Virus record (IMG/VR): IMGVR_UViG_3300046009_011911
Span: 1 to 64,000 of that record
Length of the DNA: 64,000 bases
Reading direction: 5' to 3' (one strand)
From: a virus
The position numbers and the translations under genes were made by a program. Positions 1 through 64,000 of the stretch are shown here, piece by piece (position 1 is the stretch's first letter; each line of letters opens with the position of its first letter). The notes beneath the pieces are model-generated. The model was not told the origin of the DNA. It did not search any database and saw only the letters and a list, made by a program, of their open reading frames with translations.

Positions 1-1
1 G

Positions 2-433
2 GATAATTTGGCTAAGGAATTTAATATATTAATGATTACGGCCAGTCAGCTTAATCGGAGTGCAGTAGAAGAAATTGAATTTGATCATAGTCATATTAGC
101 GGTGGTATCAGTAAGATTAATACTGCAGATAATGTATTTGGTATTTTCACTAGCCGAGCTATGCGTGAACGTGGACGTTATCAAATCCAGTTAATGAAAA
201 CACGTAGCAGTTCAGGTGTAGGGATGAAAGTAGACTTAGATTTTGATTTGGAAAGTCTACGTATTACTGATCCTGGGGAAGATGCTCAAGGCACTCCGGG
301 GACTGTTAAGCCACAGATCGGTAGTATTATGAGCTCGATTAAACCTAAAGTCTCTGCAGATGATGGCGCAAAAGTCGACGCAGAAATACAAAGCAACAAG
401 CTTAAGCAAATGCTGGCTGGACTGAAAAGATAA
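2..433 (+). CDS. DnaB-like replicative helicase, C-terminal part (5' cut by window)
   Basis: The frame is open to the left edge, so this is the C-terminal ~143 residues of a larger protein. ASQLNRS followed by a GG-S-K-I-x-TADN stretch and a QIQLMKTRSSSGVG segment match the end of the RecA-like motor of DnaB/T4 gp41-type helicases, which unwind the replication fork. The last ~50 residues are polar and tail-like. A TTG at position 8 is an internal codon, not a start. The stop lies 4 nt before the radical SAM gene, suggesting co-transcription. Family call is from motifs; the Walker A half lies outside the window. Confidence 0.82.
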   Translation, partial: DNLAKEFNILMITASQLNRSAVEEIEFDHSHISGGISKINTADNVFGIFTSRAMRERGRYQIQLMKTRSSSGVGMKVDLDFDLESLRITDPGEDAQGTPGTVKPQIGSIMSSIKPKVSADDGAKVDAEIQSNKLKQMLAGLKR

Positions 434-437
434 AGCA

Positions 438-1562
438 ATGAAAAATTTATATTGTCCCATGATTCATTCAGGCCTGAATATTAACTTTAAAAATTCAGAT
501 AATAAACTGGCATTTAATCAATGCTGTTTGAGTTCGAGGCCTTTAACTTATGTAGAAGATCCTAAAACAATATGGCTGTCTAAAGACTTACAAGAATTAA
601 GAAAAAAGAATGATCAAAATCTTTGGGATGAAGGCTGTTGGGAATGTGAAAGATTAGAAAACGCAAATTATAAAAGTTTTCGACAAACCATGACTGAACG
701 ATTGGGCACTGAAAAGAGCACAAAAGGGCCTTCAAGAATAGATTTTTTATTTGATAGAAGTTGTAATTTGGCATGTATAAATTGTGGACCTCGACATAGT
801 ACATTCTGGCAGAAACATTTAAACGATAATAATTTGACATCATTTAAATTTGATAATAATTCGACCTATACTCAACTTGTGGATGTAGTTAATAATTTAG
901 ATTTATCCAACTTAACAACAATTCAGTTTTGTGGCGGCGAACCAATGATCAGTAATTCATATTGGAAAATATCAGAATTAATCGCAGGAAAAATACCCAA
1001 CGCTCATGAAAAATTAGATATGGCTATTAATACAAATGCCACACAATCTTTAAACGAAAAACATTTTCGGATTATTGAAAAATTTAGGTTAGTAAAATTT
1101 ATCATCAGTATAGATGGTACAAAAGATAAATTTGAATATTTACGTTGGCCTGCTAATTGGAATAAACTTATTGATAATCTAAAAAATTATAAAGAAACCC
1201 TTCCTGTGAATGTAATGTTCATGGTACAAGAAGTGATTAATCCCTTGAATTTGTATTATTTTGATGAAGTTAAACAATGGGTAGCACAAAACTTTTCTAG
1301 CAATAGATTGGGTGACGCAGTTGATTACAATTTTCAATTATCTATGCATGGTGACTTAAATGTTAACTTTATCACTGAAAAATATTATCAGAACCTAAAC
1401 AACGAAATAAAACCAGTGTTAAATGCTGACTGGAAAGAAAATCCTCAACAAATAAAAAGAATGATAGAATATTTGAACAAATTTGATAAACTTAGGAATC
1501 TGAGTTGGATCAAAACGTTTCCAGAAGTAGCAGAATTTTATTCTGATTATTTAACTAAATAA
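438..1562 (+). CDS. Radical SAM protein with accessory Cys-rich region
   Basis: 374 residues. A CNLACINC motif (CX3CX2C) at about residue 110 binds the catalytic 4Fe-4S cluster and is followed by a CGGEPM motif typical of the SAM-binding strand. Upstream cysteines (CC near residue 30, CWEC near 71) suggest an extra cluster or metal site, as in SPASM/twitch-type peptide or sugar modifying enzymes. Substrate unknown. It starts 4 nt after the helicase stop and is followed by an 83-residue small protein. Related radical SAM genes occur at 44312 and 49834. Confidence 0.8.
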   Translation: MKNLYCPMIHSGLNINFKNSDNKLAFNQCCLSSRPLTYVEDPKTIWLSKDLQELRKKNDQNLWDEGCWECERLENANYKSFRQTMTERLGTEKSTKGPSRIDFLFDRSCNLACINCGPRHSTFWQKHLNDNNLTSFKFDNNSTYTQLVDVVNNLDLSNLTTIQFCGGEPMISNSYWKISELIAGKIPNAHEKLDMAINTNATQSLNEKHFRIIEKFRLVKFIISIDGTKDKFEYLRWPANWNKLIDNLKNYKETLPVNVMFMVQEVINPLNLYYFDEVKQWVAQNFSSNRLGDAVDYNFQLSMHGDLNVNFITEKYYQNLNNEIKPVLNADWKENPQQIKRMIEYLNKFDKLRNLSWIKTFPEVAEFYSDYLTK

Positions 1563-1587
1563 GCTTAATCTGTCCGGAGATTTCATT

Positions 1588-1839
1588 TTGTTGCGGAAAA
1601 CACGTAGTATATTAGATGAACTAGATTCATTGAGATTAATTAAAGATAAGCATAATCTAGTAGAATCTAAAGCTAGTCATCTAATACAAGGTACAATTAA
1701 TCTAATTAATTTCATTAAAGAAAACTACGATGCTGAACAAGCAGATGAATTAGAAAGACGGTTAATAAACAGTATTAGGTCTCAAGATTCTTCTAAATTT
1801 TCTCGAGGCTTAAAACGAATTACAAATGAAAGTAAATAG
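1588..1839 (+). CDS. Small helical protein, unknown
   Basis: 83 residues, probably starting with TTG (a second TTG follows directly); a GGAG stands 8 nt before. Charged and predicted largely helical, no cysteines, no recognised domain. It follows the radical SAM gene by 25 nt and precedes the ligase-like gene by 17 nt, so it belongs to the same operon. It ends with TAG, which shows that amber is a normal stop in this genome. Confidence 0.65.
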   Translation: MLRKTRSILDELDSLRLIKDKHNLVESKASHLIQGTINLINFIKENYDAEQADELERRLINSIRSQDSSKFSRGLKRITNESK

Positions 1840-1856
1840 TATTCTTGGAATAAAAT

Positions 1857-3242
1857 ATGAAATTATTCGAGATTAAAAAACAAACTCCAAATTGGTTATT
1901 GCTGGAAGGTTCTGAAGATCAAGCCACACACTTAGAACATCTTGAAGATGAAATCTTCAATAAAGGATATTGGGGTGCGTTAGAAGCATTTAACTATGTA
2001 AACAGTGTCAGAGCTATGTTGGCTGTAGGAGAAGGAGAACCCAGTCAAGTTACAGTGAAATGGGATGGTGCACCTGCTATACATTGTGGAACTGACCCTG
2101 TTGATGGCAAATTTTTTGTTGGAACTAAAAGTGTATTTGCAAAAACAGAACCCAAACTGTGCAAAACACCAAAAGATATACAAAACTGGTACGGCGACGA
2201 GGGATTAGCAGTAAAACTACAATTATGTTTAAAGTATCTCCCAAAACTAGGCATCAGTGGTGTAATTAAAGGAGATTTGTTATTTATAAATCAAGATCTT
2301 GAGGAAATCACCATTGATGGTAAACCTATGTTAGCCTGTACGCCTAACACAATAACATATACAACTGATGCAAATAGTGAACTAGCAAAAAAATGGCGTA
2401 GAGCTAAATTGGGTATAATTTTCCATACTGTATACGATTGGGATCCTCCTTCTCAGGAAGAACTAGATGCAGGTGCTAAATCATTTGCAAATGTTCCTGA
2501 AATGAGAGCAAAGTTTGGATTCAGAGCTGCCGGACTAACGCAGAATGCTGATGTATGGTTTGATGACGCTTATTATAATGATTATACTGGAATAGCCAGC
2601 TTGACCCCAGAAGAAAATCAACGTATTATTTCTGGGCTGAATCAAGTAGCAGGCACTTTGACTAAAATCGATCCTAAAAAGTTTGACAAATTTTTAAGCC
2701 ATGAATTTGGAAAATATGTTAAACCTTTTATAAACAGTGTGGTAAAAAGTCCCACTCATGCAGTCAGTCCTGCAGGTACTAGTCAAGTTAATAACCCAAT
2801 AGAGTTTTTGAAAGACTTTATGGCTTATGTAAGAAATGTTAAAGAAAAAGAAATAGCAGGCATTCAACAAAAATCGCAAGATAAAAAAGACGCAGATCCC
2901 ACAAAACAAAAACCTGAACCTGTTGCTATACAAAATCGTAGAAAAGAAATAGACGACATGGAAAAATTTATTGCCGATAATTCTAATACATTATTAGGAA
3001 TATTAGCAGTATACAAAAAAGCTGTAGAATTAAAATTAGAATTGATACAAAAACTACAGCAAATTGAAGGTATTACTGGCACATTTATTAAAAGTGATAC
3101 GGGATACAAAGTTACTAAACCTGAAGGTTTTGTAGCAGTAGGTCATGATGGCAGTGCAGTAAAATTAGTAGACAGAATTGTGTTTAGTCGAGAGAATTTT
3201 CTTAAACCCAAAACTTGGCAAAAGCCTGCTACAACTAACTAA
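1857..3242 (+). CDS. Predicted nucleotidyltransferase/ligase-like protein (KWDG motif; DUF6267-like)
   Basis: 461 residues. VTVKWDGAPA at about 65-74 has the K-x-D-G signature of covalent nucleotidyltransferases (DNA/RNA ligases, capping enzymes); K68 would carry the AMP or GMP. A later GVIKGDLLF segment and an AVKLVDR segment near the C terminus sit where ligases have their motif III/IV and V elements. Residues 330-380 are Lys/Glu-rich and probably a linker. I recall such proteins in T4-like marine phages as a DUF6267-type family, without a proven substrate. Ligase-like function is inferred from motifs only. Confidence 0.6.
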   Translation: MKLFEIKKQTPNWLLLEGSEDQATHLEHLEDEIFNKGYWGALEAFNYVNSVRAMLAVGEGEPSQVTVKWDGAPAIHCGTDPVDGKFFVGTKSVFAKTEPKLCKTPKDIQNWYGDEGLAVKLQLCLKYLPKLGISGVIKGDLLFINQDLEEITIDGKPMLACTPNTITYTTDANSELAKKWRRAKLGIIFHTVYDWDPPSQEELDAGAKSFANVPEMRAKFGFRAAGLTQNADVWFDDAYYNDYTGIASLTPEENQRIISGLNQVAGTLTKIDPKKFDKFLSHEFGKYVKPFINSVVKSPTHAVSPAGTSQVNNPIEFLKDFMAYVRNVKEKEIAGIQQKSQDKKDADPTKQKPEPVAIQNRRKEIDDMEKFIADNSNTLLGILAVYKKAVELKLELIQKLQQIEGITGTFIKSDTGYKVTKPEGFVAVGHDGSAVKLVDRIVFSRENFLKPKTWQKPATTN

Positions 3243-3254
3243 TTTTGTCATTTG

Positions 3255-3262
3255 GATAAATA
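3255..3262 (+). promoter_or_regulatory. Late-type promoter box GATAAATA
   Basis: GATAAATA 40 nt upstream of the 3303 gene resembles the T4 late promoter TATAAATA. An AAGGAA ribosome site lies directly before the gene. Confidence 0.45.
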
Positions 3263-3302
3263 AAATTATGCGTTAATCGCAGATATTTAAAAGGAAACTA
3301 AA

Positions 3303-3695
3303 ATGGCAGTTTTTACACGTACAAATGGTAATGCACAAAACGTCGTAAGCGTTGGCAACATTGCATTAAGCACAGAAGCTTCTAGCTTAACTATTCCTAT
3401 CAGTACTGGTATTGGTAAGCCAATTCAGGCATTTGGTATTACTTCTAACGTTACTATGGCAACACAAATGGGCACAGGCGAAGCAGTTGAAGGTATTCTT
3501 CGTGTAGTTGGCGTCAATGCTACATTGCTAGCTTACCAAGTAAACACCACTTTACTAAGTGTTGTTATTGAAGAAAGCAGCTGGAATGCAACTGATTTAC
3601 AAGCTAACATTCGTGCTGCAAATGGTACAGTTGGTTCTTACAACCTAACAGGTGTAACAGTTACAGACGTTGGTCTAAAGTTAGCAACATCATAA
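3303..3695 (+). CDS. Small beta-rich protein, probable virion component
   Basis: 130 residues, low in charge, rich in Thr, Val, Ala and Gly, with the beta-type composition common in phage surface or decoration proteins. No signal peptide and no catalytic motif. It has its own late-type box, a strong RBS (AAGGAA) and a strong terminator 23 nt after the stop. This looks like an independent, highly expressed unit, as expected for a structural protein. Function is inferred. Confidence 0.65.
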   Translation: MAVFTRTNGNAQNVVSVGNIALSTEASSLTIPISTGIGKPIQAFGITSNVTMATQMGTGEAVEGILRVVGVNATLLAYQVNTTLLSVVIEESSWNATDLQANIRAANGTVGSYNLTGVTVTDVGLKLATS

Positions 3696-3717
3696 TCATA
3701 ACACAACGTTATGATCC

Positions 3718-3746
3718 AAGGCAGCTTTTTAGCTGCCTTTTTTTTA
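3718..3746 (+). terminator. Rho-independent terminator
   Basis: GGCAGC and its complement GCTGCC flank a T-rich loop and are followed by a run of eight T. It closes the 3303 unit. Confidence 0.9.
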
Positions 3747-3748
3747 CC

Positions 3749-3756
3749 TATAAATA
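3749..3756 (+). promoter_or_regulatory. Late-type promoter box TATAAATA
   Basis: A perfect T4 late consensus directly after the terminator and 5 nt before an ATG at 3762. It restarts transcription for the next operon. Confidence 0.55.
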
Positions 3757-3761
3757 TTGGC

Positions 3762-4187
3762 ATGAATACAATATTTGTAATGGCCACACTGATTGATATC
3801 ACTCAAACTCATGTTATCAGAGGCAATAACAAGCATCGTGATCAACAAAGAAACTGGGAAACAGTTTTACAAGTTTTAGGTTTGAAAACGCAACCACTAA
3901 TACTAGAAGGCCCAGTTAAAGTGAATGGTTTAGATTTTGAAAGACACACTGGATGGTTTGGGGATTTCTACCGAGATTTTCCTGGGATACATACATTTTG
4001 GGGTGTTAGATTTAGCAGCGAATTGGCTGATATTTATAATATAGAAAATCTTTATAAAGACTTCGAACAGGTCCCTATTGTCGCAGGGTTAGATGAAACA
4101 GTAAAATTTATGTTGCCAATATTTCACAGTTATGGGTCATTAAAAAACATTCATTTTATTGAAGCAGATGAACTAAATAATTATTGA
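3762..4187 (+). CDS. Conserved phage protein, unknown
   Basis: About 141 residues from ATG 3762, or 135 from ATG 3780. The frame is open back to 3711, but that would overlap the terminator and the TATAAATA box, so a later start is preferred. It has a HRDQQRNWET segment and several aromatic-rich stretches (GWFGDFYRDF). No cysteine cluster, membrane segment or known catalytic motif. Probably cytoplasmic or virion-associated. Confidence 0.65.
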   Translation: MNTIFVMATLIDITQTHVIRGNNKHRDQQRNWETVLQVLGLKTQPLILEGPVKVNGLDFERHTGWFGDFYRDFPGIHTFWGVRFSSELADIYNIENLYKDFEQVPIVAGLDETVKFMLPIFHSYGSLKNIHFIEADELNNY

Positions 4188-4269
4188 TGCATGGCATTAT
4201 TAGGGTGTTCATTATGGCAAAACTAGGCATTTTCAAACGCATCTCGGTGTTAACAATAAGAGACAAGAT

Positions 4270-4536
4270 ATGGCCAATAACCCCACCAGCATCGAAAAAA
4301 TTAATTTAGAAGCTCATGTCGAGCTTTGTGCAGAGCGCTATGCTTCATTGGAACAAAAATTAAATCATTTAGACCGTCGATTATCCACACTAGAAGAGCA
4401 CATCGTTGAAATCAAAGACAGTGTCGCGAATAAATCAGGTGGCTTTAACAAACAACTTATTACCCTGGGAACAGGCATCATTGGTGCTATGTTTGCAGCT
4501 ATTATTACATTACTGATTCATTTAGCATCAAAATGA
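4270..4536 (+). CDS. Coiled-coil membrane-anchored protein (XhlA-like)
   Basis: 88 residues: a heptad-patterned helix at about 15-55, then one hydrophobic segment at about 63-84. This layout matches XhlA/hemolysin-type phage membrane proteins that help holins, but also unrelated tail-anchored proteins. It overlaps the next gene by 4 nt. A lysis role is possible; the main lysis candidates are at 16310-17279. Confidence 0.6.
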   Translation: MANNPTSIEKINLEAHVELCAERYASLEQKLNHLDRRLSTLEEHIVEIKDSVANKSGGFNKQLITLGTGIIGAMFAAIITLLIHLASK

Positions 4537-4772
4537 AAATTATTGAATTAACTGAGCAATTAAAAATAGCCATAACAAACGAAGAAGCAGATTTGCTGAA
4601 ACGATTTGATGAAACTACACCTGCATTGGCAAAACGCGATTTAGATGAACGTGAACAGATTATGGCAAATCAATTAGTAAATAAATCTATATTAAAAAGA
4701 ACAAAAGATGAACAAGGTAGAATCAATTATAAAAGAAGAACTAGGGAAAACTCTAGTAGATCTAGCAATTAA
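4533..4772 (+). CDS. Small conserved phage protein
   Basis: 79 residues, ATG overlapping the previous stop (ATGA). Helical N-terminal half and a very basic C terminus (KRRTRE), possibly nucleic-acid or core binding. The last 65 nt overlap the next gene in another frame, which suggests translational coupling. No known domain. Confidence 0.6.
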   Translation: MKIIELTEQLKIAITNEEADLLKRFDETTPALAKRDLDEREQIMANQLVNKSILKRTKDEQGRINYKRRTRENSSRSSN

Positions 4773-5229
4773 AGAAATTAGAGGATGGGCTAAAAAAGAA
4801 CTTAATTACTTAAGGTATGCATTAAATATTCCGGTGGTGATTCCAGTCAATAATCAACATTATGTAATAGATGAATATACAATTTATATTACGGACGATT
4901 ATAATCACATAGTTAAAAAAGAAGGTAAGTTAATTCATAATTTCTTTAACAAAAAAGCAGCCATTATTTACATTGTATTAGAAAAAACAAGAAACTATTC
5001 CATGGCACAAGAATTAACAGAGCGAGATAAAATTGCAGGCAAAATGTTTAATGAATTTATGTTTTATTCGTCTAAACTTACAAGTGGCAGACCTCAAGAT
5101 ACATTTCAAAAAGAGCTTTGGATTTCTAGATATTTAGAATCCAAAGCTCAATACAGCCAATCTAAAAGAGAATTGGAAAAAACTATTTCAAATGCTAAAT
5201 ATATGAAAATCTGGGATAAGATATTATGA
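4708..5229 (+). CDS. Conserved phage protein, unknown
   Basis: 173 residues, mixed alpha/beta. A YVIDEYTIYITDDYNHIV stretch near 50-68 looks like a small beta-hairpin domain, followed by a mostly helical charged half. It overlaps both neighbours (65 nt and 4 nt), indicating a tight operon with 4533 and 5226. No catalytic motif recognised. Confidence 0.65.
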   Translation: MNKVESIIKEELGKTLVDLAIKEIRGWAKKELNYLRYALNIPVVIPVNNQHYVIDEYTIYITDDYNHIVKKEGKLIHNFFNKKAAIIYIVLEKTRNYSMAQELTERDKIAGKMFNEFMFYSSKLTSGRPQDTFQKELWISRYLESKAQYSQSKRELEKTISNAKYMKIWDKIL

Positions 5230-5906
5230 ACTTAAAAGAACTTGCACCACAAAAAACCAAACGTCTTAATAAAGTTATCGAAAGTCGATTTGGTTTTCGT
5301 ATTGATTATGACAATCTTTCTTATGCAAAAGCACAAAGATTATATCATGCTTTAGAAGAAAGTTTGAATTATATTCGTAAAAGTTATGGAGCACATACTG
5401 CTGAGCGCAATCCAAAATACATGGAAATGCTCATGGTCAGAGAAAGTTTAGGTTCTTGGTTAGAAAATCAAACTTATCTAACAGAAGGTGAACTAGAAAC
5501 AGCCGAAGCAGTTTTAGCTGCCAAAGACATGGTTGATAGTGTTCAGGACATGATCACTGATGCTAGTAAAATGATGAATGAGGAATTACCTCCCTTAATT
5601 GATACTATCAAAGATCAAGTTGGCACAGCACAAGCTGACCAATTTAAGGGCACTGTGACTGCAGCGTTACAGTCATTGATGGACGCTTTAAACTCTGCTA
5701 GAGACGCATTAGATAATGGAGCAAGAGCACTGGCAGGAGAACCCATTGACACTGGCGCAGAAATGGGTAGTGTAATGGGTGCAACACCTCCCCCAATGCC
5801 TGGCACAAATTTACCTCCTCCTGAACTTGGGGATGGCGGCGATGAATTTGCCACAGCTGATGTTGCCGCGGGCGGTGATGAGGAAATGGGCAGAAAGCGT
5901 CGTTAA
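5226..5906 (+). CDS. Helical protein with acidic Pro/Gly tail, possible head-core or scaffold protein
   Basis: 226 residues. The first ~150 are strongly helical; the last ~55 are Pro/Gly/Asp-rich and disordered, ending in a basic KRR. This layout is common in phage scaffold and virion accessory proteins. I recall similar sequences in T4-like marine phages, without an assigned role. It overlaps both neighbours by 1-4 nt. Confidence 0.6.
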   Translation: MNLKELAPQKTKRLNKVIESRFGFRIDYDNLSYAKAQRLYHALEESLNYIRKSYGAHTAERNPKYMEMLMVRESLGSWLENQTYLTEGELETAEAVLAAKDMVDSVQDMITDASKMMNEELPPLIDTIKDQVGTAQADQFKGTVTAALQSLMDALNSARDALDNGARALAGEPIDTGAEMGSVMGATPPPMPGTNLPPPELGDGGDEFATADVAAGGDEEMGRKRR

Positions 5907-6286
5907 TGCGAGCAACTGATTTCATTTGGGAAGATCTTAGCGACAGTTATAATAGTCGAGTGGCTGATATTGTCACAGTCTTAGCCCTTCTTCATAAAAG
6001 AGTAATGGATGACGAAATTCCATCCGAACTGCCAACAGCCATGATTTTACGATATATTCGTAATACTGGTCTTACTAATATAGAATATCAGGATTTAATC
6101 GATGCCAATGAACAAGATTCTGCCATGAAGGAATTGTTGGCAAATATAACCCCCGAAAAAATCAAATTTAAAACTGAAATACAAACCACAGCAAACAATC
6201 CAGATGAAGTTAAATCTGCAGCCGAAAATCCAGAAGAAAAAGTAAGCAAAATGGCTGACCGTGCTCTAAAACGTAGACAAAAGTAA
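5906..6286 (+). CDS. Small conserved phage protein
   Basis: 126 residues; its ATG shares a base with the TAA of the previous gene. Helical N-terminal ~90 residues, then an Asn/Glu/Lys-rich tail. Last gene of the 3762-6286 operon. No recognisable domain. Confidence 0.6.
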   Translation: MRATDFIWEDLSDSYNSRVADIVTVLALLHKRVMDDEIPSELPTAMILRYIRNTGLTNIEYQDLIDANEQDSAMKELLANITPEKIKFKTEIQTTANNPDEVKSAAENPEEKVSKMADRALKRRQK

Positions 6287-6315
6287 CTTCTTAAACTCAC
6301 AAATCGGAGCCCCGA

Positions 6316-6323
6316 CATAAATA
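6316..6323 (+). promoter_or_regulatory. Late-type promoter box CATAAATA
   Basis: CATAAATATT ends 5 nt before the ATG of the HNH gene, so a transcript started here would be nearly leaderless. Confidence 0.45.
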
Positions 6324-6328
6324 TTTGT

Positions 6329-6940
6329 ATGAAACACAAATATGGAGTCACGAAAAATTGTAAGTTTTGCGGAAACTTATTTTCTACTAGACCCAGATTT
6401 TTATTATTTTGTTCTACCGTTTGTAAGAATCCTCTAAATAGGGGTGAATATGAACCCTGGAATAAAGGAATAAAACTTTCAACAGAACAAAAATCTAAAC
6501 AAAACTTGTCAGGTTTAAAAAAAGGACATGGGTGGAATAAAGGAAAGAAAAATGTGTTACAGAGTATACGGTGGAAAGAAAATAATCCAAATGCTGACGG
6601 TAAACTCAATAATTTAAGACCAAAAAAATCTGATTCAGTTAGAACTGAATTTCAAATATATAAAAGTGAAGTAAGAAAAACAACTTATCGAACAATAAAA
6701 AAGTTAAAAGCAGACGGGCATTTTTTACCAAAATTTGGCAAATACAAAACAGATTATCAAATTGATCATATAGTCTCTATTAAACAAGGATTTGAATTAG
6801 GTATACCTGCTGCTTTACTAGGCGACATAAAGAATATACAATTTTTAAAAGCACACGACAATAGAGCCAAATGGCATGCTAATCAGTCTATGGCATTTAT
6901 TAGAATAATAAAAGGAAAATATTATGGCATACAGCAGTAA
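6329..6940 (+). CDS. HNH homing endonuclease with NUMOD-like repeats
   Basis: 203 residues. An N-terminal zinc finger (CKFCG then CSTVC at about 10-33) is followed by basic W-N-K-G repeats (PWNKGIKL, GWNKGKK), which are NUMOD3-like DNA-binding modules of homing enzymes. The C-terminal HNH core is DHIVSIKQGFELG plus NIQFLKAHDNRAKW. Such free-standing nucleases cut alleles lacking them and spread to neighbouring sites. Its 3' end overlaps the start of iscU by 17 nt, and about 100 nt further on iscU carries an odd 9-nt insertion. Confidence 0.82.
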   Translation: MKHKYGVTKNCKFCGNLFSTRPRFLLFCSTVCKNPLNRGEYEPWNKGIKLSTEQKSKQNLSGLKKGHGWNKGKKNVLQSIRWKENNPNADGKLNNLRPKKSDSVRTEFQIYKSEVRKTTYRTIKKLKADGHFLPKFGKYKTDYQIDHIVSIKQGFELGIPAALLGDIKNIQFLKAHDNRAKWHANQSMAFIRIIKGKYYGIQQ

Positions 6941-7319
6941 AGTGATTAATCACTTTGAAAACCCTAGAAATGTAGGAAGTTTCGATAAAGGAGAAGCGCA
7001 CGTTGGGACCGGTATAGTCGGTGCCCCAGCGTGCGGTTAGATAGGCGATGTAATGAAACTTCAAATTAAAGTACAAGATGGTGTTATTACTGATGCAAGA
7101 TTCAAGACCTATGGTTGTGGTTCGGCGATTGCGTCAAGTTCGTTAGTCACTGAATGGGTTAAAGGTAAATCGCTAGATGAAGCAGGACAGATTAAAAATG
7201 TCCAAATTGCTGAAGAACTTGCCCTACCTCCTGTTAAGATTCATTGTTCAATACTTGCTGAAGATGCTATCAAAGCAGCAATAGCAGATTACAAACAAAA
7301 AAATGATTCAATTAACTGA
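6924..7319 (+). CDS. iscU: Iron-sulfur scaffold IscU interrupted by in-frame UAG (candidate translational bypass)
   Basis: ISC-type scaffold protein that assembles 2Fe-2S/4Fe-4S clusters. The first 38 codons (MAYSSKV to GAPACG) are followed by TAG (7038-7040) and ATA, then GGC GAT GTA ATG and an intact remainder ending in KQKNDSIN. Removing 9 nt gives the canonical [13 protein letters not shown] active-site region and exactly 128 residues, the length of E. coli IscU. The cluster ligands are present: Cys37, the Cys of YGCGSA and the Cys of KIHCSI. A GGU codon directly precedes the stop and a GGC codon, read by the same tRNA-Gly, lies 6 nt after it. Alternatives are UAG readthrough, two separate fragments (a second start at ATG 7053), or a recently broken gene. 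Confidence 0.8.
7001..7031 (+). promoter_or_regulatory. mRNA hairpin just upstream of the iscU UAG
   Basis: CGTTGGG pairs with CCCAGCG and ACCG with CGGT around a 7-nt loop, with a 2-nt bulge. The stem ends 3 nt before the GGT codon that precedes the stop. It could assist bypass as the 5' stem-loop does in T4 gene 60, but protein coding also constrains this stretch. Confidence 0.4.
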
Positions 7320-7623
7320 TATTGCAGCTGAAAAAATTAAATTAAACCTTAATAAACGCGGTAAAGGCATCGGATTAAGAGTGGGTGTGAAAACTACTGG
7401 ATGCAGTGGTTTAGCATACGTATTAGAATTTGTCGATGAACCTCAGTCTGAAGATCAATGTTACAATTTGAAAAATTGTAAAATTTTTATTGACCCAAAA
7501 AGTAGTGTTTATCTCACAGGGCTAGAAATTGATTGGGTTAAAAAAGGTTTGAATGAAGGTTTCGAGTTTATAAATCCAAATGAACGTGACCGTTGCGGTT
7601 GCGGAGAGAGTTTCAGAGTTTAA
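7303..7623 (+). CDS. iscA: A-type iron-sulfur carrier IscA/HesB
   Basis: 106 residues. The three conserved cysteines are present: C34 in TTGCSG, and C98 and C100 in the terminal CGCGESF motif. A-type carriers receive clusters from IscU and deliver them to target enzymes. The start overlaps the end of iscU by 17 nt, so the pair is translationally coupled. The phage has several iron-sulfur consumers, including three radical SAM enzymes. Confidence 0.92.
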
Positions 7624-8307
7624 ATGTTACTACAAAAATTTGAATATAAAGCTGTTGATAGAACTACAGTTAATGGTAAACGGCATTATTGTCTGCCAGA
7701 CGGAACTAAAGTTCCCAGTGTTACTACAATCTTAGACGCAACCAAGCCCGAGGAAAAGAAAAAGGCACTAGCAGATTGGAAACGCAGAGTAGGAACTGCA
7801 CAAGCACAACAAATTAGTACCGAAGCTAGTAGTCGAGGCACCAGAATGCACAAGTGGTTAGAAACTTATGTTAAGGAAGGTGAAATTGGTATGCCAGGAA
7901 CCAACCCTTTCAGCCAGCAAAGTCACAGCATGGCCAATGTGATAATTTTTGAAGGATTGGCTAAAAACATCACAGAGTTTTGGGGTGTAGAAGTTCCTGT
8001 CTATTACAGTGGATTATATGCGGGTACAACTGATTGTATTGGAGTTTGGAAAAATCGTGCTGCAATTTTAGATTTCAAGCAAACCAATAAGCCAAAGAAA
8101 AAAGAATGGATCGACGATTACTTTATTCAATTGGCTGCATATGCCATGGCACATAACAATACATATAACACTAATATCAATACTGGGGTAATATTGATGT
8201 GCAGTGCAGATAATCAGTACCAAGAATTCGAAATTAAGGAAACTGAATTTGAACACTGGACAGACCAATGGTTACGCAGGGTAGAACAATATTATGTTAC
8301 AAGCTAA
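7624..8307 (+). CDS. PD-(D/E)XK exonuclease, MGME1-like
   Basis: 227 residues. TTDCIGVW followed by AAILDFKQTNK gives the D...(D/E)xK catalytic core, and QLAAYAMAH is the helix QxxxY signature of RecB/MGME1-like nucleases. The N-terminal PSVTTILDATKPEEKK resembles phage exonucleases of T4-like marine phages. Likely acts on single-stranded DNA in replication or recombination. The ATG abuts the iscA stop. Confidence 0.8.
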   Translation: MLLQKFEYKAVDRTTVNGKRHYCLPDGTKVPSVTTILDATKPEEKKKALADWKRRVGTAQAQQISTEASSRGTRMHKWLETYVKEGEIGMPGTNPFSQQSHSMANVIIFEGLAKNITEFWGVEVPVYYSGLYAGTTDCIGVWKNRAAILDFKQTNKPKKKEWIDDYFIQLAAYAMAHNNTYNTNINTGVILMCSADNQYQEFEIKETEFEHWTDQWLRRVEQYYVTS

Positions 8308-8331
8308 ATATACAAAACTGGATATTTAAGT

Positions 8332-8871
8332 ATGGCTATTGTACAAATTTCTCAAGTAAAACATAGACATGGTGTTCAAACAGATTTACCCCAACTGGCT
8401 ACTGCTGAGTTAGGTTGGAGCGTTGATACTAGAAAATTATACATTGGTAATGGTACCTTATCCGAAGGTGCTCCAGAAATCGGCAACACAGAAATCTTAA
8501 CAGAACACAGTAACATACCAGGCTATACTGTTTATACTCAGGCTATCAGTGCTAACACTACAGCAAATTTAGCTTCTGGTATTGTAGATTATAATAAACC
8601 AGCCATTTATGTTCAGTACGCAGCAACAAGAGATATTGGTACTAGAGTTGGGTGGATTAAAATAGCTAGGAATTTGGCTAACGCTGCAAGTTATAGTATT
8701 GATGAAGAATACACCGAAACCGATGGGGTCACAGCGGTGGGGTTAACGTGGGAAGCCATTGGTGTTGGGGGTGGTGGTCCAGGTAGCTATGTTCAGTTAG
8801 TTGCTAATTTGGATAACAGCACTGCCTTTGCAGCTAATATTCAGTACACAATCAGCACATTATCATTCTAA
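8332..8871 (+). CDS. Tail fibre / virion surface protein
   Basis: 179 residues. The N-terminal block ending in LGWSVDTRKLYIGNG is the repeat seen in phage tail-fibre, tail-collar and tropism-determinant proteins (LATAELGWA-x-DTxxLYIGNG). A Gly-rich GVGGGGPG linker lies near 150. Beta-rich, no catalytic motif. Probably on the tail tip or fibre. Confidence 0.65.
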   Translation: MAIVQISQVKHRHGVQTDLPQLATAELGWSVDTRKLYIGNGTLSEGAPEIGNTEILTEHSNIPGYTVYTQAISANTTANLASGIVDYNKPAIYVQYAATRDIGTRVGWIKIARNLANAASYSIDEEYTETDGVTAVGLTWEAIGVGGGGPGSYVQLVANLDNSTAFAANIQYTISTLSF

Positions 8872-8874
8872 AAC

Positions 8875-9321
8875 ATGTGGAATTTAAACCCAAGCGAACG
8901 GCTTCGCTTTTGGTATGATTTTCGACAAAAACTTAATCTTATACCTTTAGACCAAGCAATAAAGGACACCACACATCTTTGGTCATATGCACCATTCGTA
9001 AAACATTATTTACATTATCATGATGTAATTAATTGGCCCAGCCCATGGGATTTGGTCTACGAAAACACCTATTGTGATCTTGCAAAAGCTCTTGGAATGT
9101 TATATACTTTACATCTTTGTAATCATCGACCTGAGATGGAAATAAGAATATATAATGATATTTCAACCAAGGAACAGTATAATTTAGTTTGGATTGAAAA
9201 AGGAAAATATGTTATTAATTATGTGTTTGATGACATCGTAAATAAACAACAAATTGAAAAAAATTTAAAATTAATTAAAACTATCACAGTCGACGACTTA
9301 GCAGTAACAAAATTAGAATAA
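8875..9321 (+). CDS. Conserved T4-like phage protein, unknown
   Basis: 148 residues rich in Trp, Tyr and His, with WNLNPSERLRFWYDFR at the N terminus and CDLAKALGMLYTLHL in the centre. I recall this pattern in T4-like marine phages as an unassigned protein. It stands 14 nt upstream of nrdA and may belong to the same transcript. Confidence 0.65.
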   Translation: MWNLNPSERLRFWYDFRQKLNLIPLDQAIKDTTHLWSYAPFVKHYLHYHDVINWPSPWDLVYENTYCDLAKALGMLYTLHLCNHRPEMEIRIYNDISTKEQYNLVWIEKGKYVINYVFDDIVNKQQIEKNLKLIKTITVDDLAVTKLE

Positions 9322-9335
9322 AAAGAGAACGATCA

Positions 9336-11639
9336 ATGACACAGATTCAAGTGACAAAAAGAGATGGACAAAAAGAACCATTAGATTTAGAAAAAATGCA
9401 CAAAGTAGTATTTTGGGCTACTAAAGACATAGCAGGAGTTAGTGCAAGTGAATTAGAACTACGCAGTCATCTACAATTTTATAACGGCATTAAAACCAGT
9501 GACATACAAGAAACACTAATCAAAAGTGCAGCAGACTTAATTTCGGAAGACTGCCCAAACTATCAATATGTTGCAGGTAGGCTAATTAATTACCATATCA
9601 GAAAACAGGTTTACGGTGATTATCACCCGATAAATTTGTTGGATCTGGTGAAACGTAATGTGCAACGTGGTTTTTACGATAAAGATTTGTTAACAGCATT
9701 TACAGAAGAAGAATGGCAAGAATTAAATTCATCAATAGATCATAATAAAGATTTGAATTTTACATATGTGGCCATGGAGCAATGGAGAGGCAAATATCTA
9801 GTACAAAATCGTGTGACTGGTGAGATTTTTGAAACTCCACAAATGGCGTATATATTAATTGCAGCTACATTATTTCAAAACTATCCTAAAGAAACTCGAC
9901 TACAATGGATCAAGGATTATTATAATGCTATATCTAATCACGATATTAGTCTTCCCACTCCCATTATGGCTGGTGTACGCACACCTCAAAAACAATTCTC
10001 ATCGTGCGTTCTCATTGAGACAGGTGACAGCCTTGATAGTATCAATGCTACTGCTGGTAGTATTGTTAGGTATGTCAGCCAAAAAGCTGGCATTGGAATT
10101 GGGGCTGGTCGCATTCGTGCCTTAGGCAGTCCTATACGAAATGGGGATGCATATCATACCGGGGTAATTCCATTTTATAAGCACTTTCAAAGTGCTACCC
10201 GCAGTTGTAGTCAAGGTGGAGTTCGCAATGGAGCAGCAACATTATATTATCCAATTTGGCATTTAGAGGTTGAAGATCTTCTTGTGTTAAAAAATAACAA
10301 GGGCACAGAGGATAATCGTGTTCGCCATATGGACTACGGAGTACAGTTTAATAAATTGATGTATGAAAGATTAGTGTCAGGCGGTGACATTACTTGCTTT
10401 AGCCCGCATGATGTTCCAGAAATGTACGAAGCATTTTTTAATAATCAGGAAAAATTTAAAGAACTGTACGAACGGGCAGAACGCAATACCAAGTTACGTA
10501 AAAAAACTTACAAAGCAATAGATTTGTTTAGTAAATTTATGCAAGAACGAAAAGACACAGGCAGAGTTTATTTGCAAAATGTAGATCATGCAAATACCCA
10601 CAGTCCTTTTAATGAACTAATTGCACCTATTAAAATGAGCAATCTTTGTTGTGAGATTGATTTGCCTACTGTCCCGCTTGATGATATCAATGATCCCGAC
10701 GGTCGTATTGCACTTTGCACTTTAAGTGCTACCAATTGGGGGAATGTAAAAAGTCCTCGTGATTTTGAACGTATGTGTACTTTGGCAGTCAGAGGTTTAG
10801 ATGCATTATTATCTTATCAGTACTATCCAGTAATCGCTGCAAAATACGCCACAGAAGAATTTCGACCATTAGGCATTGGCATTATTAACTTTGCATATTT
10901 CCTAGCAAAACATGATGTCAGTTACAGTGATCCCCAAGCACTGAAATTAGTAGATGAATATGCAGAGGCTTGGAGTTATTACTTGCTTAAGGCCAGCGTG
11001 GACTTGGCCCGTGAACAAGGTCCATGTACACGTTGGCAGGATTTAAAATCCTCACACGGAATTTTACCCGTCGATACTAGGAAAAAAGAAGTGGACGAAC
11101 TAGTGCCACACACTGAACGAATGGATTGGGAATCACTTCGTCTGGACGCTACCAGATACGGACAGCGCAACGCTACACTAATGGCACTGATGCCAGCCGA
11201 AACAAGTGCACAGATCAGTAACAGCACCAACGGAATTGAACCACCCAGAAGTTTTGTTTCAGTAAAACAAAGTAAACATGGTGTGTTAAAACAAGTAGTT
11301 CCTGAATATAGAAAATTAAAAAACAAATACGAATTGCTATGGGATCAGCGTAGTCCTGAAGGATATTTAAAGATTTGTGCAGTATTACAAAAATACATTG
11401 ATCAAGGTATAAGTGTCAATACTTCTTATAATCCTCATTACTACGAAGATGAAAAAATTCCAATGAGTGAAATGTTGAAACACTTATTGATGTGTTATAA
11501 GTATGGTACTAAACAACTGTACTACTTTAATACAATGGACGGGCAGGGTGAATTGGACATTGAAAAGATGGTTACAAAACGTGCAGAACCCTCACCAGAA
11601 ATAAGCAGCCAAGAAGATTGCGATAGTTGTGTCATTTAA
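9336..11639 (+). CDS. nrdA: Class Ia ribonucleotide reductase, alpha subunit
   Basis: 767 residues, full length. An ATP-cone-like allosteric domain occupies about 1-95 (TKRDGQKEPLDLEKMHKVV). Core catalytic residues are seen: QFSSCVLIETG (first redox Cys), SNLCCEI (radical Cys and Glu) and IALCTLSATNWG (second redox Cys). The C-terminal tail has the CxxC redox pair (DCDSCVI). It makes dNDPs for phage replication and forms a cassette with nrdB (9 nt away) and a glutaredoxin. Confidence 0.96.
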   Translation: MTQIQVTKRDGQKEPLDLEKMHKVVFWATKDIAGVSASELELRSHLQFYNGIKTSDIQETLIKSAADLISEDCPNYQYVAGRLINYHIRKQVYGDYHPINLLDLVKRNVQRGFYDKDLLTAFTEEEWQELNSSIDHNKDLNFTYVAMEQWRGKYLVQNRVTGEIFETPQMAYILIAATLFQNYPKETRLQWIKDYYNAISNHDISLPTPIMAGVRTPQKQFSSCVLIETGDSLDSINATAGSIVRYVSQKAGIGIGAGRIRALGSPIRNGDAYHTGVIPFYKHFQSATRSCSQGGVRNGAATLYYPIWHLEVEDLLVLKNNKGTEDNRVRHMDYGVQFNKLMYERLVSGGDITCFSPHDVPEMYEAFFNNQEKFKELYERAERNTKLRKKTYKAIDLFSKFMQERKDTGRVYLQNVDHANTHSPFNELIAPIKMSNLCCEIDLPTVPLDDINDPDGRIALCTLSATNWGNVKSPRDFERMCTLAVRGLDALLSYQYYPVIAAKYATEEFRPLGIGIINFAYFLAKHDVSYSDPQALKLVDEYAEAWSYYLLKASVDLAREQGPCTRWQDLKSSHGILPVDTRKKEVDELVPHTERMDWESLRLDATRYGQRNATLMALMPAETSAQISNSTNGIEPPRSFVSVKQSKHGVLKQVVPEYRKLKNKYELLWDQRSPEGYLKICAVLQKYIDQGISVNTSYNPHYYEDEKIPMSEMLKHLLMCYKYGTKQLYYFNTMDGQGELDIEKMVTKRAEPSPEISSQEDCDSCVI

Positions 11640-11648
11640 GGAAAAAAC

Positions 11649-12776
11649 ATGAGCGTTTTTAATATTACCAATAAAAAGAAACATACCGAATCATTGGCAT
11701 TTCTGGATTCAAGTGGCCCTGTAAATGTTCAAAGATATGAAACTCTAAAATATAGACAGTTCGATAAACTCACGGACAAACAGTTGGGTTTCTTTTGGCG
11801 GCCCGAGGAAGTTGATTTGCTTAGGGATGCAAAAGATTTTAAGGAACTTACCAGTTTCGAAAAACACATTTTTACCAGTAACCTAAAACGACAAATTCTT
11901 TTGGACAGTGTACAAGGTCGCAGTCCTAACTTGGCATTTTTGCCATTGGCTACCATTCCCGAATTAGAAACATGGATTGAAACTTGGGCATTTAATGAAA
12001 CTATTCACAGCCGAAGCTACACACACATTATCAGAAATGTATATGCTGATCCCAGTGAGATTTTTGATAATCTACTAGATATTGAACCTATTGTTAATTG
12101 TGCCAAAGACATCAGCAAATATTATGATGATCTAATAGAATATGGGACATGGTACAGATTGTTGGGAGAAGGTACACATAACATTAACAATCGCCAACTG
12201 ACTATTGATCGTTATGAATTAAAAAAGAAACTGTGGTTGGCAATCAACAGTGTAAATGCACTAGAAGGTATTAGATTTTATGTTAGTTTTGCCTGCAGCT
12301 GGGCATTTGCTGAATTAAAGAAAATGGAAGGAAATGCTAAAACTATTAAGTTGATTGCAAGGGATGAAAATATTCATTTAGGCAGTACGCAAATGATGAT
12401 TAAACTGTTGCCACAGGACGATCCAGATATTGCCAAGATTCGTGAAGAAACAAAGAATGAATGTGAAAAAATGTTTTTGGCTGCAGCACAGCAGGAAAAG
12501 GATTGGGCTGAATATCTGTTTAAAGATGGATCAATGATAGGTTTAAACAAACAACTATTATGTGATTATGTAGATTGGTTGACTTGCAAACGTATGACTG
12601 CAGTAGGACTAAATTGTGGAATAAAACCCGGCAGTAACCCATTGCCGTGGACTGCGAAATGGATAGCCGGTGCAGAAGTTCAAGTAGCACCGCAGGAAAC
12701 AGAAATAAGTAGTTATGTTATCGGCGGAACCAAACAAGACGTCGATCTTAACACTTTCAAAGGATTTAGTTTATAA
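11649..12776 (+). CDS. nrdB: Class Ia ribonucleotide reductase, beta subunit
   Basis: 375 residues, like E. coli NrdB. Metal ligands and radical Tyr are intact: D86 in [10 protein letters not shown]117 and H120 in [10 protein letters not shown] with Y124, then a Glu in EGIRFY and E/H in RDENIHLGS. It generates the tyrosyl radical for NrdA. Its stop overlaps the ATG of the glutaredoxin (TAATG). Confidence 0.96.
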
Positions 12777-13030
12777 TGCTAACTGTATATTCAAAAAATA
12801 ATTGTTCATTTTGTGTTCAGGCAAAAAATTATCTCACTCAAAAAAATATACCTTTTACAGAAATTAAAATTGATGAAAATCAAGAAGCAAAAGAATTTAT
12901 TTTAGAGCAAGGTCATAGAACTGTACCTCAAATTTATTTAGGCGAAACATTATTTGTTCAAGGCGGTTATCAAGGACTAACAAAATTAACTGAAGATCAA
13001 TTAAAGGAAAAATTAAATGTTAATGGCTAA
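12776..13030 (+). CDS. Glutaredoxin
   Basis: 84 residues, thioredoxin fold, with an N-terminal CSFC active site, a TVPQIY cis-proline segment and a GGYQGL end. It most likely re-reduces the NrdA tail cysteines. Translationally coupled to nrdB. Confidence 0.9.
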   Translation: MLTVYSKNNCSFCVQAKNYLTQKNIPFTEIKIDENQEAKEFILEQGHRTVPQIYLGETLFVQGGYQGLTKLTEDQLKEKLNVNG

Positions 13031-13328
13031 AGAATACACAAAAGATGATATTGTAGGTTTCAAAATGGTAAATGGCGATGAAATTGTTGCAAAAGTACTT
13101 TCCGCCAATAATGAAGGATGGTCGGTATCCCGACCTTGTACAGTAATCCCTGGTCCGCAAGGTATTGGTTTGATGCAAAGCCTAATTTCGGCTGATATAA
13201 ATACTGAAGTGACTCTTGGACGTCAACATGTTATGTTACATGCTCCTGTAATTAAACAAATGCAAGATCATTATATTCAGACTACAACTGGAATTCAAAC
13301 AGTCAGCAAAGGTTCTATTTTAACTTGA
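13023..13328 (+). CDS. Small conserved phage protein (Sm/SH3-like)
   Basis: About 101 residues from ATG 13023; a TTG-type start 6 nt upstream is possible. The N-terminal VGFKMVNGDEIVAKVLS is a beta-barrel type stretch seen in unassigned T4-like phage proteins. It overlaps the glutaredoxin end by 8 nt and ends 10 nt before the PAAR gene. Confidence 0.6.
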   Translation: MAKEYTKDDIVGFKMVNGDEIVAKVLSANNEGWSVSRPCTVIPGPQGIGLMQSLISADINTEVTLGRQHVMLHAPVIKQMQDHYIQTTTGIQTVSKGSILT

Positions 13329-13338
13329 TTGGAAAAAA

Positions 13339-13833
13339 ATGGCGGGTGGCTTAGTAAGAATAGGAGACATTTTAGGTCCCGGAGGGCTGGTAATAGGAAA
13401 TGCCAGTTCCTCAGTCACTGTCAATGGTCGTCCTGTAGCCTTATTAGGAGCAGCATATACTCCACACTTAGGATGCAGTCCTAAAAAACCTTTACATTGT
13501 TTTGGTACTATTATTGATTTTGCCGGCGGCTTAACTATTGAAGGACAAATTCCTTTGACAAAAGGAGGAAAAGGCATATGTGGTCACGGTATTATGGTAG
13601 CAAGTGATGATGTTATTAGTTTAGGTGGAGGTGGATTACTAGGCCTAGTTGTGGGGTTAGCGTTAGGACAAGTCGGTTCAGGGTTTAGTGTGGATGCTGC
13701 CGGTGGGTTTGGAAGTTTTGCAGCAGGATTTGAAGCAGCTACAGCACCTATTGCCACAGTTGCTTCTACAGTAGAAAGAAGTTTAAGTTTGTTAGGTGCT
13801 GCAAAACTAGGTATAACTTTATTGCGAAGCTAA
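13339..13833 (+). CDS. PAAR-domain tail-spike tip protein
   Basis: 164 residues. PAAR-type features include an N-terminal GGLVRIGDIL, VTVNGRPVALLGAAYTPH with a metal-ligand His, a Cys/His pair (GCSPKKPLHC) and GKGICGHGIMVAS. PAAR proteins cap the spike (T4 gp5.4 equivalent) and bind a metal to sharpen the tip. A Gly-rich hydrophobic C-terminal extension of about 60 residues is unusual. It starts the tail-tip module 13339-16192. Confidence 0.82.
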   Translation: MAGGLVRIGDILGPGGLVIGNASSSVTVNGRPVALLGAAYTPHLGCSPKKPLHCFGTIIDFAGGLTIEGQIPLTKGGKGICGHGIMVASDDVISLGGGGLLGLVVGLALGQVGSGFSVDAAGGFGSFAAGFEAATAPIATVASTVERSLSLLGAAKLGITLLRS

Positions 13834-13835
13834 TT

Positions 13836-14420
13836 ATGGCCAGTATTCCAAAACAATATAGCAGTTTTCAAAACTTACCAGACAATCTATCTGGCGGTTT
13901 AAGTCCGTTACAATTGGCTGCAGCTTACTACATGATTCAAGGACAACAAGTTCCATTTTTTGTAAATCACGATTGGTTAAGAGCGTTAAGAGTTTATTGC
14001 GACAGTGGTATTGTTGATCCTAAAAAAGTGGGTGGCACAGGTCCTGTTGTAGTAAAGGGCGATGACGTATATACTATTGAAAGAGCACCAGACTGCGGAC
14101 CAGATGAAACAGACCGTACAGAATTAGTGTACAGAGGAAAAATAAACAATTTACCTGTCACAGCATGGCGTAGTGGATCAGACTTAGTAGTTAGAGGAGG
14201 ATCTACAGCTAACGGTGCAGGTGGCCCATGGGCTACAGGTGGCATAACTGGGCCAAGTCCGGTCCCAGGTAATTCAGTGGATCAGCCCGATCCTATAGTA
14301 TCAAATCTAGCAGCAACTTACTCCTTACCACAAGTAGAACAGACGTATCTGCAACAAGTGATTGATAATCCCGAACTTACTGGAAATAGTGCACCTATTG
14401 ATTTGTTAGGGATCACATAA
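13836..14420 (+). CDS. Probable baseplate/tail structural protein
   Basis: 194 residues, 2 nt after the PAAR gene. Rich in Gly, Pro, Ser and Thr, with a Gly-rich segment near 125-145 and no catalytic motif. Its ATG overlaps the next gene by one base. Position between the PAAR protein and a 590-residue structural-type protein suggests a tail-tip component. Confidence 0.6.
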   Translation: MASIPKQYSSFQNLPDNLSGGLSPLQLAAAYYMIQGQQVPFFVNHDWLRALRVYCDSGIVDPKKVGGTGPVVVKGDDVYTIERAPDCGPDETDRTELVYRGKINNLPVTAWRSGSDLVVRGGSTANGAGGPWATGGITGPSPVPGNSVDQPDPIVSNLAATYSLPQVEQTYLQQVIDNPELTGNSAPIDLLGIT

Positions 14421-16192
14421 TGGCATTGGACACAGGAAATACTACAAGTGCAGGTCCAGAAATTCCTGCAGGAATAATCGACCCATTAGCAAATGGTGTA
14501 AATTATGGCATAGATGTACCTGCCTATATTAGGGTGCCCAGTCAAGATTCCATTTATACAGGCAGTTTATCTGCTCATGGAAGTATATTGGCCATGTCCT
14601 TAAACGTAGGAAATTACAATGCGATAACTGTAGGCACGACCGACGACGGTAACAATGCTTATACTTACATACCCTGGCTGACTGGATACCTCAGAGAGTA
14701 TTGGAAAAATCCAAAAACATGCACCTTTGGAGCTAACTCTGCTATTCCTGCTATCACTGGAGTTATGCCACCCAGATTCACTGAAACCCCAGGTAATGCT
14801 TTGTACTATATAGATTTGCAAATGACAAGGCTGACTGGCAGTAATTACTTTAATAATTATAGTTTTATCAACACGTTCAATCAATTACTAGGTTGGTTAA
14901 CTAATGCTAACAACTATTTGTTGGCCATCAATAACAGTGAAAAAAGAAATTTAAGTTATTTTGGTGTAAGTAGTTACCAAGAATTTTTAAGTCAAGGTTT
15001 TAATAGATATGCAGAAGGTGTAGCACTAAAAACTGCAATAGCTAATATAGGCACATTGATACAGCAAATACCCTCGGGTCGATTTGGAACTAGTAACAGT
15101 GTAGCAAAACATTTTGTTGATAATGGATTAGGAGCTATCGGAGACTTAAGTGTAAAAATACAGGCAGCTGGAATTAATTATGCAGATATTTTAGATCCTA
15201 TCTATACAAGTCAACTTGATGTTATTTTACAGTCTATAAACAATAAAGCAGACTTATCTACCATTCAAACTGTTTTGCGTAGTAAGGTTCCGAACTTAGC
15301 AAATGCACTTGATTTTACTAGTATCTCAATTGTAAGTGGTAGACCAAATGACAGCGTGTTCGCAACTTTTGCAGAATTTGGAAAAGATTTATATCAAAAA
15401 ACTCCAAATTTCAACATTACTACTGGACAAGAACTATCCGAGTTGATAGACACTGTTCTAAATCAAGCCACATCAAACGTGGAAAATTTAGCGACTAATT
15501 CTAGCTTACTACCAGAAGATATAATCGACAGTTTCAAATCATTTTTGCCAAAAACACCCGACGGTGGTCCAGCTTCGATATTAGATGTAATAGGTTGCGC
15601 AAGTGGTTACCTAATTGAAAATTTAAATGAGGTTAATCAAGGGTTGGATATAATCAATAAATCTTCCTATGGTCCACAAATCCATAATGCATTGACACAG
15701 ATAGCCGACACTTATAAACTATACAATGAAGCATTAAGTAACAGTTGGACCGAAGTAGGAAATCCCTCTGTGGGTCATACCGGTTATATACAATTACCTA
15801 TAGATATTAGAATTAAACAAAATTATGATCAAGCAGTGCAAAACTATTTCAATTTGTTAAATCAATTATCCAACGATGCTGCCTATAAAAATATTGTGCA
15901 AAACATTAATTTGAATTGGGACTTATTATGTGAAGGTATCAATACTGAGGTGGTAAACTATAACAAAGCCAATATGACTACAAGTGAATTTCAAGATAAT
16001 ACTGTGATCTACAGTTTTGTAAGTAGTTTACCTAGTTATGCATTGGACAATTCTGGGTTAGGCACAGATTACTTTTTGTATGCAATGTGCCAACCAAATC
16101 AAGCTGGTGACATTGTAAAGTCTATTTTAAATCAATATAAAAACACCGAAATTCTTGCCAATGCTGGTGTTCAAATCAAAGGTGTAGTGTAA
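14420..16192 (+). CDS. Large probable virion protein
   Basis: 590 residues; the start overlaps the previous stop. Asn/Thr/Ser/Ile-rich, low in charge, no signal peptide, no cysteine cluster and no enzyme motif. The N-terminal ~150 residues look beta-rich (IRVPSQDSIYTGSLSAHGS) and the rest more helical. Probably a tail-tip or baseplate protein. No specific family recognised. Confidence 0.6.
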   Translation: MALDTGNTTSAGPEIPAGIIDPLANGVNYGIDVPAYIRVPSQDSIYTGSLSAHGSILAMSLNVGNYNAITVGTTDDGNNAYTYIPWLTGYLREYWKNPKTCTFGANSAIPAITGVMPPRFTETPGNALYYIDLQMTRLTGSNYFNNYSFINTFNQLLGWLTNANNYLLAINNSEKRNLSYFGVSSYQEFLSQGFNRYAEGVALKTAIANIGTLIQQIPSGRFGTSNSVAKHFVDNGLGAIGDLSVKIQAAGINYADILDPIYTSQLDVILQSINNKADLSTIQTVLRSKVPNLANALDFTSISIVSGRPNDSVFATFAEFGKDLYQKTPNFNITTGQELSELIDTVLNQATSNVENLATNSSLLPEDIIDSFKSFLPKTPDGGPASILDVIGCASGYLIENLNEVNQGLDIINKSSYGPQIHNALTQIADTYKLYNEALSNSWTEVGNPSVGHTGYIQLPIDIRIKQNYDQAVQNYFNLLNQLSNDAAYKNIVQNINLNWDLLCEGINTEVVNYNKANMTTSEFQDNTVIYSFVSSLPSYALDNSGLGTDYFLYAMCQPNQAGDIVKSILNQYKNTEILANAGVQIKGVV

Positions 16193-16216
16193 ACCGTTTT
16201 TCTTGATTTTTCGTGA

Positions 16217-16264
16217 GTTAAGTGCTATTATTGTCAAACAATAAAGTAGCATTTATGTCTTAAC
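16217..16264 (+). promoter_or_regulatory. Long imperfect hairpin upstream of lysis-type genes
   Basis: GTTAAG/CTTAAC and TGCTATTATTGT/ACAATAA-TAGCA make a two-part stem with a 3-nt loop. No T-run follows, so it is more likely an operator or 5' leader element than a terminator. The gene starts 46 nt downstream behind a strong AAGGAGG site. Confidence 0.4.
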
Positions 16265-16309
16265 AATAAAACATATATAAAAACTACACTCTATAAAAAG
16301 GAGGTCAAT

Positions 16310-16945
16310 ATGACTACAACTATGAGTTTATCTCATACCTCTTATAAAGCAGTGATAAGCAGCATCAAACTGTTAATTTTTGGTTTAGGCCTAAGTTTAA
16401 CTATTTTTGCAGTGTACGAAATAACTGCGAATAAGTTACGTAATTTAAAGCTGGAAGAAACTGTACAAATAGAAAGATTGCACCATGCCATCCTGACAGA
16501 GAATTTAAAACAGGCAGAACTAATTAAAGCACAACAAGCTCATACAGAAAGGTTGAAACAATTAGAATGTTTGGCCAGAAATGTTTATTGGGAAGCAGCA
16601 TCTGAACCATTTGAAGGTAAAGTGGCAGTAGCGCAAGTAACCATGAATAGGCTAGAATCAGGTCGTTACGGAAATACTATCTGTCAAGTTGTTTTTCAAC
16701 GAACAAAAGTATATGAAACTGTAATTTGCCAATTTAGTTGGACTTGTACTGGTAAATCTAGAGTGCCCCCAAAAAATCTCAGATTATTTAAAGAAAGCGA
16801 AGACATTGCCAGAAAAGTTTATTTTGAAAATTATCGATTACCGACTATGACGAAAGCCATGTATTTTCATAATACCACTGTTCGACCAGGTTGGAACAAA
16901 GTTAAAATTGCGCAAATAGGACAACACGTTTTTTATCGGGATTGA
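16310..16945 (+). CDS. SleB-type cell wall hydrolase with membrane anchor
   Basis: 211 residues. One hydrophobic segment at about 18-42 can act as a signal anchor. A charged helix follows, then a Hydrolase_2 (SleB) domain: CLARNVYWEAASEPFEGK with the catalytic Glu, AVAQVTMNRLESG, CQFSW, and FHNTTVRPGW near the end. SleB-type enzymes cut peptidoglycan glycan strands. With the membrane protein next to it this is the best endolysin candidate. RBS AAGGAGG. Confidence 0.8.
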   Translation: MTTTMSLSHTSYKAVISSIKLLIFGLGLSLTIFAVYEITANKLRNLKLEETVQIERLHHAILTENLKQAELIKAQQAHTERLKQLECLARNVYWEAASEPFEGKVAVAQVTMNRLESGRYGNTICQVVFQRTKVYETVICQFSWTCTGKSRVPPKNLRLFKESEDIARKVYFENYRLPTMTKAMYFHNTTVRPGWNKVKIAQIGQHVFYRD

Positions 16946-16949
16946 CATC

Positions 16950-17279
16950 ATGAAATTATCTACTATTAAATTTAGTTTTTTAAGATTTTACTTGTTAGTG
17001 AAAAAATTCTTTTTGATTCATTTGCAAAAAATTACCGCAAATACTTTGGGATGGATGGCTGCAATTGTATTACATGCTGCAACCATTCCCAGTCTTATTG
17101 CATTGATGAGCGCATTAACTGATAGATTACCTAATTTAGAAATGATTTTATTCATTTGGACTGCACTGGTCTTGTTGTTTACCAGAGCTATTATTTTGAA
17201 AGATCAGTTAAATATTATTACTATCGGCGCAGGATTCATAGCGCAGGCAGTAATGATGGCGTTCATACTTTTTAAATAA
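16950..17279 (+). CDS. Small multi-spanning membrane protein, holin candidate
   Basis: 109 residues with three hydrophobic segments (about 35-58, 65-83 and 88-108) and a basic N terminus. Size, topology and position 4 nt after the SleB-type hydrolase fit a holin. No sequence family recognised, so the role is inferred from context. Confidence 0.55.
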   Translation: MKLSTIKFSFLRFYLLVKKFFLIHLQKITANTLGWMAAIVLHAATIPSLIALMSALTDRLPNLEMILFIWTALVLLFTRAIILKDQLNIITIGAGFIAQAVMMAFILFK

Positions 17280-17280
17280 A

Positions 17281-17937
17281 ATGAATTATTTTCAATTATT
17301 GTATAATTTGCACAACATCTATCATAAGTTTGATGGTCAATCAATGGATAGAAATTCTATTTTAAAATGTATAAAACGTAGTATTCCTTTTAAAGAATGT
17401 CAAATTTATAGTTTGGAAACACTGAGTTTACCTAACGGAAAATTTAATGTTTCAGGTTTATATGATCCTGATCAAGATGAACAAGGCAAGCCCCCTATTG
17501 TAATCGAAATAGCATTTCCTAAAAAAAGAAATTTTGTTTTTGATGAATCAGACTTGCGCAGAGAACACTGGGCCGAGCTCTGTATAGATTTAGCAAGCAC
17601 ACTTGGTCATGAGTTTATTCATTTGAACCAATTTAGAAAACGTAATTATCGTTGGACAAGACAGTATAAAAGTAAAACATCGGATCTCAAACTGAGAGAA
17701 ATGCAAGAGTATTATGGAGATTCAGATGAAATAGGAGCCTATGCCTTTATGGCAGCAGCTGAACTGACACTGAATAAAGCGTCAGTGGATGATTTTAATT
17801 TGGAAGACACAAATACTTACAAAGTATATGCACAAGTTTTCGGCGACAAAGACCCCGTTGTACTTAAATTGTCTAAGTTAATAAAACAATATAACAAAAA
17901 ACTGGAGAAACAATATCATGCCACGAATTTCCAATGA
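17281..17937 (+). CDS. Zinc metallopeptidase-like protein (HEFIH)
   Basis: 218 residues. LGHEFIHLNQF at about 110-120 is an HExxH zinc motif; a downstream EIGAYAFMAAAEL helix may supply the third ligand. No signal peptide, so it would act in the cytoplasm or virion. It begins 2 nt after the holin candidate and overlaps the next gene by 20 nt. Confidence 0.65.
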   Translation: MNYFQLLYNLHNIYHKFDGQSMDRNSILKCIKRSIPFKECQIYSLETLSLPNGKFNVSGLYDPDQDEQGKPPIVIEIAFPKKRNFVFDESDLRREHWAELCIDLASTLGHEFIHLNQFRKRNYRWTRQYKSKTSDLKLREMQEYYGDSDEIGAYAFMAAAELTLNKASVDDFNLEDTNTYKVYAQVFGDKDPVVLKLSKLIKQYNKKLEKQYHATNFQ

Positions 17938-18133
17938 AGTAGAAGATATTAGCGAGGGCGATTTTTTAGACAGTCTAGATGATGACGATTTTGTATTTGT
18001 AATAGATGGCGATGGTAATCTAAAATCATTACTAATGCCTGAGATGGCAGATGAAGAAGCAGTGCCCGAAAACGTTGTTTCTATTCTTAAGTTTTTTGGA
18101 ATCTCAAAAATGAATCCTGCAACACTACATTAA
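17918..18133 (+). CDS. Small acidic phage protein
   Basis: 71 residues, very acidic N-terminal half (DSLDDDDFVFVIDGDG). No domain recognised. It overlaps the metallopeptidase gene and ends 4 nt before an early-type promoter. Confidence 0.6.
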   Translation: MPRISNEVEDISEGDFLDSLDDDDFVFVIDGDGNLKSLLMPEMADEEAVPENVVSILKFFGISKMNPATLH

Positions 18134-18136
18134 CGG

Positions 18137-18165
18137 TTGACAAATATATTCAATATCTCTATAAT
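18137..18165 (+). promoter_or_regulatory. Sigma70-type promoter
   Basis: TTGACA, 17-nt spacer, TATAAT. Drives the 18195 gene. Confidence 0.85.
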
Positions 18166-18194
18166 ATATAGATACTGAACTTTAGGAGCAGCAC

Positions 18195-18398
18195 GTGGGA
18201 TACCGTGTGTTAGGCGAAATGGAGCGTAAGTGGCAACCCCGTAAAGGGCTAGAAGGTCCCTTTTATTACCCCAACGGGCGTGTTTTGTACTATGATGCTA
18301 AGGCGGGGGAATATTGGGATCCAACTACAGATTTTTACGTAGAACGGGATGAAATTGCTCAGTTGCAGGGCGATTTCATGCGTACTTTGGCCCAATAA
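18195..18398 (+). CDS. Small early-type phage protein
   Basis: 67 residues from GTG, with an AGGAG site 8 nt upstream and a promoter 30 nt upstream. Tyr/Trp/Gly-rich (PFYYPNGRVLYYDAKAGEYWDP). Function unknown. Confidence 0.65.
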   Translation: MGYRVLGEMERKWQPRKGLEGPFYYPNGRVLYYDAKAGEYWDPTTDFYVERDEIAQLQGDFMRTLAQ

Positions 18399-18403
18399 TT
18401 TGG

Positions 18404-18432
18404 TTGACAAATATTCCATTATTTCATATAAT
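18404..18432 (+). promoter_or_regulatory. Sigma70-type promoter, repeated early cassette
   Basis: TTGACAAATATTCCATTATT then TATAAT, 17-nt spacer. The first possible ATG lies only 7 nt after the -10 box. Confidence 0.85.
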
Positions 18433-18438
18433 AATGGT

Positions 18439-18753
18439 ATGATGAAACGTAAAGCACGCCAAGACCGCAAGCACGCCGTGTACATGATCATGAACACGGA
18501 GACTGGTGAACACTACATTGGTATTACTGTATGTGGTCAACAGCTTCGCAATGCCATTAAGGTTCGGTGGCAAAAACATGTCCGTCGTGCGCTGACAGAA
18601 GATAAAGATTGGAACCTGTGTCGTAATATTCGCCAACATGGTCCTGACGTTTTTGAAGTTGAAGTTCTCGAAGTTGTTCGTGGTCGCAAACCTGCTCACC
18701 AACGTGAGCGTGAATTGATTTCTGAATTGTGTCCCTCTCTTAATCAATATTAA
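18439..18753 (+). CDS. GIY-YIG nuclease-like protein, possibly leaderless
   Basis: 104 residues starting MMKRK. AVYMIMNTETGEHYIGIT contains the two strands of the GIY-YIG catalytic core (VYM for GIY, YIG conserved), followed by VRWQKHVRRA and a late Glu. Phage GIY-YIG proteins are homing or DNA-nicking enzymes. The frame is open further upstream, but that stretch holds the promoter, so the start is placed after it. The ATG coincides with the expected transcription start. Confidence 0.75.
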   Translation: MMKRKARQDRKHAVYMIMNTETGEHYIGITVCGQQLRNAIKVRWQKHVRRALTEDKDWNLCRNIRQHGPDVFEVEVLEVVRGRKPAHQRERELISELCPSLNQY

Positions 18754-18768
18754 TTTAAGGAACTGACT

Positions 18769-18918
18769 ATGATGAAAATGGAAAAGACTGACAAAACCAT
18801 GCTGGGCCCCAACGAATTCGGATTTTATCTGGATGCATGGGTTCATTGTTGGAAAAATAAATTCGACATTGGCAGGATCAAACGTAAAAGCTGGGACGTT
18901 TGGTTTGTGGAAGCATAA
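18769..18918 (+). CDS. Small phage protein, 49 residues
   Basis: ATG ATG AAA ATG start with an AAGGA site before it. Aromatic-rich (FGFYLDAWVHCWKNKFD). The stop is 1 nt before the next ATG. No domain recognised. Confidence 0.55.
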   Translation: MMKMEKTDKTMLGPNEFGFYLDAWVHCWKNKFDIGRIKRKSWDVWFVEA

Positions 18919-18919
18919 C

Positions 18920-19066
18920 ATGCCTTTTATTCTAAGAGGTATTTTGTACGCTACTTTAGGTTTCCTATTAGCAGAGCAAAATATTACAGTATCACAAGCA
19001 CCATTAGACTTTGTTTTGATTCTTGGTAATGTAATGCTCATTGACTATTTTGCAGGCCAATCGTGA
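18920..19066 (+). CDS. Small hydrophobic membrane protein
   Basis: 48 residues, two hydrophobic stretches (RGILYATLGFLLA and FVLILGNVMLIDYF). A longer upstream frame exists but overlaps the 18769 gene; the ATG at 18920 right after its stop fits coupling better. Confidence 0.5.
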   Translation: MPFILRGILYATLGFLLAEQNITVSQAPLDFVLILGNVMLIDYFAGQS

Positions 19067-19452
19067 TATTTGAAGATTCAGAAGATTTCGAAATTTCCAA
19101 AACTTATCTATTGAGTTGGGATTGTGAAGGTTTGGAGTCAGTGGTCTGTATATCAGATATTGCCAAGGAAGAAACTTGGCAAGCTTTAAAAAAGGATCAT
19201 CAAAAAGAAGACAACTTGTCAGGACGAACTGAAACAGTAACTTCAATTGTTGGCAAGTTAGTCATGCGGGCTAGATTTAATAGCCATCGTTTTTATGAGA
19301 TATATGCAATAGATGTAGAAGACGGTATTACATCTGATGACATTAGAGACTGGTTCGAATCTGCCCCTCGAGAGATGGCTGATCTAATACGACAGCGTGG
19401 TAGAAAACTCTACAGCGATCGCAGAGATAAACGCAGAATAAGGATAGAATAA
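19063..19452 (+). CDS. Conserved phage protein, unknown
   Basis: 129 residues from GTG overlapping the previous stop (GTGA). Mixed alpha/beta with a very basic C terminus (RDKRRIRIE). I recall similar proteins in T4-like marine phages without a role. Confidence 0.6.
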   Translation: MIFEDSEDFEISKTYLLSWDCEGLESVVCISDIAKEETWQALKKDHQKEDNLSGRTETVTSIVGKLVMRARFNSHRFYEIYAIDVEDGITSDDIRDWFESAPREMADLIRQRGRKLYSDRRDKRRIRIE

Positions 19453-19455
19453 ATA
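19448..19455 (+). promoter_or_regulatory. Late-type promoter box AATAAATA
   Basis: Overlaps the stop of the preceding gene and ends 7 nt before the ATG at 19463. Confidence 0.4.
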
Positions 19456-19462
19456 TTTAATC

Positions 19463-21010
19463 ATGATTTTTGGATTTTTTACTTTAATTGTAGCACTAAT
19501 TATCAGCGGCATAGCAGCCTATTATAGTATAGCGGGTTTGACTGCCATTTTTTCTACAGCAGTGGTGCCTATAATTATTATGGGTGCAGCACTAGAAGTG
19601 GGAAAAATTACTGCGGCAGTTTGGTTAAAATTAAATTGGTCCAGGGCCAGTATTACATATAAGCTCTATTTGGTTCCCGCTGTCACTGTTCTAATGTTGT
19701 TGACTAGTATGGGAATTTTTGGCTTTTTAAGTAAAGCCCACAGTGATCAAACATTGATTACTGGCAACAGCAGTGCTCAGATTGCATTGTTTGATGAAAA
19801 GATCAAAATACAAAGAGAAAACATTGACACTGCTAGACGAGCTCTTGCTCAACTTGATTCCCAAGTCAACGAACGTCTATCACGTGGTACCAGTGAACAA
19901 AGCGTTGAAAGAGCTGCCCAACTTCGCAGGCAACAAACTGCTGAACGTAATAAACTACTCAAGGATGTTGAATCTGCTCAAAATGAAATACAAAAATTAA
20001 ATGAAGCTAGGGCACCATTAGCAGCAGAATTAAGAAAAGTAGAGTCTGAAGTTGGCCCTATAAAATACATCGCTGCATTAATATATGGACCTAATCCCGA
20101 TGCAGATATATTAGAAAAAGCAGTAAGTTGGATGATAATTTTCATTGTGGCAGTATTCGATCCACTGGCTTTGGTTCTTATTTTAGCTGCGCAACAAAGC
20201 ATTAATTGGAATAGATCTCATAGAAAAAACATTATTGAACCCTCGCCAGAATTAGATTCCAAACAAGAGTCGGTGGATGATTCGGCTCAAAAAAAAACAG
20301 TAGAGAAAACGTCTCAACCTCTTGAAACAGAATTTGACATTTCTAAACATGCTTATTTACATAAACCATGGATTCATTTTCCGTCTGGGTTGAAACCTTT
20401 AGTTGCCGAAGTGCCAATTGAACCTGTTGCAACGGTGGTACCGCCAGAAGTTAATACAGTTAAATCTACTACCAAAAAGCGATCTAAAAAAATACTACAG
20501 GAAAAACCTGTACTTCCAGTTATTGAACAACCATTGGTACAAGAAAACACATCTGCTGTGCCTGATGAATCAGTTGAATTTACTGATGATAAAGATGAAG
20601 TATTGATAAGCGGAATTAAAATTAAAAAAATAGCTGGCGGTTATTACGAAGTAAATGATAAACGATACAGCAAATACGTGTTTTACTCAATGTGGCCTGA
20701 AGTGGCGAAAAAATACGACAGTATAGTTGATGAATTATCAATTCCGCATGTGGAAACTAATTTCGGTAACCAGTTTCCTGTTTATGCAAACAAAGGTGAC
20801 CTGTTTTTAAGAACTGACAGCGTACCAAATAAACTACACAAATTTAACGGTGTAAAATGGATTGAAGTAGACAAAAACAAAACAGACAGCTATTCTTATG
20901 ATGATAAGTATATACAGTTCTTAATTGATAAATTACAATCAGGTGAATACGAATTAGATCAACTTAGTGCTACTGAACAAGATTTGGTAGCTGCAAAACT
21001 TCAAAAATAA
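19463..21010 (+). CDS. Large membrane protein with central coiled coil
   Basis: 515 residues. Three N-terminal hydrophobic segments (about 1-25, 28-50 and 68-90), a charged coiled coil at about 105-200, a fourth hydrophobic segment at about 218-245, then a ~270-residue Lys/Glu/Pro tail probably in the cytoplasm. Such four-segment coiled-coil proteins recur in T4-like marine phages. The role could be inner-membrane remodelling, superinfection immunity or assembly; nothing in the sequence decides. Confidence 0.65.
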   Translation: MIFGFFTLIVALIISGIAAYYSIAGLTAIFSTAVVPIIIMGAALEVGKITAAVWLKLNWSRASITYKLYLVPAVTVLMLLTSMGIFGFLSKAHSDQTLITGNSSAQIALFDEKIKIQRENIDTARRALAQLDSQVNERLSRGTSEQSVERAAQLRRQQTAERNKLLKDVESAQNEIQKLNEARAPLAAELRKVESEVGPIKYIAALIYGPNPDADILEKAVSWMIIFIVAVFDPLALVLILAAQQSINWNRSHRKNIIEPSPELDSKQESVDDSAQKKTVEKTSQPLETEFDISKHAYLHKPWIHFPSGLKPLVAEVPIEPVATVVPPEVNTVKSTTKKRSKKILQEKPVLPVIEQPLVQENTSAVPDESVEFTDDKDEVLISGIKIKKIAGGYYEVNDKRYSKYVFYSMWPEVAKKYDSIVDELSIPHVETNFGNQFPVYANKGDLFLRTDSVPNKLHKFNGVKWIEVDKNKTDSYSYDDKYIQFLIDKLQSGEYELDQLSATEQDLVAAKLQK

Positions 21011-21020
21011 TTGTACAAAA

Positions 21021-21725
21021 ATGACACAGCCAAAAATATCTATCCTTTTGCCTACTCGAAAAAGAGTAGATGCAGTAATTAAAAGTATCAGCAGTATTTT
21101 AAGTCTTGCTAAAAATCCCGGAGACATAGAAATATTAATCGCTTACGACAACGACGATGATGAAAGTAGAGAATTTTTCAGCACAACTTGGTTTCCGTTT
21201 GTGGCACAATCGGGTGCGACTACTAAGGTATTTGAAACTGAAAGATTTGGATACTTACGTCTTTACAAGTATGTGAATTTTTTAGGTGAGCAAGCTTCAG
21301 GTGATTGGTTAATGTTTTGGAATGATGATGCCTTAATGTTAACAGAAGGATGGGATGAGGAAATTATTAAGAATCGGGGCTATTGGGGTTTGTTACGTAT
21401 GCCTTGCATTAACATGGATCATCCTTTTGCACTGTTTCCTATTATTCCAAAAGATTGGATAGATTTCTTCGGAAAAATTAGTCCAGTTAATCACAGTGAT
21501 TGGTGGATCTATCATGTAACGTATCATCTAAACAGAATGAAAAATATAGATGTTAAAGTTTTCCATAATAGAGCAGATGTCACAGGACAAAATAATGATG
21601 ACACATTCCGTGAACAAAGTTATGCTGCAGATGGCAAAGATCCAACAAACCCAGAAGATTACAGTCACCCTGAACGTAGACTTGAATTGGAACAATGGAT
21701 TTCAAAATTAGCAAATAAATCATGA
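21021..21725 (+). CDS. Glycosyltransferase family 2-like (GT-A)
   Basis: 234 residues. ISILLPTRKRVD at the N terminus and LIAYDNDDDES then LMFWNDDALMLTEGW correspond to the nucleotide-sugar strand and the DxD-type metal site of GT2 enzymes. It overlaps the methyltransferase by 4 nt (ATGA). It may decorate virion proteins, DNA or host glycans. Confidence 0.75.
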   Translation: MTQPKISILLPTRKRVDAVIKSISSILSLAKNPGDIEILIAYDNDDDESREFFSTTWFPFVAQSGATTKVFETERFGYLRLYKYVNFLGEQASGDWLMFWNDDALMLTEGWDEEIIKNRGYWGLLRMPCINMDHPFALFPIIPKDWIDFFGKISPVNHSDWWIYHVTYHLNRMKNIDVKVFHNRADVTGQNNDDTFREQSYAADGKDPTNPEDYSHPERRLELEQWISKLANKS

Positions 21726-22504
21726 CAACAAACCTATTAGAGAATATTCGTAATTATTGGAACTCGAGACCCTGTAACATTAAGCATAGTCAAAGTCCTA
21801 TTGGAACTAAAGAGTATTTTGATGAAGTTGAGGCAAGACGCTATGCCAATGAACCACATAATTACACCTTTGCAGAATTTGAAAGATGGAAAGGCAAACG
21901 GGTATTAGAAATCGGTTGCGGTATTGGCACCGATGCAGTTAATTTTGCTCGCCACGGAGCAGTTTATACAGGCATCGATTTAAGTTCCGAAAGTATTAAA
22001 ATTGCAAAGCGAAGATTTGAAGTATTTAATCTTCAAGGCGAATTGTTCGAAGCAAATGCCGAAGACCTAAGTTTTATTTTTGATCCCAGTGATCGATTTG
22101 ATTTAATTTATAGTTTTGGGGTAATACACCATGCTCCCAGGCCAGACAAAATTGTACAAAGTTTACCTAAATTATTAACTCCAGATGGTGAAGTCAAGGT
22201 AATGTTGTATGCTAAAAATAGTTGGAAAAACATTATGATTAATTCAGGTTTGGATCAGCCTGAAGCTCAAAACAATTGTCCCCAAGCACTGACTTATACC
22301 AAAGAAGAAATTAGAGAATTATTTTCTTATTTTCCTTATGTAGAAATCGAACAAGATTTTATTTTTCCATGGGTAATAGAAAACTATATTAAATATGAAT
22401 ACGTCAAACAGCCTTGGTTTGATGTGATGCCGCCTGAACTGTTTAGGATTTTAGAAAAATCATTAGGATGGCATATGCTAGTAAAGGCAAAACTTAACGG
22501 ATAA
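21722..22504 (+). CDS. Class I SAM-dependent methyltransferase
   Basis: 260 residues. VLEIGCGIGTDAVNFARHGA is motif I for AdoMet binding, YTGIDLSSESI motif II and DLIYSFGVIHHAPRP motif IV. The UbiE-like core is followed by a C-terminal region with an IEQDFIFPW segment. Small-molecule or sugar target likely because it is coupled to a glycosyltransferase. Confidence 0.85.
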   Translation: MTTNLLENIRNYWNSRPCNIKHSQSPIGTKEYFDEVEARRYANEPHNYTFAEFERWKGKRVLEIGCGIGTDAVNFARHGAVYTGIDLSSESIKIAKRRFEVFNLQGELFEANAEDLSFIFDPSDRFDLIYSFGVIHHAPRPDKIVQSLPKLLTPDGEVKVMLYAKNSWKNIMINSGLDQPEAQNNCPQALTYTKEEIRELFSYFPYVEIEQDFIFPWVIENYIKYEYVKQPWFDVMPPELFRILEKSLGWHMLVKAKLNG

Positions 22505-22507
22505 TAT

Positions 22508-22783
22508 ATGCCAAGAATTTTTACTCCACCAGACTGTGAATTTGACAGGTCAATCAAAAAAATTCTAATTAGGAATTGTGATTGGACCGACGAACAAATT
22601 GCTTCTTATATTGATAACCTCAGTGACAAAGTTTATGACATTTACATTTACAATGATAGAATGAATGATGTGCAATGGTATGAAGGTATAAGAACGTCTG
22701 CAGTAAAAGTTATTGATTATAGAAACTATAAAAATTTAGATCCAGTTGAATGGTTAAGGACTTTAGATGACATTGTACAATAA
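22508..22783 (+). CDS. Small phage protein, unknown
   Basis: 91 residues, Asp/Tyr/Ile-rich (YIDNLSDKVYDIYIYND). Starts 3 nt after the methyltransferase and overlaps the bS21 gene by 17 nt. No domain recognised. Confidence 0.6.
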   Translation: MPRIFTPPDCEFDRSIKKILIRNCDWTDEQIASYIDNLSDKVYDIYIYNDRMNDVQWYEGIRTSAVKVIDYRNYKNLDPVEWLRTLDDIVQ

Positions 22784-23009
22784 AAACAAAATTATATCGG
22801 GAACTACTGTAATTGTAGTAGATGATAATCTTGAGAAAGCCATGCGTAAATTTAAAAAGAAGGTCGCAGAAAATAATATTTTGCAAGATTTACGTAAAAA
22901 AGAATTCTATGAAAAACCCACCATCGCCAGAAAGAAAGCAGCGGGTGCAGCAAGAAGTAGGTGGCTAAGAAAATTACAATCCGAAGCACTTCCGAAAAAA
23001 ATGTATTAA
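22767..23009 (+). CDS. rpsU: Ribosomal protein bS21 homologue
   Basis: 80 residues. VIVVDDNLEKAMRKFKKKV, DLRKKEFYEKPT and a basic ARKKAAGAARSRW tail match bS21, the small-subunit protein next to the anti-Shine-Dalgarno region that supports initiation. Several aquatic phages carry it, presumably to favour phage mRNAs. The N-terminal ~10 residues are longer than usual. The stop overlaps the next ATG (TAATG). Confidence 0.88.
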   Translation: MTLYNKNKIISGTTVIVVDDNLEKAMRKFKKKVAENNILQDLRKKEFYEKPTIARKKAAGAARSRWLRKLQSEALPKKMY

Positions 23010-23245
23010 TGTATGTTGAATTTGATTTAACTGATGTTTACTATCCAACTTTAGAACAAGAAATTCAAAGTTGGAGTCAGCAATATTCAGTGAAATATTA
23101 TCTTAAAATACACAAACATAAAGCCAAATTAACTTTTGTGGATGAAAAAAATTATTCTACATTTTGCATGTCGTGGAATCCTACTCTTAGCGACTATTTA
23201 AAATACACAATAATTGAACCAATGAAAGTTGACAAGACCAAATAA
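23009..23245 (+). CDS. Small phage protein, unknown
   Basis: 78 residues from ATG 23009, coupled to bS21 by TAATG overlap. The frame extends to GTG 22961, but that would overlap bS21 heavily. Aromatic-rich (YVEFDLTDVYYPTL). Unknown function. Confidence 0.55.
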   Translation: MYVEFDLTDVYYPTLEQEIQSWSQQYSVKYYLKIHKHKAKLTFVDEKNYSTFCMSWNPTLSDYLKYTIIEPMKVDKTK

Positions 23246-23257
23246 ATCCTGTATAAA
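23229..23257 (+). promoter_or_regulatory. Sigma70-type promoter overlapping a late-type box
   Basis: TTGACA, 17 nt, TATAAA. TATAAATA begins at the same position, 23252. A GC-rich imperfect stem around 23267-23288 in the leader before hsp20 might influence translation. Confidence 0.6.
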
Positions 23258-23322
23258 TACAACTGTAGTGCCGATAGTCGGGCTACACTATGTCATACTT
23301 GCTTAATAGAAAGGAGAATATT

Positions 23323-23766
23323 ATGACACAATTTGAACTTCGCACAATCGATCTTCCTACTTTTGCTCGTCACACAATTGGTTTTGACCGTCTATTCAAT
23401 GAGATGGGTCGTACTTTTGCCAATAGTCGTAACGACAATTATCCACCCTATAATATTGCACAACTAGATGACACACACTATGTGATCGAAGTGGCAGTTG
23501 CAGGGTTTGAGGAAGATGAGCTTGACATCGAACTTAAAGATCAAGTTCTTTTAGTAAAAGGATCCAAGGTTAAAAAAGACACACCAGAAATTACTTACGC
23601 CCACAAAGGCATCAGTACAAGAAATTTTGAACGTGTATTTACTTTGAATCCCGATGTGCAAGTCCGTGCAGCTACCGTTAAAAACGGTATTTTGGCTGTT
23701 GCTTTGGAACTAGTAATTCCAGAAGAGCAGAAAGCCAAAAAGATTGCAATTACTTACACTAAGTAA
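23323..23766 (+). CDS. Small heat shock protein (Hsp20/alpha-crystallin)
   Basis: 147 residues. RLFNEMGRTFANS and YPPYNIAQLDDTHYVIEVAVAGF begin the alpha-crystallin domain, GISTRNFERVFTL is the conserved centre and GILAVALELVIPEEQ carries the GxLxV-type end with the I-P-E tail. An ATP-independent holdase, IbpA-like. Start chosen at the ATG behind AAAGGAG. Followed by a terminator-like stem. Confidence 0.93.
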   Translation: MTQFELRTIDLPTFARHTIGFDRLFNEMGRTFANSRNDNYPPYNIAQLDDTHYVIEVAVAGFEEDELDIELKDQVLLVKGSKVKKDTPEITYAHKGISTRNFERVFTLNPDVQVRAATVKNGILAVALELVIPEEQKAKKIAITYTK

Positions 23767-23773
23767 TACAATC

Positions 23774-23803
23774 TTAGGGGGAGCAATCCCCCTAATTTAA
23801 TTT
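23774..23803 (+). terminator. Probable rho-independent terminator
   Basis: TTAGGGGGA and TCCCCCTAA around a 4-nt loop, then an AT-rich tract. Closes the hsp20 unit. Confidence 0.7.
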
Positions 23804-23812
23804 AAGATTAAC

Positions 23813-24127
23813 ATGACATCAATTGCTGAACCCAAGACTGTAACTAAAATTAAACCTAAATCAGACATCGCCAAGCCTGTACAATGGCATGTTATCTATA
23901 TCAATGATGAGGTCACTACTCAAGAATTTGTAATTGAAACTTTAATCATTGTGTTTAATTATGATAGAGACATGGCAGAAGAAATGACAATGAAGGTACA
24001 TACCGACGGGTCGGCCATAGTTGCTACACTACCATACGAAATGGCAGAACAAAAAGGTGTAGAAGTTACTCTACTAGCACGAAACAATGGTTTTCCATTA
24101 GTAGTAAAACTAGAACCAGAGTATTGA
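23813..24127 (+). CDS. ClpS-like ClpP protease adaptor
   Basis: 104 residues. WHVIYINDEVTTQEFVIETL and MKVHTDGSAIVATLPYEMAE match ClpS, which hands N-degron proteins to ClpA/ClpP. Pocket residues are N31, D32 and H63; the third acidic position is Glu33 instead of Asp. A ~20-residue flexible N terminus is present, as needed for ClpA delivery. With Hsp20 this forms a proteostasis pair. It could redirect the host N-degron pathway. Confidence 0.88.
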   Translation: MTSIAEPKTVTKIKPKSDIAKPVQWHVIYINDEVTTQEFVIETLIIVFNYDRDMAEEMTMKVHTDGSAIVATLPYEMAEQKGVEVTLLARNNGFPLVVKLEPEY

Positions 24128-24128
24128 A

Positions 24129-24659
24129 ATGGACATAATGTTGGATTTAGAAACTCTGGCAACTAGCCCAGATAGTGTTATCCTTACTTTCGGCGCAGTG
24201 AAATTTGATCCCTTTAATACAGAACAAGATTTTGATACAGGCCTGTATTACAGAATAGATGTGGATGAACAAATTGCTTTGGGTAGACAAGTCGATCAAG
24301 GCACAGTTGACTGGTGGGGCTCTCAAAATGAAGAAGTGAGAGAAGAAGCACTAGGGGAACATGACAGAATCGGTCTGGAACAGTTTACCCAATCACTGAA
24401 TAAATTTGTAGTAGGTGCTAATCGAATTTGGGCCCAAGGTCCAGTGTTTGATATTGTTATTTTAGAAAATTTATACAGGCAATTAGGCAAACCTACTCCA
24501 TGGCCATACTATTTGATTAGGGATAGTAGAACGTTACTTAAAGCATTAGGCGACACTAGATCACCTGGCACTATGCTACATAATGCATTAGCAGATTGTG
24601 TAAGCCAAGCACAAGCAATTCAACATGCAGTATCTAAATACAAATTAACACAATTATGA
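24129..24659 (+). CDS. DEDD-type 3'-5' exonuclease, DexA-like
   Basis: 176 residues. MLDLETLATSPDS (first D/E pair), a WAQGPVFDIVILE motif (second Asp) and HNALADCVSQA (HxAxxD end) form the DnaQ-fold catalytic set, closest in layout to T4 DexA and Rv2179c-like exonucleases. May degrade DNA or RNA ends. It overlaps the GGCT-like gene by 4 nt. Confidence 0.85.
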   Translation: MDIMLDLETLATSPDSVILTFGAVKFDPFNTEQDFDTGLYYRIDVDEQIALGRQVDQGTVDWWGSQNEEVREEALGEHDRIGLEQFTQSLNKFVVGANRIWAQGPVFDIVILENLYRQLGKPTPWPYYLIRDSRTLLKALGDTRSPGTMLHNALADCVSQAQAIQHAVSKYKLTQL

Positions 24660-25105
24660 ATAGAACATATTACTTAGCATATGGTATGAACACAAATCTC
24701 GATAGCATGAAATCGAGATGTCCTGCCGCCATTAGTTTAGGCAAAGTCTGGCTAGACGATCACAGATTACAGTTTAAATATTTCTGTGATGCAGAATATC
24801 ATCCAGGGTCCAAAATGCCTTGTGCACTTTGGTCTATCACTGATCGCTGCGAACAAAGTTTAGATAGGTTAGAAGGTTATCCAGATTACTATCTGAAAAA
24901 AGAAGTTTCAGTCATCTATGAAAATAAAACAATTAAAGCTATGATTTATTTTATGCCTGATGGTAATGACGTTCAATTCCCCAGCGAATATTATTTTGAC
25001 ACAGTGGTTACAGGGTATAAACAACATGGTATGACTCTGGAATCAATACTTAATGCATTAACAGATGTTACAAAGGAATCACAGAATGTTTATAGTATGG
25101 GATAA
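24656..25105 (+). CDS. Gamma-glutamylcyclotransferase-like (AIG2/GGCT family)
   Basis: 149 residues. YYLAYGMNTNLDSM is the YGSN-type substrate loop, a central PCALWSI follows and RLEGYPDYYLKKEV carries the LDxxEG motif with the catalytic Glu. The fold cleaves gamma-glutamyl amides to 5-oxoproline. An amidoligase candidate at 46099 could make the matching kind of bond. Confidence 0.82.
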   Translation: MNRTYYLAYGMNTNLDSMKSRCPAAISLGKVWLDDHRLQFKYFCDAEYHPGSKMPCALWSITDRCEQSLDRLEGYPDYYLKKEVSVIYENKTIKAMIYFMPDGNDVQFPSEYYFDTVVTGYKQHGMTLESILNALTDVTKESQNVYSMG

Positions 25106-25385
25106 GAATGTAGTTGAGAAACTACAAAATAATTACACTGTTCTAGAACTCGAAACTTTTACTAAAGATCAGACTGAAATCACTGCATATTGTGTGCTCG
25201 ACGAAGTCAGTGTTGCCGAACTTCCCACGTTAGATAATTCTAGACAAATGCATAATGCGTTTATAAACGAATATAAAAAAGGTAATTATAAATTTTGTGT
25301 AGATGCAGCAGAATTTTTGCGTGGTAAGTTCAACGGTGAATTAGATTCATTCTATGATGCTATTTTACAAAAAATTACCAATTAA
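25086..25385 (+). CDS. Small conserved phage protein
   Basis: 99 residues from ATG 25086, overlapping the GGCT-like end by 20 nt; the open frame begins at 25065. Mixed alpha/beta (MFIVWDKNVVEKLQNNY). No domain recognised. Confidence 0.6.
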   Translation: MFIVWDKNVVEKLQNNYTVLELETFTKDQTEITAYCVLDEVSVAELPTLDNSRQMHNAFINEYKKGNYKFCVDAAEFLRGKFNGELDSFYDAILQKITN

Positions 25386-25437
25386 CGTATAAGAAAACTT
25401 TTCTTTTCTCTTTTTTAAATAATAAGGAGGAAAGAAA

Positions 25438-25899
25438 ATGACTAAACTAGCAATTTCATTAGTTTTTTTCGCTGTCGTAGCTAAGACAGCCTCTTCTGCT
25501 CCGCTACCCGATTTTTCTTTTAAAAATCCCAGTTTTAATGGCATAGGATATAGTAGCCATGTTCTTACAATAGAAAATCAGGAAGCAGTTAGAAAAAAAG
25601 CAGTTGCAGATAAAATTCAAGCAGAATTAGATAAAATTAAAACTGCTGAGCAAAACAGCAATATCAATAAATTTTTGAACAATCTCGAGTCAAGGGTCTA
25701 TGCTCAAATAAGTCAAAATCTTGCAACCGCTATGTTTAAAGATGGTGGAAGTAATAGTGGTATTTTTACTTTTGACAATGCAACCAATACTCAAATAGCG
25801 TGGGAAAAAAATAGCCTTGATGGCACAATCAAATTAATTGTAACAGGTCCAGGAGTCAATACCACTGTGGTAGTGCCCTTAGGACAGTTTCAATTTTGA
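25438..25899 (+). CDS. csgF: Curli assembly protein CsgF
   Basis: 153 residues. Signal peptide at about 1-21 (cut after SSA), then the CsgF mature start with FSFKNPSFNG, the segment that plugs the CsgG channel in characterised systems. A polar helix follows, with a C-terminal beta part (KLIVTGPGVNTTVVVPLG). CsgF links nucleation to the CsgG pore on the cell surface. A strong AAGGAGG precedes. First gene of the curli cassette; its TGA overlaps the csgG start. Confidence 0.88.
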   Translation: MTKLAISLVFFAVVAKTASSAPLPDFSFKNPSFNGIGYSSHVLTIENQEAVRKKAVADKIQAELDKIKTAEQNSNINKFLNNLESRVYAQISQNLATAMFKDGGSNSGIFTFDNATNTQIAWEKNSLDGTIKLIVTGPGVNTTVVVPLGQFQF

Positions 25900-26708
25900 T
25901 TAGACGATATTTTATTTCATTAATTTTACTGCTCACATTATCAGGATGTGCTTTGCATCAACGGGCTAACGATTTAGAATATAAGCCTGAAATTACAAAA
26001 TCAATGATGCAAAGAGAATTAGAAAATGTCCCAGCCCCTGCCAGCGGAAAACCTGTAAGTGTGGCTGTCTACAGTTTTTTAGATAAAACCGGGCAACGCC
26101 GTCCTCAGACTAATGTAGCCAGTTTAAGCACAGCAGTTACACAAGGTGCTGAAGCTTTTCTCATTAAGGCTTTACAAGATGTTGGTCGTGGCAAATGGTT
26201 CGAAGTTGTAGAACGTGTTGGGTTAGACAATATTCAAAAAGAACGTTTGATAATTAGGCAAATGAGAGAAGCCTATGAAGGCAATAATGCTAAACCCTTA
26301 ATGCCCATGCAATTTGCAGGAATGATAATAGAAGGCGGTATAATAGGTTATGATACTAGTACTAAATCTGGAGGTTCAGGTGCAAGATGGTTGGGTATCG
26401 GTGCTCAAACGCAATATAGTGAAGACATTGTTACGGTCAGTCTAAGAGCAGTAAGTGTTAACACGGGAAAAGTCTTAATCACTGTAACAGTTCAAAAAAC
26501 AATTCTTAGCACAGCAGACAGTATTAATGCATTAAGATTTTTTGATTTGGGGACAAAAGCTTTTGAGGCTGAAACCGGATTAACTATAAATGAACCCGGC
26601 ACTTATGCAGTTAAAACAGCAGTTGAAGCGGCTGTTATAGAACTAATAAAAGAAGGTCAACGGAGAGGAGTATGGGATTTCAAAAAAGAAACTAAAGGAA
26701 CTGATTAA
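25896..26708 (+). CDS. csgG: Curli secretion channel CsgG
   Basis: 270 residues against 277 in E. coli. TTG start overlapping the csgF stop. Lipobox LSGC with Cys18, so an outer-membrane lipoprotein. The CsgG core is visible: VSVAVYSFLDKTGQRRP, ALQDVGRGKWFEVVERVGLDN, GMIIEGGIIGYD and an ITVTVQKTILS strand. Nine copies form the secretion pore for curlin subunits in known systems. Full length, so likely functional. Confidence 0.93.
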   Translation: MIRRYFISLILLLTLSGCALHQRANDLEYKPEITKSMMQRELENVPAPASGKPVSVAVYSFLDKTGQRRPQTNVASLSTAVTQGAEAFLIKALQDVGRGKWFEVVERVGLDNIQKERLIIRQMREAYEGNNAKPLMPMQFAGMIIEGGIIGYDTSTKSGGSGARWLGIGAQTQYSEDIVTVSLRAVSVNTGKVLITVTVQKTILSTADSINALRFFDLGTKAFEAETGLTINEPGTYAVKTAVEAAVIELIKEGQRRGVWDFKKETKGTD

Positions 26709-26731
26709 GGAATACAAACTTAATCTTATAA

Positions 26732-27511
26732 ATGATGACTAAAAAAATATTAATTACAATTTTGGCTAGTTTAAGTTTAATTAGCTATGCCGCAGACAAT
26801 ACAATTTATATTGATCAAGCGGGAGATAATGCAACTATAACCATGTTGCAGGACGGTGCAGGAAATAGAATCAGGGGTATTCAAGGAGTGGGCACAGGCA
26901 ATACAACTCCTGCAAAATTAACAGGTGATGCTATAACCGTAGACGTTCAACAAATTGGTAGTGGTAATGTATTGAATATGGGCATAGTTACTGCAACAGC
27001 TAATGGTAGTAGTCCTACTAATATTACCTATGTTCAAACAGGTAACAATGCAACTGCTACTTTAAATCTTAATAATTCTGGAGCAGGAACTAATGCCAGT
27101 ACAAATTTAAATATTACTCAAACTGGGGATGGTGGAATAACTGACCTTAACATTTTAGGATCTAACAACACAATGACCAGCGTTCAAAGCGGTGGTAATA
27201 ATAATGAATTAGTGGCAACTATTAATGCTAATCAAACCACCGTTAATATAAGCCAGACTGGCGGTGGTGGCAACGAAACTACATTAAATTTAACTGGAAA
27301 TAAAGGCACAGTTGACATTACTACAGTTGGAGCTACCAATACTACCAGTATTACACAAAGCGGGGGAAGTGTATCGGGCCATAATACAACTTTGGATTAT
27401 ACTGGTTCTGGTAACAATACCATTATAAGTCAAACTGGAACCATTGATACCACAGTTAATATAAAAAGTGTAGGATCCGGAAACGCATTTACAATCACTA
27501 CTCATAATTGA
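26732..27511 (+). CDS. Curlin-like amyloid subunit 1
   Basis: 259 residues. Signal peptide at about 1-20, mature start ADNTIYIDQAGDNATI. Many repeats of the Q-x-G-x-x-N type (IDQAGDN, VQTGNN, ITQTGDG, ISQTGGG, ITQSGGS, ISQTGTI) with alternating Thr/Ile/Asn, as in CsgA/CsgB curlin repeats. More repeats than the five of CsgA and almost no charged residues. It would be exported by CsgG as an extracellular amyloid fibre subunit. Confidence 0.85.
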   Translation: MMTKKILITILASLSLISYAADNTIYIDQAGDNATITMLQDGAGNRIRGIQGVGTGNTTPAKLTGDAITVDVQQIGSGNVLNMGIVTATANGSSPTNITYVQTGNNATATLNLNNSGAGTNASTNLNITQTGDGGITDLNILGSNNTMTSVQSGGNNNELVATINANQTTVNISQTGGGGNETTLNLTGNKGTVDITTVGATNTTSITQSGGSVSGHNTTLDYTGSGNNTIISQTGTIDTTVNIKSVGSGNAFTITTHN

Positions 27512-27518
27512 GGTAAAT

Positions 27519-28625
27519 ATGAAATTATGCAACCTACTTGCTTTACCCTTAATGATTACATTTTGGAACTGCAACGCAGGGATAGGGCAAGTTACGGAAC
27601 AATTGAATACCCCAGCAGTGATACAGAGAAAGGCAGAGAACCTTCAAGGGATCAAGGGTCAACAGGTGGAAATGTTAGATTCGATTCGAACTCAGCAGGG
27701 CAAAGTAGGAATAACATTTGAAGACAACACAAGAGTTCAAGTTAATGAAAACAGTAAACTTGTAATTGATGATTTTGTATATGATCCAAAAAGCAAGGGC
27801 GGTAAGTTAGGGGCCAAAGTCGCATTAGGCACAGTAAGATATGCCAGTGGACAGATTGCAAAAACTACCCCACAGAATGTTGCATTAAATACTCCTACTG
27901 CAACTATTTCAGTTCGCGGCACCGATTTTACTGCCACAGTTGAAGAATTTGGGCAAAGCACGGTTATTTTACTACCCAGCTGCCCCGACGACAAACCTAC
28001 TAGAACGAAAAATGATATTGCAAGTAATTGTATAGTGGGAGAAATTATAGTCGAAAGTGATGCAGGCACAGTGATACTAAATCAACCATTCCAAGCTACC
28101 AGAGTAGAATCAAGATCTGCGGCCCCATCCAGGCCTGTTATATTAAATTTAAGTGAAGATGCTATCGGTAACATGATAATTTTGAGTCCGCCTAAAGAGT
28201 TGAAAGATTCCAGAGAACAACAAAATCTTCAGAAAAGTTATCTAGATATGGATTTTTTAGCTGCAAACGGTCTAGAAAATGCATTAGATAAAGTACAGAT
28301 GCAGATATGGCAAGATAAATTAAGTTATACGTTTTTAGATAATAGCTTTCTAAACAATGTATTTGATATGATAGCAGATTCACTGAATGAAAAATTATTG
28401 GATGAAGTGGATACAGTTCTGCCAGATTATCGTAAAAGTAGCGGAGTTATCGCAGTAAAAGACGATCCGTTTGTCACATTATGTCGTGATAGCGGACAAG
28501 ACAAACAGTGTGTTACTACACCTATAAACCAAAGTGCCACATTGACGCAAACACAAGGATCAGTTACTATAAAGAACAGAATTAATCAAGGTACAGGCAC
28601 TATAATTACATTGATACAAAGATGA
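27519..28625 (+). CDS. FecR-domain exported protein within the curli cassette
   Basis: 368 residues. Hydrophobic signal-like N terminus (about 1-20). A FecR-type domain spans about 45-140: VGITFEDNTRVQVNENSKL, GTVRYASGQIAK and ATISVRGTDFTATV. A helical middle follows, then a C-terminal segment (ATLTQTQGSVTIKNRINQG) resembling curlin repeats. FecR domains sense or bind extracytoplasmic partners; here it may nucleate or tether fibres. It lies between the two curlin genes, 7 nt after one and overlapping the other by 4 nt. Confidence 0.78.
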   Translation: MKLCNLLALPLMITFWNCNAGIGQVTEQLNTPAVIQRKAENLQGIKGQQVEMLDSIRTQQGKVGITFEDNTRVQVNENSKLVIDDFVYDPKSKGGKLGAKVALGTVRYASGQIAKTTPQNVALNTPTATISVRGTDFTATVEEFGQSTVILLPSCPDDKPTRTKNDIASNCIVGEIIVESDAGTVILNQPFQATRVESRSAAPSRPVILNLSEDAIGNMIILSPPKELKDSREQQNLQKSYLDMDFLAANGLENALDKVQMQIWQDKLSYTFLDNSFLNNVFDMIADSLNEKLLDEVDTVLPDYRKSSGVIAVKDDPFVTLCRDSGQDKQCVTTPINQSATLTQTQGSVTIKNRINQGTGTIITLIQR

Positions 28626-29233
28626 AATTTTTAATATTATTTTTATTGCCAGCTATAGCTTTTGCATCCGATAATACCATTTATATCGACCAGATCGGTA
28701 ACAATAATATTGTAACGATTACTCAAACTGGAAGTTCTAATACAGTATCTGGAGTGTTAAAACAGGCCTCTTCAGTCCAGGGCGATTCAAATCAAATTTC
28801 CATTTCGCAAGATGTTTCTAATCAAATTAAACTAGATTTAACCGGCGACTATAATAATATTACAGTTAATCAAACTATTGGTAATATGGCAGAAACTACT
28901 GTCATCGGAAACAACAATACACTAAACTTTCAACAATTAAATTCTGGTTCTAAATCTATTACTGCGTCTATAACTGGAAACTCAAATCAAATTTCATCTA
29001 ATCAACAGGGCACCGGGCAACATCAATTAAATGTTTCATTAACGGGTAATGGGCACAATGTAACAAGTTTACAAAAAGATTCTGGTAATCACGCTGCTAA
29101 CATAAATCTTACTAATGCTGGTGGCGCTGCAACAGTAAATTTGACTCAGCAGGGATCGCTCGGTCAAACTTATTCATTGACACAAAGTTGCAGTATGGTT
29201 GGTGGATGTTCAACTTCAATAACACAACAGTAA
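28622..29233 (+). CDS. Curlin-like amyloid subunit 2
   Basis: 203 residues. Signal peptide at about 1-15, mature start SDNTIYIDQIGNNNIVTI, nearly the same as subunit 1, so the two are paralogues. Repeats such as ITQTGSSN, ISQDVSN, FQQLNSG and LTQQGSLG follow. The C terminus has two Cys (SCSMVGGC). By analogy one subunit may be the nucleator (CsgB-like) and the other the fibre body (CsgA-like); the sequence does not say which. Confidence 0.83.
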   Translation: MKFLILFLLPAIAFASDNTIYIDQIGNNNIVTITQTGSSNTVSGVLKQASSVQGDSNQISISQDVSNQIKLDLTGDYNNITVNQTIGNMAETTVIGNNNTLNFQQLNSGSKSITASITGNSNQISSNQQGTGQHQLNVSLTGNGHNVTSLQKDSGNHAANINLTNAGGAATVNLTQQGSLGQTYSLTQSCSMVGGCSTSITQQ

Positions 29234-29245
29234 TTCAAAAAAATT

Positions 29246-30064
29246 ATGGAAAATAAAATTCAAGTATTTGGTGGTTTAGGTTTTGTTGGCTCTGAGTTTG
29301 TAAAACAAAATCCTGAATGTATAGTAAACGAACGACACGACTACACAGTTAAGTCAAACAATATACTTTACTTGATCAGCACCATTAGTAACTACAACAT
29401 GCTTACTAATCCCTATATTGATATAGACACTAATCTTACTACATTGATGCGGGTACTAGAACAATGCAAGAATAACAATGTTACTTTTAATTTTGTAAGC
29501 AGTTGGTTTGTGTACGGTGATACCGATATGCCTGCCAGCGAAACAAGTATCTGCAGGCCCACTGGTTTTTATTCTATTACTAAAAAGGCGGCAGAAGATT
29601 TACTAATAACCTATTCCAAAGTTTTCGATATCAAATATAGAATTTTAAGATTAGCAAATGTAGTAGGTCCAGGAGATCCTAAAGCTAGTTTAAAGAAAAA
29701 TGCTTTACAACATCTTATTAATGAATTGAAAGCAAATAGAGATATCAATATCTATGACAATGGCAATATGTATAGAGATTATGTGCATGTGGAAGATGTA
29801 GCAAGAGCTTTGAAATTAGTAATGGACAAAGGGTTGACCAATGAAATATATAACATTGGCAATGGCAAACCTATTAAATTTAAAACTATTATAGACTATG
29901 CACATAAAATTCTTGCAAGTTCCAGTAATATGCATAATATTGATCCTCCCGAATTTCATAAAATAGTGCAAGTTCATAGTATGTTCATGAATACAGAAAA
30001 GTTAAAACAATTGGGTTATAAACCCAAGTTCAACATGGAACAGATAGTAGAAGATATGATATAA
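29246..30064 (+). CDS. NAD-dependent epimerase/dehydratase (extended SDR)
   Basis: 272 residues. FGGLGFVGSEF is the GxxGxxG NAD site, VSSWFVYGD carries the catalytic Ser region, YSITKKAAED is YxxxK, and RDYVHVEDVARAL matches nucleotide-sugar epimerases. It lacks a clear start codon alternative. Placed 12 nt after the curli cassette. Likely acts on an NDP-sugar for glycan synthesis. Confidence 0.85.
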   Translation: MENKIQVFGGLGFVGSEFVKQNPECIVNERHDYTVKSNNILYLISTISNYNMLTNPYIDIDTNLTTLMRVLEQCKNNNVTFNFVSSWFVYGDTDMPASETSICRPTGFYSITKKAAEDLLITYSKVFDIKYRILRLANVVGPGDPKASLKKNALQHLINELKANRDINIYDNGNMYRDYVHVEDVARALKLVMDKGLTNEIYNIGNGKPIKFKTIIDYAHKILASSSNMHNIDPPEFHKIVQVHSMFMNTEKLKQLGYKPKFNMEQIVEDMI

Positions 30065-30067
30065 ATA
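30060..30067 (+). promoter_or_regulatory. Late-type promoter box TATAAATA
   Basis: Perfect T4 late consensus at the stop codon of the epimerase gene, 24 nt before the cyclase ATG. Confidence 0.5.
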
Positions 30068-30091
30068 TTTTGTCAGCAACTTTAAACAAAT

Positions 30092-32152
30092 ATGAATATT
30101 AAAAAAATACTGTTGTCCCCCTGGACAGCTCTACTAACTTTAGCTATTATTGTATCTATTAGAATAGCAGATCCCGCTTTTGTTGAATCTGTTAGGTTAC
30201 GGTATTTTGACAGTTTAATATTAAGTAAACCTGTAACTGAAAATAATATCTATACAGTAGATATTGATGAAGCTGCATTAGACAAATATGGCCAATGGCC
30301 TTTGCCCAGAGGTATATATGCTGAAATTATTGAGGATTTGTATAGAAGGAATGCTGGTCTTGTTGTTTTCAACGTTCTATTGCCTAATGCTGATAGAAGT
30401 AATCAAGATAATCGTTTGGTTAAAACATTAGAAAAACACGAAGTCATACTGCCTAGCGTACCCGCAGATAAAACAAGAAATACTCCTCGTAATCCAGGCA
30501 GCGTGGTTTTAGGTCCAGAATATTCTGACAGAATCGTGAACTATCCCGGTATCATTGCCAATATACCAGCCTTAGAACTTGCAGCAGCTGGTATAGGCAC
30601 AGTCCATACTTTACCTGAAATTGATGGCGTCAATAGACGAATGCCATTAATTATAGCTGTAGGAGATCGATTGTATCCTAGTTTATCAATTGAAACTCTT
30701 AGGGTAGCCGCAGGTGACACTACTGTTCAAATAAAACTAAATGAAAATGGTGTAGAAAAGTTACGGGTTCCTGCATTTGGTCCAGTGACAACAGACAGTC
30801 TTGGTCGTATATGGGTAGACTGGCAACAGCAAGCACAACAAGTAAGTTTAATGAACCTGCCTGATAATTTTGAAAAAGCAATTGTTGTGGTAGGTGTAAC
30901 AGCAGCAGGTTTATCTAATCCGGTTCCAACTAGTAAGGGTGCAGTGTTTCCGCATCATGCGCAGGCAGGAGTTATTGCAACTTTGATAAATCAAGTGGTA
31001 ATTCAACGCCCCGATTATGCAGATGGATTAGAAATTATTGCTATGATTGTGATTGGGTGTGTTATTTTATTTTTAACAAGGAAAATATATGTCGGTTTGG
31101 CTTCAGTTATTGTTTTGGTTGTCTCTAGTATTTTGGGTAGTATCTATGTTTATCAGTCCTTATTATTCCTTATTGACATTACTGCCATTACTGGCAGTAC
31201 ACTATTGGTCAGTCTTCACGCATACGGAATAAAATTTGTAAGCGAATATTTACAAAAACAACAAATTAAAAAACAGTTTGGAACTTATCTAAGCCCTGCA
31301 ATGGTTGAGAAACTGCAAAAAAATCCTGAACTGTTAACTTTAGGTGGTGAGTCCCGCGAATTAAGTATCATGTTTACTGATGTTAGAGGATTTACCAGTA
31401 TCAGTGAACATTATGGCAAAGATGTTCAGGGATTAACAAAGATTATGAATCGTTACATGACTGCCATGACTGCTAAGATTTTAGATAACCAAGGCACCTT
31501 AGACAAATATATCGGGGACGCACAGATGGCTTTTTGGAACGCACCATTAGATGATGCAGATCATGCCAAGAACGCAGTACGTACAGGTTTAGCTATGATG
31601 GGAAGTTTAGATGCATTTAATCGTGAAATTACGGCAGAAGGCGTACCGCCTTTTGGTATGGGTCTTGGCATTAATACTGACACCGTTGTGGTGGGTAACA
31701 TGGGAAGTAGTCAGCGTTTTGACTATACTTGCTTGGGTGACGGCGTCAATTTGGCATCCCGACTGGAGGGCCAGAGTAAACCGTACGGCGTCAAAATCGT
31801 ACTTGGCCCAAAAACTGCTGAATATGTAAAAGATGAGTATTTCGTTTTAGAATTAGACAAAATTGCAGTCAAAGGTAAAAAAGAGGGTGTTAATATTTTT
31901 ACAGTATTGCCTGAAACAGATGCAGGTGCATTGGCTGAATGGTTATTAGCAAAACAAGAACATGATCTGATGTTATCTTATTATAGGAAAAAACAATGGG
32001 ATCAGGCTCGCAAATTATCGCAGCAGCTTAAGGGTGAATTTGATTCTAATATGGATTTGTATTACGAAAGTTGGATTGAAAGAATCGAAGAAATGAGACA
32101 GAAAGAATTACCTGATAACTGGGATGGTACTTATGTGGCAACATCCAAATAA
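30092..32152 (+). CDS. CHASE2 sensor-adenylate cyclase (class III)
   Basis: 686 residues. An N-terminal hydrophobic segment (about 8-25) is followed by an extracytoplasmic CHASE2 domain (about 30-305, with KYGQWPLPRGIYAEII) and three hydrophobic segments (about 310-385). The class III cyclase domain covers about 420-600. Metal Asp residues sit in FTDVRGFTSIS and KYIGDAQMAFW, Lys and Asp of adenylate specificity in LDKYIGD and RFDYTCLGD, and N/R transition-state residues in VNLASRLE. It appears active and membrane-bound, able to make cAMP in response to an external signal. Confidence 0.92.
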   Translation: MNIKKILLSPWTALLTLAIIVSIRIADPAFVESVRLRYFDSLILSKPVTENNIYTVDIDEAALDKYGQWPLPRGIYAEIIEDLYRRNAGLVVFNVLLPNADRSNQDNRLVKTLEKHEVILPSVPADKTRNTPRNPGSVVLGPEYSDRIVNYPGIIANIPALELAAAGIGTVHTLPEIDGVNRRMPLIIAVGDRLYPSLSIETLRVAAGDTTVQIKLNENGVEKLRVPAFGPVTTDSLGRIWVDWQQQAQQVSLMNLPDNFEKAIVVVGVTAAGLSNPVPTSKGAVFPHHAQAGVIATLINQVVIQRPDYADGLEIIAMIVIGCVILFLTRKIYVGLASVIVLVVSSILGSIYVYQSLLFLIDITAITGSTLLVSLHAYGIKFVSEYLQKQQIKKQFGTYLSPAMVEKLQKNPELLTLGGESRELSIMFTDVRGFTSISEHYGKDVQGLTKIMNRYMTAMTAKILDNQGTLDKYIGDAQMAFWNAPLDDADHAKNAVRTGLAMMGSLDAFNREITAEGVPPFGMGLGINTDTVVVGNMGSSQRFDYTCLGDGVNLASRLEGQSKPYGVKIVLGPKTAEYVKDEYFVLELDKIAVKGKKEGVNIFTVLPETDAGALAEWLLAKQEHDLMLSYYRKKQWDQARKLSQQLKGEFDSNMDLYYESWIERIEEMRQKELPDNWDGTYVATSK

Positions 32153-32291
32153 TTATTATAATGCTTGGTTTGACTACTGGATATACTGTAATTTGGTAGC
32201 TCAATATTTGCCACTAATGCTGTACACTAGTTATGATGAATATTTTAAAACTGTGTGTATGAATGGAATTAAAAATAATACAAAAGTTTAA
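32133..32291 (+). CDS. Small aromatic-rich protein, 52 residues
   Basis: ATG inside the cyclase end, in another frame. Tyr/Trp/Asn-rich (YYNAWFDYWIYCNLVAQYLP), ending KNNTKV. Its stop overlaps the convergent minus-strand gene by 4 nt. No domain recognised; real by spacing and composition, moderate certainty. Confidence 0.45.
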   Translation: MWQHPNNYYNAWFDYWIYCNLVAQYLPLMLYTSYDEYFKTVCMNGIKNNTKV

Positions 32292-32665
32292 CCTTCACCT
32301 GCATTAGCAGTTTGTTGATCTTCTTTATCTGGTTTTTTATCTGCCTTTTTATCTGCGTCCACTATAGCTTTTTTAAACTTACGATCCGCTTCATTATCGA
32401 CTTTAACTGCTTCTAAAACACGTTCACTTTCTATAATTTTACCTCTGAGATGAAGAACTGTGTTGACCTTCTGTTGCATTCTAATTAAATCATTATCTAA
32501 CATTCTTATGCGATCAATTAAGGCAATAAGTGTAGTGTTAGCTTCACTAAGTACAGGCTTTATTTCTTTAGTAGCCCATTCCCAAACATAATATATCAAA
32601 TACCCCATTCCTGCGGCTGCTACAATGGGGAATCCGTATTTGTTTATTAATTCAACTACATCCAC
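32288..32665 (-). CDS. Membrane-anchored charged protein
   Basis: 125 residues: one hydrophobic segment at about 10-30, a helical middle and a Lys/Asp-rich C terminus. It resembles the 32849 protein in layout (N-terminal GFPI-A-A segment then helix), so the two may be paralogues. Last of a three-gene minus-strand cluster. Confidence 0.6.
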   Translation of the reverse strand: MDVVELINKYGFPIVAAAGMGYLIYYVWEWATKEIKPVLSEANTTLIALIDRIRMLDNDLIRMQQKVNTVLHLRGKIIESERVLEAVKVDNEADRKFKKAIVDADKKADKKPDKEDQQTANAGEG

Positions 32666-32846
32666 AACTATGCCCTTCCATTAAAAATTGTAACATAGGG
32701 TCTACTTTTTTCAACACAAGTTTGCCGTCATGTTCAATCATTTGCCAATAATCCCCCGACTTCCATTCTAATTTGTTTGTATTGATTTCACAGTCTGGTA
32801 TAATTACAGTAGGGCTTAGATCCCAAATATAGTCTACATACAGCAT
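32652..32846 (-). CDS. Small phage protein, unknown
   Basis: 64 residues with a WKSGDYWQMIEHDGKLVLKK centre and a terminal CGCS. Overlaps the 32288 gene by 14 nt and starts 2 nt after the 32849 gene's stop. Function unknown. Confidence 0.6.
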   Translation of the reverse strand: MLYVDYIWDLSPTVIIPDCEINTNKLEWKSGDYWQMIEHDGKLVLKKVDPMLQFLMEGHSCGCS

Positions 32847-32848
32847 TT

Positions 32849-33130
32849 TTAATCTCGCCTAGCATCATTTTTCCCGTCAGCTCGGGCAATACGATCTACA
32901 TCGGGTTTCAATCCTAATGCATTGCTCACAATGGTATCTATCCTTATCACATCATGGTTCATAGTCTTAACACGATTATCCAAGGCCATAATAATACCTT
33001 TTAAGCCGTTCACACTGCCAGTTACACCAGCTAAAATAAATTTAAGGGTCAAAAATACAAAGTAACCCGCAGCGATTGCACCAGCTATAGGAAATCCAAC
33101 TTCGGCAACTAATTTGAAAAATTCACCCAT
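32849..33130 (-). CDS. Small membrane-anchored protein
   Basis: 93 residues; hydrophobic segment at about 12-36 (GFPIAGAIAAGYFVFLTL), then a helix. First gene of the minus cluster, with a GGAG site and a GATAAATA box upstream on the minus strand. Unknown role. Confidence 0.6.
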   Translation of the reverse strand: MGEFFKLVAEVGFPIAGAIAAGYFVFLTLKFILAGVTGSVNGLKGIIMALDNRVKTMNHDVIRIDTIVSNALGLKPDVDRIARADGKNDARRD

Positions 33131-33151
33131 GGTAAACTCCGTTTACCAAAA

Positions 33152-33159
33152 TATTTATC
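33152..33159 (-). promoter_or_regulatory. Late-type promoter box GATAAATA (minus strand)
   Basis: 22 nt upstream of the 33130 start codon on the minus strand. Confidence 0.45.
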
Positions 33160-34321
33160 GTAAAAACAATTTTCTAACGTTGTCAAAATCAACAAGGTGA
33201 ATAGGAATATCAGTATCATCATATCTTGCGTGGTTATAAATTCTTACACAAGTTTGAAAATTATTTAACAATTCGTCTACAATAATTGTTTTAAAATCAT
33301 TGTAGAAATGATTAAAATTGAATTCAAGGACAGATTGCATTTCCTTGTGCATATCTCGAAGTTGGTTCATATTTAACAATGATAATTTGCGTAGTTCGTT
33401 TACAATCATTGAAATTCTTTTATCGTTATCTGTTTCAAGATCATAACTTTCATCTATCCATCTATCAAAAGTTTGAAATCCATATGATTTCAGATATGAT
33501 AAATTATGAGCTGCACCTACTAACATAAATGGTCTTTTACTAACTATTGGTTTGAATATTTTTTCTGTTAAGTGTAGTTTATCATGATAAAAAATAGTTT
33601 CACTTACAATGTGCCATAAAGCAGATTGATATTTTTGAAGTTGGGAGCCACCACATTCTGCACTTAAAAAACCTTCGGGATTTACCTTGTCTATAATTAA
33701 TGGTCCGTTTAAAGATGTTAAATTATCTTTAATTTCTTTAAGTTTATGTTGCGGTAAAAGGGTATACGGATTATCTAATTCTTGCTTCCATGAATCAGAG
33801 TCATTGGTCAACGGTAAACTTACTGACCCATGTTGTAACAGATCGTATTTGATATATTCATTGACCAAATTAAGTCGATAGCTACGCAAATTTGTATGCA
33901 GTCTATTATAGCTTATAAATAATTTTGTGAATGGATTTTCAACTTGGGCCAAGTATTTGTAATCATTGTACCAATATAAAGATGCAAACCCGTGATAGAA
34001 ATAATACCAATCGAGAAATTGATTTTTTTTACAAACTACCTTTTTAATTTCAGACTTTTCACTGTTAGCTAAAATTTTACAAAACTTATTAGTGAACAAA
34101 GCCCGATTAATATATGTTAAAGTTTCATTTAGTATTGGTTCCTGATCATAAAAAAGCATTGAATGAAGATGGTCAGAATGAAGTCTATATTCAAAATCCC
34201 ACATAAATCTACTAGATTGTAAATCTGTTTTACCGAAAGGGTAATAATAATTAGGAGTAATTCTAGTATGTTCAAGCAAATTTTTGTATAATACGTAATA
34301 AAAGTTATCAACGGAGATCAT
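33155..34321 (-). CDS. Glycosyltransferase-like protein (GT10-like C-terminal motif), copy 1
   Basis: 388 residues from ATG 34321; a TTG 6 nt upstream is possible. The C-terminal SETIFYHDKLHLTEKIFKPI then PFMLVGAAHNLSYLKSYGF resembles the E-x-TEK-x-nucleotide-binding loop of GT-B enzymes such as alpha-1,3-fucosyltransferases. It shares TEK, LKSYGF/LRDQGF, the DESYD motif and the end with the 39290 gene, so they are paralogues. The start abuts the divergent dehydrogenase gene. Substrate unknown. Confidence 0.6.
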   Translation of the reverse strand: MISVDNFYYVLYKNLLEHTRITPNYYYPFGKTDLQSSRFMWDFEYRLHSDHLHSMLFYDQEPILNETLTYINRALFTNKFCKILANSEKSEIKKVVCKKNQFLDWYYFYHGFASLYWYNDYKYLAQVENPFTKLFISYNRLHTNLRSYRLNLVNEYIKYDLLQHGSVSLPLTNDSDSWKQELDNPYTLLPQHKLKEIKDNLTSLNGPLIIDKVNPEGFLSAECGGSQLQKYQSALWHIVSETIFYHDKLHLTEKIFKPIVSKRPFMLVGAAHNLSYLKSYGFQTFDRWIDESYDLETDNDKRISMIVNELRKLSLLNMNQLRDMHKEMQSVLEFNFNHFYNDFKTIIVDELLNNFQTCVRIYNHARYDDTDIPIHLVDFDNVRKLFLR

Positions 34322-35578
34322 ATGCAAGTTAATCGAAAAAAAATTGGATTCATTGGAATAGGAAAGCTGGGACTAGACTGCGCCGAAGTAATGGCAGAAA
34401 AGCATGAAGTCCGCGGCTATGATATTTACCCTAAACAAAGTGACAGTGTAAAAGTTTGTGGTATTGAAGAACTCATCAATGAAAGTGAGTGGATTTTTAT
34501 TGCAGTACCCACCCCACATGCTGAGGGGTATGACGGCAGCGTGCCTAGCAGTCATATGGAACCTAAAGATTTTGGGCATGATGCAGTTCTAGATGCTATT
34601 GAAAATGTTAATCGCTTTGCAAAAACACAAAAGAAAGTAGTTCTAATTAGTACGGTACTGCCAGGCACGACTCGAAGAAAGTTTGTTCCGTTACTAGATA
34701 AAAAACATTTGTTCCTGTACAACCCTTATTTGATTGCCATGGGCAGTGTAAAATGGGACATGGCCAATCCAGAGATGGTTATTATTGGAACTGAAGATGG
34801 TAGTCTAACAGGTGTAGCTGGTGAACTTATTGATTTGTATAAAACTATTATGCAAAACGATCCGCGCTATGAAGTTGGCACTTGGGACGAATGCGAAGCC
34901 ATCAAGATTTTCTATAACACTTTTATCAGTGCTAAAGTTGGTTTGGTGAACATGATTCAGGATTTTGCATTGCGTATAGGTAATATTAATGTCGATATAG
35001 TGACGAATGCGTTAGCCCGTAGCACCATGCGGATTATGGGTCCAAAATATATGACTGCTGGAATGGGAGATGCAGGTGCATGTCATCCCAGGGACAATAT
35101 TGCACTACGTTGGTTGGCACAAGAGTATGACATTGGGTACGATTTGTTCGACACTGTGATGCATGCTAGAGAAATTCAAGCAGAAAATCTTGCTAAATTT
35201 TTAATTGAAGTCAGTGCCAACAATGGTGGACTTCCCATTGTGATTCATGGTAAAGCATATAAACCTGACGTGCCTTACTGTATTGGGTCTTATTCAACTC
35301 TGGTGGGTCACTATGTAACCAAACATGGACATACGGCGTTAAAATATGTAGATCCATTGGCAGATGATCCGGCTGATGTTGTAGCAGACATCGATCATCC
35401 ATCAGTGTTTTTGTGGGCACATAGTAGAAAAATTACTTATGAGTATACTGGAGAACAGGCAGATACGAAACCTTATTGCACGATACCTGATGGTTCAATC
35501 ATTGTGGATCCTTGGAGGAAACTGTCTTCTACCGAGGCTGTTAAAGTGATCCACTATGGCAACACTAGACATAGTTAA
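34322..35578 (+). CDS. UDP-glucose/GDP-mannose 6-dehydrogenase-like
   Basis: 418 residues. IGFIGIGKLGLDCAEVMA is the NAD-binding GxGxxG; FIAVPTPH, ISTVLPGTTR and LFLYNPYLIAMG follow the family order. The active-site region GDAGACHPRDN holds the catalytic Cys (canonical GGSCFPKD). C-terminal domain VIHGKAYKPDVPYCIGS is present. It oxidises an NDP-sugar C6 to the uronic acid. Overlaps the 35556 gene by 23 nt. Confidence 0.85.
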   Translation: MQVNRKKIGFIGIGKLGLDCAEVMAEKHEVRGYDIYPKQSDSVKVCGIEELINESEWIFIAVPTPHAEGYDGSVPSSHMEPKDFGHDAVLDAIENVNRFAKTQKKVVLISTVLPGTTRRKFVPLLDKKHLFLYNPYLIAMGSVKWDMANPEMVIIGTEDGSLTGVAGELIDLYKTIMQNDPRYEVGTWDECEAIKIFYNTFISAKVGLVNMIQDFALRIGNINVDIVTNALARSTMRIMGPKYMTAGMGDAGACHPRDNIALRWLAQEYDIGYDLFDTVMHAREIQAENLAKFLIEVSANNGGLPIVIHGKAYKPDVPYCIGSYSTLVGHYVTKHGHTALKYVDPLADDPADVVADIDHPSVFLWAHSRKITYEYTGEQADTKPYCTIPDGSIIVDPWRKLSSTEAVKVIHYGNTRHS

Positions 35579-36074
35579 ATTGCATATTGATCCGTTTTGG
35601 GATCACGAATACCGATTTCTTTACTACATTCACGAATCATTTAATGATGTCGACAGTTTGAATCGTTGGAGAAATTTAGGATATAGCGGTCTCTTTACTG
35701 GAGCAATGTGTGATATGCGTAGTCGCCAACCAAGTTGGAATTCAAAGTTTATTGAATATTTTTCCAAACTTGGTTGGAATAACATTGGTACTAGCTACTA
35801 TAGAATGGACACAGGAACAGTTCTTCCAACTCACAGTGACTTGTATACGAAATATATAGACTTATTTGGCCTACATAACAAGAAAACATCTATTTTCAGA
35901 GCAATTGTGTTCTTAGAAGATTGGCAGTCTGGACACTACGCTGAATATAACAACCAACCTTATGTAAATTGGAAGGCGGGAGACTGTGTCTACTGGCAAT
36001 ATGATTTACCTCATATGGCAGCAAATATAGGAATAGCTCCTAGATATACACTACAAATTACCGGGCATATATGA
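35556..36074 (+). CDS. 2-oxoglutarate/Fe(II) oxygenase-like or aspartyl-hydroxylase-like protein
   Basis: 172 residues. LPTHSDLY gives an HxD pair, FRAIVFLEDW and NWKAGDCVYW follow, and DLPHMAANIG with a later RYTLQ gives the distal His and Arg, as in double-stranded beta-helix oxygenases. The substrate may be a sugar or peptide. It lies between the nucleotide-sugar dehydrogenase and the amidinotransferase with overlaps on both sides. Confidence 0.68.
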   Translation: MATLDIVKLHIDPFWDHEYRFLYYIHESFNDVDSLNRWRNLGYSGLFTGAMCDMRSRQPSWNSKFIEYFSKLGWNNIGTSYYRMDTGTVLPTHSDLYTKYIDLFGLHNKKTSIFRAIVFLEDWQSGHYAEYNNQPYVNWKAGDCVYWQYDLPHMAANIGIAPRYTLQITGHI

Positions 36075-37084
36075 AAGTTTCAAGTAAAAATGAATACGAC
36101 ATGTTGAAATCTTGTATAGTGGGGGACGCAACTGGTGCAAGATTTCCCAAATTGGATGAAATATTTGACTATAATAAACAAATAACCAATTGGAAAGAAA
36201 CACCATTACCTGAGGGTGAATTTCCAAAACATATTATAGAAGAAACTAACGAAGATTTAGAAATCCTGTCAAACACTTTAAAATCCTTTGGAGTAGAAGT
36301 TTATAGACCAAATGATTTGGATCACAGTCACATTGTACGCACTCATGAATGGGAAACTGATGGTATGTACAAGTATTGTCCCAGGGATGTGTTATTGGTA
36401 GTAGACGACCTTGTCATTGAAGCACCCATGGTGTATAGAAGTAGACAGTTCGAGGTCAGTGCGTATTGGAAAATTAAAGTCAAAGCCATAAGAGACAATG
36501 CCAGATGGATTTCGGCACCTAAACCCAGATTGCTCACACAGGATTCATATGTTGTAGATAATAACATAGTGTTAAGTGAACGGGAGCCTATGTTCGACGC
36601 TGCAAATATATTAAGACACAATGATGACATTTTGTACTTGATCAGTAACACTGGTAATAAACTAGGTGCCAAATGGTTGCAGAATATTTTGGGATCGAAT
36701 TATCGTGTGCATGTATTGGAAAATTTGTATTCATACGCTCATATAGACAGTACCATTTCTATTCTAAGAGACGGGTTGGTCATGTTGAACGCATCACGTA
36801 TAAAATCACATAATTGTCCAGATTTCTTCGACGGCTGGAACAAAATTTATGTAGAAGATGTAATTCCGCAATCTTTTTACAATTATCCATATGCTAGTAA
36901 ATGGATAGCTATGAACGTGCTAAGTATCGATCCCAATACAGTAATTGTAGATAAGACCCAAATTAGTCTAATTAAACTAATCGAATCTTATGGAATTACT
37001 GTAGTGCCTCTGGAATTAAGACATAGTAGAACTTTGGGCGGCGGATTTCATTGTGTGACTCTTGATTTACTGCGGGTATACTAA
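36071..37084 (+). CDS. Amidinotransferase-like protein
   Basis: 337 residues. YCPRDVLLVVDDLVIEAPM and a RSRQFE segment match glycine/inosamine amidinotransferases, and GGGFHCVTLDLLR carries the catalytic Cys of the pentein fold; DHSH and a central H-x-D are candidates for the rest of the triad. It would move an amidino group from arginine to an amine, for example on an amino sugar. Overlaps the oxygenase by 4 nt. Confidence 0.8.
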   Translation: MKVSSKNEYDMLKSCIVGDATGARFPKLDEIFDYNKQITNWKETPLPEGEFPKHIIEETNEDLEILSNTLKSFGVEVYRPNDLDHSHIVRTHEWETDGMYKYCPRDVLLVVDDLVIEAPMVYRSRQFEVSAYWKIKVKAIRDNARWISAPKPRLLTQDSYVVDNNIVLSEREPMFDAANILRHNDDILYLISNTGNKLGAKWLQNILGSNYRVHVLENLYSYAHIDSTISILRDGLVMLNASRIKSHNCPDFFDGWNKIYVEDVIPQSFYNYPYASKWIAMNVLSIDPNTVIVDKTQISLIKLIESYGITVVPLELRHSRTLGGGFHCVTLDLLRVY

Positions 37085-37094
37085 ATATCATATT

Positions 37095-37817
37095 ATGCGT
37101 AACTTTGTTGATTATAGTAGTGTGATATCAGATGCGTACGATCTTCATACAAAAAAATCTGAAATTATTGACAGAAAAAGAGAAATCTTGGACAAAGTTT
37201 TAGAATATTACAATCTGAGCCCAAAAAGTTATCTCTTTATCGGATTTAATCCTTTAATTTTTACTTTGTCCAATTCTTGTTCAGTGACTGTTTCACAGGT
37301 CAGCGATTCTATTGTGCAAACTTTAAACAAACAAAGAGCAGTAAATACTTTAAAAAACGTCCAGTCTGAAAAATTTGATTGTGTTATTGCAGCAGATGAA
37401 TTTCTGACCTTTGCAGAAACTGACGAAGAACAAAAAAATAACATAATGACACTTTGTACCTTAAGTAAAGATATAATTATAACTACAGTAAAAGACTACA
37501 AAAACCAGGACTTTAAAGATCGTGAATATAGTAGTCCTGCAATAATCAAATCACAATCAACAACAACTGCATTTACTGAAATTCACAATTGGGATTTTCA
37601 AGACAAAAATAAATGGACTACAGCAGTGTATCAACTTCAAAATGAATCTGCAGTTTGTCGTGGTTTGTATTCAAGAAGAACTTTATATTTCAAACAGTTA
37701 GCTAAATTCTGCAAAGATTATGGAGCTGCCGATTTTCTTGTGCATAAAAATTTAATGTATAAGAGTTTGATCAAAAAAAATTATGAACATGTAATCAGCG
37801 TAAGATTTGACAATTAA
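37095..37817 (+). CDS. Degenerate methyltransferase-like phage protein
   Basis: 240 residues from ATG 37095, 7 nt after a CTAAATA box; the open frame starts at 37062. A YLFIGFNPLIFTL strand replaces the usual Gly-rich AdoMet motif, and FDCVIAADEFLTFAE looks like motif IV. The Rossmann core is therefore plausible but AdoMet binding is doubtful. Ends where the uvdE promoter begins. Confidence 0.5.
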   Translation: MRNFVDYSSVISDAYDLHTKKSEIIDRKREILDKVLEYYNLSPKSYLFIGFNPLIFTLSNSCSVTVSQVSDSIVQTLNKQRAVNTLKNVQSEKFDCVIAADEFLTFAETDEEQKNNIMTLCTLSKDIIITTVKDYKNQDFKDREYSSPAIIKSQSTTTAFTEIHNWDFQDKNKWTTAVYQLQNESAVCRGLYSRRTLYFKQLAKFCKDYGAADFLVHKNLMYKSLIKKNYEHVISVRFDN

Positions 37818-37835
37818 TAGAAAATATTCTATAAT
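37807..37835 (+). promoter_or_regulatory. Sigma70-type promoter of uvdE
   Basis: TTGACA, 17 nt, TATAAT; the uvdE ATG follows 6 nt after the -10 box. Confidence 0.8.
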
Positions 37836-37841
37836 TGTTGC

Positions 37842-38885
37842 ATGACTACAATTCAACGTATTGGTTTCGCTTGCAAATGGATCGATCACCCCGATCAAAT
37901 AAACGGTATTCGACCAAAAGACGCCGCCAGAAAGTATAACACTGGCACCACCACTATTACTTGGCTAAATCGTCAAAGTAAAAATATTGCTGAACAAAAA
38001 CTTTGGGATTTGATGAAACAAAACATCGAATCTATTCGTAATTTAGTCGCAAAAGTTGGAGAACAAGAACATGAGCTTAGGATGGTTCGTCTTTCAAGTG
38101 ATATTTTGCCTGCTTTTACTGAGCCTGGCTGGCGTTACTTTTGGAAGCTACCTGATGTACAAAGATATGCAGAGCGGGAGTTTGCTAAAGTCGGAGTGCT
38201 GGCTCGGGATCGCGATGTTCGTCTTAGCTTTCATCCTGGCCAGTTCACTGTGCTTGCTAGTGATAACCCTGAGATTGTTGAACGTAGTATAGAGGAGTTT
38301 GAATATCATGCTACAATGGCCGCTTGGATGGGCTTTGCCCAAAGATTTCAAGACTTTAAAATCAATGTCCACATCGCGGGTAGAGCCGGTCCAGAAGGTA
38401 TCCGACGGGCCTATTCGCGACTCAGTCCAGAAGCCCGTAACACACTCACAATCGAAAATGAAGAAATAAGTTATGGACTGGAAGATTGCCTTAGTATTAG
38501 CGACATTGTGCCTATCGTTCTTGACATACATCATCATTGGATACGCGAAGGGGTATACATTGACCCAAATAGCGATAGCGTTAAAAGAGTGGTGGATAGT
38601 TGGCGCGGTCGTAGGCCTGCTATGCATTACAGTGTATCTCGGGAAGATCTTTTGGTGGATCATCCCCGAGACCGGGTTCCCAATTTTCAAACCTTAATGG
38701 AATCTGGGCACAAGCGACAAAAGCTTAGAGCTCACAGTGACTTTTATTGGAATGACATGGTCAATCGTTGGGCAGTTAGTTTTTTGCCCAACTTCGATAT
38801 CATGTGCGAATCCAAAGGAAAAAATCTAGCCAGTTTTGCACTGCATAAATTTCGTAAAGAAATTTTAGATCAGACTAGCAATTAA
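37842..38885 (+). CDS. uvdE: UV damage endonuclease UvdE
   Basis: 347 residues, TIM-barrel nuclease. IGFACKWID at the N terminus, RLSSDILPAF, RLSFHPGQFTVL, NVHIAGRAG, TIENEE, VLDIHHHWI and RAHSDFYWN supply the metal-binding His/Glu/Asp residues of UvsE/UvdE enzymes. It nicks 5' of UV photoproducts and starts repair. Probably leaderless: the ATG sits where transcription should begin. GC-rich relative to neighbours. Confidence 0.93.
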   Translation: MTTIQRIGFACKWIDHPDQINGIRPKDAARKYNTGTTTITWLNRQSKNIAEQKLWDLMKQNIESIRNLVAKVGEQEHELRMVRLSSDILPAFTEPGWRYFWKLPDVQRYAEREFAKVGVLARDRDVRLSFHPGQFTVLASDNPEIVERSIEEFEYHATMAAWMGFAQRFQDFKINVHIAGRAGPEGIRRAYSRLSPEARNTLTIENEEISYGLEDCLSISDIVPIVLDIHHHWIREGVYIDPNSDSVKRVVDSWRGRRPAMHYSVSREDLLVDHPRDRVPNFQTLMESGHKRQKLRAHSDFYWNDMVNRWAVSFLPNFDIMCESKGKNLASFALHKFRKEILDQTSN

Positions 38886-38889
38886 AAAC

Positions 38890-39252
38890 TTACTTGGAAT
38901 TAGCTGCTTTCTTTTTAGCTACAGGTTTTTTGACTCTTGCCTTTGCTGCAGGAACCGGTTTCTTAGCTGCAGGCTTACTTGGTTTTTTGGGTTTTTCAAC
39001 TGAAACAGTTTCTTTAACTGTGGCAGATTCTACCTTAGTGTCAGCCACAACTTCTAAGGGTTTGATTGCAACTTGTTCAGTTGCTTTAGCCGGTGTAACA
39101 ACAGGTTCAATTGATTCTACTTTGTAAGGTGCTTCACTTTCTTCTTTAACTAATCTTGCTTTAGTATCTGCATCAGATTTCTTCTGCCAGGTATAGTTAA
39201 GCCACCATGCTGCACCAATTGCTGCAATGAAAAAAAGTATTAGTAATTCCAT
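38890..39252 (-). CDS. Membrane-anchored protein with basic Lys/Ala/Pro tail
   Basis: 120 residues: hydrophobic segment at about 3-20, then a charged region and a histone-H1-like KKPxxKAAK tail from about 85. Might bind DNA or peptidoglycan at the membrane, or act as a spanin-like protein. GGAG site and TATAAATA box upstream on the minus strand. Converges with uvdE (4-nt gap). Confidence 0.6.
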   Translation of the reverse strand: MELLILFFIAAIGAAWWLNYTWQKKSDADTKARLVKEESEAPYKVESIEPVVTPAKATEQVAIKPLEVVADTKVESATVKETVSVEKPKKPSKPAAKKPVPAAKARVKKPVAKKKAANSK

Positions 39253-39286
39253 AATAGATCTCCTATATTATCATTCAAGATGAAAT

Positions 39287-39294
39287 TATTTATA
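39287..39294 (-). promoter_or_regulatory. Late-type promoter box TATAAATA (minus strand)
   Basis: Perfect T4 late consensus 34 nt upstream of the 39252 start codon. Confidence 0.55.
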
Positions 39295-40426
39295 AAGACT
39301 TAGCATAGTTTGAAATAAAAGATTGTATTTTTCCAATATTTAAATTACTTGTGGTGATTAGGTTAAAATTATGTTCTAATATTGATTGTGCTTGTTGATA
39401 AATTTTTACAGGATCACAAGTAGATAAAAATTTAATTTGGTCAAAAGCTTTGTGTAATCTTTTAATTTGATTGGGTTCAAAATCGTAACTTTCATCAATA
39501 ATGCCATGAAATGTTTTGAATCCTTGGTCTCTTAAAAATTGTAAAGATCCTGGACCAGCGAATAATACAAAAACACGTTTAGCAAATAAACATTTAGCAG
39601 TTTTTTCGGTTAAAAATCTAAATTCATTAAACATGGTCTCAGAGACAATACTAAACCATGAATTTTGATAAATTTTGTGACTTATAATCCAGCTTGCACT
39701 TATGTCAATCGATGGCAAAGTTTTTTTGCTTGTGCTGTAGTTTGCATATTTTTTCGAAGGGTCAGTCAACGCAGCATGTTTCCATTCTAGAATTAATGGA
39801 TCTTCGTAAGAATTTAAATTGGGAGTTTGGTATTCTATAAATTGTTTTTTAGAAGGATCAACATCATATAAAAATGCTAAACATTCATCTATTAGATTGT
39901 TTTTCATTAATAAATTTAGTATTTCTTTTCTAAACCATCTATTAACACCCAATAGTGCGTCAAATTTGTATAATCTTTTTCCATCGCACCCGGTGTAATC
40001 TATTTCTGTATTACATCTATTCACGGTCATGAAATAGTACAGATAAGGTGAGAATAGTCTATTCTCAGGATAGTTTTTATTAGCAGTACCACCTGCTATG
40101 TAAATTAAATTTTTATTTTGAAATAAAATAGAAACTATTCTGTTTTGTTCTTCCCAATCTAAATAAATTACCTCTGGAGTAAAGCACACAACTACATCTG
40201 CCCAAGATAAATCTGAGATAGGAGATACATCATTTAAATTTATGGTCCACAATTGTAAATCAGTGAAAACTATCTTTTTCTTGTTCGAATTGATATCAAA
40301 ATTGTCTTTTATAATTTTAGCCGAATCAATGATAGGGTAGCCCAATGTTTCTAGTAAAAAGATTTCCGCACAATTATTAGAAAATGATAAAAATTCTTCT
40401 AGTTGGTTGTTTAAATTTTCAGACAT
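39290..40426 (-). CDS. Glycosyltransferase-like protein (GT10-like motif), copy 2
   Basis: 378 residues from ATG 40426 (GTG at 40435 possible). C-terminal VSETMFNEFRFLTEKTAK, FVLFAGPGSLQFLRDQGF and DESYDFEPN parallel copy 1 at 33155. The N-terminal halves differ, so acceptor specificity probably differs. Both copies are on the minus strand and flank the sugar-modification block 34322-37084. Confidence 0.6.
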   Translation of the reverse strand: MSENLNNQLEEFLSFSNNCAEIFLLETLGYPIIDSAKIIKDNFDINSNKKKIVFTDLQLWTINLNDVSPISDLSWADVVVCFTPEVIYLDWEEQNRIVSILFQNKNLIYIAGGTANKNYPENRLFSPYLYYFMTVNRCNTEIDYTGCDGKRLYKFDALLGVNRWFRKEILNLLMKNNLIDECLAFLYDVDPSKKQFIEYQTPNLNSYEDPLILEWKHAALTDPSKKYANYSTSKKTLPSIDISASWIISHKIYQNSWFSIVSETMFNEFRFLTEKTAKCLFAKRVFVLFAGPGSLQFLRDQGFKTFHGIIDESYDFEPNQIKRLHKAFDQIKFLSTCDPVKIYQQAQSILEHNFNLITTSNLNIGKIQSFISNYAKSL

Positions 40427-40429
40427 TTG

Positions 40430-40458
40430 TTGCACTGCAGCATAAATAACTGTATAAT
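40430..40458 (+). promoter_or_regulatory. Sigma70-type promoter with late-type box in spacer
   Basis: TTGCAC, 17 nt, TATAAT; CATAAATA at 40441-40448 lies within the spacer. Serves the phasin-like gene, which has an AGGAG site. Confidence 0.6.
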
Positions 40459-40477
40459 ATGTTTTTAGGAGACTATT

Positions 40478-40753
40478 ATGTTTACTTATGATTCAATGAT
40501 CGACGCAGTCCAAAATGGCAAAAAACAGTTTGTAAAGACTTTCGTTACCAATGAAACTATTGCAACTAATCTAACAAAATTCATTGATGCCCAAGCCGAT
40601 TACACCAAGGCAGCATTTAAAGTAACATCTGACACAACCACTGCTATTGCTCAAGAAATGGTTAAATCTATTCAGGAAGCAACCAAATTTGATTATTCAA
40701 AATTTGGTGAAGGCATTATGAAAGCTTACCAAAATAATTTTACCCGAAAGTAA
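40478..40753 (+). CDS. Phasin-like protein
   Basis: 91 residues, helical: KFIDAQADYTKAAFKVTSDT and VKSIQEATKFDYSKF match the pattern of phasin family proteins, which coat polyhydroxyalkanoate granules. No cysteines, no membrane segment. If correct it would bind host storage granules or act as a general chaperone-like protein; it also hints at a PHA-producing host. Confidence 0.6.
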   Translation: MFTYDSMIDAVQNGKKQFVKTFVTNETIATNLTKFIDAQADYTKAAFKVTSDTTTAIAQEMVKSIQEATKFDYSKFGEGIMKAYQNNFTRK

Positions 40754-40789
40754 ATCAAACGTTACTATATGTCAACTGAAGAAATTTGG

Positions 40790-40818
40790 TTGACAAATAT
40801 TTTAATCCCTCTTAGAAT
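40790..40818 (+). promoter_or_regulatory. Sigma70-type promoter, early cassette variant
   Basis: TTGACAAATATT, 17-nt spacer, TAGAAT. Confidence 0.75.
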
Positions 40819-40854
40819 AGGACTATAGTTTAATAGTTCACTAAGGAATCACAC

Positions 40855-41085
40855 ATGGGTAACCCTTGGCATTGCGTAAGTTGTGGAACTGCACTGAGTC
40901 AGGTAGGCTATAGCCATTGTAATGTTTGTAAGCAGACAAACACTATGGCTGCTATTTTTTCAAATTTAAACTCTAATAATCATTCCTCTGGATGGGAAGA
41001 ATTTCGTGATTTAATCTATGCATTTATCCAATTGATTTTTTGGGTAGTTTTGGGGTTTGTCATGTACGTGATTTTCAAAGGTTGA
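40855..41085 (+). CDS. Zinc-ribbon membrane protein
   Basis: 76 residues. CVSCG and CNVC near the N terminus form a zinc ribbon; a hydrophobic segment at about 52-74 anchors the C terminus. AAGGAA site. Unknown function. Confidence 0.65.
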   Translation: MGNPWHCVSCGTALSQVGYSHCNVCKQTNTMAAIFSNLNSNNHSSGWEEFRDLIYAFIQLIFWVVLGFVMYVIFKG

Positions 41086-41110
41086 CAAATATTCCAATAT
41101 TTCATATAAT
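41082..41110 (+). promoter_or_regulatory. Sigma70-type promoter, early cassette
   Basis: TTGACAAATATTCCA, 17-nt spacer, TATAAT; the -35 overlaps the previous stop codon. Confidence 0.85.
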
Positions 41111-41140
41111 AATGGTACTGTAACAATTTTGGAGTAAACG

Positions 41141-41353
41141 ATGATTGAGTACGAAGACGAACTGGCCAATGACATGCTCATGTACGAACTGGACATGGAA
41201 CGTATGTACGAAGATGAAACTTTTACTCTCGACATGATTAATGCCGAACTGCAAGAAGCAGCCCAAGATCTTCAGGAAGAAGAAGCAGAGCAGGCCTACG
41301 ATGAAATGATGGCCAGTTGGTTGCGCATGTATGTCGATCTAGATTTGATTTGA
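41141..41353 (+). CDS. Small very acidic early protein
   Basis: 70 residues, dominated by Glu, Asp, Met and Leu, predicted fully helical. Such acidic early proteins can mimic DNA or bind host factors; nothing more specific is visible. GGAG site. Confidence 0.65.
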   Translation: MIEYEDELANDMLMYELDMERMYEDETFTLDMINAELQEAAQDLQEEEAEQAYDEMMASWLRMYVDLDLI

Positions 41354-41378
41354 CAAATATTCCAATTTCCGATATAAT
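41350..41378 (+). promoter_or_regulatory. Sigma70-type promoter, early cassette
   Basis: TTGACAAATATTCCA, 17-nt spacer, TATAAT. Confidence 0.85.
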
Positions 41379-41409
41379 TACTTCATACAGTAACAAAACG
41401 GAGCAAGAA

Positions 41410-41676
41410 ATGCACTACGTTGTTTTTCACACAAAGTTCCCCCATCAAGACAAGCGTTATTTTAAATCCGCTGCCGGGGCGAAGCGTTCGGCGACCTGTT
41501 CTAACCGTAACGCTGGTGCAGAAGTTTACCAAGCATTGGAAGAAACCCTGTTCATGCTGAAGTACCCCGTAGGCATGAAAACGGTTAAGAATCTGATGAC
41601 GGGGCAAGACATCAACATCCCCGAAGATACGCCTTACTGTTGTGACCCATCCACTGAACGTTATTGGAGTATGTAA
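41410..41676 (+). CDS. Small early phage protein
   Basis: 88 residues from ATG 41410 behind CGGAG; the upstream open frame contains the promoter and is discarded. Contains KFPHQDKRYFKSAAGAKR and a terminal PYCCDPSTERYW. Unknown function. Confidence 0.65.
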   Translation: MHYVVFHTKFPHQDKRYFKSAAGAKRSATCSNRNAGAEVYQALEETLFMLKYPVGMKTVKNLMTGQDINIPEDTPYCCDPSTERYWSM

Positions 41677-41677
41677 T

Positions 41678-41890
41678 ATGAACCAGCGTGATCGTGCAAA
41701 CTTGGAATTTCTTTTGAACATCGGTCCTGGTCTTGCTAATTGGTATGCGCAAGCATCTGCTGAAGATATCGAATACGCCACTGAGCTTTTAGAAGCTTAT
41801 GAGCAGGAATTGGCTGAACAAGAAATGAATCTTCTCGAAGAAGATTATGGTGTAAACTTGATCTCGGCATCTACCCGAGTGCTTCAGTAA
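41678..41890 (+). CDS. Small acidic early protein
   Basis: 70 residues from ATG 41678, 1 nt after the previous stop. Helical and acidic (AYEQELAEQEMNLLEEDYG). Unknown function. Confidence 0.6.
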   Translation: MNQRDRANLEFLLNIGPGLANWYAQASAEDIEYATELLEAYEQELAEQEMNLLEEDYGVNLISASTRVLQ

Positions 41891-41900
41891 GGATAAAATT

Positions 41901-42290
41901 ATGGGGTTGGATCAATGGGCATATGTTGCTGCCAAAGATAAAGATAATTGGGATAATCATCAAGAACTTGCTTACTGGCGTAAGCATCCAAATCTCCAGG
42001 GATGGATGGAACAGCTTTGGCTCAGCAAAAATAAACCTAACGGTAGTTCAGGGCAGGAAGAAGAATGGGGCTCCGGGTTCAATGGTGTAGAGCTTGAACT
42101 GACCTGGGATGACGTAGAGCAACTAGAAAAAGATATCCTGTCAGAGCAAGTGTCCAAACTACAAACAGTTGGGTTCTTTTTTGGTTCTGCCAGTGATGAC
42201 CATTACAGAGAACACGACTTAGAATTTTGTAGGAAAGCCAAAGCTGAATTGTTTATTGGTCGTAGAGTGTTCTATAACTCAAGTTGGTGA
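41901..42290 (+). CDS. Conserved phage protein (MGLDQWAY family)
   Basis: 129 residues. MGLDQWAYVAA with WRKHPNLQGWMEQLW is a pattern I recall from several large phages, without an assigned role. A LELTWDDVEQLEKDI helix and a C-terminal GFFFGSASDDHY follow. Part of the 41410-42813 operon. Confidence 0.7.
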   Translation: MGLDQWAYVAAKDKDNWDNHQELAYWRKHPNLQGWMEQLWLSKNKPNGSSGQEEEWGSGFNGVELELTWDDVEQLEKDILSEQVSKLQTVGFFFGSASDDHYREHDLEFCRKAKAELFIGRRVFYNSSW

Positions 42291-42294
42291 TATT

Positions 42295-42636
42295 ATGGCA
42301 GGTTACAACACTATTCTTAAAATTCGTAGACTGGAAGAAGAATTCGATAGGTTGGGTTTCAAGATGTGCGCACCTGATCACTATCATTCAAAATATGGTG
42401 ATACAGTGGCGGTGAAACCTAAAGATAACGACAGTTTGCCTATTTACAGTCGTGATGCAGAATTGTTTGTTGGTACTTTAGAGGATTTGGAGATTTGGCT
42501 AGAAGGTATAGAATGGGCTAGAAAATATGACGCAATGTTGTTTGGTCGAACTCATAACAGTAAACGTGAACGAAAGGAACAGGACCACAGAAATATTAAG
42601 TTGATGGACACGCTTCAAGACAAAGAAACAGTTTAA
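42295..42636 (+). CDS. Small phage protein, unknown
   Basis: 113 residues from ATG 42295, 4 nt after the previous stop. Charged, with DSLPIYSRDAELFVGTLEDL in the middle. No domain recognised. Confidence 0.6.
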   Translation: MAGYNTILKIRRLEEEFDRLGFKMCAPDHYHSKYGDTVAVKPKDNDSLPIYSRDAELFVGTLEDLEIWLEGIEWARKYDAMLFGRTHNSKRERKEQDHRNIKLMDTLQDKETV

Positions 42637-42654
42637 TTAATCATGGAGAACACG

Positions 42655-42813
42655 ATGTCAAAAAATGTAATTGATGTTGCAAACCAAGCTATTTTTCATC
42701 TTCAACTTAACACTAACGATGCTATCAGGTATGTGGTAAAAGAAGCAGAAGTGGATGCTAAACAAGCGGGTCAAGCTCTTAAACATGTCATGCTAGGTTA
42801 TAAGTCAAAATAA
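42655..42813 (+). CDS. Small phage protein, 52 residues
   Basis: ATG behind a GGAG site. Helical (VIDVANQAIFHLQLNTNDAI, then EAEVDAKQAGQALKHVML). Its stop is followed within 20 nt by the terminator. Unknown function. Confidence 0.6.
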   Translation: MSKNVIDVANQAIFHLQLNTNDAIRYVVKEAEVDAKQAGQALKHVMLGYKSK

Positions 42814-42830
42814 TCTAATATTTTGAAAAA

Positions 42831-42866
42831 GCCCTCTAAGAAATAAATATCTTGGAGGGCTTTTTT
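42831..42866 (+). terminator. Rho-independent terminator with embedded late box and ribosome site
   Basis: GCCCTCTAAG pairs with CTTGGAGGGC around a 10-nt loop, followed by six T. The loop holds AATAAATA (42842-42849) and the 3' arm holds GGAGGG, the ribosome site of the next gene. Confidence 0.85.
42842..42849 (+). promoter_or_regulatory. Late-type promoter box AATAAATA in terminator loop
   Basis: A transcript started here would begin around 42855 and lack the 5' arm of the hairpin, leaving GGAGGG free. Confidence 0.5.
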
Positions 42867-43325
42867 GTGGCTAGACCAAATCCACTCAAACAGTTAATGA
42901 AGACTCCATTGCCTTCAATTACCTATCAAAAAAGAAAATTATATAGGCCCTGTATAAGGGAAGTTAAACAAATATATAATTTATTAAACTATTACGTATT
43001 TGATCAGCAATTAGTAATGCCGCCAATTGAAATAGGTATTTGTAGAAAATATTGGGGTATGTGTTACGGACATGAAAAACCTACAAAAAAAGGTACGTAT
43101 TGTACAATAAAATTAATGAATAAATGGTTTTGCATTCAATGGTTAGTCACTACGCTTGCTCACGAAATGGTTCATCAGTATGAATGGGATGTACTGAAAA
43201 AATCAATGACACATCGCCAAAATTTTTTTAAATGGAAGGCAAAATTAGCTAAATTCGATATAGATTTAAAAACTTATCATGGATATAGACGGTGGTTCAA
43301 ATATCAGGATTTCAAAAAATCCTAA
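42867..43325 (+). CDS. SprT-like zinc metalloprotease
   Basis: 152 residues from GTG 42867, 7 nt after GGAGGG; a TTG at 42852 lies inside the hairpin and is rejected. FCIQWLVTTLAHEMVHQYEW carries HExxH, and a downstream THRQNFFKWKAKL supplies the third His, as in SprT/SPRTN. Members act on DNA-linked proteins. The end overlaps the 43279 gene by 47 nt. Confidence 0.78.
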   Translation: MARPNPLKQLMKTPLPSITYQKRKLYRPCIREVKQIYNLLNYYVFDQQLVMPPIEIGICRKYWGMCYGHEKPTKKGTYCTIKLMNKWFCIQWLVTTLAHEMVHQYEWDVLKKSMTHRQNFFKWKAKLAKFDIDLKTYHGYRRWFKYQDFKKS

Positions 43326-44202
43326 ATATTTAAAAATTATTTACAGTAATCCGAATAATCACAAGGACACATTAGATGTTTATTTTAACCTAAATGACAA
43401 TCCTGTAGTGGATTTATGGATTAAAAAACTACAAGAAGCTAAAAATCTATATAAAATTGATCACCCTGACAGGTTTTATGGATTCGGTGATTTACAAGAG
43501 CAAAAAGAAAAAGCCTACAGCAGTCTAATAGACTGCATTAACATTATTAACTCCCACAACAAAATCATAACACGGGAAATAAAATTCCTACCAAATCAAG
43601 ATGATTTGAACTACTTGCACAATATTTTTGAAGTTTATCACGGACTATTAGATTGTCAAACTCATCCATTTTATCTGTCGGCTAATGTTCAAGTTAGAAC
43701 AGCATTGGCTGACTTGAACATTATTGTTCATAGATTTGAATCTATTAGCAGAGGTGCTAAACCTAGACATGTAATAACTTATTTTGGACTGCCAAAAAAC
43801 CAAACACTGTGCTTAGATCATTACAAGTGGTTTACAGATTTCTTTAAATTTGGCACCATTTATCTAAATTATGTAGAAATAGGAAAAACTATAGAAGATC
43901 TAGCCTTAGACAATGATCAATATATTTCCGACACAGCTTTCAAACCTTTTAGACTGTACAGTGCAGATTTCTTTGTATGCTACTATGATTCACAAATCAA
44001 TGAAGTTATGCACAAAAGAAAGTTAATTAAAGAATTTTATGATCGTAATCAAGATTTTTTCTCATCTTTCAATTACAACTTAGATCATCCTTATTTACGA
44101 CCAGGAAGAATTCCGTTGGCCACAATTCAATCGCATGGAACAGAAATATTAGACTTACTTAAATCTAAACAACATGTTAAGGAAATAGAATTAATAGACT
44201 AA
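43279..44202 (+). CDS. Conserved phage protein, unknown
   Basis: 307 residues, no signal peptide or membrane segment. An ESISRGAKPRHVITYFGLP centre and HPYLRPGRIPLATI near the end are the most distinctive stretches. No enzyme motif recognised. It overlaps the SprT-like gene. Confidence 0.6.
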   Translation: MDIDGGSNIRISKNPKYLKIIYSNPNNHKDTLDVYFNLNDNPVVDLWIKKLQEAKNLYKIDHPDRFYGFGDLQEQKEKAYSSLIDCINIINSHNKIITREIKFLPNQDDLNYLHNIFEVYHGLLDCQTHPFYLSANVQVRTALADLNIIVHRFESISRGAKPRHVITYFGLPKNQTLCLDHYKWFTDFFKFGTIYLNYVEIGKTIEDLALDNDQYISDTAFKPFRLYSADFFVCYYDSQINEVMHKRKLIKEFYDRNQDFFSSFNYNLDHPYLRPGRIPLATIQSHGTEILDLLKSKQHVKEIELID

Positions 44203-44311
44203 ATTTGTTTTAAATACTTGATATTTAAATCCATTTGTAATTTCTTTAAAAACCTTATACAATAAAATTTTGATAAAATTCAATTACTAAATTTGCCTAT
44301 ACTAATCTCGT

Positions 44312-45625
44312 ATGCCTAATCAAAAAATTTTTTGTAGTGTTCCTTGGACTAATACTCATATATATTGGGATGGGTCGTTTGGTGTTTGCTGTTCAGAGTC
44401 TGAAAAACCTTATGAATTAACTCAAAGCGAACAATATAATTTAAAAAATATGACTGTTCAACAATGGTATAATGATAGACCCATGATAGAATTTAGGAAA
44501 AAAATACTGTCAGATGCTCCTCTAGTGAATTGTAATGCATGCTATTCAGAGGAGAATTTTAACTATGAAAGTAGACGTATTAGAGAAAACTTCAAAACAG
44601 TTATTTTTACTGAACACAATTTCTACAAGAGTTTTAGGCAAACACATTGGAATCAGAGATTCGAATCTGCACACACAGAATCTAAACAACACCCTCCCAT
44701 AGATTGGCATATAGACTTAGGAAATGAATGCAATTTATCCTGCAAGATGTGTGGCCCATGGGCAAGCAGTCAAATAGCATCCAAATATCGAACATGGGGA
44801 ATACCTGTTGAAAAAAAACAAAACTGGACAGAAAATGTAGATAGCTATAAGAATTTTTTAAACAGCTTAAAATTTTGCAGACCCACTAGGTTGCATTTTA
44901 TGGGCGGTGAACCTATGTTAAGCAAAAAGTTCAAATCCATAGTAGAATTTCTCATTGATGAGAACTTAAATGCAGAAACAAGTATAAGTTTTGTCAGTAA
45001 TGGAACAATATTGGATTTGGAATTTGTTAACTTACTTTTAAATTTTAAATCTGTTGACATAGAAATAAGTTTAGAATCGGTGCATGATAATAATCATTAC
45101 ATTCGTCAAGGCAGTGATACTGACAGCGTTATTAAAAATATATTATTATTAAAAACATTACAAAATTCCAAATTCCAACTAGTGCTCAGAAGCGTGCCTC
45201 AACTTTTAAACATCAATAATTACAACGACTATATTGAGTGGGCGTGGAACCATAAATTTTCAATTCAGGGTATTCCACTTACAAGACCGGAATATCTTTC
45301 TATAAATGTTTTACCTTTAGATTTGCGAAAAAGTTTTGTACACCGATACGAAAAAGTCAAAAATAAAATATTGGCAGAAGCAAATAGGAAAACTTCAGTG
45401 CTTGTTACAGGCAGGGATGCTAGTAGGCTAGATATCCAATTAGTCAAAGAATGTGAATCCATGATCTACTTCCTAAATCAACCAGATCATGTCAGACAAC
45501 ACCAGTTACAAAAAGAATTGGTTTTCTGGCTTAATAGATGGGATGATGTTTACAATATTGATGCAAGAAAATTTTATCCTGAATATAGTAACTTTTTAGA
45601 TGCAATTGGATATGGATCTTTATAA
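44312..45625 (+). CDS. Radical SAM protein with N-terminal auxiliary Cys region
   Basis: 437 residues. An N-terminal segment (SVPWTNTHIYWDGSFGVCC, then CNACYSEE) resembles an auxiliary cluster or SPASM-like part placed before the core. LGNECNLSCKMCGP is the CX3CX2C cluster site, and FMGGEPMLSKKF the SAM strand. Related in plan to the 438 gene. A 109-nt gap precedes it with a possible -10 (TATACT) 8 nt before the ATG. Target unknown. Confidence 0.82.
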   Translation: MPNQKIFCSVPWTNTHIYWDGSFGVCCSESEKPYELTQSEQYNLKNMTVQQWYNDRPMIEFRKKILSDAPLVNCNACYSEENFNYESRRIRENFKTVIFTEHNFYKSFRQTHWNQRFESAHTESKQHPPIDWHIDLGNECNLSCKMCGPWASSQIASKYRTWGIPVEKKQNWTENVDSYKNFLNSLKFCRPTRLHFMGGEPMLSKKFKSIVEFLIDENLNAETSISFVSNGTILDLEFVNLLLNFKSVDIEISLESVHDNNHYIRQGSDTDSVIKNILLLKTLQNSKFQLVLRSVPQLLNINNYNDYIEWAWNHKFSIQGIPLTRPEYLSINVLPLDLRKSFVHRYEKVKNKILAEANRKTSVLVTGRDASRLDIQLVKECESMIYFLNQPDHVRQHQLQKELVFWLNRWDDVYNIDARKFYPEYSNFLDAIGYGSL

Positions 45626-46049
45626 TACACAAATTGAAATTGGTTTAGCGCCGCATGGGTCTAAAATTCCCAAAGTTCAGTGTCTTTTAAACAATCAAAA
45701 AATTAGTACAATATCCTTATCTCATTGCACTAAGTTATTCTTTGACCTATCACTAGAGAAAAAAAAACATAAATTGATTATTGATTTTTATAACAAATCA
45801 GAAAATGATGCAGATACTGCGGTAGAAATTAAGTATGTCCGCATAGAAAATTTCACATTAAACAGTTTTCTTTGGAATAATAGGTATTATCCTCGTTATC
45901 CAAAACATTTATTGCAGCAAAAAGACCTGCCCGAATTTTACCAAAGTTCAACTTACATGGGATGGAACGGTATTTGGGTATTTGAATTTGAAGTTCCTAT
46001 TTTCACATGGGTGCACAAACTAGAAAACGTAGGATGGATTTTTGACTAG
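45612..46049 (+). CDS. Beta-sandwich-like protein, unknown
   Basis: 145 residues from ATG 45612 (ATG 45600 also possible), overlapping the radical SAM gene. Contains IEIGLAPHG, LFFDLSLEKKKHKLIIDFYN and WGNR-like aromatic stretches reminiscent of carbohydrate-binding modules. May be a partner or substrate carrier of the radical SAM enzyme. Confidence 0.5.
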   Translation: MDLYNTQIEIGLAPHGSKIPKVQCLLNNQKISTISLSHCTKLFFDLSLEKKKHKLIIDFYNKSENDADTAVEIKYVRIENFTLNSFLWNNRYYPRYPKHLLQQKDLPEFYQSSTYMGWNGIWVFEFEVPIFTWVHKLENVGWIFD

Positions 46050-46083
46050 GTTGATAAACTGATATGTATCATTTTAAGTTAGA

Positions 46084-46091
46084 AATAAATA
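46084..46091 (+). promoter_or_regulatory. Late-type promoter box AATAAATA
   Basis: Ends 7 nt before the ATG of the amidoligase-like gene. Confidence 0.45.
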
Positions 46092-46098
46092 CTAGACT

Positions 46099-48219
46099 AT
46101 GCGATATACTGAAATCAAATCACAAATAAAAGAAGATGACTTACTAGAAATCCGTATGGATCCTACTAGTTTGGCTGCAGCAGTAAAGAATATTGATGCT
46201 AGAGTGGGCATGGAATTTGAAATGATTGTGCCCAATGTAGGCGAAGAGGGCTACTCCGACGATGTCGAGTATGAACCCAATTATGCAAATGATCCCGCTC
46301 CCAGAAATATCAGTGACATATTAGATTTTTTCTATGATGGGGACTATAACGGCCGACGAGATATTAGTAATTTAGAAAGAGAACTACGCAATGATTTCAG
46401 CGAATGGGCCTCAGAAGCATTCAATTCCAGATGGGAATCAGATAAAGAAACTTTTGTCTATGATTACATAAGAGACAACATGACCGGTGAAGATGTTGCC
46501 GAAATACTGGGATTAGATCCAGACAGCGTAGACGCAATAACTAAAGCCCAAGCCGAACAAGCAGCAGATATAATCGTACAAGAGGGCGGTAGTCGATTAG
46601 ATAACATTCGCGAACATGAAGAGCAAATGTTCATGGAGGACTCGGACTTAGAGGAGCAGTGGTTAGAAGACATAGGAATGTCTGTTATGAGCGATGTCTC
46701 AAACAGTTTCTCTATTGCTTGGCCTCATTATGAGGAAGTAACGCCCAGTGGTTCAGCATCAGGCGCTAGTGTAGATGAAGTCGCAAACGCATTCAGTGCA
46801 GCAATTGGACGACCAGTTAATGCCAGTGAAAGATATCATGGTGCACGTAGAGAACCAGGAAAATATGTAGTAGAACCCGACGGCAGCTTAAGCGCAGATG
46901 ATGACAGTGACATGGGATTAGAATTTGTAAGCCCTCCTTTGTCTGTGCCAGAAATGATTGAAGATTTAGAAAAAGTTAGACGATGGGCAAATAGTGTTGG
47001 TGCCTATACTAATAACTCCACTGGTTTACATATGAACGTAAGCATTCCTGACTATACCGACGATAAATTAGATTACGTTAAATTAGCATTATTGTTGGGT
47101 GATAAGTATGTGTTAGATCAGTTTGGTAGATCCGCAAACAATTATACTGCCAGTGCTTTGGGTAAAATACAAGACCGCGCTAAGAATCTGTCGCCCGATC
47201 AGATTCAAGGGTTGTTTGATCAAATGAGAGCAGGACTTAACACTTTGGCCAGTAGATCAATCCACGGCACAAGTGCCAGCAAATATACCAGTATTCATCC
47301 CAAAGGCAACTACATAGAGTTTCGTAGTCCAGGTGGTGATTGGTTATCTGAAGATCCTAAAACTTTGGTATCTACTATGATGAGATTTATTGTGGCATTA
47401 GATGCAGCAGTAGATCCCCAAAAATATCGCAAAGAATATCTAGGTAAATTACGTAAATTATTGGCTCCAAAATCAGAGGATGATCCTATTGGTTATTTTG
47501 TGAAATACAGTTCGGGCGAATTACCCAAACAGGCACTAAAGAGTTTTATCCGACAAGCACAACAACAAAGAAAAGTAAAAAAGGGTACCGCAGAGAAAAT
47601 GTGGTGGCGTGTGGGTCTAAAGTCCAATCCTAATTACTCTATCGAAGTTGTAGGTAGTACCAGAGACGAAGCTGTTGAAGCTGCTATGAGAGCCGATGGG
47701 GAACTGATGAGCTACGATTTTGAGAATGATTTTACCGCTGAGCCATTGAGACCTTTTGATCAACCCCGGCCACAAACACCTACACTGACTGCACCAGAAA
47801 CCCAACCTGACGCCAATTGGGCCGTGGTTCGCCAACACGATGGCAGACCTGTCGGTTACTTTACTAGAAATACCAGGGACGAAGCTGAACAAGAATTTGA
47901 TCGTATAACTATGGGAGATGCGTGGACTTATGAACTAAGACCTGTACAGCCCAGAAACAGTTTTAGACCTCCAAGGTCTTCGAGTGTACTACAGGGCAGT
48001 ACACAGGATCTTCAACAGCAACGATCCCAAGGTTATTTTACAGGATCTTGGAAAATTTTAGTAGATGGTGAAGAAGTACATAGATTTGGTGGTGTGGGTA
48101 ATATACAAGCAGATGCAGTAAGAATTGCCACACGTTGGCTTTTAGATCAACAAAGAACAGGCAATCTAACTATTGGCGACTCATCTGAAATTGAAGTGTT
48201 GCCCATAATGGGCAATTAA
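46099..48219 (+). CDS. Putative amidoligase (COOH-NH2 ligase, glutamine-synthetase-like fold)
   Basis: 706 residues. RVGMEFEMIVP near 35-46, VEPDGSLSADDDSDMGLEF then VSPPLS near 255-280, STGLHMNVSIPDY near 310-322 and YIEFRSPGGDW near 410 are the ordered acidic and His motifs of the amidoligase superfamily. It joins carboxyl and amine groups with ATP. The N-terminal insert (about 50-230) is acidic, and two C-terminal repeats (WWRVGL..., NWAVVRQHDG...) look like small added domains. Confidence 0.72.
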   Translation: MRYTEIKSQIKEDDLLEIRMDPTSLAAAVKNIDARVGMEFEMIVPNVGEEGYSDDVEYEPNYANDPAPRNISDILDFFYDGDYNGRRDISNLERELRNDFSEWASEAFNSRWESDKETFVYDYIRDNMTGEDVAEILGLDPDSVDAITKAQAEQAADIIVQEGGSRLDNIREHEEQMFMEDSDLEEQWLEDIGMSVMSDVSNSFSIAWPHYEEVTPSGSASGASVDEVANAFSAAIGRPVNASERYHGARREPGKYVVEPDGSLSADDDSDMGLEFVSPPLSVPEMIEDLEKVRRWANSVGAYTNNSTGLHMNVSIPDYTDDKLDYVKLALLLGDKYVLDQFGRSANNYTASALGKIQDRAKNLSPDQIQGLFDQMRAGLNTLASRSIHGTSASKYTSIHPKGNYIEFRSPGGDWLSEDPKTLVSTMMRFIVALDAAVDPQKYRKEYLGKLRKLLAPKSEDDPIGYFVKYSSGELPKQALKSFIRQAQQQRKVKKGTAEKMWWRVGLKSNPNYSIEVVGSTRDEAVEAAMRADGELMSYDFENDFTAEPLRPFDQPRPQTPTLTAPETQPDANWAVVRQHDGRPVGYFTRNTRDEAEQEFDRITMGDAWTYELRPVQPRNSFRPPRSSSVLQGSTQDLQQQRSQGYFTGSWKILVDGEEVHRFGGVGNIQADAVRIATRWLLDQQRTGNLTIGDSSEIEVLPIMGN

Positions 48220-48230
48220 AGTTAATTTGG

Positions 48231-48259
48231 TTGACAATTAATTCAATTTAATTTAATAT
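48231..48259 (+). promoter_or_regulatory. Sigma70-type promoter
   Basis: TTGACA, 17 nt, TAATAT; drives the ParB-like gene. Confidence 0.65.
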
Positions 48260-48302
48260 AAAGGCTGTGTTTTTGTTTTTTAACCTTCGACAGCCTTTAA
48301 TT

Positions 48303-49409
48303 ATGAGCAAAATCAGCAAAACCAAACAGAAAGAACAGCGGATCAAAAACTTTTTGGCTAACTATCCAATTCAATTTGAAATGGAAGATGCGGCTATTGA
48401 TTTGCGCACAATGTCTCAAAATTACGAAAATGGTATCATTCCTAGTAAAGATATTACTGAGGCAGTTAACGCCGTATTGGGTCCCCCACCTATGCCCCGG
48501 GCCAGTGTAGATCCCAGACAACTAGGTGTTCCTCTGTTTGCTTGGGCACCTATTGATGATGTTGGGATTGATCCCCGATTTCAACGTGATATTGCACCCA
48601 ATCACTGCGCTAAGATCGAACCCGAATTCCGCGCTGATATGATTATTGTTCCCTGTGCAGTTAAAGATCCAATTACAGGCAAGTATCTGCTTTGGGATGG
48701 TAACCACACTAGGCAAGTCTGTGAACGTATGGGGTGGAGCCATATTCCTGTTTGGTATACTGAAGCACAAATCGACGACGAACACAGCCTTGAAGAAGCA
48801 ACTAAAATTTTGGTGCTTAAGGCTGGTCGAAGTTTCCTGACTATCAATAAGAAAAATAAACGTCCTGTAAGTAGATACGATGAGCATATGGTATCTGTAG
48901 AATGTGGTGAACCCGAAAGCATTGTGGTCCAAAATATCTGCGATGCTAATCAAGTTCAGATTCGCCGTGCTAGTACCAAACCCGGAGACATCAGTCACAT
49001 TGAACACCTTTACGGTGCTTACAATCTTGTGCAAGCGTCCAGTGGTGTCAAGGGAATTTACCTTGCCCGTGCGTTGAAGTTTTGCCGCACTACTTGGCCC
49101 AAAGAAGAAATTCGTGCGATTGTGATGTTGGGTATGGCACGTCTGTATCAACACACCGAAACTCAAACTGGTGCATTGCTGCCACAAGAGTTCGACGATG
49201 AATTGGGCGATATTCTTAAAAAGAAATATGGACCAGCAGAAGCAGTACACGATGAAACCACAGGATTCAAGGCTCAATACATCCAACATTTCGGATCTTT
49301 GGCAGGACACCCTGAAGTTGTAACCAGTGGACTGATTCTTACTTATAATAAACACAATAAAAAAGGTTATAAGTTGGCCCAACCTGAATCTACCTATCCT
49401 GTAAAATGA
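48303..49409 (+). CDS. ParB-like nuclease-domain protein
   Basis: 368 residues from ATG 48303; an upstream in-frame ATG at 48267 is possible. IDPRFQRDIAPNH, MIIVPCAVKDP and LLWDGNHTRQVCERMGWSHIPVW form a ParB/sulfiredoxin-type N-terminal domain with the DGNHR-like motif. The C-terminal half is helical and unknown. Phage ParB-like proteins include nucleases and regulators. Overlaps the next gene by 4 nt. Confidence 0.72.
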   Translation: MSKISKTKQKEQRIKNFLANYPIQFEMEDAAIDLRTMSQNYENGIIPSKDITEAVNAVLGPPPMPRASVDPRQLGVPLFAWAPIDDVGIDPRFQRDIAPNHCAKIEPEFRADMIIVPCAVKDPITGKYLLWDGNHTRQVCERMGWSHIPVWYTEAQIDDEHSLEEATKILVLKAGRSFLTINKKNKRPVSRYDEHMVSVECGEPESIVVQNICDANQVQIRRASTKPGDISHIEHLYGAYNLVQASSGVKGIYLARALKFCRTTWPKEEIRAIVMLGMARLYQHTETQTGALLPQEFDDELGDILKKKYGPAEAVHDETTGFKAQYIQHFGSLAGHPEVVTSGLILTYNKHNKKGYKLAQPESTYPVK

Positions 49410-49831
49410 TTAAAAGCTACGTGCTATACATGAAAACATGTCCAGGAGTGGAAACTCCCAGGCATTTTAAAATTGGTATAGCTGCCCTTAAAACAGTACG
49501 AAGTAGACTGGCCAGTTATCAAAATGCTGTAGGTCCAGTCTGGGAAGAAAAATTTATTAGAGTTTGGGTAGGTGCCGAAAATCATATTAGATTGGCAGAA
49601 AAGGCTTTTAAACGTCAGTTCAAATCTAATATTAGTAGTGCTGAAGCAGGCTTGAGCGAATGGATCTGTGATGTAGAGTTGGATTCACTATTGGCATATA
49701 TAGTTGAATTACAAGAAGAACACTTTTTGAAATTTTTGTCGGTGCCCGATTGTTTTCAACCATTGACCATGGCATTATGTGAAGATTTGCAATCTTGGTT
49801 TGAATCACAGGGCAGTTTGTTGTTGGAGTAA
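49406..49831 (+). CDS. GIY-YIG superfamily (T5orf172-like) protein
   Basis: 141 residues. YVLYMKTCPG and FKIGIAALKTVRSRLASYQ correspond to the two GIY-YIG strands (YVLY for GIY, KIG for YIG) and the following Arg, and AEKAFKRQF to the later helix. Possibly a nuclease. Short distance to the split radical SAM gene pair. Confidence 0.6.
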   Translation: MIKSYVLYMKTCPGVETPRHFKIGIAALKTVRSRLASYQNAVGPVWEEKFIRVWVGAENHIRLAEKAFKRQFKSNISSAEAGLSEWICDVELDSLLAYIVELQEEHFLKFLSVPDCFQPLTMALCEDLQSWFESQGSLLLE

Positions 49832-49833
49832 TT

Positions 49834-50460
49834 TTGTCTGAACAAATTATTAAAATAAGACCCATAGAAAATATTTTTTCGATTACATGGGCCATAGGCA
49901 AACGATGTAATTATGATTGCATGTATTGTCCTGAGCGTCTGCACAACAGTTATAGCAACAACAAATCATTCGAAGAATTACAAAGTTATTGGCTTAAGAT
50001 TTTCGAAAATACACAGGAGCAAAATTTAAAGTACAAGATTAGTTTTACTGGTGGGGAGATCACTGTTAATAAAAACTTCCTACCTTTTGTGATTTGGTTA
50101 AGACAAAACTATAGCGATAGAATAGATAAAATCCTTGTAACTACAAATGGCAGTGCCAGTCTTAACTATTACAAAAAGTTGTTTGAACAGGTCGATAATA
50201 TTAGTTTCAGTGTGCACAGTGAACATATCGATGAGAAAAAGTTTTTTGATACCGTAGTCAAGTTAAAGAAAACGCTAAATCCAAAAAAGTTTGTTCATGT
50301 CAATATTATGAATGAATTTTGGAATCAAGAACGGATACCGATTTACATTAAAATTTGTGAACAAAATAATATAAGCTATTCATTGTCGGAAATTGACTAT
50401 AGTTTAAAAACTAGAGCAGTTCCAATTTTAAAAGGTCGTCACAATTATGACGTTCATTGA
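49834..50460 (+). CDS. Radical SAM catalytic domain (part 1 of split enzyme)
   Basis: 208 residues from TTG. GKRCNYDCMYCPE is CX3CX2C, ISFTGGEITV the SAM strand and ILVTTNGSAS the next. The protein stops after a core barrel, while the following ORF, starting 14 nt before this stop in another frame, supplies the Cys-rich C-terminal part usually fused to such a core. Confidence 0.78.
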   Translation: MSEQIIKIRPIENIFSITWAIGKRCNYDCMYCPERLHNSYSNNKSFEELQSYWLKIFENTQEQNLKYKISFTGGEITVNKNFLPFVIWLRQNYSDRIDKILVTTNGSASLNYYKKLFEQVDNISFSVHSEHIDEKKFFDTVVKLKKTLNPKKFVHVNIMNEFWNQERIPIYIKICEQNNISYSLSEIDYSLKTRAVPILKGRHNYDVH

Positions 50461-50755
50461 GCATAAGTTCTATAATTGTGAAGTTACCACTACTAGTGGA
50501 TCAGTATACAAAATTAATGCAGATTCGTTGCATACAGACAAATTAGATTTTTGGCAAAACTGGTATTGTGATACTGGACATCATCGAATTTTTATTGATG
50601 TAGATGGGAATATATATGGCGGTACTTGTAAAAATGATCATTTAGGTCATATAGACACTGATTGGCAAATACTAAGTAAATCAACAATATGTAAAAGAAA
50701 TAGATGTGTTGGATGTACAGATGATCTTATGACTGCAAAATCAAAAACAAAATAA
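50447..50755 (+). CDS. SPASM-like auxiliary cluster domain (part 2 of split radical SAM)
   Basis: 102 residues, starting in the end of part 1. NWYCDTGHHRIFIDVDGNIY, GGTCKND and CKRNRCVGC contain at least five Cys in the spacing of a SPASM/twitch auxiliary cluster domain. The ATG overlap suggests reinitiation and a two-chain enzyme; a frameshifted fusion is the alternative, although no obvious slippery site in the correct direction is present. Confidence 0.65.
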   Translation: MTFIEHKFYNCEVTTTSGSVYKINADSLHTDKLDFWQNWYCDTGHHRIFIDVDGNIYGGTCKNDHLGHIDTDWQILSKSTICKRNRCVGCTDDLMTAKSKTK

Positions 50756-50769
50756 ACACGGTATTTGTT

Positions 50770-50922
50770 ATGTTACATAAAATTAAAAATTTTATATCTC
50801 GACCCTTAGTAACATGGTTGATTGTGGCAGTGCTTTCATGTGTATCTGTATACCTAACAATTATTTTATACAATATAGGAAAAGTCATTTGGTGGTTGTA
50901 TAATATCACTAAACCTGTTTAA
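50770..50922 (+). CDS. Small single-span membrane protein, 50 residues
   Basis: MLHKIKNFISRP followed by one long hydrophobic stretch (VTWLIVAVLSCVSVYLTIIL) and a Trp-rich end. No ribosome site stands out. Moderately supported by position between coding genes. Confidence 0.45.
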   Translation: MLHKIKNFISRPLVTWLIVAVLSCVSVYLTIILYNIGKVIWWLYNITKPV

Positions 50923-50926
50923 TTAT

Positions 50927-51322
50927 ATGAAAATTGGACTATCATTTAGCCGCTGTGTACGTGATATCTTTGATGGCCGAGTAGACATTGGAGATGTTTT
51001 AGTGATCGTTGCCCGCACTAATTTCGATCCCAGAGATGATGAACAATGGTCAGACATCTGGAATGGATATACAAACAGAACGTCTTTCACTGCACCCGAA
51101 TGGGCCAGTTATGCAGAAAGCGATCAAGAGCGTTTTAGGCAGATTGCTTTGGATCTTTATGAAACCGGCAAACTGCATCAACCCAGACAGTTTGGTTGGC
51201 ATCCTGCCAGATTGCCTTATTATTGGTTGGAGACTATTGTTCCGCCCGATGAATCCACTGAAGCACTTAAAAATGCTTGGGAACAATATCAAATTCTTGC
51301 TCAGTTAACTAAACAATCGTAA
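50927..51322 (+). CDS. Conserved T4-like phage protein, unknown
   Basis: 131 residues: LSFSRCVRDIFDGRVDIGDV and ARTNFDPRDDEQWSDIWNGY are patterns I recall in T4-like marine phages without an assigned role. No signal peptide. Ends 16 nt before an early-type promoter. Confidence 0.7.
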   Translation: MKIGLSFSRCVRDIFDGRVDIGDVLVIVARTNFDPRDDEQWSDIWNGYTNRTSFTAPEWASYAESDQERFRQIALDLYETGKLHQPRQFGWHPARLPYYWLETIVPPDESTEALKNAWEQYQILAQLTKQS

Positions 51323-51338
51323 GAATTGAATAGTTTGG

Positions 51339-51367
51339 TTGACAAATATTCCAATTAATTGTATTAT
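51339..51367 (+). promoter_or_regulatory. Sigma70-type promoter, early cassette
   Basis: TTGACAAATATTCCA, 17-nt spacer, TATTAT. Confidence 0.8.
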
Positions 51368-51393
51368 ATAAATACTGTACAAGGGAATTTGAC

Positions 51394-51609
51394 ATGAAAC
51401 TTACTGAAATCCGCAAACCCAGTGATCGTAAATTGTTTGAAGAATTTGACAAAGACAACAATACTGGGTTTGCAACTGAGGATCTTGTACAAATTTATAA
51501 ACAGCATACCGAGGGACGTTGGCTTCCTCCGGTTTCTGCTGAACAACTGTTGGCCGAGGATGAAGCAGAATATCAGGCTTGGCTGGCTGCTGGGGGCAAA
51601 ACTGAATAA
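51394..51609 (+). CDS. Small acidic protein, possible antitoxin partner
   Basis: 71 residues, acidic, helical. It overlaps the RelE/YafQ-like gene by one base (TAATG), which is the gene order of many type II antitoxins (antitoxin first). No DNA-binding motif is evident, so the antitoxin idea rests on position alone. Confidence 0.6.
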   Translation: MKLTEIRKPSDRKLFEEFDKDNNTGFATEDLVQIYKQHTEGRWLPPVSAEQLLAEDEAEYQAWLAAGGKTE

Positions 51610-52019
51610 TGCCCCAACAACCTGTCGCTAAAACCACCCCGTCATCGGTTGATTTTTATCGAGCGGACGGTTGGTTCAATGCTACAAAAATCTCTAAGGT
51701 TTTTACTAATTCTGTAGCAAGAAATAGGTTTGGTGGCCAAAACGGATTTATGGAAATAAAAAGAAAGAATCCTAATACTCCATTTGGTGCAAGTGATAAA
51801 CCATTCGTGCCCAACGGAAAATATGGCACTGCAGTACCGGGACTGCGGCATGCCCACATCACGCATGATCTTAGTATAGTATATAAAGTAGAAGGGAACA
51901 ATATCTACCTTTATGGATTTTATACTCATGATGATTTGGGCACAGGAAATCCTGCTAATAAACGTAAACAAGACTCCATGGCCGACAGATTCCGTAATGC
52001 TACATTTACAGAAGAATAA
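51609..52019 (+). CDS. RelE/YafQ-like toxin-fold candidate
   Basis: 136 residues. GLRHAHITHDLSIVYKVEGN and LYGFYTHDDLGTG resemble the C-terminal strands of YafQ/RelE-type mRNA interferases (R-D-x-H-I-x-x-D-W-x-x-I-Y-K). The N-terminal part is longer than in YafQ. It could be a toxin, a host mRNA cleaver, or a fold relative without activity. Confidence 0.5.
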   Translation: MPQQPVAKTTPSSVDFYRADGWFNATKISKVFTNSVARNRFGGQNGFMEIKRKNPNTPFGASDKPFVPNGKYGTAVPGLRHAHITHDLSIVYKVEGNNIYLYGFYTHDDLGTGNPANKRKQDSMADRFRNATFTEE

Positions 52020-52025
52020 CTTCGG

Positions 52026-52054
52026 TTGACAAATATTCCATTATTTCTTATAAT
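52026..52054 (+). promoter_or_regulatory. Sigma70-type promoter, early cassette
   Basis: TTGACAAATATTCCA, 17-nt spacer, TATAAT; the leader through CGGAG is shared with 52267, 52846 and 53269. Confidence 0.88.
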
Positions 52055-52084
52055 ATTGGTATAGTAAACAAAACGGAGTAGCAG

Positions 52085-52258
52085 ATGGAATACCTTAAAC
52101 GAGCAGAACTCTACGCTGAAGCCCGCGGTGACCAAAACTACTTCCGCGAAGTCTACACTATTCTGCGGGAGAGCCGCTCAGTGGAAGATAGCATTTGGGA
52201 GGCCCTGCGATACCTCTATGACGGCTATGTGGCAGATATGCTGCTGGACTTTCAATAA
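52085..52258 (+). CDS. Small early protein, 57 residues
   Basis: ATG behind a CGGAG leader. Helical, acidic (YFREVYTILRESRSVEDSIW). Codons are GC-rich (GCC, CGC, GAG, CTG) unlike most of the genome. Unknown function. Confidence 0.65.
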   Translation: MEYLKRAELYAEARGDQNYFREVYTILRESRSVEDSIWEALRYLYDGYVADMLLDFQ

Positions 52259-52266
52259 TAAAACGG

Positions 52267-52295
52267 TTGACAAATATTCCATTATTTCTTATAAT
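52267..52295 (+). promoter_or_regulatory. Sigma70-type promoter, early cassette
   Basis: TTGACAAATATTCCATTATT, 17-nt spacer, TATAAT; nearly identical to 52026-52054. Confidence 0.88.
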
Positions 52296-52325
52296 ATTGG
52301 TACAGTAAACAAAACGGAGCGGCAA

Positions 52326-52553
52326 ATGCTTGCAAATACCAAACAGGTTCGTAGTGTTTTTAATTCTTGCGGAATTATTCCTGTTGCAACGGATAAAAGC
52401 CGCGGAAATAAAGATAAATCTGTTCGTATTGTAGTTGGCTATGGAACTGAGGAACAATTGGAAACTGTACGTAATACTTTTCAAAGTTGGGGATACACCA
52501 ATAAAGTCTATCGTACCAGTTTTTATATCCGTGTCAAAACCCATTTGGCCTAA
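52326..52553 (+). CDS. Small early protein, 75 residues
   Basis: ATG 52326 in the leader after CGGAG. Mixed alpha/beta (VRIVVGYGTEEQLETVRNTF, then VYRTSFYIRVKTH), a ferredoxin-like small fold. Unknown role. Confidence 0.6.
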   Translation: MLANTKQVRSVFNSCGIIPVATDKSRGNKDKSVRIVVGYGTEEQLETVRNTFQSWGYTNKVYRTSFYIRVKTHLA

Positions 52554-52564
52554 AGGATTTTGCA

Positions 52565-52837
52565 ATGCGTACTAAAGCAATTATCGAAGGTCTCAAAAAC
52601 AGTCAAAAATTTCGCTTTATTCTTACTGCTCAAAGTGGTGAAGATGTAGGCATGGTTATTACCATCCAGCAAATGATGGACAATTTTGCTACTCGAGATG
52701 CCCGTATTGCAGTTTGGGAAGCTCTGCTCAAGTTGTCATTGCAACGTCGTCTTGCTGCCGAAAAGGCTCAGCCTATGCCCACTGGGTTGGTGACCGATGC
52801 TCCCGGATTCCGTCAAGTGCAAGTGGATCTTCATTAA
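52565..52837 (+). CDS. Small early protein
   Basis: 90 residues, helical, 11 nt after the previous gene with a GGA-type site. Contains VITIQQMMDNFATRDARIAV. Unknown role. Confidence 0.6.
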   Translation: MRTKAIIEGLKNSQKFRFILTAQSGEDVGMVITIQQMMDNFATRDARIAVWEALLKLSLQRRLAAEKAQPMPTGLVTDAPGFRQVQVDLH

Positions 52838-52845
52838 AAATTTGG

Positions 52846-52874
52846 TTGACAAATATTCCAATATTTCTTATAAT
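52846..52874 (+). promoter_or_regulatory. Sigma70-type promoter, early cassette
   Basis: TTGACAAATATTCCA, 17-nt spacer, TATAAT. Confidence 0.88.
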
Positions 52875-52904
52875 ATTGGTATAGTAAACGATACGGAGCA
52901 GACG

Positions 52905-53255
52905 ATGGAACAGTTCAAGACCTGGGAAGAGATGAGCGAACTGGAGCAACTTGAGTGCACCTACTGTGAGATGCACAAGGATGTCTATGGTGTTAAGGCC
53001 CGTTGGTATCGTGCAGAGTCTGTTGAGCAGGCCCGCAAGGACTTGGAGTCCCTGGCACAGGCATTGGAGGCCGAGATGGCCCGTGAGAAGGCTGCACAAG
53101 AGGAAGCTGTAGCTGGCTTTATGAAGTTGGCTGATCAGTACGGCTTTGAGAACGCAAAGCGGTACCAACACGATGCCTACGGTACGCAAGGCGACGACGA
53201 GTACCTGTGCTATCACCTGGGCTTGCCCTACGGTTTCTTCCGCAAGGCAGCTTAA
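52905..53255 (+). CDS. Early protein with GC-rich codons
   Basis: 116 residues from ATG 52905. A long acidic helix (ARKDLESLAQALEAEMAREK) and a C-terminal DEYLCYHLGLPYGFF. Uses GAG, CTG, GGC and CCC freely, unlike its neighbours in the late regions. No domain recognised. Confidence 0.65.
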   Translation: MEQFKTWEEMSELEQLECTYCEMHKDVYGVKARWYRAESVEQARKDLESLAQALEAEMAREKAAQEEAVAGFMKLADQYGFENAKRYQHDAYGTQGDDEYLCYHLGLPYGFFRKAA

Positions 53256-53268
53256 CAAGCTTGTTTGA

Positions 53269-53297
53269 TTGACAAATATTCCAATATTTCTTATAAT
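53269..53297 (+). promoter_or_regulatory. Sigma70-type promoter, early cassette
   Basis: TTGACAAATATTCCA, 17-nt spacer, TATAAT. Confidence 0.88.
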
Positions 53298-53327
53298 ATT
53301 GGTACAGTAAACGATACGGAGCATAAG

Positions 53328-53621
53328 ATGCTTGAACAGATCCTCAAACAGCGTTTTGCAGAAAAGCCCACCCAAGAACAGCGTGAAATTCGGATGTATG
53401 GCTGCACCGTTGAACAGATGCGCGAAGCGGTAGAAGAAAGCCTCACTTATCGTTTTTCCGGCCCGGCCATGTACGTGATCAGTATGCTGAGCGATGCACA
53501 GGAAATGACCGCGCACTACACTGGGGCTCATGTTGACATGATGGTGATCGAAGATCAGCGTCAACTGCTCAATCGTGCTAAATGGATTTTGTCTACTTAT
53601 GTTATGGAACAGCGGAGCTAA
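53328..53621 (+). CDS. Early protein, unknown
   Basis: 97 residues from ATG 53328 in the shared leader. Helical, with MYGCTVEQMREAVEESLTYR. GC-rich codons as in 52905. Followed by 10 nt and a GGAG site for the next gene. Confidence 0.65.
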   Translation: MLEQILKQRFAEKPTQEQREIRMYGCTVEQMREAVEESLTYRFSGPAMYVISMLSDAQEMTAHYTGAHVDMMVIEDQRQLLNRAKWILSTYVMEQRS

Positions 53622-53631
53622 GGAGAGCGAG

Positions 53632-53832
53632 ATGAAAACCTATCAAGAAACAATTTTCCGTGAAGGCTGTGTGGCCCTTAATCAAGGATACATGGGAGAG
53701 AGTACTCGGCCCGATTATCAACGTGTAAACTTGATTGCCGAAATTTACGGTATTAGTTCTGAGGTTGTTCGCCGAGATATTCAGGCAGCAGTAGACAGTC
53801 CAGAAGTTCAACGTCGTATTCGTGGATACTAG
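53632..53832 (+). CDS. Small HTH-like protein
   Basis: 66 residues. VNLIAEIYGISSEVVRRDIQ looks like a helix-turn-helix, but no regulator family is recognised. Possibly an early transcriptional regulator. Confidence 0.55.
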   Translation: MKTYQETIFREGCVALNQGYMGESTRPDYQRVNLIAEIYGISSEVVRRDIQAAVDSPEVQRRIRGY

Positions 53833-53844
53833 GAGATTTACAAA

Positions 53845-54033
53845 ATGATCAAGGTCATTACTAATAGCCTGGGCAGTGGTGATTGGCTTTACATTAAGCA
53901 TCATGATGAAGTAGTATATGAAGGGCATCGCCCCAGTGTCCGGGATATCAAGTTCATGTTGGAACTCATCGGGCACAAAGTTGAGATGATCGAAGTCACA
54001 GACGAGCAAATGGAAGAAGGTGTTGAGGAGTAA
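53845..54033 (+). CDS. Small phage protein, 62 residues
   Basis: Start 12 nt after the previous stop with a GGAG site. Beta-alpha pattern (WLYIKHHDEVVYEGHRPSVR). Unknown role. Confidence 0.6.
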   Translation: MIKVITNSLGSGDWLYIKHHDEVVYEGHRPSVRDIKFMLELIGHKVEMIEVTDEQMEEGVEE

Positions 54034-54040
54034 TTGAACA

Positions 54041-54463
54041 ATGAGTACTAACAGCACTATTGCTTTTGAAAATGAAGATGGCTCAGTGTTTCAAATCGGT
54101 TGCCATTGGGATGGATACATTGAACACAATGGCAGGTTGCTCAATGAACACTGGCAGGATCCTGCTAAAATTTTGCAGTTGATACAGTTGGGAGATTTGA
54201 GCAGTCTGGGTCGAGAAATTGGACGTCAACAACATTTTGACAAAAGAAATTCAAATTGGTGCCTTGCGTATGGTCGTGACCGCGGCGAATCGGATGTAGG
54301 TGCCAGAAATTTCGAAAGTTTTGATCAGTACACTACGTACGGTGACTTTGCTGAATTCAACTACATTTTCCGTAATGGTCGTTGGCTAGTTGCTCAAGAA
54401 GATCTCAAATTTCAACCCTTGTCTGCCGCACTGAATAAAATTGCTGTGGAAGCTTTGAAATAA
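54041..54463 (+). CDS. Conserved phage protein, unknown
   Basis: 140 residues. MSTNSTIAFENEDGS and CHWDGYIEHNGRLLNEHW are stretches I recall from large phage genomes without an assigned role. Ends 27 nt before the next promoter. Confidence 0.7.
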   Translation: MSTNSTIAFENEDGSVFQIGCHWDGYIEHNGRLLNEHWQDPAKILQLIQLGDLSSLGREIGRQQHFDKRNSNWCLAYGRDRGESDVGARNFESFDQYTTYGDFAEFNYIFRNGRWLVAQEDLKFQPLSAALNKIAVEALK

Positions 54464-54490
54464 TTTTGGTAAAAAGAATTCACATTATGG

Positions 54491-54519
54491 TTGACAACAT
54501 GTTCGAACTCAACTATAAT
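54491..54519 (+). promoter_or_regulatory. Sigma70-type promoter
   Basis: TTGACA, 17 nt, TATAAT; spacer sequence differs from the early cassette. Confidence 0.85.
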
Positions 54520-54584
54520 TTGGATATGTTTGCAATGGTGCAAGCATTCAATTTCAACTAACTTGTAAATTCTAGGAGTGTTAT

Positions 54585-54920
54585 ATGTTTAAAGTTGCTG
54601 GTGTTTCGACTCTCAAAGGTGAAGTCAAAGTTCGTTTTGCTAATGACATGACCCGTGTTAAGGTTTTGGCTAAGAATGGTCATACTGACATTGAACTGAT
54701 GGAACTGCCCGAAGCTATGGATAAGCCTGCTGTGGTCAGTTTCCTCAAGACCAGTGCTCTGTATCTTGACAGCCGTTTCACTGCAGCGATTGATGCTGCG
54801 GATGCAAAGTATAACGGTGAGACTACTGTTAAGGTCACTAAGTCCAAAGACACTAAACCCAGTCTTGAGGACCTTAAGACCCGTGCAAAATCTACTGAGG
54901 CAGTTCAAGTCGCCGAATAA
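54585..54920 (+). CDS. Conserved T4-like phage protein, unknown
   Basis: 111 residues with AGGAG before it, its own promoter and its own terminator, so a monocistronic unit that is likely well expressed. GEVKVRFANDMTRVKVLAKN is the conserved core in similar marine phage proteins I recall. A 65-nt leader precedes it. Role unknown; virion or DNA-associated protein is possible. Confidence 0.7.
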   Translation: MFKVAGVSTLKGEVKVRFANDMTRVKVLAKNGHTDIELMELPEAMDKPAVVSFLKTSALYLDSRFTAAIDAADAKYNGETTVKVTKSKDTKPSLEDLKTRAKSTEAVQVAE

Positions 54921-54943
54921 CTGCAAGTGTGCAAAAACCAGTT

Positions 54944-54966
54944 AGCCCGCTATATGCGGGCTTTTT
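54944..54966 (+). terminator. Rho-independent terminator
   Basis: AGCCCGC and GCGGGCT around a 5-nt loop, then five T. Confidence 0.9.
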
Positions 54967-54974
54967 CATAAATA
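54967..54974 (+). promoter_or_regulatory. Late-type promoter box CATAAATA
   Basis: Directly after the terminator, 4 nt before the ATG at 54979. Confidence 0.45.
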
Positions 54975-54978
54975 CCAA

Positions 54979-55188
54979 ATGGATCAACCACCTAAACTAA
55001 GAATAAGAAATCCTAAACTTGTAAATTTACAATCCGATTCTCTAAAACCTAAAACTACTGTCAAAAAGTTTTTGGATAACGAAGATTTCGTTTTAGGAAT
55101 AGTAATAGGTATAGTAGGACTAATAGCGTTAGAATTGTTTATTCTAATGATATATGGTTTGTTTGGTGCAATTTTTTCTAGTTTGTAA
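54979..55188 (+). CDS. Small single-span membrane protein
   Basis: 69 residues: a basic N-terminal half and one hydrophobic segment at about 42-66 (FVLGIVIGIVGLIALELFIL). Starts 4 nt after a late-type box. Unknown role. Confidence 0.6.
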   Translation: MDQPPKLRIRNPKLVNLQSDSLKPKTTVKKFLDNEDFVLGIVIGIVGLIALELFILMIYGLFGAIFSSL

Positions 55189-55343
55189 TGAACATGTACA
55201 AATATCAGCTTTGGGTAAGGATCAATAGCTATCAAACTGCTCACACCATCGTGTATGCCAGTAATGATTTTGAAGCTAAACAGTTGGGTGAAGCACAGTA
55301 TGGTGTAGGTAATGTGCTAAATTATACCAGACTGGATGACTAA
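55188..55343 (+). CDS. Small phage protein, 51 residues
   Basis: ATG overlaps the previous stop (TAATG). YKYQLWVRINSYQTAHTIVY followed by a helix (DFEAKQLGEAQYG). Similar to small beta-alpha phage proteins of unknown role. Confidence 0.6.
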   Translation: MNMYKYQLWVRINSYQTAHTIVYASNDFEAKQLGEAQYGVGNVLNYTRLDD

Positions 55344-55350
55344 ATACCAA

Positions 55351-55851
55351 ATGCGTGTAAAAGACATCATTACCGAATCTGAGGACATTTATGATTTACA
55401 AGATAGGCTTGAGAGGTCAGGCTGGCGTAAAAATGTTAAGAACGTTTTGACCGATTTATTTTCTCAACGATATCCTCAAGTAAAATTATATTTTGCTAAT
55501 TCAAATATGGGCGGGTTATTTGTTACTACAGACAAAAACAATCTTGCTGATCAAAATGTTATGCAGTATTATAGCGATCCAACTGATCATTTTAATGCCA
55601 GCATCATTGGACCCATGATTGAAGAAGATGAAACAGAACAAAGATATGTTGGCTACGGTTTTGATTCTATCAGTAGCGGTAAATTCAAAGGTATAGTTGT
55701 GCCAATGCTACAAACTCTAGTTCCACCGCTGGCCAAGAAGTTAAATGCTCAACCTGCTGTGATGATAGCGGTAGAAGACCAAAGTGCTGGTGTTTGGCCG
55801 AAGATTGCTCAAAAATTAGGATGGAAATATTTTGATCCTGACCAGGATTGA
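55351..55851 (+). CDS. Conserved phage protein, unknown
   Basis: 166 residues from ATG 55351; an in-frame ATG at 55336 is possible, but a CTAAATA box lies between them. NAQPAVMIAVEDQSAGVWPK near the end and a VKLYFANSNMGGLF segment are distinctive. No domain recognised. Confidence 0.6.
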   Translation: MRVKDIITESEDIYDLQDRLERSGWRKNVKNVLTDLFSQRYPQVKLYFANSNMGGLFVTTDKNNLADQNVMQYYSDPTDHFNASIIGPMIEEDETEQRYVGYGFDSISSGKFKGIVVPMLQTLVPPLAKKLNAQPAVMIAVEDQSAGVWPKIAQKLGWKYFDPDQD

Positions 55852-55876
55852 CCATACCTTAAAATAAATATATACT
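55848..55876 (+). promoter_or_regulatory. Sigma70-type promoter of tmRNA
   Basis: TTGACC, 17 nt, TATACT; AATAAATA also lies in the spacer (55863-55870). Confidence 0.75.
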
Positions 55877-55882
55877 GTAGTT

Positions 55883-56190
55883 TATTGTTGTATGAAGGAA
55901 GTCGAAAGACGAGCAAGACTCCGGGGCAGTGCCGGACGGGTCCACCAAAAGCATATTGGGTGTTCTTCGGTCGAGAATACTTAAACGACACATCCCTCAG
56001 GTGTGCCAGTATGCTTCTGATGGGCCCGAAACAGTATCGATTGGCGTGTAATAGATGACTGGACAACACGGTAGGCGATCTCCGTAAAAGAAGCAAAACA
56101 AGTATCTGCAAATGATGATACATTCATTGGAGCCCTCAAGCTAGCTGCTTGAACTTCACGGGGTTGGTAACCTTGTAACCCAATAACCAA
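55883..56190 (+). ncRNA. ssrA: Circularly permuted (two-piece type) tmRNA
   Basis: The acceptor piece comes first and ends in encoded CCA (55945-55947). Its T arm is TCCGG/CCGGA with a 7-nt GGCAGTG loop. The 7-nt strand CGGTCC-type (55937-55943) pairs with GGGCCCG (56022-56028), which begins the coding piece after a 74-nt linker; the pair includes a G-U at position 3, the alanyl-tRNA synthetase signal. The tag reads ANDDTFIGALKLAA and stops at 56150-56152. An A-rich resume context precedes the GCA at 56108. tmRNA rescues stalled ribosomes and tags proteins for degradation. Confidence 0.88.
55949..56016 (+). other. Linker removed from permuted tmRNA precursor
   Basis: AAGCATA near the acceptor end pairs with TATGCTT before the coding piece, closing a hairpin-like linker between the two mature pieces. 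Confidence 0.6.
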
Positions 56191-56213
56191 AAGGCACCTC
56201 TGGGTGCCTTTTT
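56191..56213 (+). terminator. Bidirectional terminator
   Basis: GGCACC/GGTGCC with a 4-nt loop, T-run on the plus strand and A-run before it, so it serves both the tmRNA and the convergent minus-strand gene. Confidence 0.88.
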
Positions 56214-56511
56214 ATTTGACTGAGTTTTTTAATTCGTCGTAGATTTTTACAATGTTTAATTGACTGGGATCGGATAGTCGATCTGAAGGCACTGGCAATT
56301 GCTGCCATTCTTCTTCAGACAGATCACAGGCAATAAAAAGTTCGTATTCGTGACCATCACTGGTGTAGAAAGTTACAGTCTCCATTCCAATTACACTGCG
56401 TGATGCTGATTCAGCTGCCCGAGCCAGATCCCGTAGTGCCTGAGGTTCCGCCACAATGTAAGCTCTTGTTTTAGGACCTTTATTGGAATGGAGATGTAAT
56501 CTTGTTTTCAT
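56212..56511 (-). CDS. Small phage protein, unknown
   Basis: 99 residues. RLHLHSNKGPKTRAYIVAEP at the N terminus, then a helix-rich half. Start overlaps the stop of the DnaE-like gene (ATGA), so the two are one operon. Unknown role. Confidence 0.65.
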   Translation of the reverse strand: MKTRLHLHSNKGPKTRAYIVAEPQALRDLARAAESASRSVIGMETVTFYTSDGHEYELFIACDLSEEEWQQLPVPSDRLSDPSQLNIVKIYDELKNSVK

Positions 56512-58178
56512 TCTAGGTGTTTAATTTCACTAAGTTTCAACTTCTTGTGTTTGTATATTGTAACATACTCTGTATTGTTTTTGTAGCCTAGTTTTCCCAT
56601 TCCCCATAGAATCTGATGTTCATGAAAACTAGTTGCATGTCTTAATACAACATCTAAATAACGACCATTGCCTGTGCCTAATGTAGCAAAGGTAATATAA
56701 TCCTTGGGACCAGATTTGAACACACGATAGTTAGCCACAAGACCACAAAATTCCACTTCACCAGGGCGTCTTATTTCTCTGCAAGCTGGAATGAATCTTG
56801 GACTGTTCCAACGCCCTGTTGTCATTAGTTCACTTACTTCATAACCTTCAAATGGTGATCCAACTACACCAGCCAGTTTTGCTTCCTGCCAATAGACCCA
56901 TTGTGCATAGCTGCCTTGACAATGTTTTAATGCTGCCCGCCAAAACTCTTTAGTGTTATGTGCTTTATGATAAGCCAATGCCCAAATTAAACGACCTAAA
57001 TTTGTAGCATGAGCTCTACAAAGACCAAAATGACTGAGTTCTTTAAGTGCGGCAAATACATCATCTCGTCGGGGATGGTCACCTACTAACTGCATAAACT
57101 CAAACATTTTTTCTTCGTTCTTTTTAGCGAATGCACGCCGCCACATGTCTGCTTCATATTGATCGCAGCCTAAAATTTCTCCAATCAACTCGATGGCATC
57201 ATCCTCAAATACTATGGTATTATCAAATCCATCTTTGCTCCAGTCTTGAAAGAAACTGGCACGCCGACGACCTTGCGTGGCCACTGGTCTGATCAATGCT
57301 GTGGCCATGACACAATCTGATCTATTCTTAGGCTGTATTGCACGAAACAGTCTTTTCATAGCAGGGCTTTCTGCCTGTGTAACCCCCAATACATCACCAC
57401 GGGCCAATAACTCTGCGGTGGCTTCATCCTCTTCAGGATAGTCTAGTATATCACGTTGATCTATTTCCCACAGTTGACTTAGTCCTCTGTTGGCCAATAT
57501 ATCGATTTTGAAATGTTCTAGATCCTCGATTTCATATTTGTCTAACAATATTTGATTTTCTGCATTTATAAGACTTTTTGGAACAGCACGATCAAATATC
57601 AGTATACCACCACAATGCTTAGATATACAACGTTTTTTACCTAGCAATTTTTTAGCTAAACGATGTGCATCTTCTGCATACTCAGGTACCACATCTTCTA
57701 ATTTAAAATTACGTTTTAGCTTTCCTTTGGCACCATATCGTTTAGCTGCCTCACGCATAGCAGATTTTTCTTTGTAAGTAACGTAATTACTGACTCGAGC
57801 ACTTTGACCAGGCCAGCGACGAAAGATTCGATTCATCACAGTTTCTTGCTGCCAATGCGGAAAGTCTAAATCGATGTCAGGAAGATCATCACGTTTTGGA
57901 TTCATGAAACGTGACAGGGGTATACGATCTGCTACTGGGTCCACGCTAGAAATACCCATGAGCCAACAAATCAAACTGGACCCTGCTGACCCACGGGTAA
58001 TGTGAGGTATATCTTTGGTTAGATCTAGTATTTCACGCACACGTAGAAAGTGTTTTGCAAAACCTAGTCGGGCTATTAATTCTAATTCTTCTTTGAGCCT
58101 TAAATTATATTCTTCAGTGTCTGGTATTTCTCTAATAAATTTATTAATTAGTAATTGAAGTTCATCATATCTATCCAT
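56508..58178 (-). CDS. DnaE-like family C DNA polymerase without PHP domain
   Basis: 556 residues, against ~1160 in bacterial DnaE. HITRGSAGSSLICWLMGISS (about 59-78) and PDIDLDFP with D101 and D103, then HFKIDILANRGL with D226, give the three catalytic Asp of family C. The palm, thumb and part of the fingers are present; the N-terminal PHP domain and the beta-clamp/OB C-terminal part are missing or minimal. It could be an accessory or translesion polymerase (ImuC/DnaE2-like role). Confidence 0.85.
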   Translation of the reverse strand: MDRYDELQLLINKFIREIPDTEEYNLRLKEELELIARLGFAKHFLRVREILDLTKDIPHITRGSAGSSLICWLMGISSVDPVADRIPLSRFMNPKRDDLPDIDLDFPHWQQETVMNRIFRRWPGQSARVSNYVTYKEKSAMREAAKRYGAKGKLKRNFKLEDVVPEYAEDAHRLAKKLLGKKRCISKHCGGILIFDRAVPKSLINAENQILLDKYEIEDLEHFKIDILANRGLSQLWEIDQRDILDYPEEDEATAELLARGDVLGVTQAESPAMKRLFRAIQPKNRSDCVMATALIRPVATQGRRRASFFQDWSKDGFDNTIVFEDDAIELIGEILGCDQYEADMWRRAFAKKNEEKMFEFMQLVGDHPRRDDVFAALKELSHFGLCRAHATNLGRLIWALAYHKAHNTKEFWRAALKHCQGSYAQWVYWQEAKLAGVVGSPFEGYEVSELMTTGRWNSPRFIPACREIRRPGEVEFCGLVANYRVFKSGPKDYITFATLGTGNGRYLDVVLRHATSFHEHQILWGMGKLGYKNNTEYVTIYKHKKLKLSEIKHLE

Positions 58179-58203
58179 GTATAACCTTTTTGTGCCTTGA
58201 GTA

Positions 58204-58233
58204 TTGATATTTATTGGTAAGAAGTTGTATAAT
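58204..58233 (+). promoter_or_regulatory. Sigma70-type promoter
   Basis: TTGATA, 18-nt spacer, TATAAT; serves the 58260 gene. Confidence 0.6.
58208..58215 (-). promoter_or_regulatory. Late-type promoter box AATAAATA (minus strand)
   Basis: 29 nt upstream of the 58178 start codon; overlaps the -35 of the divergent plus-strand promoter. Confidence 0.4.
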
Positions 58234-58259
58234 TAATAATCTTTACCAGGATTTACAAA

Positions 58260-58883
58260 ATGATTCTTTACCATACATTCGAAGAGCACACTCAATTACC
58301 AGAATATATAATTCAAGAAGTCAACTTTTTTAAAAATAATGAATTCCACGACAGGAATTTAGAAACTTACAATAAAAGTCAGTTTGGATTTAGTGGGTAC
58401 ACATCCAGAGTTTTAACAAAAAATGGTAAACAATATCCTACTACAAAAACTCAGAGAACTGCATTAGGAGCAGACAGTCAACAATGGTTCAAAGATAATA
58501 TCTGTTCGTCATGGACTGAATGTAGTTTTAGCCTAACTTCCCCAGTCAGTGAATCTCACGGTCCACATACTGATGTAACTAGACTATGGCTACTAATGTA
58601 TATTATCGATACTGGGGGTGATGATGTTACGAATTGCTTTTGGAAAGAAAAAGGTAAAGAGTTGTTGCGACCAGGTATTGAATCTATTACTGTTTGTGAT
58701 TATAAGGATTTGGAATTAGTGGCAGAAACAAAATTTGCCGCTAACAAATGGGCACTTATAAATACCAAAGTCTTACACAGTGTAGAAAATATTCAAAAAC
58801 CTCGAATTAGTATCCACATTGGAATGAATGATCTTTCAGCATTGAACACTTCATTCGCTCAATCTCTGAATATTCGAGCATAA
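58260..58883 (+). CDS. 2-oxoglutarate/Fe(II) oxygenase-like protein
   Basis: 207 residues. SHGPHTDVTRLWLLMYI gives HxD and NTKVLHSVENIQKPRISIHIG gives the distal His and Arg of the double-stranded beta-helix iron site. Substrate unknown. It has its own promoter and ends just before the palindrome of the peroxiredoxin operon. Confidence 0.7.
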   Translation: MILYHTFEEHTQLPEYIIQEVNFFKNNEFHDRNLETYNKSQFGFSGYTSRVLTKNGKQYPTTKTQRTALGADSQQWFKDNICSSWTECSFSLTSPVSESHGPHTDVTRLWLLMYIIDTGGDDVTNCFWKEKGKELLRPGIESITVCDYKDLELVAETKFAANKWALINTKVLHSVENIQKPRISIHIGMNDLSALNTSFAQSLNIRA

Positions 58884-58893
58884 TGTTCAATAA

Positions 58894-58928
58894 TTGTACT
58901 AGACAAATCTAGTACAAAACTTTATAAT
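58894..58928 (+). promoter_or_regulatory. Promoter with perfect palindromic operator candidate
   Basis: TTGTACTAGA-CAAA-TCTAGTACAA is a perfect 10-bp inverted repeat covering the -35 (TAGACA, 58900-58905) and spacer; the -10 TATAAT is at 58923-58928. It fits a dimeric repressor or activator site, or alternatively a short hairpin. Drives the AhpC-like operon. Confidence 0.65.
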
Positions 58929-58950
58929 CACTTTTTAAAAGGAAAAAAAT

Positions 58951-59526
58951 ATGAAAACAGTTGGTGATCGACTTGAACCTTTTGTTGTTACCGGTGTGCG
59001 GCCGGGACAACCCGATGATGCTTTTTTCGATATTACAGAAGAAAGTTTTAGTGGTAAATGGAAAGTTATCGTTTACTACCCAAAAGATTTTACCTTTGTT
59101 TGTCCCACAGAGATTGTGGCCTACGACAAACTGGCCCAAGACTTTGAAGACCGTGATGCTGTACTGCTTACTGGCAGCACTGACAACGAATTCTGTAAAG
59201 TTGCTTGGCAACGTGCTCATCCTGATCTACAGAAAATTCGCCACATTCAATTTGCCGACACGCAACGTAATCACTGGAATGAGTTTACCGGTGAAACTGT
59301 TCGTCGAGGACTGATTGATCAATTGGGTTGTTTCTATCATCCTGCTGGTGCTGCGCTTCGTGCAACTTTCATCGTGGACCCCAACAATGAAATTCAACAT
59401 GTCACTGTGAATAACCTCAATGTTGGACGTAGTCCAGAAGAAACGTTGCGTGTTCTAGATTCTCTTCAGACAGGAGAACTTTGTGCTTGCAATCGTGCTG
59501 TTGGTGGCGACACTCTAAAGGTATAA
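58951..59526 (+). CDS. ahpC: Peroxiredoxin (AhpC family)
   Basis: 191 residues, typical 2-Cys length. DFTFVCPTEI holds the peroxidatic Cys51; CAC near the C terminus (178, 180) includes the resolving Cys; EAWxW is replaced by FCKVAWQRAHPDL. It reduces H2O2 and organic peroxides. AAAAGGA site. First of the ahpC-terC-ahpD set, 4 nt before the TerC gene. Confidence 0.93.
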   Translation: MKTVGDRLEPFVVTGVRPGQPDDAFFDITEESFSGKWKVIVYYPKDFTFVCPTEIVAYDKLAQDFEDRDAVLLTGSTDNEFCKVAWQRAHPDLQKIRHIQFADTQRNHWNEFTGETVRRGLIDQLGCFYHPAGAALRATFIVDPNNEIQHVTVNNLNVGRSPEETLRVLDSLQTGELCACNRAVGGDTLKV

Positions 59527-59530
59527 AATC

Positions 59531-60205
59531 ATGCTAGAGATGCTTTGGGCATTAGGTGCTATTATACTAATCGACGTTGTACTTGGTGGGGAAAATGCCT
59601 TGGTTATTGCCATGGCAGCAAACAAGTTGCCCGAGCATCTTAGACGTCGAGCAATGGTCTGGGGAACATTCGGTGCTGTGGCAGTTAGATTCTTGTGTGT
59701 TGCGGCATTGACTTACTTGCTAATGATTCCAGGATTAAGATTGGTAGGAGGGCTTGCGCTAATTTATATTGCCTGGAAACTAGTTAAACCTAGTGAGCAT
59801 AATGAAGTTCGTGCTGCAGATACTTTCTGGGGAGCAATGGGTACTATTGTGTTGGCCGATGCTGTTATGGGATTAGATAATGCATTGGCTATTGCTGGTG
59901 CTGCTAATGGTAACTGGTGGTTAATTATCTTTGGATTGATGGTTAGTGTGCCAATCATTATTTTTGGCAGTACACTAGTAAGTAGTATACTTACCCGATA
60001 CCCTAGTACAGTTTATGTTGGCAGTTTTGTACTGTTTGTTGTATCATTTCAAATGATGCTTAACGAACCATTTGTTAAAGAAAAATACCAACAGATTGAT
60101 TCATGGCTTACTGCTGTCGTACCTTGGTTTTTAGCCGTAGCACTTGTATCCCATCAATATTATTTGAATAACATAAGGAATAAAATTAAAAATGCAATGG
60201 GTTGA
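59531..60205 (+). CDS. TerC/YjbE-family membrane protein
   Basis: 224 residues, about seven hydrophobic segments. IILIDVVLGGENALVIAMAA and IVLADAVMGLDNALAIAGAA are the two signature acidic transmembrane motifs of TerC proteins, some of which export manganese. Encoded between the peroxiredoxin and the AhpD-like gene with overlaps, so it may link metal and redox balance. Confidence 0.9.
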   Translation: MLEMLWALGAIILIDVVLGGENALVIAMAANKLPEHLRRRAMVWGTFGAVAVRFLCVAALTYLLMIPGLRLVGGLALIYIAWKLVKPSEHNEVRAADTFWGAMGTIVLADAVMGLDNALAIAGAANGNWWLIIFGLMVSVPIIIFGSTLVSSILTRYPSTVYVGSFVLFVVSFQMMLNEPFVKEKYQQIDSWLTAVVPWFLAVALVSHQYYLNNIRNKIKNAMG

Positions 60206-60704
60206 TACTTTAAAGGAAGGCTTACCTGACTACGCCAAAGATACTAAATTAAATTTAGATTCTGTTATGAAACGCAGTACGCTGGATCCTATTGAGGCTC
60301 AATGCGTAGCGTTGGCAGCAACATTTGCTACTGGAAATAGTAAATTGTGGACTTGGATTTCAAGTCAGATTGCTGAATCTGCAGAAACTAATGCTGCGAT
60401 TACTGCAGCCAGTCTTATGGCCATGAACAATGTGTGGTATCCCTATGTGGAAATGGCCAACGATGCACAACTAAAAGGACTGCCTGCACAACTACGCATG
60501 AATGCCATTGCTACCCACGGTGGCACTACTAAAGCAAGATTTGAAGCATATAGTCTTGCTGCAAGCATTGTAGGCAAATGTCATTTTTGTGTCAGTGCAC
60601 ATTATGAAACTTTAAAACAAGAAGGTTATTCAGTAGAACAGTTACGTGACATTGGCCGTATTGCTGCGGTTATGACTGCAGTCAGTCGTGTAATGGTAAA
60701 CTAA
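60192..60704 (+). CDS. AhpD-like alkylhydroperoxidase/CMD protein
   Basis: 170 residues. GKCHFCVSAHYETLKQEG has the C130-x2-C133 pair and His137 of AhpD, which reduces AhpC. The N-terminal ~100 residues form the rest of the helical CMD fold. Overlaps TerC by 14 nt. Provides the electron donor for the upstream peroxiredoxin. Confidence 0.9.
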   Translation: MQWVDTLKEGLPDYAKDTKLNLDSVMKRSTLDPIEAQCVALAATFATGNSKLWTWISSQIAESAETNAAITAASLMAMNNVWYPYVEMANDAQLKGLPAQLRMNAIATHGGTTKARFEAYSLAASIVGKCHFCVSAHYETLKQEGYSVEQLRDIGRIAAVMTAVSRVMVN

Positions 60705-61029
60705 GCCTTTGGCTTTTGGGTTCCGTTTTAGGCGGACTAAAGAAATTGGATTTGTATCCTATACCAAGAATACATCCAATTTCTTTACCTGCTTCAATTA
60801 TAGTAAAAGCACTGTTATCAAAGTTTAGAAAAAGATAAAATTCTGTTTTTTGGTCATCTCTTTGACCTAACCAAACAGGTTTTTCATTTACTTCTTTATC
60901 AGCAAGACCTTTTAACAATTGTTCTATTGGACCACAAAGAACAGGTTTGTTTACATTAACAAAATTGGATTGAGCGTTGGCTATGGTGCTGGTTAAGCAG
61001 AATAACGACGCCACTAGCAATTTTTTCAT
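60682..61029 (-). CDS. Exported small protein, unknown
   Basis: 115 residues. Signal peptide at about 1-19 (cut after ANA), then a soluble domain with two Cys (VLCGPIEQLLKGL and EIGCILGIGY). AAGGAG site. The 3' end overlaps the convergent AhpD-like gene by 23 nt. Probably periplasmic; unknown role. Confidence 0.7.
   Translation of the reverse strand: MKKLLVASLFCLTSTIANAQSNFVNVNKPVLCGPIEQLLKGLADKEVNEKPVWLGQRDDQKTEFYLFLNFDNSAFTIIEAGKEIGCILGIGYKSNFFSPPKTEPKSQRLSLPLHD
60703..60717. terminator. Small stem between convergent genes
   Basis: AAGCC/GGCTT around TTT at the point where the two coding sequences overlap; a T-run follows on the plus strand. Weak. Confidence 0.35.
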
Positions 61030-61050
61030 AGTGGCTCCTTAAAACAGTAT

Positions 61051-61485
61051 TTAACACCAACTGGTCTTGGCTTCGCCAAAATATTCTCGAGCAAAGCCAT
61101 TTTGAATTAACATCATACGAAGACTTTGCCCGTTTAATAGTATATCACCAAGGACACGACCACCAAATTTGTCCCATGAATATAATACCACTTGTCTTTG
61201 CTGACTTTGACTGACCATTTTTTTGGTGAACTCAGTTGCTGCCAATCCCCTTTGCTTTTCAGATTCGCATTTAGCCAAGTGATTCTTTTCTGGAGTGTCC
61301 ACTCCGAACACTCTGACTGCCAATTCAGGTTTGAGCGGTGCAGGTAGAAAGGGTGCAGCAATTACTACGGTGTCCCCATCATTGATACGAACTATTTGTG
61401 CATCGTAAGTCACACCTTGGGGTTGTCTTTGTGCTTGCGCATTTAACGCAATTACAGCAAAAAAAAGAGCAAAATATTTCAACAT
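61051..61485 (-). CDS. Secreted thermonuclease-like (SNase) protein
   Basis: 144 residues. Signal peptide at about 1-18, then the SNase fold: RINDGDTVVI, VRVFGVDTPEKNH and SWDKFGGRVLGDI with the Asp, Arg and Glu positions of micrococcal-type nuclease. Exported to the periplasm or medium, it could degrade host or competing DNA. Start behind AAAGGA. Confidence 0.88.
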   Translation of the reverse strand: MLKYFALFFAVIALNAQAQRQPQGVTYDAQIVRINDGDTVVIAAPFLPAPLKPELAVRVFGVDTPEKNHLAKCESEKQRGLAATEFTKKMVSQSQQRQVVLYSWDKFGGRVLGDILLNGQSLRMMLIQNGFAREYFGEAKTSWC

Positions 61486-61526
61486 ATAAATTCCTTTGAT
61501 ATAAAGTATTTAATCAAATTCTTATT

Positions 61527-61544
61527 TTGTAACAAAGTTGTAAC
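61527..61544 (+). promoter_or_regulatory. Pho box (PhoB-type) upstream of pstS
   Basis: Direct repeat TTGTAAC-AAAG-TTGTAAC with 11-nt periodicity, as in the PhoB box (CTGTCAT-N4-CTGTCAT). A possible -10 (TAAATA, 61556-61561) follows at the expected distance. Confidence 0.7.
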
Positions 61545-61583
61545 ATTATTGTGTTTAAATATTAAAAACCACAAGGAGACTAG

Positions 61584-62591
61584 ATGAAAAAATTTTTAAT
61601 GGCTATTGCAGCCACAGTATTTACAGTATCAGCACAGGCACAGATCACAGGCGCTGGTGCTACTTTCCCTTATCCAATCTATGCTAAATGGGCCGAAGCT
61701 TATCACAAAGAAAGTAAGATTGGCCTTAACTATCAGAGCATTGGTAGTTCAGGCGGTATACGTCAAATCAATGCCAAGACAGTAACGTTTGGAGCCAGCG
61801 ATGCTCCAGTCAAAGGAGAGGATTTAGACAAAAATGGCCAGATACAGTTTCCTGCTATCATTGGGGGGACAGTTCCTATTGTAAATCTTGATGGATTTCA
61901 GCCGGGAGAACTACGCATTACTGGACCTGTTCTTGCTGAAGTATTCATGGGGAATATTACAAAATGGAATGATCCCAAACTCACTGTATTGAACCCAGGA
62001 AAGAGATTACCCGACATGCCTATCACTGTGGTTCATCGTGCTGACGGATCAGGGACAACCTTTAATTGGACAGATTATCTCACAGTGGTCAGTAAAGAGT
62101 GGGCAGATCGTGTTGGCCGCGGCGCAGCAGTCAAGTGGCCCGCTGCTAGTTCTGTAGGTGGAAAAGGCAACGAAGGTGTGGCTGCTAATGTTCGTAGAAT
62201 AAAAGGATCAATTGGTTATGTAGAGTATGCATATGTTAAGAAAAACAACATGGTTCATATGAAACTGCAAAACCGAGATGGCAACTTTGTTGACCCTGAT
62301 GACACATCATTTGCCGCAGCAGCCGCTGGTGCAGATTGGTTTAGTGTGCCCGGTATGGGTTTAAGCATTGTTGAACAACCAGGTAAAAACACTTGGCCGG
62401 TCAGTACTGCCAGTTTTATTATTATGTATAAAGAACCCACTGATAAAAAGGCCAGCCAGGAAGCAATTAAGTTTTTTGATTGGGCTTTTAAGAATGGTGC
62501 AAAAATGAGTGAAGATTTAGATTATGTACATTTGCCTGAATCTTTGCAAAACGAAATTCGTAAACGTGTTTGGAGTCAAATCCGGCACTAA
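61584..62591 (+). CDS. pstS: Phosphate ABC transporter substrate-binding protein PstS
   Basis: 335 residues, full length. Signal peptide at about 1-20. GAGATFPYPIYAKW, SIGSSGGIRQI, ASDAPVKGEDL and HRADGSGTTFNWTDYL are the phosphate-binding loops. It captures phosphate in the periplasm for the host PstCAB transporter, a known phage auxiliary function under phosphate limitation. Pho box upstream, terminator downstream. Confidence 0.95.
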   Translation: MKKFLMAIAATVFTVSAQAQITGAGATFPYPIYAKWAEAYHKESKIGLNYQSIGSSGGIRQINAKTVTFGASDAPVKGEDLDKNGQIQFPAIIGGTVPIVNLDGFQPGELRITGPVLAEVFMGNITKWNDPKLTVLNPGKRLPDMPITVVHRADGSGTTFNWTDYLTVVSKEWADRVGRGAAVKWPAASSVGGKGNEGVAANVRRIKGSIGYVEYAYVKKNNMVHMKLQNRDGNFVDPDDTSFAAAAAGADWFSVPGMGLSIVEQPGKNTWPVSTASFIIMYKEPTDKKASQEAIKFFDWAFKNGAKMSEDLDYVHLPESLQNEIRKRVWSQIRH

Positions 62592-62609
62592 CTGTTTATT
62601 TGGGAATAA

Positions 62610-62634
62610 AAAGGACCGCAAAGGTCCTTTTTTA
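62610..62634 (+). terminator. Rho-independent terminator
   Basis: GGACC/GGTCC with flanking A and T runs; closes pstS. Confidence 0.85.
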
Positions 62635-62671
62635 TTGACAACAATAGTATTTTTTGCTTTAATACATTATT

Positions 62672-62890
62672 ATGTCAAAAACTTCAATACCAAATTTTCT
62701 AGATGTATTTGAAAAAAGAATAGAACGCACTAAAGAAAAAATCAAAGAAGAACTCAAAAAAGATAAAAAAGATAGAGATAAAGAAAGTCTTAAACTTTTT
62801 TTAAAAGACATTAAGGATATTAGAAAAAGTGTAAGAGAAGCCAAAAAAGACCATATCAAAGTCTGTCCACACTGTGGTGGAAAACTTTGA
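62672..62890 (+). CDS. Lys/Glu-rich helical protein with zinc-type CPHCGG end
   Basis: 72 residues; a long charged helix (about 10-60) and a C-terminal CPHCGGKL knuckle. A weak TTGACA lies upstream (62635). Unknown role. Confidence 0.6.
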   Translation: MSKTSIPNFLDVFEKRIERTKEKIKEELKKDKKDRDKESLKLFLKDIKDIRKSVREAKKDHIKVCPHCGGKL

Positions 62891-62915
62891 CAAATTATTT
62901 GAATTTAATTAAAAT
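62887..62915 (+). promoter_or_regulatory. Sigma70-type promoter
   Basis: TTGACA, 17 nt, TAAAAT; the -35 overlaps the previous stop. Confidence 0.65.
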
Positions 62916-62924
62916 GTAACGTAA

Positions 62925-63047
62925 ATGAAAACAGTAATATTTTGGTTCGGCGCTATGATTGCAACCCTATTTGTGTTGGGATCATTCAACATAGGAAATT
63001 TTGTTCTCTATTATGGTCCAGATAAAATGTCTTGTGTAAAGGAATGA
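62925..63047 (+). CDS. Small membrane protein, 40 residues
   Basis: MKTVIFWFGAMIATLFVLGS is one hydrophobic segment, followed by a short tail ending CVKE. Ends 1 nt before the next ATG. Also near-leaderless after its promoter. Confidence 0.5.
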   Translation: MKTVIFWFGAMIATLFVLGSFNIGNFVLYYGPDKMSCVKE

Positions 63048-63048
63048 A

Positions 63049-63318
63049 ATGAACAAACAGATAAAACTACTTGGTGACCAAGCAAGAACGTACTATCCCG
63101 GAACAAAATTGTCTGGGGAATACTGGGTATTTGATGAACAAAAATTTGCCGAGCTAATTAAACAGGCAATTTACGATCAGGTAAAAGATGAACTGATCCC
63201 CGATGAGCTTATTGCTAAAGAACCGCCAGAATGGCAACAATATCTTCGAGGCTGTAATGCTGGCACTGTGGATGCTTTGACTCATATCAAAAACTTTGGG
63301 GTAGACATTGAACTCTGA
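63049..63318 (+). CDS. Small conserved phage protein
   Basis: 89 residues. EYWVFDEQKFAELIKQAIYD and PPEWQQYLRGCNAGTVDALT are distinctive; no domain recognised. RBS weak (GGAATG); overlaps the next gene. Confidence 0.6.
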   Translation: MNKQIKLLGDQARTYYPGTKLSGEYWVFDEQKFAELIKQAIYDQVKDELIPDELIAKEPPEWQQYLRGCNAGTVDALTHIKNFGVDIEL

Positions 63319-63499
63319 TCAAATTTTAGGCTACAGTAGAACTGGAGATCCAATCTACCCTCCACAAAAAGGACAGATCACAACCAAGGCTTTTATTCTT
63401 TGTGATCGTTGCCAAGCAGTGATTAGCCCAGTAATGGGACCGAGATACGGTAGTCTTTGCGTTCGTTGTTATACTAGGGAAGAACAAAGTGAACAGTAA
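63308..63499 (+). CDS. Zinc-ribbon protein
   Basis: 63 residues from TTG. CDRCQAVIS and CVRCYTREEQ form two CxxC pairs of a zinc ribbon. Overlaps both neighbours. Confidence 0.6.
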   Translation: MNSDQILGYSRTGDPIYPPQKGQITTKAFILCDRCQAVISPVMGPRYGSLCVRCYTREEQSEQ

Positions 63500-63737
63500 A
63501 ATTATTCAATTAATTGAACAAGCAGGTTTCTGTCTATGGCAAAATGAAAGTTGGAATCCTGGAGATGTAGTTGACTGGAGTGTTAGGTATGATGATGAAC
63601 TGAAAGCCTTAATTGGATTAATCATCAACGAATGCCAAGATGTCTGTGTTCGTACTGGTCAATTAGAAATGCAACCTGCTGACGGTGAAATGTATGCTAA
63701 TGCCATTCGAGAACATTTTGAGATAAATGATGAATAA
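63489..63737 (+). CDS. Small phage protein, unknown
   Basis: 82 residues from GTG. LIEQAGFCLWQNESWNPGDV at the N terminus; alpha-rich after. Overlaps both neighbours (11 nt each). Confidence 0.6.
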   Translation: MNSKIIQLIEQAGFCLWQNESWNPGDVVDWSVRYDDELKALIGLIINECQDVCVRTGQLEMQPADGEMYANAIREHFEINDE

Positions 63738-63906
63738 TCCTGAACAAGATATTGTATATCGACTGAAAAAAAGAGCAGAGATACGTAGACAAATTCCTAG
63801 TCGCAAAAGTGTTCAAGAAGGCCGTCCGGATCGTATCGCTGATATCTTAGAAGAAGCGGCCACAGAAATAGAAAGGCTTAGAAATGAGATATTACAGTTA
63901 CAATGA
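63727..63906 (+). CDS. Small helical phage protein
   Basis: 59 residues (ATG ATG start). RPDRIADILEEAATEIERLR is a common helix of small phage proteins. Overlaps both neighbours. Confidence 0.6.
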   Translation: MMNNPEQDIVYRLKKRAEIRRQIPSRKSVQEGRPDRIADILEEAATEIERLRNEILQLQ

Positions 63907-64000
63907 ATACGATCCAGGAAGCCCCTTAGCAGATGAAACAGGCGGCTACATAGTTACTAAATCGGAAAAAGAAATTCGTAGTGAATACTGGCCCTATTGG
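63884..64000 (+). CDS. Conserved phage protein, 3' cut by window
   Basis: 39 residues visible before the edge: RYYSYNEYDPGSPLADETGG then EIRSEYWPYW. I recall this N-terminal pattern in T4-like phages with no assigned function. Incomplete. Confidence 0.55.
   Translation, partial: MRYYSYNEYDPGSPLADETGGYIVTKSEKEIRSEYWPYW

Follow-up and report, generated by a model that had tools for sequence, protein, structure and literature searches.

A curli-type export module in a separate, virus-only clade of large phages, and its predicted role in adhesion

Gene sets of the order csgF-csgG-curlin-FecR-curlin-cyclase have been published for phages of Pelagibacter and OM43, namely HTVC008M, Melnitz and the HTVC023P-type (PMC7029224, PMC9004378, PMC9599517), and metatranscripts of the marine module have been reported (PMC9599517). 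In infection by Melnitz, the one isolate examined, clumping was absent in cytograms and TEM, and the CsgF of this phage was modelled as diverged (PMC9004378). The initial annotation of the DNA studied here had supposed that earlier finds were limited to single CsgG-like genes, which does not hold because these three papers of 2020-2022 already describe complete sets that include FecR, the cyclase and curlin paralogues, and the roles it proposed are largely those already debated in print. Bacterial curli systems, such as csgBAC-csgDEFG of E. coli and the csg operons of Alphaproteobacteria, also share CsgG, CsgF and curlin-repeat substrates with the phage modules. The DNA analysed here, called the window, is a stretch of 64,000 nucleotides (positions 1 to 64,000 of virus record IMGVR_UViG_3300046009_011911); the record is a 79-kb fragment, which was counted against our best explanation. 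Its module has the gene order and orientation of the HTVC008M, HTVC023P-type and Melnitz modules and likewise lacks CsgE, with identities to the pelagiphage and Melnitz proteins of 44-47% for CsgG, 40-42% for FecR and 37-40% for the cyclase. Unlike the pelagiphage module, it has an epimerase inserted before the cyclase, and it carries a cyclase-tail gene before csgF and phrog_18771 genes downstream, whereas the latter lie upstream in HTVC008M. The locus is a further example of the phage curli module of pelagiphage type, from a separate and larger phage group.

The five genes in 25438-29233 share a single orientation (Table 1). The csgF, csgG, two curlin and FecR genes first claimed for this interval are present as the described open reading frames, each with a profile match; their order had to be corrected to CurA-FecR-CurB. 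The cassette is also longer than was first claimed, as it continues past the epimerase to the CHASE2-adenylate cyclase ending at 32152, and at the 5' limit the 106-aa gene directly before csgF is part of the module as well. The T4 late-promoter octamer TATAAATA occurred 10 times in the window against 8.4 expected, which is no excess, with no copy before csgF, and a sigma-70 scan of the window gave 41 sites against 41.1 expected, again no excess.

Table 1. Features of the module and its borders in the window (E values from Pfam, NCBIfam or PHROG matches)
Feature	Position	Strand	Basis
Cyclase-tail protein, 106 aa, stand-alone	25065..25385	+	Homologue of the cyclase of this module, C-terminal ~100 residues
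csgF Shine-Dalgarno AAGGAGG	25424..25430	+	7 nt 5' of csgF ATG; read directly in sequence
CsgF, coupling factor of CsgG pore (extracellular), signal peptide	25438..25899	+	PF10614 (5.8e-10), phrog_35372 (6e-46)
CsgG, curli pore lipoprotein of outer membrane	25896..26708	+	PF03783 (6.4e-50); E. coli CsgG structures
CurA, first curlin, CsgA-like, 259 aa	26732..27511	+	NCBIfam CsgA (5.7e-11); family profile; AF2
FecR-domain protein, exported, 368 aa	27519..28625	+	PF04773 (4.1e-10); PupR CCSSD fold match; AF2
CurB, second curlin, 203 aa in window	28622..29233	+	PF07012 (4.4e-5); family scan
Sugar-nucleotide epimerase/dehydratase, NAD-dependent	29246..30064	+	PF01370 (6.7e-32)
CHASE2 sensor + class III adenylate cyclase	30092..32152	+	PF05226 (8.4e-36), PF00211 (1.3e-18)
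phrog_18771 small membrane + coiled-coil protein	32288..32665	-	phrog_18771 (6.5e-31)
phrog_18771 paralogue, second	32849..33130	-	phrog_18771 (4.4e-34)

Secretion signals were found on all five proteins, as the initial annotation stated, CsgG having the lipobox LSGC and each of the other four a Sec-type signal peptide. CsgG is indeed full length, aligning to E. coli CsgG over residues 4-265 (E 6e-50), and its gene starts with TTG and overlaps csgF by 4 nt. The alignment showed a conserved motif, FKNPSFxGxGYSSH, at the N-terminus of CsgF, and in E. coli the N-terminal motif region of CsgF inserts into CsgG. CsgE, the canonical secretion adaptor of enterobacteria, was absent from 17 of 17 records searched while the E. 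coli control was positive, in agreement with the earlier observation, and no CsgC or CsgD was seen among the neighbouring ORFs by eye. The missing CsgE was counted against the fibre-export reading, as were the lack of clumping with Melnitz and its diverged CsgF; a passage of PMC7029224 cites literature in which CsgE is not essential. CurA, in which the signal peptide is followed by ADNTIYIDQAG, has no Pfam match itself, but the Pfam Curlin_rpt was matched in 36 of the 44 proteins of its family, whose profile matches the solved CsgA structures 8c50 (1.9e-19) and 8enq (1.1e-4). The AF2 model of CurA is all-beta (pLDDT 83, pTM 0.80) and gave nothing significant against solved folds, despite the sequence-profile match to CsgA. 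A curlin match was also found in 26 of 49 members of the CurB family, CurA and CurB being assigned by position across the viral loci, and the two window proteins contain more curlin-type motifs than composition-matched shuffles. E. coli curli have an N22 segment, to which the window substrates show no obvious equivalent by inspection only.

The most probable explanation, on sequence evidence, is that the window encodes a phage type VIII secretion (curli) module through which infected cells export adhesive amyloid fibres, with adhesion as the likeliest benefit. During infection CsgG would assemble as a nonameric pore of the host outer membrane, in which CsgF would dock. CurA as the bulk subunit and CurB as the minor or tip subunit, which in relatives often bears a carbohydrate-binding head, would be exported and polymerise as amyloid fibres at the surface of the infected cell. 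For the FecR-domain protein a part in assembly, anchoring or a checkpoint, either periplasmic or at the pore, is more likely than iron regulation, and the envelope state may be signalled as cAMP by the CHASE2-cyclase. By keeping neighbouring cells or particles within reach, the fibres would let released phages encounter new hosts, and shielding from other phages could be a second effect; the benefit may thus lie in capture of neighbouring cells or in exclusion of other phages. All the sequence evidence agrees with the initial reading of a cassette for curli export and fibres, whose novelty does not stand; from the observed genes, their order, conservation and selection, and the heads seen in relatives, we infer pore assembly, export and fibre production, together with the FecR and cyclase roles and the benefit.

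The adhesive part of this explanation leans on relatives, because CurB of the window lacks a head. N-terminal heads were found in the CurB family scan as PA14 (11 of 49), GLEYA (5) and F5/8C (4-5), and at least 60 aa precede the first repeat in 62 of 84 distinct CurB proteins. The head class was unequal in 22 of 80 pairs in which FecR is at least 75% identical, and heads apparently gained or lost between such close relatives speak more for an adhesive fibre than for a pore alone. A possible but less likely alternative is that the fibres form and serve chiefly in superinfection exclusion, an amyloid coat masking receptors or trapping competing virions, as suggested in PMC9599517. This alternative shares the sequence evidence with adhesive fibres and has surface-sugar genes nearby (34322, 29246), an island type tied to receptor change in PMC7029224; however, the carbohydrate-binding CurB heads of relatives are better explained by adhesion to other surfaces than by passive masking.

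The FecR domain was detected in 80 of 80 family members, the window protein has a fold match to the PupR CCSSD (6ovk, 3.8e-4), and comparison with solved structures by sequence gave no link. The anti-sigma regulators FecR and PupR share this fold and have an anti-sigma domain and a transmembrane helix, whereas the phage protein has a Sec signal peptide immediately before the domain and its own C-terminal beta tail. Neither a cytoplasmic anti-sigma N-domain nor a transmembrane helix was found in the alignment and AF2 model, the sole N-terminal helix being residues 2-17. The tail (residues 309-367) is conserved, glutamine-rich and beta, and ends in glutamine, as in 79 of the 80 family members against a background of 20%. 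It was tried as a true curlin repeat and rejected, since the tail HMM scored curlins and shuffled curlins alike and the Pfam curlin repeat was found in none of the 80 members; it is retained only as a beta tail. A bacterial donor of the FecR-cyclase pair was not found in 385 sampled Alphaproteobacteria genomes, because FecR relatives ranking below the seed genome (E 1e-36 or weaker) lie mostly inside larger proteins, some of them RTX-like. The large majority of the alphaproteobacterial csg loci fetched showed no FecR and CHASE2-cyclase next to csgG.

In the window cyclase the metal, substrate and transition-state residues D430, K472, D476, N553 and R557 are intact by alignment. A profile built from the ORFs upstream of csgF matches residues 568-671 of this cyclase at 1e-14 and, at E<=10, also 91 viral cyclases of full length; homologues of the 106-aa protein occur in 48 viral loci. 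A "histidine kinase" gene was described before csgF in marine modules (PMC9599517); the gene at this position in the window has no kinase domain and matches the cyclase tail instead, and the literature labels "FecR" and "HK" probably need correcting. It is unlikely that the module is chiefly a signalling device, in which the export status of curlin is sensed, cAMP reprogrammes the host and fibres are secondary. FecR and the CHASE2-cyclase are almost always present, the catalytic residues are intact in the window and a free copy of the cyclase C-terminus lies upstream of csgF, but the cyclase, unlike the curlins, is lacking in 13 of 77 modules, some of which may be truncated at a locus end, and in Melnitz one transition-state position carries S in place of N by alignment.

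The two phrog_18771 genes lie 3' of the module on the opposite strand and are module-associated in 88 (32288..32665 type) and 86 (32849..33130 type) viral loci; a small protein of this type sits upstream of csgF in HTVC008M and Melnitz. The epimerase is a variable passenger, found in 13 of about 160 loci. A UDP-glucose dehydrogenase at 34322 is a surface-sugar gene near the module, as is the epimerase at 29246. Stretches encoding CsgG relatives numbered at least 572 on viral contigs. Among distinct viral loci with enough flank, F-G-(A)-FecR was found in 77 of 77, followed by B in 76 and by the cyclase in 64, always in this order, and curlin matches were found in both curlin families. The dN/dS of each core gene against the nearest relative was 0.09-0.14, and about 0.1 in the curlin pairs, so the substrates are kept as proteins under purifying selection. 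It was put forward for Melnitz that the pore alone matters (PMC9004378), with CsgG/CsgF serving as a channel for uptake or as a pinholin-like regulator of lysis, and the curlins not being fibre subunits. The bordering phrog_18771 membrane proteins, one with a weak 19-residue likeness to a holin family (E 0.0028), would suit such a role; yet the proposal took csgA and csgB as absent, and curlins are present in 76-77 of 77 modules, match solved CsgA and are under purifying selection, which makes the pore-only reading quite improbable.

In a quick ML tree the window CsgG falls in a virus-only clade of 66 sequences apart from the published phage clade (support 99), and the viral and module-bearing MAG rows separate from the bacterial rows (support 99). 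Relatives of the window carry gp23, terminase and PolB on T4-like contigs of up to 338 kb. The module-bearing MAG contigs of Rhodobacteraceae, Pelagibacter and Pirellulales look like misbinned phage DNA, since they are short and group with the viruses. Curli are a bacterial system and a Hyphomonas MAG contig (L167, 705 kb) has csgF-csgG-curlin-like-FecR-cyclase, but bacterial contamination or a prophage-borne bacterial operon is highly improbable given the virus-only clade, flanking phage genes common to about 100 viral loci, the phage hallmark genes of the relatives and the cultured phages that carry the module.

New here are the large virus-only clade, the six-gene set in order in most distinct loci, the CurB heads and the recast FecR-domain protein. 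More speculatively, and with considerable doubt, a very large group of T4-like jumbo phages may make amyloid adhesins with interchangeable tips, in which CurA forms the shaft, CurB bears swappable glycan-binding heads, and the FecR-domain protein with its conserved beta tail anchors or nucleates the fibre at the pore and signals fibre assembly to the CHASE2-cyclase; if true, the fibre would be coupled to a cAMP switch, a form of regulation unlike that in any known curli system. The module is common, and its six-gene set is fixed in large phages other than the marine SAR11 and OM43 phages in which it was described. If it works, the host acquires from the phage a surface organelle that it possibly never had. 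The swappable carbohydrate-binding heads are, to our knowledge, the first sequence clue to phage curli function, pointing to adhesion, and they turn an unclear function into a directly testable question of binding.

Our results support the phage curli module reading of the initial annotation, and the feature is real and well conserved. The source IMG/VR virus record (79,237 bases) carries, as had been observed, five consecutive genes in one orientation with overlaps or short gaps, encoding CsgF (Pfam, 5.8e-10), CsgG (6.4e-50), a first curlin (CurA), a FecR-domain protein (4.1e-10) and a second curlin (CurB; curlin repeat, 4.4e-5). E. coli CsgG aligned end to end with the window protein (6e-50). 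CurA searched singly against Pfam gave no match; NCBIfam CsgA matched it at 5.7e-11, Curlin_rpt matched 36 of the 44 members of its family alignment, and the profile of this family matched two solved structures of CsgA (1.9e-19 and 1.1e-4). Both curlins contained more curlin-type motifs than composition-matched shuffles. The lipobox of CsgG and the signal peptides of the other four proteins were recovered from the sequence, and a search of 17 records for CsgE found none.

A search for the module families in other phages, as had been suggested, found at least 572 viral-contig stretches encoding CsgG relatives. Among 77 distinct viral loci with enough flank, the order CsgF, CsgG, CurA, FecR was invariant (77/77), CurB was also present in 76 and the cyclase in 64, with both curlins called by position. 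In a quick maximum-likelihood tree, the window CsgG fell in a virus-only clade of 66 rows (support 99), the pelagiphage/Melnitz CsgG formed a separate group, and almost all bacterial csg operons lay outside both. The dN/dS against the nearest relative was 0.09-0.14 for every core gene. The phage module may have a cellular relative on a 705-kb contig of the Hyphomonas sp. TMED17 MAG (L167), where a bacterial-looking csgF-csgG-curlin-like-FecR-cyclase locus encodes a FecR protein that lacks the beta tail. Large relatives, up to 338 kb, encode T4-type gp23 and family B polymerase. The window also encodes a 556-aa DNA polymerase III alpha-like protein with NTPase and finger domains, and relatives of this phage likewise carry family B polymerase.

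Hsp20, ClpS-like and exonuclease genes upstream of the module are common to 67-100 of the loci. In the window the Hsp20 (IbpA-like) and ClpS-like adaptor genes are directly upstream, as in about 100 viral loci, and the proximity of a chaperone and a protease adaptor to an amyloid system may not be coincidental. The module extends past its core to a CHASE2-adenylate cyclase protein with catalytic residues in place, preceded by a sugar-nucleotide epimerase that just 13 of some 160 loci contain. Residues 568-671 of the cyclase are matched (1e-14) by a free-standing 106-aa protein, which may regulate the enzyme in free form or compete with it. A phrog_18771 member lies upstream of csgF in HTVC008M, whereas the window has two beyond the cyclase; these proteins may be the 'histidine kinase' of the literature, and no kinase domain was seen in the window's two.

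Coordinates of the module, its neighbours and compared CurB genes
Feature	Location	Strand	Remark
Five-gene core	25438-29233	+	
Hsp20 and ClpS-like genes	23290-24127		
106-aa gene	25065-25385		Directly upstream of csgF; homologous to the cyclase C-terminus (~100 residues)
CHASE2-adenylate cyclase	30092-32152		PF05226 8.4e-36, PF00211 1.3e-18
Two paralogous small membrane/coiled-coil genes, phrog_18771	32288-32665, 32849-33130	-	Behind cyclase, opposite strand to module
UDP-glucose dehydrogenase, UV-endonuclease UvdE, AhpC/TSA peroxiredoxin, PstS-like phosphate-binding protein	34322-38885, 58951-59526, 61584-62591		Auxiliary genes
DNA polymerase III alpha-like	56508-58178	-	
CurB, F5/8-type C N-terminal head	L018:12424-14151		
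CurB, PA14 N-terminal head	L145:10071-11297		
CurB of HTVC008M (L003)	L003:10638-11963		PA14-like head by eye; groups with main head cluster

The FecR fold was matched by PupR (6ovk, 3.8e-4) and more weakly by 5ix9, a domain that anchors a bacterial adhesin. Because a signal peptide immediately precedes this fold and the protein has neither an anti-sigma domain nor a membrane helix, its published reading as an 'iron regulator' is open to doubt; anchoring, nucleating or sensing is hypothesized instead. Its last ~60 residues are predicted to form six strands (pLDDT ~90; whole-model pTM 0.49), and in 79 of 80 homologues at least one of the four C-terminal residues is glutamine, compared with 20% of other ORFs. 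This tail looks curlin-like, yet its profile did not score curlins above shuffled ones. The closest alphaproteobacterial FecR-domain relatives (L250-L278) are mostly inside larger proteins, in frames up to ~6,900 aa, and RTX-like repeats occur in at least one of these. This placement suggests that FecR domains act as the anchoring segments of adhesins.

The length of CurB varies between about 170 and 840 aa, and 62 of 84 distinct proteins have at least 60 residues ahead of the first repeat. Among 49 family members, 26 have recognised curlin repeats, 11 a PA14 domain, five GLEYA and four to five F5/8-type C. The head class differs in 22 of 80 pairs whose FecR proteins are at least 75% identical; in one pair of loci (L084, L085; FecR 95% identical) CurB is 435 versus 191 aa. 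Close relatives differ by gain, loss or exchange of heads. Exchangeable heads of carbohydrate-binding type, carried by an exported curlin, favour an adhesive fibre. This evidence comes from relatives, since CurB in the window itself has no head. The papers searched did not mention these heads.

The novelty first claimed does not hold: modules of this kind were partly described in 2020 (PMC7029224), and the complete set, FecR and cyclase included, followed in 2022 (PMC9599517). The window adds one member; HTVC008M and Melnitz share its order of csgF, csgG, curlin, FecR, curlin and cyclase. The roles proposed initially largely repeat hypotheses in print, namely superinfection exclusion, 'sibling capture' and import (PMC7029224, PMC9004378, PMC9599517). 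The Melnitz authors saw no clumping during infection and, taking csgA/csgB to be absent, favoured a function as a pore or in the timing of lysis (PMC9004378). Gene identities, order, conservation, selection and heads are established here; beyond them we infer that, most likely, CsgG and CsgF would assemble an outer-membrane pore during infection, through which CurA and CurB would exit and polymerise at the surface, while the FecR protein would help or sense fibre assembly and the CHASE2-cyclase would convert the state of the envelope into a cAMP signal. Adhesion is the likeliest benefit, and exclusion of rivals a possible one. The CurB heads and the FecR tail allow direct tests of phage curli function.
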